Source: Chromera velia
Taxonomy: Eukaryota > Sar > Chromeraceae
Direction: 5' to 3'
Assembly (NCBI GenBank): GCA_018398765.1
Contig: JAHBMJ010001471.1
Location: forward strand, 1 to 30,322
Length of the DNA: 30,322 nt
The notes under the pieces: model-generated
Databases searched by the model: none
The model's input: only the letters and a program-made list of their open reading frames with translations
Told to the model about the DNA's origin: nothing
Position numbers and translations under genes: made by a program
Shown here: positions 1 to 30,322 of the stretch, piece after piece
How the letters are laid out: the number at the start of each line of letters is the position of its first letter
Position numbering within the stretch: the stretch's first letter is position 1

Positions 1-541
1 ACGTGTATGTGGACAGACATAGGTTTGTGCCGGGTTGCCATATCTGTGTACCTCTCCCTGTTTGAGCCCGTCCACCTCTCTTTCCTCTTTTTTCGTCTGT
101 CTATCTCTGGTTGGAAGTAGCAAAGAAAGACATGCCCGCATGGCTTGAAACAAAAGTAACGGGAGACTCGTAGAATGGAAAGAGGGAAGATGTCTTCTTC
201 CAACCCCGGTCGGCCACCGTGTCAGCAGCAGCAGCAGATGAGGGAGGGAGGTCCATCACAGACACGCAGCCATGCAGGAGTAGAAGCAAAAGAAGGAAGG
301 ACGGAAGTAAGTTGGTAGGTAAGTAAGTAAGTAAGGAAGGAAGGAAAAGACAGAGCAGCGGGGGCCCTCGAAAGGGAGAACGGAGGGGCCGCCAACAAAA
401 AAGAGAGAGAGAGGGTCGATGTGGATGGAAGCAAAGGCCCGACGTAAGAAAGAAAAAATGTTGAAAACCGCTACGAAGGAAACCCCTGACCACCTGCATC
501 TGTGATCTATCTATTAACTCTCTCCCTCTCTCTCTATGCAG
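1..541 (+). other. Intron or upstream region of the DNAJC11-like gene
   Basis: I see no supportable exon here. The first exon I can place starts at 542 behind a CT-rich tract and ATGCAG, and it enters in phase 1, so coding exons must exist further left. The stretch holds simple repeats, including a short GTAA run near 316-345 and purine-rich GGAA tracts. The open frames on the minus strand are low-complexity and look like antisense of pyrimidine-rich intron. Confidence 0.5.
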
Positions 542-3500
542 TGACTCAGCAGGTGCGTCTGAACGTGGACACGCGGAACCAGTTGTTGTTCAGTTGTGCC
601 TCCCACGTTCAGTCCAACTCCGCAGGGACTTCCCGTATCTCTGCTGCCTGGTCACATACACAGAGCAAGGGGCTGATGTGGAGACTCGCTGCTGTGTCCA
701 ACGGAATGTCTCCGGTGTCGCAGGCTGAAGGTGAGTGAGGTTCTCTCTCTCTTGTTCGATCTCTCTGTTCTCTTTCTTCTTTTGGGGTCTGTGTCTTATG
801 CAAGCAAGCGAGTGTTCGTTCAATATTCACCGCACCCCCTCTTTCTTCGTGTGTGACAGGGATGCCTGATGCATGCAGGACCTTCTTTCGTCCTTCCTCC
901 TCTCTGCTTGTCTCTTCTCTTCTCCTCTCCTTCTCTGGTGTGGCTGTCGTTCCTGTTCATTTGCTTTCCGGAAGGATCGATCGCGTTGGTGACCATTCTT
1001 TTTCTCGCCTGGTAGAGTATAAGGAGGGAAGAGAGAATGTTGAATGACCCCCACAATCAAACGGAGACGCAGGAGATGACACCAAACAGACAGAAGCTCG
1101 TCCTCGGGCCGTCGTTGGAAGAAAGAAAAGCGCGTTGCAAAGTGCTTGTCTGAGGAGGATAAATGAATTCAGAAAAAGCGGAGCTGCTTCCCTTCGTCGG
1201 CTCTCTGGCTGCATGCGGGAACTATCTCTGTGAACATGGATAGATGGAGGGGTGGATCTGAATGGGTCTGTCTGTCTGTCTTTGCAGCCTCGTTCACGAA
1301 AGTGCTCTCGGACAAATATGTTCTGACCCAACAGGTCCGTGGGTGGGAGGGAAAACAGAGCTAGAGGGAAGCAGAAGAAAAGCATAAAGAAACTGTGAGG
1401 GGCATATGAGGGGGGACCGCTGCCCAGACACAGGGCTAGTTCTTTTCGGGCCTTCGTCGGAGCGGCAAAAGAAAGGAGAACAGAAAGCGGCTGTTGTTTT
1501 CTTTCCGTTTGGGGGGGGCATGGGTCGCCTTTCTAGAGAAAGGGGGGGGAGGGTGGGAGTCGAGTCAGATAGAGAAAGAAGAGGGTCGTGTTTTGTTTTT
1601 CCTCTGTCGACCTGGTCATGCCTGTTGTGTTCAGCTGAGACGCGCTCTCTTCCGCTTGTAGATAGAACGATACGCATACGTGTAGAGCGACACGTGAGTG
1701 AATGCACGTGCTGCTGTGCGACTTCAGTTGCTGTGGACTCCCCGGAGTCTCTCTGGATCTTCTCTTCTGTCTGTCGATCTGGGGGGTGGCTGGAGGGGGA
1801 ACGTATCCTGGTCCTCCCAGAGGCTCTCCGGTTCTCCTGGGGTCATGCCGGGGCTCCACGCGGGTGCATCGGACAGACAGGGAGACGGCCTGTCTTTCGG
1901 GTTGCAGAGGCAGAGGGGGCCCTGGAGCTTCAAGGGAAATGTTACGGTGGGCCAGTTTGTTTCGTGTTTTCGGACACCTGAGTTGAGGTCTTCTGTAGGC
2001 ACTTTGGAGTGAATGTCTGTGTCTTTCTTTGATGGCTGTCAGCTCGTGTGTACACAGACTGAAAATTGCAACTCAGGAATGGGCTCTTCGAGCGTTTTGA
2101 CTTCCTGACTGAACTCCTTGTCCTTCTATAGTTCTCCTTGACCAAATGTCTCACACACGTGCACGGGCGATCGTCTGTTCCTCTTTTTTGTTGTCCATCA
2201 AAATCTTCAAGAGAAGAATGCACCAGAGATGGATTGAGAACAACTGTACGGTAACATGTGGTTGCGAACAAACGGTTGCTCTGGTGTTTCTTTTGTTTGC
2301 CTGCCTGTCTGCGTGCAGACTTCCAAGGCTTCGTTTGGACTCTCAGGCAAGGCGAAGTACGAGGTTGACCACCTGACTCATTTCTCCGTGTCTCCCCAAG
2401 TGTCCCTGACTGAGGGGGCCTCGATCGATTTCGTCTTCACATTCTGCCCCTCGTGGCTAGACCAGTCGCTGTCGAGGTGCCAGTACGCGTTCGTGTGGAG
2501 ACCTTCCTCGTTCGGCCTCAAATTCCGGTCAGGCAGTCAGTCAGTCAGGTAGGCATGTTGCTAGCTTGCTTGCAAGTTTGTTTGTGCCCCTGCCTATGTG
2601 CTTCCTTGTCTGTGCATGAATTCGCATGTGTTTCGCTGGAGAAGATGCGGCTCGTTTGTCAGTCAGGCGGCCTTCAAAACTCAAATCAAATAAATCTCCC
2701 CGCTCCGAAAGATACAGAAAGTGAAACGTGTTGGGATCTCCCTCGCTCTTTGCCCTGCCCGCTCTCTCAATTGTCTTGGAAGGAAATTTGTTCCTTCCTT
2801 CCTTGCCGCCGCCGCCGCCGCTGCTTCCTTCCTGATTCTTCTTTCGTTAATTCTCTTCTTCCGTTTGTTTGACCAGGCGGGATATCGTCACTTGAGATCC
2901 TGCACCTCTCACTAACCGTCTGCCTGCCTTTCTGCCAGCCTGTCCGTCTATCTGTCTGCCTGCCTGTCTGTTTTATTCTTGTTTTGAAAGGAGAAGAAAG
3001 GAAAGACAGAAAAGGAAGTCACACAATCTGCCTGCCTGTCTGGTTTATTGTCGTTTTGAAAGGAGAAGAAAGAAAAGACAAAAAAGGAAGTCACACAATC
3101 TGCCTGCCTGTCTGTTTTATTGTCGTTTTGAAAGGAGAAGAAAGGAAAGACAGAAAAGGAAGTCACACAATCTGCCTGCCTGTCTGTTTTATTGTCGTTT
3201 TGAAAGGAGAAGAAAGGAAAGACAGAAAAGGAAGTCACACAATCTGCCTGCCTGGTCTGCCTGTCCCCCTGCAGAATCACCCGATCGGGGTTGGATTTCA
3301 ACCTTCCTGTTCAGGTTATTCATTCATTTCCCTTACTTAATTCTGTTGTCTCTTTCCTCTTCCTCCGTCTCACATCTTGTACTCGTTCTCCTTGTGTTTC
3401 TGCACTTTTGCCGGTTGATATGTCGTTTCGTGTATTTTTTCTGCATGTTGTTTCATCTCGCTCGTCTCCCTTCTTCTCTTTCATGCTGAATCAAGGCTCC

Positions 3501-6022
3501 TTCGCTTTTGTGCTTGCGTCAATGCTTCCTTCTAGGTTGTGCTGCACCTTTGCTGGTCGTCCTGTAGTCGTCCTTTTGGAAGTAAATCACCTTTTCTGTT
3601 GTGTTTATTTGCTGTAAGAAAATGTCTGACCGCGTATAGTTTCAGCGTGCCTCTACTGTATAACGGTGGGAGGGGGTGAATTGTTGAATTGACATGGGGA
3701 TCGAGGAAGGAAGTCTCGGAGGGAGGGAGGGAGGGGAAAGACGCTCTCTCTCTCGTTGTCTTCTTGCCACATGAACCGAATGATTGGTATCCTTCTTTCT
3801 TTGTGTTGCTTTGAGTGCCGTTGGTGGGTGCAGATCTACGAGACGAGTGGACAGGAACTGTTGAGGCCTTCCTCTGAGCTCGCATTTCTTTATTTATTCA
3901 TTTATTTATTTGTTTGTTTATTCATTCTGTATGAATTCTGTATGAAAATAAATGCATGCAGATTTACGAGACGAGTGGACAGGAACTGTTGAGGCCTTCC
4001 TCTGAGCTCGGAATTTTGTTGGCCGTGGCCGTCGCTCCTCCTTTACTGTATGCTGCAAGTGTGCAGGCGTGGAAGTGTGAGTCCGTAATTGTTTTTCCCT
4101 TTCTGTTCTCTTTTATCTTTTTCCCCAGACTGTAGGATTGTCTGCCTTGCCTCTCTTTCTGTCGTTCTTCGATTCGTTTTTTGGTGTCTTGTCTCTCTCC
4201 TCCTGTCTGCTGAACTTTCGGTCAATTTCTCTAGTGCTTCTCTTCGTGGTTCCTTCTGCTGATCTCGGTGTCTTCTTTTCTGACATGACTGCAGATTTGA
4301 GCTCTGTGAAGTGGGCGGAGGGAACTAGGGAGACCCTGGAGTGGATCCGGACTTTTCTTGCTGGGTGGGTGGGTGGGTGGGTGGGTATTTCATTCTTCTT
4401 TTTTGTCTCCCATTCATTCCGTTTTTCTTTTTTTGTCTCGCGTTTTGTGAAGGGGAAAGGGAAGTGGATGCATGTGAATGCTTCCTGCCTGTGCGTGTGC
4501 GAGTGATTCGGTTCATTTGGCTTTCCCTTTTCTTTTCTCTCTCCGTACGTCCACACATCCATGCATGCATCCATGCAGAGACCCCATCCCTGTCCAACAT
4601 ACATCCATGCATGCATCCATGCAGAGACCCCATCCCTGCGGCCTCCGAGAGCTTTCCCTCCCCCTCCGAGGAAAGGGAAAGGATGGGAACTAACGGAAAC
4701 GGAAGAGGGGGAGCCAGGGCGTCGTCGAATTTTCAGCAGCAGCAGCAGGAAGGAGGACCGATGCCCTTCCCCGGACAGGGACAGGGAAGCCGTCCTTCGT
4801 CTGCGAGACGGCAGTCACCTCCAGGGTCTCAGTTCGGAGACGGGGACAGAGGGGGGGTGTTGGGAGAGAGAGAGTCAGAGGACCTTGAGAAGACCCGGTT
4901 GAAGAGGGTGCATGAGGCTGTGGAAGAGAGAAGGGTTCTTGAGAAGGTGAGGGACTTACTTGGCTTCTACTCTGTGCCCTCCGCTCTTCCTTCGTGCTTT
5001 GGCCATTCGGAAGCAGTTAGTGTTCCTCTGATAGATCCCATGATTTTGTATATCTTTTCGCATGCTTCTAGTTTGACTTTTATGCCGTCCCTCATTTCTT
5101 TGTGACTTACATGGGTATAAAAGGAGAGGCGTCCGCTCTTTTTCTTTCTGGCATGCCTTTTTGCCTGTCTTGTATGGCGTTTCGTGCACTCCCCCCCAAC
5201 CTTTCTCTCTGTCTGCATCCATGCAGGAAGCACGACGGAGCAGAGACAGAGAGGAAGCGTTGCCTGAGGACAGGGGAGTGGTGATCATCAGAGCCTTGTA
5301 TGGGAGATGGAGGAGAGTCAAGGGAGGGGCGCTGGTGGCAGAGGAGGAGGGGAACCAAGCGTCGTCCTCCTCTTCCTCTTCTTCTTCTTCCTCCTCTGCA
5401 GTGGCAACAGGAGGAGGAGAGAGGCCATCAGGTGGGCCTCGTGTAGGAGGGACCCTCTCTCACTCGACTTCCTTTTCCGGTGACCTCTCTTCCTCTGAAG
5501 TGAGTCATCTGGGGATTCTGGACAGTTCGGAGGGCAGGTGGCTGAACGTGACTGTGCCCCTGCAGGCGAGGGTGAGGCAGGAGGCAAACGTTGAGCAGTT
5601 GACCTTCTACGGAGGTTCCAGCAAGGCCGGGCAGATTGGCTTCTGTGACCCTGGCATCCCCTCCTGGTGGGAGGAGGGGGCCGCGTCGGACCTCCGTCTT
5701 CGGGTCTGGTCAGTTGGACGATGAGAAGAGAACGTAGACAGACAGATAGACAGACAGGCAGATAGACAGACCGAAAGAAAGAAAGTAAGAAATAAAGACA
5801 GAAAGAAAGAATGAAAAGAAAGATTTTTGAAGAGACGCCATTTACCTTTTTTGTTTTTTCTCTTCTTGTGTTTCTTCGTCTCTGTGTCCGTCCCCTTGCT
5901 GCAGGGTGAAGGTGAACGGCGTCCCCTCCTACCGAGAGTTCGGAGACCGGGAGCCCGTCATCATTCCCTGGGGCATTTTGATGCCCTCAAAGACGCCGCC
6001 GAAACCCAAAACTTCGAATTAA
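542..6022 (+). CDS. DNAJC11: DNAJC11-like J-protein, C-terminal part (DUF3395 family), 5' end outside window
   Basis: Exons 542-730, 1288-1334, 1728-1946 (or to 1994), 2319-2527, 3275-3314, 3962-4076, 4295-4364, 4625-4946, 5227-5708 and 5905-6022 join in phase to about 600 residues ending at a TAA. Seen: a beta-strand-rich half (exons 1-4), a hydrophobic segment (ELGILLAVAVAPPLLYAA) in exon 6, then a charged linker, and a C-terminal domain with RGVVIIRALYG, LNVTVPLQARV, SKAGQIGFCDPG and LRVWVKVNGVPSYREFGD. These align in order with human DNAJC11, which has IIVNAWYGKF, DVTVPLQ and SKAGLPGFYDP. Known: DNAJC11 is a mitochondrial J-protein associated with MICOS at cristae. The N-terminal J domain must lie left of position 1. 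Oddities: exons 8-9 carry an extra glycine/serine-rich insert with Gln and Ser runs, so the protein is longer than human. Uncertain: the end of exon 3. Two phase-0 donors fit (GTGGGC after 1946, GTAGGC after 1994). Confidence 0.85.
2955..3255. repeat. 72-bp tandem array, four full copies plus a stub
   Basis: Four consecutive 72-bp units lie at 2955-3026, 3027-3098, 3099-3170 and 3171-3242, followed by a 12-13 base partial copy. Copies 3 and 4 are identical by eye, while copies 1 and 2 differ at a few bases. Each has a CTGCCTGCCTGTCTG pyrimidine start and a purine-rich GAAGAAAGG middle. The array sits in intron 4 of the DNAJC11-like gene and ends about 20 bases before the exon 5 acceptor (AG at 3273-3274). 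Because 72 is divisible by three, an open frame runs through the array on both strands. I regard that as a by-product and not as a gene. Confidence 0.9.
3831..4010 (+). repeat. Duplicated 3' splice junction of DNAJC11-like exon 6
   Basis: A 52-bp block (CAG plus the first 49 bases of exon 6) occurs at 3831-3882 and again at 3959-4010, 128 bp apart, differing at one base (ATCTAC versus ATTTAC). Between them is a TTTA/TTTG-rich spacer. Only the downstream copy continues into the rest of the exon, so the upstream copy is a decoy acceptor plus a truncated exon head. Confidence 0.9.
4555..4638 (+). repeat. Duplicated 3' splice junction of DNAJC11-like exon 8
   Basis: A 38-bp block occurs at 4555-4592 and 4601-4638 (offset 46). 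It contains the ATGCATGCATCCATGCAG intron end and the first 14 bases of exon 8 (AGACCCCATCCCTG). The downstream copy is the one that continues in frame. Confidence 0.88.
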
Positions 6023-7322
6023 GTGAATTCATGAGTTCTTCTTCTGGGAGGGAGGGTGGCCCAAGTGAAGTGCCGACAGATGGAAGAGAAGAGAGGAAAG
6101 AGAGCTTAAAAAAGGTATCTATTTCTTTAATTCAGCACTGAAGTCTCACGATGATCGAAGGCCAAGGCGGACTTGCACGCCTGGTGCCTGTAGTCAGGGG
6201 TAAACTCGGGGGAAAAAGGCTTCCTCTGGGTCCGTCAAGGGATTGATTGATAGTAATTTGATACAAGGTGACTAGCAGAAAGATGAAGTGATGTTCTGTC
6301 CGGCTGATGCACAGTTATAATCTGAGTCATGAAGTTTGACGTGATGGTACATAAAGTCTAGGATTAAAAGTTTCAGCTTGGCTGTAGACTTACTTTCTCA
6401 GTCTTTGAATCGTTGAAATACCACCGTAATACCACGGATTACAGCAATTTTCTTAAAATTTTTATAATCAGATACTAAGTGATAGTGCTAACCTATATAG
6501 GTGCCAACTCTAGTGCCAACTAGTGATTTGATTATGTATAAACGTTTAGATTTTATTCTTGTCATGAATTTTAGATAGAATTGTTTGCCGACTTAGTTAA
6601 AATTTTAGTTTCTATCAAAAATAAAACTTAAAATTTAATTCCTAATAAATTGACTAGTGTAGCAATGACTACGAGTCTAGTGTATTTCTTCTTATACTAT
6701 CTTTATTAAAGTAAAGTTTTATTTTATATATGCTTTTGTTCTTATCTTTTTAAATGTACTAGCTAGTACTAGCTCAACTTTACTTTAAAATATACTTTAA
6801 TGGTATGAATTTCAAAATCTCAGGTCCTTCTAGGGGTCCTTTTCGCACCATTTAGCAGGGGCGACAGTGCCGCGACACCTCGACATAGCGGGAATTAAGG
6901 CCTAGCGCGGAACTAATCAATCAATCAATTATTGCAAAACTATAAACAATCAATAATGAATTAATTAATGAATTAAAATTACAGAGTGTATGAATGAAAT
7001 CAGGGTATTATGAAATTTGAAATGCATGAAACTTGAATCTAGAATAAAATTTGTATTGCATAGCATCGCATTAATGTTCTATATTTTTCCCGTGGTCCAC
7101 TGCCACTGCTGGAGACCGGCTTGCACCGTTGTGACTAGCGTTGTGAGTTAAGTGAACGTACAAGGAGCGTCAAACCGATCCCAGTGACCCGCCAGGATTG
7201 TCCCGGCCGTCATCGTTGCTAAAACAAAGGCGAACAGGCTCATTATGAAGGGATTCAGTCGAATGATGACACGCGTTTTCAATTATTGTCCCCACCCTCT
7301 CTTTGTCTCCCCGGGCCCCCCT

Positions 7323-7364
<42 letters not shown>

Positions 7365-7386
7365 TTACACTCTCTCTTTCTTTTTT

Positions 7387-7430
<44 letters not shown>

Positions 7431-7432
7431 TT

Positions 7433-7465
<33 letters not shown>

Positions 7466-7560
7466 GACTAAAAAACAAATCCCTTTTAAATCACTGTGCG
7501 CTGCCTAGGCACAATACCGGGATGAACAGCAATGCACCATACCCGTGACTACACCTTTGT
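6023..7560. other. Intergenic spacer between convergent genes, AT-rich island plus microsatellites
   Basis: This lies between the DNAJC11-like stop (6022, + strand) and the ankyrin-like stop (7561, - strand), so it must hold both 3' UTRs. From about 6400 to 7080 it is strongly AT-rich, unlike the GC-balanced genes on both sides. Several AATAAA-type words occur (for example near 6619, 6646 and 7043). I see no credible coding frame, tRNA or rRNA gene. Confidence 0.7.
7326..7465. repeat. Compound microsatellite (AC)n-(CTTT)n-(CT)n-(AC)n
   Basis: An AC run (about 7326-7360) is followed by a short CT-rich link, a long CTTT run (about 7376-7425), CT repeats and a second AC run ending near 7464. 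It lies about 100 bp from the stop codon of the minus-strand ankyrin-like gene, probably in its 3' UTR or just beyond. Confidence 0.95.
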
Positions 7561-10500
7561 TTATCCTGGAAGCATCCGATGAACCCAAAACAGAATGTGG
7601 AAAGCAAAGTACGACAAAACACAAAGAAGGCAGAGGAACCGAGCAGTCGGAGAATCACAAACATCACCTTTGCGGTTCTTCTGTTGCTGCCGTGCCCTCC
7701 CCGTTTTCCTTTTCCGAGCAGCAACAGCCTCCGAATCGAACCACCAACGCCAGACACCAAGTACGAACGACAGCCTCTCCAAGACCTCCGACGACTGCCA
7801 CTCCCTCCCTTCCCCCTGGCCCTTCCCATCCTTCCCGACAACGACCACAAGCTCCTCCAGCCTGTCAACGTGTTTCGAAGAGAGGTGTCGGAGTAGATTC
7901 AAATTTCGAATTTGCCTCTCCCCAACAGCCTCGACCAACCAGCGAGTAAAGACTTCAAAACACTCAACTGCTCTAGCAAAAGACTCCTCCCAGCCACGAA
8001 AATCAGACGACTGCAGCCAAAGAACTCCCCTCGCATACCGACTCTCAAGGAGGATCGAGGCGACCTGAAAGTACGCAAATTCGGGTCCCTTCTCATCCAT
8101 TTCTACTGCGAGGTCTCTCAGGTACCCTTGCCTCTTTTGTGAGTTCAACACCTGTGTGGAAGCAAGCGCAAGAATTTCTCGAACAAGGGCAGGTTTCTGG
8201 AAATCCATAAGGAAGAAAGGACGAGAATGGCAACGCATCAACGACCCTGTAGTGTAGTAGCGAGCCTCCACAGGCTCGTCTTCCTCCCAATCGCACGACA
8301 CGCACTCAACGTAAAAGTCCCATCCCCAAGGCAACGCATAGCGGACTGCCGCCGCAGCAGAGGGATGGAAATTTCTTCCTGCAAACAGACAGCAGAAGAC
8401 AAGGCAAAAAGGAATGGAGAAACACACACACACACACATTGATGCGGTCATAGATTTCCTTTTCTAGCGCATGTATGCACACTGACACGTTCCCAGTAAT
8501 CGACAGACCATCTCTTGCTCATCACCCTCTTTTATCCACTGTGCGTGTGCCTCTCTTTCTATCACGCATGCATGAAGAGAATCCGGGCGGCAGACAGCCG
8601 CATATACAGACACGCGCTCATGCAGTTACTCAACAGGCTCACGGCACGAAGCTCGCTCTCTTCGAAGTGGCTGACCATTGAGTTTCATCTTGCTTGAAAC
8701 GAAAGACAAAAGCTCGACCCCCTCGGCCTCCTCCCCCCTTCTCCACAGATCCTCCAAAAAAGCGTCCACCCTGTCACTCCAACTCATATTCTCCCACTCC
8801 GATTGCAGGCCCCAACCGCCCCAACGGGGATGCGCGGCTGGTTCCAGCATGTTTTGGGGCCTCACGGACCTGTCGGGATTCCAGACTTGAGAAAGAAGGG
8901 AAAGGTTCGAAGCAAACAGGCGGGCGGGAAGATCGACCCCCCCCCACTTCGTCGGACTGTTCCTTCTCAGATAGCCTGCGAGCCATGGAAAGTTTTTCAG
9001 AAGAGCCTCGCAAATGTCGAACCTTTGGCGTCTGGCGGCGTAGCAGAATGAAGCCTCCGTCAAATCAAGCTCAAGCACCCCGCGGCGGCTTTCCGACCAA
9101 ATTCCAGTCATACTTTCCAGCTGCCGCGCAACCTCTGTCGCCACGTTGTCGATCTTTCCGCTCTGCACAATGCTCTCGACAACAATCACCGCGTGGTCGA
9201 GATGACTCACATGGACGTCCTCCACTCTGCCGAGAAGAGCATCCGGCTCTTCCTCTTCTTGGGTGTTTGTTTCTGTCCCGTTGTCAGCCTCGGGGTCTGG
9301 CAAGGATAGAAAAATGTGAAATTTCTTCTCGACAAGCCAACGAGACAGTTCACCGAGAGCACCAGAAAACCCCATCACACCTCCCCTCTCCCTGTAACAA
9401 AAATCACCATCTTTGAGAGGGAAGGCAACACCAAGACTCTTGCATCTCTCCCACAACCACTCTAGCATATCAGGAGACAATCCGAAGGGCCTCAACCCCC
9501 ACCTATGCCGGTCCTCCTCTCCATGCGGAAGCACATCCAACACTCTTTCCGCGAGCTTCGTATCCCCTTGCGCCAATGAGTTCCAGAGGACATTTTCTAA
9601 AAAAACAATTGTTTTATGGTCGGAAACATCCAGACTCTCGAGATTCAGAGAGTCAGCACACTCCGATCCTCCACGCAGCCCAAGCCTGACTGCCGTCAGC
9701 ACCCGCTCATTCACATTACAGCGTGCCTCCCGATCCCGCCCATCCCCAACAACCAAATCTTCCTCCTCAACTTCTTTCCAAAAAGAGCCTAACGACTCCA
9801 CTACAGCCACGCGTTGCTTGTCCCCACTTTTTTTTTCCATCAAATGTAACGGCTGACGAAGCGGCAGCACCCCTGTGCGACGACGCCAATCGCCCCCCCT
9901 GGGTCTTTCTTCAGACCAACAGGAAGGGCGAATGCGCCACTCTTCCGGATACATCCTAAAGTCCTCACACTCGTCCCGCAAGAGTTTCAGAACAGATGCG
10001 TGCCCATTCTCCAAAGCAAGCTCAGCAAGGCGAAACAACACCGGGCTCTCTCTTGCAGTTCCCTTGTCCCAATAATCCTTTTCCTGGACCCTCCACAACA
10101 ATCCCCACTTTCTCCCTACTCGGTTCAACTGCGCCTTCAAAAGCTCCACCCTACCTCCGAACGCTGCACCTTCTAGACAGGCAATCCAGCAAAGAACTGC
10201 GCGCACTTCGGGCAGAGAAAGTGCAACCTCGTCGGCGTCCAGTCTTTCTACACAGGAAAGAGAGGGAGACCAGGCCGGAGACGGGAGACGGCACTTCGAT
10301 CCCGTCTCCACCACACGTATCAGGTCTGCACGTCCATGAAATGCCAAGACGAAGAAAAGGGAATCGATGCTCGGAGGTGCAGGCAGGCAAAGAGCAAATT
10401 GGAGAAGCTCAGAAGATGCCCCACCCTCACCCCCCTCGAAAAGCACGAGAAGATCGGTATGGGGGGAACCTGCAATCTTGAGGGCCGTCCTTCTGAAATC

Positions 10501-10605
10501 TTTGTTGATCAGATGAAGAGATAAACACCCTGAGGAGCCCAGCAGCTGGACCAAAGAAGCCCGCACACACTCCCTCAGAACGAACTCGGGTCGGGAAAGA
10601 CTCAT
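7561..10605 (-). CDS. Hypothetical protein with weak ankyrin-like helices and a C-terminal membrane anchor
   Basis: Two exons are seen, 8676-10605 and 7561-8378, in phase 1, joined through an intron with a TTTGCAG acceptor (about 915 residues). I chose the ATG at 10605 (MSLSRPEF...). An open frame extends slightly upstream but begins with TTG. Segments such as LAFHGRADLIRVVE, LENGHASVLKLLRDE and AARRQRFDICEALL resemble divergent ankyrin-repeat helices, although no full consensus repeat is visible. The opening LGSSGCLSLHLINKDFR faintly recalls an F-box. Near the C-terminus a basic patch (ARKRKTGRARQQQKNRK) precedes one hydrophobic helix (FLCLLCVLSYFAFHILFWV) a few residues before the stop, as in a tail-anchored protein. 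A second donor of the same phase (exon end 8643, GTGAGC) would add 11 residues. Function is unknown. The ankyrin assignment is an inference. Confidence 0.62.
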
Positions 10606-11309
10606 CCGATTGTGTGACCCGAGCAAGCCTAAGGAGCTGGTAAAAGCTGTGCAAGTTTCTGTCAGAGACGGTCAAAGGGTTTCGAGGTCTCCGATTTCCG
10701 AGAAGCGCCACCAGCGATACAAGTCAACACACGGATGTTTGTCACAACTGAGAGACTCGGCGAAGACGATCCAACCTGGCAGTGTGTTCGATTGTCTGCA
10801 TGCCCGAAAGTCCTCGCAGATCGGATCGATCGACTTCCATGCAAAAAAGTGGCTTAAGCTAGCTAGCATTAGCTAGCTGACTCCGCGCAGCTAGCTCCAC
10901 GCCACGGCCCCGCGCGCAGAATTTTGGATACATACGATTCCGTACGCCACGTAGACGGACATGCATATATTATAAATACATGCAACATGCATCATGCAAC
11001 ATGAATTAAGTGAAGCGCAAAAATCAATTCAAGAAGATCGATCGACCCAGCTAGCTGAATTGTCGTGCTCGCATTGAATTTTATTAATAATTGAGAGCTG
11101 CTTCAACCCTCGATCAGTTGTGATTGGTGTACGTGGCGCTCGTCCCATCGATCGAACCCCTTGCAACTGATTGCTCTGACAACTGGTGTGCGACGCACAG
11201 TCTGGCAGACTGCATGGCCGGTCTTTGGGTTTGACAACTGAATCACTCTTTGAAGGTCTGAACCATAGAAAAGACGCTTCTTGTTTCTCGTATCTCTTCC
11301 AGAACGAAG
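10606..11309. promoter_or_regulatory. Divergent intergenic region, probable bidirectional promoter
   Basis: This region separates the starts of the minus-strand ankyrin-like gene and the plus-strand acidic-protein gene, so both promoters should lie here. Seen: dense short palindromes between about 10857 and 11070 (repeated AGCTAGCT, GATCGATCG, ATGCATGC-type words) and a TATATTATAAATA stretch near 10966 that could be a TATA element. The 11110-11300 part contains several CAACTG words. A CTCTTCCAG at 11294-11302 could be an acceptor of a 5' UTR intron. No coding exon can be supported. Confidence 0.4.
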
Positions 11310-12478
11310 ATGAAAAGAATCAATAGTCGCTTCTTCTCGATTTCCCGTGAGAGTCAAGAGCTTGCTCGGGAATCAGAGATGAAGAGAGTCAGATCCCGGA
11401 ATGGCATTGCCCCCAAGCGCACTCGAACCGAGTCAGGCCTCCCTTTCACCGGCTTCAACCTGCTGATGCGTCGACCCGCTTAACCATCAATGACTTCTGA
11501 TGTGCAGGCCGTCACGCGAGGTCATTGATGTGGACACGCTCCCTGAAGACTCTGTCAACCGGGAAGGCTTTGTGTCTACGCCAAAAGCCGTCTACATCGA
11601 TTCGGACGATGAAGATCCAGACCCTTTGAATGAGTTTGATGAATGGACTGATCGTGATTTTGACGAAAGCGAGGACGATGACTCCAACAGGTTGAATCTC
11701 CTCGACCTTGAGCCACGCGATGTTGACCAATCGGAATACAGTCTTGATTTTAATGAATGGACTGATCGTGATTTTGATGAAAGGGAGGAGGAGGGCTCCA
11801 ACAGATTGAATCTCCTCGACCTTGAGCCACGCGATGTTGGCCAATCGGAATATGATATTGAGTTCGAAGGCGACGAGCCAGGTGAGAACCTCTGGAGTGT
11901 TCGAAGCAAGAACACTCATGTCGAAGTCCTGTCATGGTCCAAAGAGAGATGGCCCATTCATTTTGAATTTCTTCCTTGCAGAAGATGAAGATGGCGAAGA
12001 GTCCGTCCTTGCTCTGTCTAGCGATTCTCGCCCAGAGCCTCTCAAAAGGGTACTTTGCCCTGTCGGTGAGAAGCTAGTTCTGGATCGATCGTCTTCGCTA
12101 TGGCGCCATGAGGACGATAGAAAAACGTTTCGGTTCCATGAAGACGTTAAGGATGACAGGTTGAAGACGTTTTCAACAGAGGTTGACAACCGGTTCGATG
12201 AAGACATCGACACAGGAAAGATGAAGAAGGTAGATCACCCCTTCAAGGCTTGCATCTCGCGTGTGCATCGGATTCGTTCATGACCGATCGTTTGATTTCT
12301 GCAGGACTTTGCGTCGTGCATGGGTTCGTTTTTGGGACAGCTTCCTTCGCTGATCAAGCAAGAAGAGAAACGCATCGAGGACCTCCAGGAGCAATACGAC
12401 TATTTTCTTCCGGACGCTGTGTTTCGAAGAAAGTACCAATACAGTATCTTCCTTCGAAAAACACAGTACTTCGCGTGA
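11310..12478 (+). CDS. Small acidic, probably nuclear protein with SIM-like motifs and an internal 38-residue duplication
   Basis: Exons 11310-11431, 11508-11881, 11982-12229 and 12305-12478 join in phases 2, 1 and 0 to about 305 residues ending in TGA. The start could also be the in-frame ATG at 11379. An in-frame stop at 11259 limits extension. Seen: a basic N-terminus (PKRTRTE) that could be a nuclear localisation signal, then EVIDVDTLPEDS and AVYIDSDDEDPD. Both match the hydrophobic-plus-acidic pattern of SUMO-interacting motifs. Two copies of a 38-residue unit beginning EWTDRDFDE and containing NRLNLLDLEPRDV follow. Exon 3 encodes EDEDGEESVLALSSDS and charged sequence, and exon 4 ends SIFLRKTQYFA. 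No enzyme family is recognised. The first 75-base intron (GTCAGG...GCAG) is the least certain join. A GTGAGA overlapping the stop codon leaves room for a further exon. Confidence 0.6.
11641..11868 (+). repeat. 114-bp in-frame coding duplication
   Basis: Units at 11641-11754 and 11755-11868 encode two tandem 38-residue copies (EWTDRDFDE... to about QSEY). The 3' parts are nearly identical at nucleotide level, which suggests a recent duplication. The acidic centre differs (ESEDDDS versus EREEEGS). Confidence 0.85.
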
Positions 12479-13509
12479 GAATCTGCCTCCCAAGAAACAG
12501 CGGTAGCATGGTTGATGCACGACTGTTTGGACCATTCAAAAGTTTGGCTTCCGATACCCGATCTACTACCCGATTCCAAGCATGCGGCACTGGAGCGGCA
12601 GGTCTATATACTGGCATCAAGCAGATCTAGAAGCAGACTGACCTTTCAACTCTGGTTTCAACTGTAATTGTATGTACATCCGGCCGATGCTTTTAAGCAG
12701 TCCTCTTGATATTACTTATAACTTCTTTTCTAGTTTCTCTTTCAATGACCTTTTTTTTAGCAAGACCTAGAGCCGACCTTACTTTTGAAAGTGAGCAAAT
12801 TAATTCTGAGGCTCTAATTGACGCTAAGCGTCTGCATTTATTTTTTTATTGACTTTTTTTTTTTAAGCTACTGAGGCTAGTTTACATGGCTACTAGTAAT
12901 TCAACAACTAGTTTAGCAATCGACACGCCAATCATCTGCCATGATATACATCTTCTTTCACCATTATTAATGTTTTTGCCTTTTAGCAATGTACATACCA
13001 CACTTCATATTTGCTAGTGTATTGATTAATTGGACCATTAAAAAAAAAAATCAAAAAATATTTTATATATATACATCTTATTATATGATCGATGATGATG
13101 ATGATGATGTTATGATGATTGAGGAATATCAACATTATATAGTGCCAGCAGCTATATGTCACTCATGTCAACCTAGATGTCAACTTAGCTAAACGCTATA
13201 ATGTGATGAATATTGTTAGTTAGATTGTTTGACATGCAGATATAGGTACGTTGACATATTGATCAATGTAAAAAGAAAATAAATAGGAAGATTAATGCAA
13301 GCTAGGAATCTTTTGATAATATGTAGTAGAACCTCCGTGCTATCACTATTAAAACTACTATTCATCTTCTAGTAGTGCTGCTGCATGCCTTTACTAGTGA
13401 AAAACACAGTGTGTGGCGTGCCTAGCGGCGTGCAATCATGAAATATTTTATGAATTACAGTAAGCAGTCACGGTGTATCAAAGTGGGCAAGAAAAACGTT
13501 TTTTTCTTG
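12479..13509. other. Intergenic AT-rich spacer between convergent genes
   Basis: This contains the 3' ends of the acidic-protein gene (+) and the giant kinase gene (-). From about 12640 to 13440 it is markedly AT-rich, with poly-T runs near 12749 and 12855, a poly-A run near 13040, and a GAT/ATG repeat at about 13087-13120. Several ACTAGT words occur. No gene is supported. Confidence 0.65.
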
Positions 13510-15200
13510 TCATTCCTTCCTGTGCGATACGGTTTCCTTCTTACTGCTACCATCTTTCACAGCCTCGTGAGAAGAAGAAGTACCTTGCGCAAGTGGGAAA
13601 CAGAAGAGCGAAAGAAAGTCCAGGGGAGAACTGTAGGCTCTCCGTCGAAGTCGGAAGGTCGAGAAAATTTCTTCTGGTTTCCCCATCACCTGCCAATCAG
13701 TTGCCGTTCCCGGAAGAGGGGACGTCGCTTTTGCTGAGTCCTCTCCTTTCTTCGCACTGCTCTCTGACAACGGAGGCAGAATGTCAAAACTCTCATCCAC
13801 CCCCTTGCTTCCCCCAACCGCCGTTCCTGTCTTACCGTTTTCTCCTGTGTCTTCTCCCTGTAGCGTGTCGGGGAATTGTGAGGGGAGGGAAGGAATGACG
13901 ATAGGCCCCCCGAGGAAAGCGCAGGGCGGGGGGGGCGGACAGAGAGTGATCAAAGCTGCCCGTTGGGTGTCTCTGAGGCCTGTGGGCCGGAGGGGCACGA
14001 GGAAAAGGGCGTCTAGGGTCACCCACAGCGCGTGGCCTCTGACTAGGGAGACTCTGGGGACCTCTCCTGTGTCTCCTGTAGACAGGCCCATTTTGTTCGC
14101 CGTGTTTCGGAGAAGCTTTTTGGCCTCCTGCAGGGGGTCGGTCGGTCAGGGGACAGGAAATGAAAAGAGAACTTTGAATTCAAGCGGATCGAATAAAGAG
14201 GAAAGTCGAATCAGACAGAAGAATTAAGAAGAAAAGAGCAAAACGGGAATGTAAAAAGGGCCCGACAGTAATGGTCGAGGGACTGCTCTCCGTTTAATTC
14301 ATGACTTGACACAAACACACCCGAGAGAAAATCCTCAAAGCGCATCGAGATGTTCTTCACAATCAAATGAAAGAACAGACAGCAAACAAACCTCAAATGC
14401 TGCCTGCAGCAAAGCCCCTCCCTTAGGCCCCTTCTTTGCAGCGCTCTCATGGGGTTTTCTCATTCCGACCACAGCATGGAGAAATGGAAGCTCGGGCAGA
14501 GTGCAGGGGATGAGCAGCTTCTCCTCAAGAAGGTCCGTCGATTTGGCGGCTCGAATTTCTCTCATCACAGGGAGCTCCAGGGGAAATCGGCCGGGGCCCT
14601 TCTCGTCCGGAGGGGCCGCCAAGAGCCCCGGAGCGGGCCCAGTTCCGAGAGGTCCGGAAAGAGACGAGAGAGGCGGTAGGGGCAGAGGAAGAATTTGCAC
14701 ACACGAGTCCAGTGGGGATGTGGCGTCTGCTCCCACGTTGGCTGGAGTGTGTGCGAAGGAAATGAGGGGCCTCATGTACGTCGCCACTGCCTTTCCTTGG
14801 AGAGCGCTCAGGACTTCCGATATCGCCGCCCTGCATGCGCATACACATCAGAGTTGAAAAGGATGCATGCACATTTGATTCCAGGCATGCAGCGGTCATA
14901 CCGGGTGTGAGCTAGGCGAAGGAAAACAGTAAAACACAAAGGAAATACACAGATAGAGACCTGCAGCGGCAAGCCTCAAAAGATGCCCACCTCTTTCTTG
15001 CTGGGCTGACTGACCAATCCTCCGCCTCCAGTCCCTCTGCCGTTTTGGACAGCACGCGTCTCGCCACCACGACCTTCTCAGAAGGCCCTGCCAGTGTCGG
15101 CAGATTCCCCTTCTTCCCTGCGGGGGAATTTCTCGTCAGACCCACCAGTCCGTCCATATCTCCTCCCGTCTCTTTCTCTTTCTCTTGTCGCTTTCCAGCA
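13510..15200 (-). other. C-terminal extension of the giant kinase (about 400 residues), no recognised domain
   Basis: Exons 24 (part), 25 and 26 encode a Lys/Glu-rich stretch, then AAISEVLSALQGKAVATYM, a Pro/Leu-rich region, and a tail with FLGGPIVIPSLPS and Ser/Lys-rich sequence ending SHRKE. I recognise no domain. It could mediate docking to an axonemal or cytoskeletal partner, but nothing in the sequence shows that. Exon 24 has three donors of the same phase (exon ends 15015, 14991, 14961). I chose 15015 because GTCAGT is the form most used in this gene and the join reads smoothly. Confidence 0.5.
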
Positions 15201-18200
15201 TCCATGGTCTCCTGCAGCGCTTTAGACCTCACCACAGCCCTCTCGACCTTCTTGCAGACTTCTGAGAAGACAATAGAGGAAACGGGAGCGCCATCAGCAA
15301 CGCAGAGCACCGGAATGTACCTGCAAGGAAGAAGAAGAACAAATCGGAGTACAAGGACAGCACAGCAATGCATTCATTCCAAGTCGGAGTACAAGGAACA
15401 GATCTCGACCACTTGCTTGCAGTCAAACGTGAAACGTGAACTTATGTCTTCTACGTGCATGTCAAATGAAACTTCTTCCTTCCGACTGACTTATCCACGA
15501 CTCCAGGGAAAGTCTCTTTGTGGGCCTCGTACCGCTCTGAGAATTTGGCATCGCCGTCTTCCTCCCTGCGTACAAGCCGAGCTCGCACCTCAGGCTGCAG
15601 AGGGGCCAGGGGAGGGGAATGGATGGTAAAGAACGACGAGATTGCTGAATTCCCTTTTTTTGTTTTTCTTATCTGTGTTTGAGGCCACAACGCTGGGAGG
15701 AGTTCATCATGTCCCTCCAGTTTCGATGCAAGGCCGGCTCCCGCAGGTTTTTTTTGTGTGTTTTGTGTTCAAAGAACTGACAACACAACGAGGGGCACGA
15801 TGCACGGAAAAATGGAGAGAGAGAGAGAAAACTTAAGACGTGAAGTCGCGATAAAGAGTCGAAAGAAGCATGCCACTGATCCAAAACATTTATCCACAAA
15901 CAAGGAACACAGAAGCGTCTGCAGAAAAAGGAGGAAAGACATGCACCAACCTTGGGAGGTGGAGGTCTGAGTTTCAAATTGTACTCAATTCCGGTGACCT
16001 CATCGTACCTGAACAGACGAATCGATCGAGGGGCTTCTGACATTCATCTATCAACAAGAGGAGAAGCCGTCATTTGAACTCAGAAGGAGCGTGTGCCGTT
16101 CGTTAGCCTCAATCCTCCTGTCTTGCCCCTTTGGAGTTTCTTCCTCTGATCATTTCTTTGTGTCATTTTAGCGTCGAGGCTCTACATGCACCCCAATGGC
16201 TGCATGATCAACTTGCATCATCACTTCATCTGACTGTCTGACTGTCTGTCTGTCTGTCTGAAAATTCAGCAGCTGTCTGCCTGACCTTCTGAGCAGAATC
16301 CGCTCCTTCAGGTTTTCCTCCTCCACGTCCAAATAGAGGAACACAGAGGGATCTCCTGCAGGGCCGCCGTTTTTCTGCAGGAGAGACGCCTGCCTCTCCG
16401 TGAGGGGAAAACCGTCGAGGACCCATCCGTTCTTCTCGCAGTCCGGTTGCTCGAGCCTCTCCTGCACCCATTCACCCATCAAGCAGAATTGACATGCCAT
16501 CAATCTATCAGAAGTGTGTGTGTAGTCATCGAGATAGTCATGTGTCGCAATCGAGATTCCAGAACAGTTCTCGAAAAACACAACGTCTACTCGCTTGTAG
16601 GTAAAAGAAAGACAAACATAGTCACTCACTCACTCACGCACTCACACACCCTGATGGCTGCGACGATCGTCTCATCCGACAGCGGCTCTCCCTTCTGCTT
16701 GACTGCCTTCGCCTCCTTCCCTGGATCTGTGCCCCTTCCCTCTGCGTCTGCTACAGCCTCGTCTGGATGAACGTGGACGAGACCGAAAACTTCAGAGAGA
16801 CGGGCGCTCTGCTCGCTCTTCCCACTTCCTGGAGCGCCTGCAGGCAGAAGGAAAGAAAGAAACATAGGAGAAGTAAGATGCGTGATCAATCAACTGGCCT
16901 CTTTGGCTCGAAAAGGTCTCCTGCTCCACCCTTTTGATCCCCTTTTGCTGCTGCATTCCTTCCTTTCCATTGGACTCGATCTGCATTCCTTCCTTTCCGC
17001 ACACTTGTTTCCTTTCCCCAGTGCCTCCACACGATTATCTGGATCCTGTGCTGCTGCTTTTTTGTATTCCCTCCAGCAGTACAAGGAGACAAAGAGGCAA
17101 AAGAAGAAACGAGCTTCTAGGCGTCCCTATGAGCCGGCATGCCCTGAAATTCCTTCCGTGTGATGCCTCTTCAAAAAGTCTCTCAAGCATATCTATGTTA
17201 AATCCTTGCTTAAGTCACACATCCTTGCCCTCAATTTCCTGCCTGACCTCCCACGATGACCGTGAAGGGTTCCCTCAATGAGTCTGGACCCCCTCCCTTC
17301 AAGGCCCGGCGTGTTCCCTTCATTCTCAGCACAGCACTGAGGGTCTGCAGGAACACGGCCTTCGTCCCCTTGGAGCCATCAATGGCACACAGACGCTTCC
17401 TGTAGGCCGCCAGTAGCTCCTCCGTTCTCTCTGCGTACTGTCTGAGAGTCTCCATCACCCCCTCATCTGAATCTTCTGCTCGGATAAGCAGACGGTCCTT
17501 CACTTCCTCCTCCTCTGGCAGGGGAATGCCCGCAGGGGGGTCGTAGATCTGGTTTGTCTCCGGATCCCATCTGCATGCATAGAAGGAAGGAAGCATGAAG
17601 TTTGTCTCCGGATCCCATCGGCATGCATAGAAGGAAGGAAGCATGAAGTTTGTCTCCGGATCCCATCTGCATGCATAGAAGGAAGGAAGCATGAAGAGCC
17701 GGTAAATGAATATGGTGGATGTGGTGCTCAAGTTCATTCAATGAGTTGGGAGCATTTTGAGGGCATCAGCCAGTCCGAACTCAAAAGTGGAGACCCCAGC
17801 TGTACCCTCATTGCATGATTCATCAGGCCAAAGACTAATGACAAGCAGGGAGACACCAAGTGAGAGAGTGAAGCAGCCAGCCGTTTGGCTTTCCCTTGGC
17901 GTCCGTCTGGATCTCTGAATGACGATGATGATGATGATTCCACATATTTTTCTTAATTCTCCTCGGGCGCACTTACCTTCTTTGTCCCATTCGTGCAATG
18001 ATCTTCTCGGCAGGAAAATTGAAAGACAGCGTCAAGTCTTCCTTCGCAAGATCTCCAAGACCCGTCAGAAGCTCCGATTGCGCCTGCAAAGTTGGAGTGA
18101 GTGATTCAGTGTGGTGACAGTTTGCGTTGTTTGGCTCGCTGACGTGCGCACACAAAATTGAATGTACAAGGACCGATTCATGTCTCTTCTCTCTTTCTCG

Positions 18201-21200
18201 TTTGACTGTTGTACGGCTCTCTCTCTGCCTGCTTCTCTTGTAGTCCAAACTCCCTGAGATGTGTCACTACTCAGACGACACTCATGCCCCACATGCACTC
18301 TGCCTGTTCGACTTAAGTTTCTGACCGTTGAGTCCGGAATGTTGTCGAGAATCCATCCCTTGTGCCTGCAGTCAGGCTGAGAGAGGCGGACGGCAAGAAG
18401 CTGCACTAGAAGGTCGTCTGGGATCTTGGCGTTTTCATTCCCTGCCGCCTTCTCCTTCTTGACTGCTTCCTCAATGGCCTTTGCCTCCTTCACCCTCGCC
18501 CTGTTACCCCATTTCAGCAGAGAGGCCACAGAGATGTGGGGGGCGTCTAGCCGCTTCCGCATCATCTGCAGCACCGGGACGCTGCTCAGGTCGCTCCCGG
18601 GGGGGGCTGCACCCATAGGAAATTTGTTTGTTTGCAGAGGGGCGAGTGTTCATGCACGTACGCACACGTCAACTGCACAGCTGATGCTTTCAGAGAACTT
18701 GATTCAGAGAGTACCGGACCTCCTCTATGCAAGTTGCGAATAAACATAAACGAAGCGATGAAAAAGAGGGGCACAAAGAGGGAGGGAATGAGAGACGGGA
18801 CACACCGACGCGCAGACGGGACGGACAGCGAGACGGCTTGTTTCACGGAAACCCATGCAGACCAAAGAAGACTATCAATCACTGACTGACAGAAAGCCAG
18901 GACTCTAAGAGGCCGCGAGGGTTTCTGTCTTGCGATCTCCGCGAACTCCTCAATCTTCACAGAGAGACACCCCACCATCTGAAAGAGATTTTCCATGCAT
19001 GCAGGAAGGAGGATGACTGCATGTGTACTATGCGACACCATCTGAGATTTCTCGCCTGTATCTCGATCCGTCTGTGAACGACCACGGCAGGCAGATAGGT
19101 TCTTTTGCATGGCTTCACGGCTGGAGTGAATGTAAGAAGAGAGACCTAAAGAAGCTGTGGGCATGGCGGTCTGGCTGACTGACGTCGTCAAGTGCTTTTG
19201 AGGCGTCCGTCTTGGTGTTGTTGTCTGCGTAGGCTTCCAGGAGGGCTCCCGCCGCCTCCTCGTATGTCTGCACACACACATTCATGCACAAGTATACACA
19301 CATGCCCTATGTCTGCCCATACACATTCATGCACAAGTATACCTACATGCCGTATGTCTGCACATACACATTCATGCATAAGTATACGCACGTGAAGCGT
19401 CCATCCGTTGGAATTTGAGAGAGATATCGCATCAATGCGTGGACGCACAGTCTCTTGAAATAGCAGCTTTGGCAAAGAGTTTCGCAAAGCCTTGCAGCTT
19501 TCTACGTGCTAAAAGAGGCAGACAGACACACAGCCTATATGCTTCCTTCTTGTCCACCCTTCGTTTCACACAGACTACATCGTCTTTTCTCTCAGACGGA
19601 CAGAGAGACAGACAAGCAGACAGATACGCAGGCAGATACACAGACAGACACACAGCTACAGAGATACACACACACAGAGAAAGAGAGAGAGAGAGAGACC
19701 CACCTTCATCTCGACTGCCAGTGTCTCCTCCCTGTCCTCGTCTCTCTGGACGAGTCTGTTTTGCACTGCGTAGATGTCCTCTGGGGCTGTGTATTTGAGA
19801 TGGTAAATCTTTCCCGTCTCTGGGTCCAGCCTTCTTCCTGTGACTCTCTCCTTGATCAGATCGTCGGGAAGTTCCAACAGAAGGAGACAGTCGGCAAAGA
19901 TACCCTCGTTGGCAAGAACGGACTGCTGAGCCTGCAGGTAGAGAGAGTCATTCAAGTTATACCAGAGAAGGTCAGGTTCCGTTCGTTCGTTCAGCTTTTC
20001 GAAAGATTACGTTTGAAAGAGTCTACATGGTTTACTTGAGGGACTTTAGACTTCTGAGAACCATTAGTGTCTCCAACGTCTTCCTCTCCGTACTTCTCTC
20101 TGCACACCCGTTTGTTTTTCAAACGGTCCTCTGGTCTCAGCAAGCAAGCGAAAGACTTCTCACTGAATTTTTGCTGTTTGACTCTCTTCTGATTGAACAA
20201 ACGTACTTTTGTTCTCGGAATGTCCGTGAGAACCCATCCTGAAAGTGACACGTCCGTTTGTGTGATCCGAGACGCCAGAAGAGAAGCAAGCAGTGCGTCA
20301 GAAATCGGTTTCTTCGGAGTGTTGCTGATGTGCCTGTCGTAAGCGTCACTTGCCGCATTGCCTGGAGGCTGGTCCTTTGCCCACTTGAAAAGATTCTCTG
20401 GGGTAATCACTGCGAGACCAAAACGCTTTGAGAGGGCCTCTGCGACCTCCGTTTTCTCTGAGGAGGGAGGACCTAAAGTCAGTCACAGAGAGAGAGAGAG
20501 AGAGAGGATTTTGTTAATTCAAGCGGTTCCTTCGTTAGTGATGCAATACCGGTGATTGAATGTATTTGACGATTCGATCCGTGTCTCCTCACTCGATCGA
20601 AGATCTTTCTTTTCTTCTTTTGGTCTGGGGATGGAAATGCACATCGTGTGGTCCAAAGACGCAAGCAACTCAGGGTTGTTATTTTCAGAACGTTCTTCTG
20701 GTGATGAGTCGATGTACCACTCCGGCTGCCTGACCTTGCAGTATGACTCTGAGAGGCACTTGGAGGATCTCATTGACTATCATTTTGTTGACCTCCTCCT
20801 CTTCTTCCACTGCATGGGCTGCTGTAGGGTTTGCACCGTCTCCTCCTGTCTCGTTGCCCTCGTCCTCGTCTCCGTCTCCCTCCGCTCCCTCTGCCCCCCC
20901 TTCTGCTGCTGCACTAGAGGTAGCACCCGGTTTCTTCTCCTCTGGGACGTCCTCTCCCTCTCCGTCCCCCATCTCCTCGAGTGCCATGCTCTGCTGGGCT
21001 CTCCTGGAGGTGATCTCTCTGAGGACAGACTTGAGGTCGCCCCCCCTTTTCTTGTACTCGACCACATCGGTGAGTGCCTTGGAGACACCCTTGAAGAGTT
21101 CAGACTCACAGACGTTGGCAGGAAGTGCTATGCATAAAACGCCAGACTCAAAGCTGCAGGTAGGCATAAAGGAAGAAAAAGCAGAGTAATGTGACAAAGG

Positions 21201-22363
21201 ACTCAGCTGACAAAAAAAGAACACATTCGACAAAAAGATACAAGGAGAGAAGAAACGACAGGTCACCTGCCGGCAGGGCGACTGCAGGGACCCACAATGA
21301 AACGCAGAGGCACTCTCCACAGCATACCTAGAGAGAGAGATTCCTTCAAAAAGAACAAAAGGATGAATACATGCACAGGTCCTCGCAGTTGGAAAGTGAG
21401 GGAAAGTCAGAGACTTGTCGTTTGCACATATGGAAGCAATGAAACAAGCATCATTGAGACGGACTGAGGCACGCGCAGAATTTGCTGAGCATGCCCTCCG
21501 CAGGTATGGATTCATTCTTTTTCATACAGAAAATGAATCAATACAGACACAGACTGACGCACGCGCAGAATTTGCTGAGCATGCCCTCCGCAGGTTTCTT
21601 CCACGCCGTGAGTCTCCTGGTGACCCTTTCTTCCGAGTCGTCTTCTCTGTGCACCAACCGGGCCCGCACTCTGTCGTCTGCCGGGGGGTTGGTCTTCAGA
21701 TGGAATGTCTCTCCCGTCTCGGGGTCTGTTCTTCTGAACACGATCCTCTCTATCAAAGGACGGGGGGGGGCATGGAGGAAGAACAGGAGGTCGGCACGAA
21801 TACCCGCCCGTTCAAGTGCCAGGGCCTGGGCCTGCACGCACAGATGGATCAAGCAATCAATCCACAGGTACAAACAAAGCAGCAGGGCGATCCAGAGGTA
21901 CAAAGAAATGACGCATTAAAACAGGACGGAGACCCCAATGACATGTTTGGAAAAGAAAGTAATTCTCCTTTCCGACAACTTCAGCGCATTCCTCTCTGAG
22001 CATTTCAGAAACGAATATTTACCTTCGTCTCATGCAATGACATGATTTCTTTCCAGTGTTGATAGACAAATATCAATTAAGCGTCCACGTTGAATAAACA
22101 GACAGGAGGATACGGAGGGACTGAACGGCAGACGGACCTACCTCTGTTTTTGGAAATCCGTCAAGACACCAGCCTCTCGTTGCCGCTGCGCTCTCTTCCC
22201 CTGCCCCCTTTCCTTCCGTCTCTCCAGTCTCCTTCGATGCGCTTGCTCCTCCTGCTGCCCCCCCCTCCTCCGTCTCCTCTGCGCCCTCAGAGGAACGCTT
22301 GGTGTCGTCCTCGTCGCCCTCCTCTTTCTTCTCCCGTGCAAGGGCTTCCTCAATCAGACGGAC

Positions 22364-22426
<63 letters not shown>

Positions 22427-24685
22427 AGCAAACGGACAGAATGCATGAGCAACAGAGAGAGATGAACGACAGACAGTCAGACTGACTCAGGATGGGTGGG
22501 AGGGAACGAAGGAAGCTGCAAAGCTTGGAACCAGTGAAGAAAGGAGGGCAGGAAGGAAGGAAGAAAGGAAGGAAGGAAGGAAGAACAGAAAACGGCAAGA
22601 TGCAGCTTGGCATGGCAGCTGTCGAAAAAAAAGGCGAGCGACGGACAGCACGGGATCAATAACAGAAGAGAATAGAATTTCAAACAGACCTACCACAGCT
22701 TCATCAGGGGGTTCGATGCCGTGTTTGTTCAGGTCTTGGAGCAGTCTCCGTGCTCCCTCTTCCCTCTGTGCCTTCTCCACGAGGAGAGTGAGGGGGTCGA
22801 TGTGCGTCAGTCCAAACTTCTCGGCCAGCAGGCGGCATTGTGTCGTCTTTCCAGAGGCAGGGGCACCTGCACGCGCATGAGGGACACACAAAAGGGATAA
22901 CCACACGAACAATGCAGACGTTTGGAAATACCTATAAGTGGCTCCGCAACGACTAACAAAAGATGACTGAGAGTGAAAGAAGAGCGTGAATGAAGGAGAA
23001 AGCAGACAAAGACAGAAAAGAAGGAAAAGACTGACCGACGACGAAAATCTTCATTTGTGCTCTGCCGTCTGACGGAGAAATCTCCTTCTCCTTCTCCGTT
23101 TCCTTCTCTGTCTCCCCCCCTTCCGCCTCTTCCTTTACAGTCTCCTCTGCTGCTGCAGGAGCTGCAGAGGGCGTCGATGACGATGAGAGCACAATTCCAG
23201 CCGCCTTGGTGGCAGCCTCACGCACGAGAAGGGCAACATTCTCAAAGTCCCCAGAGGTATCGATGGACACTTTCGTCTGAGTCCAACTGGCACACAACTG
23301 GGGGCTCTTGTAGCTCTGCAGGAAGTTTTTTTTTTTTTAAGTTATTTATTATGTATGAAAGTAAAGGCAGGCATCTGGGGGCTCTTGTAGCTCTGCAGGA
23401 AGTTTTTTTTTATTATTATTTATTTATTATGTATGAAAGTAAAGGCAGGCATCTGGGGGCTCTTGTAGCTCTGCAGGAATTAAGGAAAATGGAGACTGCG
23501 ATGCAAACATTGAAGAACATTCATTTGGGCCAATCAGGAAAAACAAAACAGATTCAAATGGATCAGGCTGGCCGGCGCACCTTTATTTTTTCCGTCAATG
23601 CGGCTGCGTCTGTGCATGGATCCCTCGGATCCGTCAGTCTTCCCTTGACGAGGGCGGACGCGGGTTTCCTCAACAGAGGGTGGAAGGGCTCCCCTGTGAG
23701 GCTGTCCACCTGCTTGTGCACTCTCCGGGCAAAGAGCTTCTCTGGGGGAGAAGAGAGATCGAGCCACAGGGAGGGGGAGACACCTTTCTTCTCAAGGAGG
23801 GTCGCACCGCCCTGCGAACACATTCAGAGATACGTATGTACATGTTTACTTGAGTGCCTGTCCGAAGATGAGTACAGTCATGAGGATCGTTTAGCATCAC
23901 TAAAGAAAAACAGAGGCTCAATACAGAAAGACTCATTGAAAGAGCGACCAGTCAACCAAGGCACTGACCGAAGTGAGGGGAAATCCTGTGAGAGCCCACC
24001 CCTTCTCAGTAGAGGAGCCCTTGGAGACGGCATCAGCCACAAGTCTTGACCCTGCTTCCTCTGGAAAAGGCTTCCCTTCCGTTCTGGCTGCCTGGAGCTC
24101 CTCTGCCACTGGGTCCGTCTTTCCAACAGGCAGAAGGCGGGAGGCGGCTATGCGTGCGTCAGCCAGGTCCTCGACGTCCAAAATCTCAAGACCAAGCAAA
24201 GAGTGAAGGATGTGACAGGCCGAGTGCTTTCCTGATCCGGGAGGGCCTGTGACTAGAACGCGGAGGGTAGTAGAGGGAGTAGGCCTAGTACCCTTCAGAC
24301 CCCCTGGAACTCCTTTGACCCCCTCTCGCCACTTTTCTACAACCTCCACAGATTTTCTGACCACCTCCACAAGGGCAGGGGAGGCGTCTACGTCCACAGA
24401 GACGTCTCTGCAAAAGTCCAGCACGCACCTCTGCGCTCGGATTGCGTCCTCCATTTCCTCTTCAGAAACGTCCTGGAACAAAAGTTTGTCCTCAGGCAGC
24501 CTCTCGAGACGGTTGACCACTTCCACATTGCCTGCAGACACACCGACGACGAAGGATAAAACTCACGATTTGGACTTGTGGGTGTGGCAGATGTTATCTC
24601 AACACCATAGACAGACATAGACAGAAATGCACCGATTGCAATTGACAAAGGCATCTGCATATTCTCTTTCTCACGCCCAGACACA

Positions 24686-24735
<50 letters not shown>

Positions 24736-27564
24736 AATGACCAAACTCCCCTTTAGAGGAGTGCTCTTGAGGAGTTGGTTCTCTCAACAGCAGTTCTTTA
24801 AACTCAACGACAAGACTCAGACCCCGCTTTTTCTCCTTCCTTCCTTCCTTCCCTCCTTCCTTCCTTCCTTCCTTCCTTCCTTCCACAATGGTTCGTTCAG
24901 CTCACTCACTTGGTGGGGGCATGAACTCCAGGTGGTATCTCTCTCCCGTGACTGGATCCACCCGTCTCCCCCTGAGCCTCTGCACAAGAACTGCGGGGGG
25001 GGCCTGGAGGTTCAGAAGAACGTGGGGGCTGATCTGTCGCTTCTCCAGAAGGAGCACTTGCTTCTGCAAGCAGTGACGTGGCAGGGCAAGCAAGCATGCC
25101 ATGAAGGCAGAAGGGAGTAAAGCGGCTGCTGTCGTGTTCTTTCAAACAGCACAACATCGCTATCTGCATCGTTCTGTGGGATAGAGAAGAACTGATAGGG
25201 GAAGAGTGTGTCGATCAAGCCGGTGAGACGCGAGAAAGGAAAGGAAAGGATACACAGGATACGAAACTACGTCAAGTAACGAAAACAAGTGAGGATTAGC
25301 GGCAGAAGGGACGAAAAGAGGCAGAAGGAAGGAAGGGACCCACAGCTGTTTTGGGAAATCCCTCCAAGCACCACCCCCTCTCAACACAGTCGGCCTCCAG
25401 GAGACGGAGCTGCACAGACACACACACACACACGCATGTGCAGAGGATGACATGTGTTGCATGTGTCAAATTTGAAGGTCACACAAAGAGCCTCTCAGTA
25501 ATGGGCGCCCGGACACTCTTGACTGGAACGAACGGCGTTTCAGCAAAACCATTTCTGTGCATGTATGTCGCACTGATAGATTTGAAAAAGTCCAAAAGCA
25601 AAACTACCCCTCTGCATGCCCTCCATCGAGAGGACTCCAAATCTTTTCCCTCACTTCCCTTGCATGCCTTGCAAAAAAGACACCGTCCATCGTGCAATAC
25701 CAGACATTAAAAAGAAAATACCAGACAGAGGCCAAGCTCTCCCGAGTTCCCTCTTGGCTTCCCAAATTCATGAAAAATATTTATCGTTCTGGGTCTGCTG
25801 ACCGACCCTGATGGCCTCTACCAGCGTTTCGTCGTCTACAGGAAGTCCCCTTGCCATCTTGGCAGCCACCTCTTGTTGCACCCTCCCGCCCTTGCTTGCA
25901 GCAGCTGACGCACGCTTCAACACCGTCTCCACCGCCACGTGCACGAGGCCCAAACTCTTCTCCAGTTCCTTGCAGAGAGCAAAACGACCGGAGCCAGGGG
26001 CACCGAGGACGTAGAGATGCACAGGGTGGGGTCGTCGCTCTGTGCCTTTCTTCCTCGGAGCTGCTGGGAGGTAGGCGGGGGGAAGCTCTGCAAGTCGTTT
26101 CAGCAGCTGGCGGTCATCTTCAAACTCTCCTGCCGCCACTGGGAACGAAGGGGGGTGGATGAATTTCTTCTCCATGATGCGGTCTGCCACTGCACAGAGG
26201 TCTGATAGAACCTCGGTTGCTGGGCGGCCTCCTACGTACATGTCCGGCTCAGGGGGGAGAGGGGGGGGTGCCTCTTCCTCTTCGTTGTTCTCTTCTTCCC
26301 CTTCGGATTCTTTGGGCTTGGGGGGCATAAGGAGATGAGGAAGGGGCAGGGGGGGGGCGTCGCAGTTGACTCTGATGATGAGATTCGTCCAGCCTAGCGC
26401 AGTCTGGAGAGCAGACAGACTTTTCGTGTCTTCTGCAAATGCCTTGTCGATATTTTCTTTTGTGTATTTAGGGGGGCACACGAGCCGGAAGCGCACGTCG
26501 TCCGGTGGAGGGTTGGTCATCAGATGGATCAATTTGTTGGTCTCTGGGTCTTTTCTCAAAGATGACAGACGAAATTGGACGGTATCCAGAGAGGCATCGA
26601 GAAGGAAAATCGCATCTGGAATGATTCCTTCAGAAGCGAGAGCAACGGCATCCTCCTGCATGAAAGCAAATCGAAAGATCAAGAGAGAAACAACAACAAC
26701 ATCAAACGTGTAACGCAGGAACAAACAACGTGCATCAGACGCAATACAGAACGCAAAAGGTGTCAAAAAGGCACCGATGATATGTGTCTTCATGAAGCAA
26801 CCACCAGGGAACTGACCCTATTGCGTCCTTCTCTAGGCCCTCCAACCAGCTCCCAACCTCAACTCAAAAAAAGTGGCAGCTGGTAATCAGAGAGCGCGTT
26901 GACGTTTCAACGAGGCAGAGGAGAAATGGAATGTCGAAATTAAGGTACGTAGAATTAAAAAAAAACTACAAGCTACGTAGAATGAAAGAAAAACGACAGG
27001 ATAAAGGAAGGATCAGGTGACAACGAAGAGACAGGCAGGCATAAAGATTTACACACCGGTGTTTTGGGAAATCCGCCCACGACGAATCCGAATTTTTTGC
27101 AATCGTCCATTTCGATTCTCTTCTTCAGCAGCTCTACGCGCAAGGCGGCGGGCACGGGGAGTTTGTGTGCCACCAGCTGAAGTGCGGTCTTGGCGCCTGC
27201 TTCCCCGAGAGCGGCCATGGTTCTGTACAGTCGCGGCAGCACAAGCTTCACGAGGCCCCAGCGCTTTGCGAGAAGGGAGGACTGAGTACTCACGCCACTG
27301 CCGGTTGGGCCTGCACGCAAAGGCAAATTGGGTAAGGGAGAAATGTGGTGATTCTATCGTTTATGCATGCGTTCTTCTTTTCAGTTGCTTTCGCCCGGTT
27401 CTGTTATGCTCACTTTGTTTTTGATCGAACTTGCATTCGTGAGACGAGTGATATCTTCTTGGGCAGAGTAGACAGGGAAAGCAGAGAGCATCAAGGAGAC
27501 GCTACACGCAGGTGAAGGACAGACGGTTGATTCAATGCAATCAATCAATCAATCAATCAATAAA

Positions 27565-27612
<48 letters not shown>

Positions 27613-28683
27613 GACAGCGCATCCAAGTGAGAAAGAATCCCGCACTCACGTACCTGTGCAGAAGAACCTGGGTGTCTGTGCGGGGAGTTTCGTCTCTCCA
27701 CTCCCTATGCCTCCTCTCTGTTGCGCGCTCTGTGTCTCCTTTGTGATCTTCTGGTCTGCCTGTCCTTTCTCCTGCGACTGCTTGAGGGGAAGAGGAGCAA
27801 TAGATCGACGAGGCACCAGACAAAGGTGCTGTCTGCAGATGGGTGAGGCTGCATGAACAACCAATTGGGGAGAGGAGCTGAGGGGCGCAATGATTAGTGC
27901 CTTGGGAAGAAAGGACGTCTGCTGGTCTGCGTGAATCTGCAGCTGCTGTCGGAACCTGAGACGGTTGGATTTCCAGACGTTGAACGGAATGCCTCCTTGA
28001 AGCATCGTCTCTTTCTGGTAGTCAGGAGTGGGGCTCAGATACTTGTGGTATCTGTCAAGAAGAGAAACCTCCTCTTTGTTGGCACCCTTCTGAAGGTCCC
28101 TGTTATCGATCCGTGTCTTCACTTGGCTGAACAGATTCTGCTCTGTGACGGTTCCCGGTACCACCAGGGCCCGGGACTCCATTGCAGAGTCCGAATACAG
28201 AACGGCTTCGTGTGCGGAGATGCGGTCGGCAAGGGAGAGGGCGCCGCCCTGCTGCACCTTTGCTGCCCTCGCCTTTTGGTCACTTACGTCCTTCTGGTTT
28301 TGCTGTCGGTACTGCTCTGTGCGTGCGTCTTTGTTGAGCTCTGCGTAGGGCTTCCCCGTCTGTGCTGGAGATGTCTGCCCCCCGGAAGTCAAGTAGCCAA
28401 TGTCGATGGAGAAGGACTCAGCGACATAGTCCACTAGTTGGGTGAGGACTCCGATTATCTTTCCTTCTGAGGTGAAGACAAGAGGACCTGGGTGGCCTGA
28501 GAGCCGGGCAGGGAGGTCAAATTTGGCACAGAGAGAAGTGAGGAACTTGTCCCAGTCATTTGGATGTTGAGGTTGGAAACTGAAGGCAGAGCTGGAAATG
28601 TCGAAAGAGAGCTGCTCGCCCAGACGCTCTACTCGGGCAAAGTCGGCGCAATCCGACCGTCCCACCACAATGAAAGTGGGCAT
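13510..28683 (-). CDS. Giant multi-domain adenylate kinase: MDH1B-like N-terminal domain plus seven AK modules (26 exons, ~2,590 aa)
   Basis: Exons in coding order: 27654-28683, 27057-27310, 25807-26655, 25344-25409, 24910-25063, 23969-24531, 23581-23811, 23036-23315, 22694-22866, 22142-22363, 21563-21831, 20735-21153, 20207-20472, 19704-19931, 19184-19267, 18891-18978, 18326-18606, 17977-18083, 17248-17570, 16650-16837, 16286-16461, 15951-16008, 15491-15594, 15015-15320, 14392-14830, 13510-14127. Every junction is GT-AG and phase-compatible, and motifs continue across joins. Seven P-loop, GFPxT and RRxDPxTG (LID) series follow one another. AK enzymes interconvert ATP, AMP and ADP. Multi-AK proteins of the AK9 and CPC1 type are linked to flagella, so a flagellar nucleotide-buffering role is plausible but inferred. 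The start ATG at 28683 gives MPTFIVVGRSDC. Acidic Glu/Pro linkers separate some modules. Weakest points: the donor choices for exons 11 and 24, and whether exon 26 is terminal. Confidence 0.85.
15200..17270 (-). other. AK module 7 (residues ~1958-2170), intact Walker A
   Basis: P-loop VGGAPGSGKSEQ is canonical. DETIVAAIR ends exon 20, exon 21 has ERLEQPDC...GWVLDGFPLTERQ and a strand VFLYLDV, and exons 22-23 give RRYDEVTGIEYNL and RARLVRREEDGD. Exon 24 continues with YIPVLCVADGAPVSSIVF, matching the final strand and helix of an AK fold. Unlike modules 1-6 there is no intron directly after GFPxT. This is the most conventional module. Confidence 0.82.
17270..18915 (-). other. AK module 6 (residues ~1718-1957), degenerate
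   Basis: The P-loop position reads AFSPPGSDLSS: the first Gly is Ser and the Lys is lost. GWILDNIPDST stands in for GFPxT, while the LID RRWDPETNQIYD is kept. Intron positions match the other modules, so it is homologous but almost certainly inactive as a kinase. Confidence 0.78.
17552..17695 (-). repeat. Three 48-bp copies of the exon 19 acceptor junction
   Basis: Copies at 17552-17599, 17600-17647 and 17648-17695 each hold the intron end (...TGCATGCAG on the minus strand) plus the first 19 bases of exon 19 (ATGGGATCCGGAGACAAAC). Copies 1 and 3 are identical by eye, and copy 2 has one G/T change that alters the acceptor context. Only the copy at 17552-17599 continues into the exon. The 48-bp period keeps an open frame through all three. 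Confidence 0.92.
19263..19397 (-). repeat. Three 45-bp copies over the exon 15 acceptor
   Basis: Units at 19263-19307, 19308-19352 and 19353-19397 begin TATGTCTGC on the plus strand. They carry the minus-strand acceptor (TGTGCAG then ACATA), with small differences between copies. The true acceptor is the copy adjoining exon 15 (exon start 19267). The other two are decoys in intron 14. Confidence 0.88.
19664..19699. repeat. (AC)n(AG)n microsatellite next to the exon 14 donor
   Basis: On the coding strand, (CT)n then (GT)n starts only a few bases after the GTGGGT donor of exon 14 (exon end 19704). Confidence 0.9.
21462..21595 (-). repeat. Duplicated 44-bp block at the 3' end and donor of exon 11
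   Basis: Blocks at 21462-21505 and 21552-21595 (offset 90) are nearly identical. Each contains the end of exon 11 and the donor GTGCGT (true copy, exon end 21563) or GTGCCT (second copy, in the intron). Reading past the true donor meets an in-frame stop before the second copy, so only the first can be used. Confidence 0.85.
21563..23055 (-). other. AK module 4 (residues ~1138-1390), intact Walker A
   Basis: P-loop VGAPASGKTTQ satisfies GxxxxGK[ST], with the first Gly codon split by intron 8 (phase 1). The region between EAVVRLIEEAL and RGWCLDGFPKTE (exon 10) holds an acidic Glu/Gly/Ala insert of about 55 residues not typical of AK. Exon 11 carries FRRTDPETGETFHL and RARLVHREDDSEE. This is one of two modules whose ATP-binding motif looks fully functional. 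Confidence 0.82.
22366..22426. repeat. (AC)n(AG)n microsatellite at the exon 10 acceptor
   Basis: On the minus strand this reads (CT)n then (GT)n and runs directly into the acceptor GTGTAG of exon 10 (exon start 22363). The microsatellite therefore forms the polypyrimidine-like tract of intron 9. Confidence 0.93.
23298..23479 (-). repeat. Two 77/78-bp copies plus a partial copy of the exon 8 acceptor junction
   Basis: Copies start at 23298, 23375 and 23453. Each begins with CTGGGGGCTCTTGTAGCTCTGCAG on the plus strand in its first 24 bases, which is the reverse of the acceptor CTGCAG plus the first 18 bases of exon 8. A poly-T/TTA tract and GTATGAAAGTAAAGGCAG follow. The third copy stops after about 27 bases. 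Only the first copy (exon start 23315) leads into exon 8. Confidence 0.92.
23581..24265 (-). other. AK module 3 (residues ~874-1050)
   Basis: P-loop VTGPPGSGKHS in exon 6 keeps the lysine but has His where Ser/Thr normally binds Mg-ATP. GWALTGFPLTS ends exon 6. Exon 7 has ARRVHKQVDSLTGEPFH, a somewhat longer LID containing the TGEP motif of long-lid adenylate kinases. Activity is uncertain. Confidence 0.78.
24681..24733. repeat. (AC)n(AG)n microsatellite in intron 5
   Basis: In the sense of the kinase gene it reads (CT)n followed by (GT)n, the same order as in introns 9 and 14. It lies about 150 bases before the exon 6 acceptor. Confidence 0.93.
24836..24885. repeat. (TTCC)n microsatellite in intron 5
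   Basis: A tetranucleotide TTCC run with one CCCTCC interruption lies close to the donor of exon 5 (exon end 24910). Confidence 0.93.
24910..26025 (-). other. AK module 2 (residues ~640-785)
   Basis: P-loop GAPGSGRF (Lys to Arg, Ser/Thr to Phe) lies inside exon 3 without an intron. EAIR ends exon 3 and 22-residue exon 4 supplies LRLLEADC...GWCLEGFPKTA. Exon 5 gives RRVDPVTGERYHL, a well-conserved LID core. The acidic and proline-rich linker ahead of it (EEENNEEEEAPPPLPPEP) separates it from module 1. The altered P-loop suggests reduced or no activity. Confidence 0.8.
26470..27666 (-). other. AK module 1 (residues ~340-490)
   Basis: The P-loop reads GPTGSGVST, so the Walker A lysine is replaced by valine. 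Its first glycine codon is split by the exon 1/2 intron (phase 1). GFVVGGFPKT ends exon 2, and exon 3 begins EDAVALASEG and carries the short LID LRKDPETNKLIHL. With the catalytic lysine missing, phosphotransfer is unlikely and this module may be structural or nucleotide-sensing. Confidence 0.8.
27537..27616. repeat. (AATC)n(AAAG)n microsatellite in intron 1
   Basis: An AATC run (about 27537-27561) passes into an AAAG run with CAAAG variants up to about 27615, roughly 40 bases inside intron 1 from the exon 1 donor (exon end 27654). Confidence 0.93.
28380..28683 (-). other. N-terminal MDH1B-like (thioredoxin-fold) domain of the giant kinase
   Basis: Residues 1 to about 100. The opening FIVVGRSDCADFARVERL and a following PNDWDKFLTSLCAKF match the pattern of the human MDH1B N-terminus (FVIAGRADCPYYAK..., then PEVWEDWLKDVCEK). 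That extension precedes the malate-dehydrogenase fold in MDH1B. Here no dehydrogenase domain follows: the next recognisable unit is AK module 1 after about 240 residues of linker. The Cys of GRSDC is in the position of a thioredoxin-like active-site cysteine, but no CxxC is present. A redox function is therefore doubtful, and a docking role is only an inference. Confidence 0.65.
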
Positions 28684-29884
28684 TTGCTTGGAAAGTAAAT
28701 TTAAGTCACGGCAACTTCACTGGAATATAGGATTGGATTCGAGGAGTAGCTCGGTTGCTGTTCAGTCTGACGATCCGTCAGACAGGCCGACGGTTCCGTT
28801 GACTCTTCGGTGGGCTCTGGTCTTGCAGAGCTTCTCGGTGGGGTGCTGTGAGTGATCTTCTTTCCATGAACGGCTTAATTCTTCAACGGCTGGTCGCCAA
28901 CAGGTACAGCAGGCGAATGACTGCTTTGCCTCATGTAGCTGACTGACATGGAGTTGTACCTGCCTGCCTGCATGCGGTTTATATATATAGTATCGATCTG
29001 TATCGCTCAACTTCAAAATTTTTTTTTTTTGTGTCGATCTGTATATATCGATCAATATTTGATTTTCTTTTTAATTAATCGAGTGTGCATGTATCTTACT
29101 AGCTTATAACCAAGTAGTGATTTGTGCGTACATAGTTGCCATTCGGGCCCAACTGGAAGGGACACATAAAAATTTCTTTATATATAAGCCGGCCCCCGCA
29201 ATTACTCTGAAGCTTTTTGAACATCATTTTCCTTCGAAACTCAAGTTCATTTTACTTCACTTGAGTTGTACAACTCAATCTGCACACTGCATGGTAATTG
29301 TTGAATGAATGGTTGGCGGGTTCCCCGTCTCTCTGAGTAATAATTTTTGGGTTCTGACGGTTCGGGGATGCATAGCACATCCCAGCATACTAGCCGTAGA
29401 CTGCTTGGCATTGGGAGTCGTGCCTAGACCTGTTTGCCTAGAGTCTATCCAGTCGGGTTGATTTTGCAACGACCTGCCTTGCTATCGCGTCTTTGCCTAG
29501 TATTTCTTCTATTTATGCCATTGAGCGCAATGCCTTCACCGCTTTTCTCCACCTTTGACTACGCCGGACTCAACTGTCATACTTTCATCTATCTTTTCTT
29601 TAAACTTTTCTTTCTCTGCAACCGCTGGCCTCTCCCCACCCGATGACTTCATTTTATTTCCTTCTTACTCCTTCTTTATTTCACTCCTTCCTTCACTCCC
29701 CGCTGGCGCCCCCTGCCCCCTGCCCGGGAACAGAGAACGCGGCTATGTCGCGAGCCAAGAGGGGTTCCGCCTGGAACGGGCCCCTCCGTCCCCTCCTCGA
29801 GTGAATAGAGGAGAGGACGTTTACTGCAACGAATCTCTGCAAAGTGCAGGAAAGAATTTTGAAGTACTGCTACATGATACGGCC
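28684..29884. other. Upstream spacer of the giant kinase gene and downstream flank of the retroelement
   Basis: This should contain the kinase promoter, since the gene starts at 28683 and reads leftward. An AT-rich stretch at about 28977-29105 contains TTTATATATATAG and a poly-T run, and AT-rich sequence continues to about 29280. The 29300-29880 part is more GC-balanced and may be the 3' UTR of the minus-strand retroelement. No exon, RNA gene or repeat array is supported. Confidence 0.45.
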
Positions 29885-30322
29885 CTACACTGCTGCAAAG
29901 TTTTCCCCTCCCCTCACTCTGCTTGCTGCATGATTTGCCACCACTGACAAAAACTCCACTGTCTTCTTCCCCGGTCTCCCGTAAGTTTCGAAAACTAAAG
30001 GAACAAATTCGAGCCCCATCTCTTTGCAGATGGCTTTGTACTTTCTGTCCTTCACTATTTCCATGTCTCTGGCTGCTGCCCCTGCATAATTGGACATTCG
30101 ACGCAGGCGGGTGGCCTCCACAGACATTGGATGGGTGACAGAAACGTCTCCGAGGTAGCTCTCTCCTGAAGGCATCCCCGACAAGAGGTCTGGTCTCTTT
30201 TGGCCTTCCTCTACCAGCCTGGTTGGGGTAAAAAGGCCTAGCTGTGCAAACGTACGCTCTCGTGACACGTAGGTATGGCGCACCCCTGACAAAATATTGC
30301 AGAATGCGTCTTTAACCTGTTC
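29885..30322 (-). mobile_element. C-terminal end of a non-LTR retrotransposon polyprotein, partial
   Basis: A single open frame enters from the right edge (codons read from 30322) and stops with TAG at 29885-29887, about 145 residues. Motifs in order: KRPDLLSG, GDVSVTHPM, AGAAARDMEIVKDRKYK, EFVPLVFETYGRPGKKT. This RPD...DV(S/T)...K..KY...F.PL..ET.G order is what I know from the C-terminal nuclease-like region (PD-(D/E)XK type) of reverse-transcriptase ORFs in protist and algal non-LTR elements. The reverse transcriptase itself must lie beyond 30322. The frame is uninterrupted here, so the copy could be young. Whether the domain is catalytic cannot be decided from the fragment. Confidence 0.6.

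Follow-up and report, generated by a model that had tools for sequence, protein, structure and literature searches.

Duplicated splice junctions in the window

The window, by which we mean the whole stretch of 30,322 nucleotides of Chromera velia DNA that was analysed (contig JAHBMJ010001471.1), carries two genes that are both backed by Pfam, with ADK on the minus strand and the DnaJ C11 C-terminal domain on the plus strand. The original prediction reported repeats over six splice junctions in these genes, with units of about 46, 45, 48, 77, 90 and 128 bp. All six are found in the sequence at those places, and the units measure 46, 45, 48, 77/78, 90 and 128.

On the plus strand, the acceptor of the exon starting at 3962 lies in a repeat (3829-4010) with 54 nt host copies at a spacing of 128. 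The first copy (3829..3882) consists of TGCAG and 49 nt of exon head and forms a decoy acceptor. It is followed by an unstranded inverted-repeat insert of 74 nt (3883..3956), which has the exact 20-mer end of the element described below at 3933-3952 on the minus strand, and by the second copy with the exon-adjacent acceptor (3957..4010, plus strand). The minus-strand donor repeat (21462-21595) has host copies of 44 nt at a spacing of 90: an intron-side copy with a decoy donor (21462..21505), an unstranded inverted-repeat insert of 46 nt (21506..21551), and an exon-side copy with the donor of the exon ending at 21563 (21552..21595). At 23289..23479, also on the minus strand, we find an array of about 2.4 units (77/78) made of TGCAG and the exon head, with the exon starting at 23315; by eye, a degenerate AT-rich element lies between the copies, at approximately 23323-23374 and 23400-23452. 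These three cases resemble the traces of a single family of short, mobile-element-like sequences. The other three, in which no element is found, remain plain tandem duplications, each lying across an acceptor: two copies of a 46 nt unit for the exon at 4625 (4552..4638, plus strand), three copies of a 48 nt unit for the exon that starts at 17570 (17552..17696, minus strand), and three copies of a 45 nt unit for the exon that starts at 19267 (19261..19394, minus strand), where the copies include just 7 nt of exon. The exon-distal acceptors do look like decoys, as had been proposed, except that the AG is gone from the middle decoy of 17552-17696.

A self-trained gene finder predicts junctions at the six repeats, except at 17552, which it calls intronic and where the junction is clear by eye. 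One repeat rule applied to the window identifies 8 arrays. An acceptor falls in 4 of them versus 0.56 by random placement (P ~0.0007), and a donor in 1 versus 0.53 (P 0.43), in a window that was itself chosen for carrying junction duplications. The tandem repeats at 2955-3259, 11631-11852 and 26942-26998 do not cross any junction.

An inverted-repeat element flanked by long host duplications

The element, AT-rich and with inverted ends TGCATTTATTTTCATACAGAATTC, is an inverted repeat inserted between two copies of host DNA; most inserts measure 30-110 nt. Its 20-mer end has 2,337 matches in the genome at up to 3 mismatches versus 9 for the reversed control, and 870 versus 0 at up to 1 mismatch. 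A search by element motif and a repeat score of at least 20 results in 60 insertion records, which include neighbouring copies of one array. Of the 54 records with inserts of 30-110 nt, 30 have the inverted-repeat core at each end and 53 have it at one end at least, compared to 0.7% and 9.8% of 838 control segments; these records were found through the motif in the insert, and its presence between the copies is by construction. The ends are ragged, with the core beginning 0-17 nt from the insert end, and a pattern search for both ends within 30 nt gives just 7 exact matches. Six hand-picked inserts all have a DNA fold better than the shuffle mean (z from -1.9 to -8.3). Orientation relative to the gene is balanced (18 same, 14 opposite).

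An autonomous partner, looked for by eye as opposite end pairs among the 100 exact matches listed, was not found. The sole opposite pair about 1.3 kb apart among those matches, at C1831, was considered as a longer element and resolves into two short insertions. The GIY-YIG endonuclease profile PF01541 has one weak match (27.8 bits), at most a candidate retroelement. For rotifer Penelope elements, the available part of one report gives target duplications of 8-10 bp or none (PMC3846280).

We examine the host duplications at 32 test loci picked solely by an exact 20-mer end, 12 of which are just 420 bases long, short for gene modelling. Flanking duplications are present in 28 of the 32, in 23 cases around a single insertion and in 5 as arrays. 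For the single insertions, the host copies are 21-56 nt (mean 39) and the inserts 42-104 nt, so that the length of the duplication is not fixed and varies between insertions. The two host copies are on average 94-96% alike. The duplicated stretches have 56% GC, the inserts 25%, and the loci 49%. No target motif appears in 119 target ends. In only 6 of the 54 records does the element motif also occur in an equally long outer flank, which indicates mostly insertion with host duplication, and not the repetition of a unit already holding the element. Two DNA searches find no empty sites, giving only short matches, which are element insertions (by position) or a low-complexity stretch. Solved relatives leave no space for additional copies in two genes.

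Excess of insertions at predicted splice junctions

After removing one copy, 18 of the 28 loci with duplications straddle a predicted splice junction (14 acceptors and 4 donors), where 5.6 are expected by random placement and 7.0 when wholly exonic placements are excluded. In 5,000 trials, neither null exceeds 15, and the null that bars exonic placements reaches at most 14. The donor excess alone is slight in this test (4 versus 2.7 expected). In the 60 insertion records, not all of them independent, the duplication covers an acceptor in 24, a donor in 11 and both in 1, and lies in an intron in 16, an exon in 6 and intergenic sequence in 2. For the junction cases that were measured, the duplicated stretch is on average more exonic than intronic. 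All these junctions are predictions of the self-trained gene finder (approximately 265 kb of training), made from DNA sequence alone, and it errs at arrays, missing 17552 and probably another in locus L011 (position 5621).

For plain duplication, an initial test took its units from Tandem Repeats Finder and filtered them strictly for complexity; in the resulting 21 arrays it finds an acceptor in 2 versus 2.0 expected and a donor in 1 versus 2.2, without junction excess. The strict filter had removed many AT-rich units, and repeats were therefore defined anew, as direct repeats with a lag of 25-400, one copy being retained before annotation. Outside the window, the element-free arrays (n=21) then fall in introns (14), exons (3), intergenic sequence (2) and junctions (2, versus about 2 expected), which does not support the idea that junctions are duplicated as such. 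The original prediction had stated that duplications no commoner at junctions than elsewhere in introns would count against it, and the absent excess for element-free repeats comes near that outcome.

A process that targets junctions, as originally put forward, thus keeps the support of a genome-wide count of duplicated junctions above random placement (18/28 versus 5.6 or 7.0), and a duplication of junctions as such by slippage or breaks alone is unsupported. What acts at the junctions is apparently an insertion element, whose target duplications are variable and unusually long.

Decoy splice sites and intron creation

The decoy sites are largely intact, with the AG present in 22 of 24 decoy acceptors and the GT in 11 of 11 decoy donors, and we see no clear signal of decay in these 24 acceptor and 11 donor decoys. 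The exon-adjacent acceptor scores higher than its decoy copy in 13 of 21 comparisons, lower in 6 and equal in 2 (p 0.17).

In uncollapsed gene models, an intron of 64-116 nt is drawn inside the element-bearing unit in 11 of the 60 records, leaving the spare copy as a mini-exon, and in locus L010 every unit is modelled as a mini-exon plus a mini-intron. Two cases with exon on both sides in the uncollapsed model, L070 and position 1320 of L061, were considered as self-contained new introns; by eye, they look more like ordinary acceptor or donor edges, so we claim no intron gain. The junction persists in 18 of the 28 loci after removing one copy, which suggests that the intron edge is independent of the element.

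Proposed mechanism and alternatives

We consider it probable that a short, non-coding, hairpin-forming mobile element has spread through the genome, each insertion flanked by a 20-60 nt host copy. The cuts in the two target strands would lie far apart, and fill-in of the overhangs would enclose the captured element. An insertion within a coding exon would presumably be lost; one in which the duplicated stretch covers an exon edge could survive, since the element and the spare copy would be removed when splicing uses the exon-adjacent copy. The outcome would be a longer intron with a decoy splice site, and later exchange between copies may produce arrays of host piece plus element. That this amounts to a new insertion mechanism, in which a minute hairpin element uses variable, sequence-independent target cuts 20-60 nt apart directed to the exon edges of transcribed genes, is a tentative suggestion that we regard as rather doubtful.

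A serious contender, although we lean somewhat against it, is break repair instead of transposition. Transcribed genes would suffer staggered breaks close to their exon edges, and filling and joining these would give 20-60 nt tandem duplications, with free copies of an abundant hairpin DNA caught as filler. The same event without filler would leave the plain duplications at 4552, 17552 and 19261, the 45-48 nt units of which fall inside the duplication-length range. The variable duplication length, the absent target motif and the ragged element ends all agree with such repair. As precedent we also count small tandem duplications in rice, reportedly described by Vaughn and Bennetzen in 2014. In human and mouse cells, small tandem duplications arise from long complementary overhangs, according to the available part of PMC8355091. 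Random filler, however, would be mixed, and here a single family makes up the filler, its ends being recognisable in 53 of 54 records (motif-selected, though); besides, the element-free repeats outside the window lack junction enrichment. Random tandem duplication under purifying selection, with introns and edges tolerating what exons do not, fits the 21 element-free arrays (14 intronic). For the element-bearing cases it is disfavoured by the 18 of 28 loci at junctions versus 7.0 with exonic placements barred, and we hold it to be very improbable; purifying selection alone fails to explain why exon edges exceed mid-intron sites.

It is unlikely that each insertion is a whole new intron, an introner taking its splice sites from duplicated exon. 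A short inverted-repeat element in genes, the frequent AG or GT in the duplicated pieces, the L010 units and the 64-116 nt unit introns of the uncollapsed models would all suit an introner. Against this, the junction is still in the duplicated stretch at 18 of 28 loci when one copy is removed, 22 of 54 records have a copy spacing divisible by three versus 18 expected (raw counts), and where published introner families have target duplications, these are 3-9 bp (PMC9860276, section 7). An artefact of repeat assembly is barely credible: it would be favoured by long arrays such as C3687 and by a short-read origin, should the assembly be that of the published Chromera genome (PMC4501334), but substitutions and small indels distinguish the copies, and the repeats occur at many loci with different host pieces.

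Significance

The origin and growth of introns is a long-standing question, to which hairpin insertions beside exon edges would bring an unusual route of growth. A single insertion spanning a junction would at once lengthen the intron, supply a spare splice site and place exon-derived sequence in the intron. If the reading as a new insertion mechanism is true, such insertions would, through thousands of events, be a main engine of intron growth, decoy sites and junction arrays in the lineage. As the host copies are 94-96% alike, some insertions may be young enough for polymorphic sites. With the preference for junctions, one can also test whether DNA breakage is steered by splicing, by transcription or by exon chromatin.

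Comparison with known systems

Introners of Symbiodinium, Aureococcus and Amoebophrya resemble the Chromera velia element in being short, multicopy, located in genes, flanked by direct repeats and linked to splicing, with inverted ends in some families. They differ in that their direct repeats are 3-9 bp in families with target duplications (PMC9860276) or 3-5 nt in Amoebophrya (PMC7789003), as far as the available parts of these sources go, versus 20-60 nt and variable here. They differ also in that the Chromera velia element, in collapsed models, borders an intron not dependent on it; a repeated family in many genes, as expected of introners, is found here by the 20-mer matches and gene models. 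MITEs are likewise short and non-coding, with inverted ends and high copy number. MITE target duplications are short and of fixed length per family, whereas for the Chromera velia element the duplications are long and variable, the ends are ragged and the target shows no motif. What it shares with patch-mediated or fill-in tandem duplication at staggered breaks is the direct duplication of tens of bases, the sequence-independent ends and an optional insert, but the Chromera velia inserts belong to a single conserved family, the end of which is present in thousands of copies. Finally, the potato RdRp gene is said to have gained an intron by tandem genomic duplication; there too the duplicated stretch has splice sites and one copy is possibly intronic, whereas in Chromera velia it is an existing junction that is copied, with the element between the copies.

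Junction repeats and a shared element

All six of the repeats that the original prediction placed at splice junctions are present in the window, at 3829-4010, 4552, 17552, 19261, 21462-21595 and 23289-23479. A DNA search of the genome (177.8 Mb in 4,040 contigs) with window positions 3900-4800 finds many contigs matching the stretch between the two 3829-4010 copies, often in tandem arrays, with periods of 119, 109, 127, 115 and 96 bases. The part common to the array units is an AT-rich inverted repeat, which we name the element; the remainder is a differing host piece, often an acceptor and the head of its exon.

The 20-mer TTTATTTTCATACAGAATTC has 870 genome matches with at most one mismatch (0 for the reversed control), and 2,337 with at most three (9 for the control). 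In inserts of 30-110 nt, the inverted-repeat core appears at both ends in 30/54 and at one or both in 53/54, compared to 0.7% and 9.8% of 838 control segments. The element ends are ragged because the core begins anywhere from 0 to 17 nt from the insert end, most commonly at an offset of 4 (16/83 ends). Six hand-chosen inserts all fold as single-stranded DNA better than the shuffle mean (z from -1.9 to -8.3), the weakest being the window insert at 3883, for which 9/200 shuffles are equally good. Regions picked without regard to the element include two insertions in 70 kb. The 12 insertions not used to pick regions, in 233 kb, give a density of one per 19 kb. Extrapolated from these figures, the genome would hold very roughly 5,000-9,000 insertions.

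L009:2203-5659 (contig C3687) has two large arrays of a 119 bp unit of host piece and element, with about 15 and 9 copies. Between them lies a 54 bp array, the unit of which is also found just upstream. L020:3396-4513 (contig C3842) holds four separate insertion records inside 1.1 kb. Among the systematic regions, L040 (C3895:5001-10000, in a contig of 146 kb) has a GC content of 0.29, compared to 0.41-0.59 in the others, and 3 ORFs of at least 100 aa.

Gene models

Gene models come from a finder trained on the sequence under analysis, about 265 kb, in which it predicts 586 junctions with mean exons of 340 and mean introns of 350 bases. Over all training loci, predicted acceptors finish with TGCAG, preceded over about 20 nt by TG recurring with period 4 rather than by a plain pyrimidine tract, and predicted donors prefer a GTCAGT-like sequence. 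By Pfam, the window + strand model matches the DnaJ C11 C-terminal domain, the - strand model adenylate kinase, and the model at locus L011 CLN3. The - strand model (13510-28683) is about 2,600 aa long; two stretches of the part that was searched match adenylate kinase, and P-loop motifs of a similar kind occur repeatedly along the model. The L010 model matches proline iminopeptidase and the L012 model endonuclease III-like protein 1, with Pfam HhH-GPD found on an L012 fragment below cut-off only. Two other window repeats are a 72 bp unit in 4.2 copies at 2955-3259, an intronic counter-example that avoids the junction by stopping roughly 15 nt short of the exon predicted at 3275, and two copies of a 114 bp repeat at 11631-11852, in a stretch called intergenic.

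Host duplication around the element

To avoid selection on repeats, 32 places were chosen solely for the exact 20-mer, excluding contigs C505 and C710. A flanking host duplication is found in 28, as 23 single duplications (copies of 21-56 nt, mean 39.1, mean identity 0.941; inserts of 42-104 nt) and 5 arrays, and the other four have none above threshold. The threshold, 19, is the 95th percentile of scores from 521 further positions within the first 20 loci, and 16 of those loci exceed it. The 99th percentile, exceeded by only 3/20, is as high as 49 because some of these loci hold other arrays. Across all loci, 60 insertion records score at least 20, with copies of 20-70 nt and inserts of 9-112 nt. 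We find no target-site motif: across 20 positions in 119 ends, the commonest base never passes 40%. In only 6 of 54 records with inserts of 30-110 nt does the motif also occur in the equally long outer flank; in the others it is confined between the host copies, which is not what duplicating an element-containing unit would produce.

Placement at predicted splice junctions

To keep the repeat from shaping the gene model, loci were annotated after deleting one host copy and the insert, and a junction counted if it lay 3 nt or more within the duplication. Element-bearing duplications fall on predicted exon edges clearly more often than by chance: 18/28 loci have a junction (14 acceptor, 4 donor), while 5,000 random placements in the same loci give 5.6 (sd 2.0, maximum 15), or by type 3.7 acceptors (maximum 11) and 2.7 donors (maximum 8). 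Barring wholly exonic placements raises the expectation to 7.0 (maximum 14). The remaining ten loci are intronic (5), exonic (3) or intergenic (2). The 60 records divide into 24 acceptor, 11 donor, 1 both, 16 intron, 6 exon and 2 intergenic. Compared to about 20% of the 265 kb training set that the finder calls intergenic, the last figure is only a hint that insertion favours exons or their edges, as the region sets differ. At 21 measurable acceptor cases the duplication comprises on average 25 nt of exon plus 17 nt of intron, and at 11 donor cases 26 plus 11 nt.

Scanning part of the loci for direct repeats gave 52 arrays, including 8 from the window. Outside the window, 15 of 23 motif-bearing arrays include a predicted junction; many of the 23 lie in regions chosen because of the element, a choice that took no account of junctions. 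The 21 motif-free arrays are at chance (acceptor 1, expected 0.95; donor 1, expected 1.04). The proposed targeting of junctions is partly supported: the excess is seen for element-bearing duplications and does not extend to motif-free arrays outside the window.

Which copy is spliced

Left uncollapsed, the proline iminopeptidase model has 32 residues between aligned stretches where a solved relative has 7, and the endonuclease III model has a surplus eight-residue MFRV repeat relative to 7rdt. Both solved relatives fit one copy only, which suggests that spare copies are normally skipped. The decoys, the spare sites farther from the exon, are mostly intact (AG in 22/24 acceptor decoys, GT in 11/11 donor decoys), and neither this nor acceptor scores show clear decay: the exon-adjacent site scores higher in 13 cases and the decoy in 6, with 2 ties (p 0.17). 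Mini-exons or new introns at element units are possible, since in 11/60 records the uncollapsed model takes the spare copy as an exon, with a 64-116 nt intron inside the unit.

Mechanism and comparison with known systems

In our best reading, a short hairpin element would insert through widely spaced target cuts, followed by fill-in, and would afterwards survive mainly where splicing conceals it. Such a survival filter alone falls short of the junction excess, so insertion itself should also be biased to exons or exon edges. The main rival is an origin in repair, with the element as preferred filler; on that view 4552, 17552 and 19261, with their plain duplications of 45-48 nt, would represent the filler-free form. 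Tandem duplications via long-overhang fill-in are described for human and mouse cells in PMC8355091.

Among the listed titles and abstract openings of open-licence papers on introners, intron gain, Chromera, MITEs and duplicated junctions, we find none that seems to describe such an element, and the main text of PMC9860276 does not mention Chromera. The insert-bearing junction duplications resemble traces left by an introner-like or MITE-like element whose target duplications are unusually long and variable: 21-56 nt here, compared to 3-5 nt reported for Amoebophrya introners (PMC7789003) and 3-9 bp for introner families with target duplications (PMC9860276).
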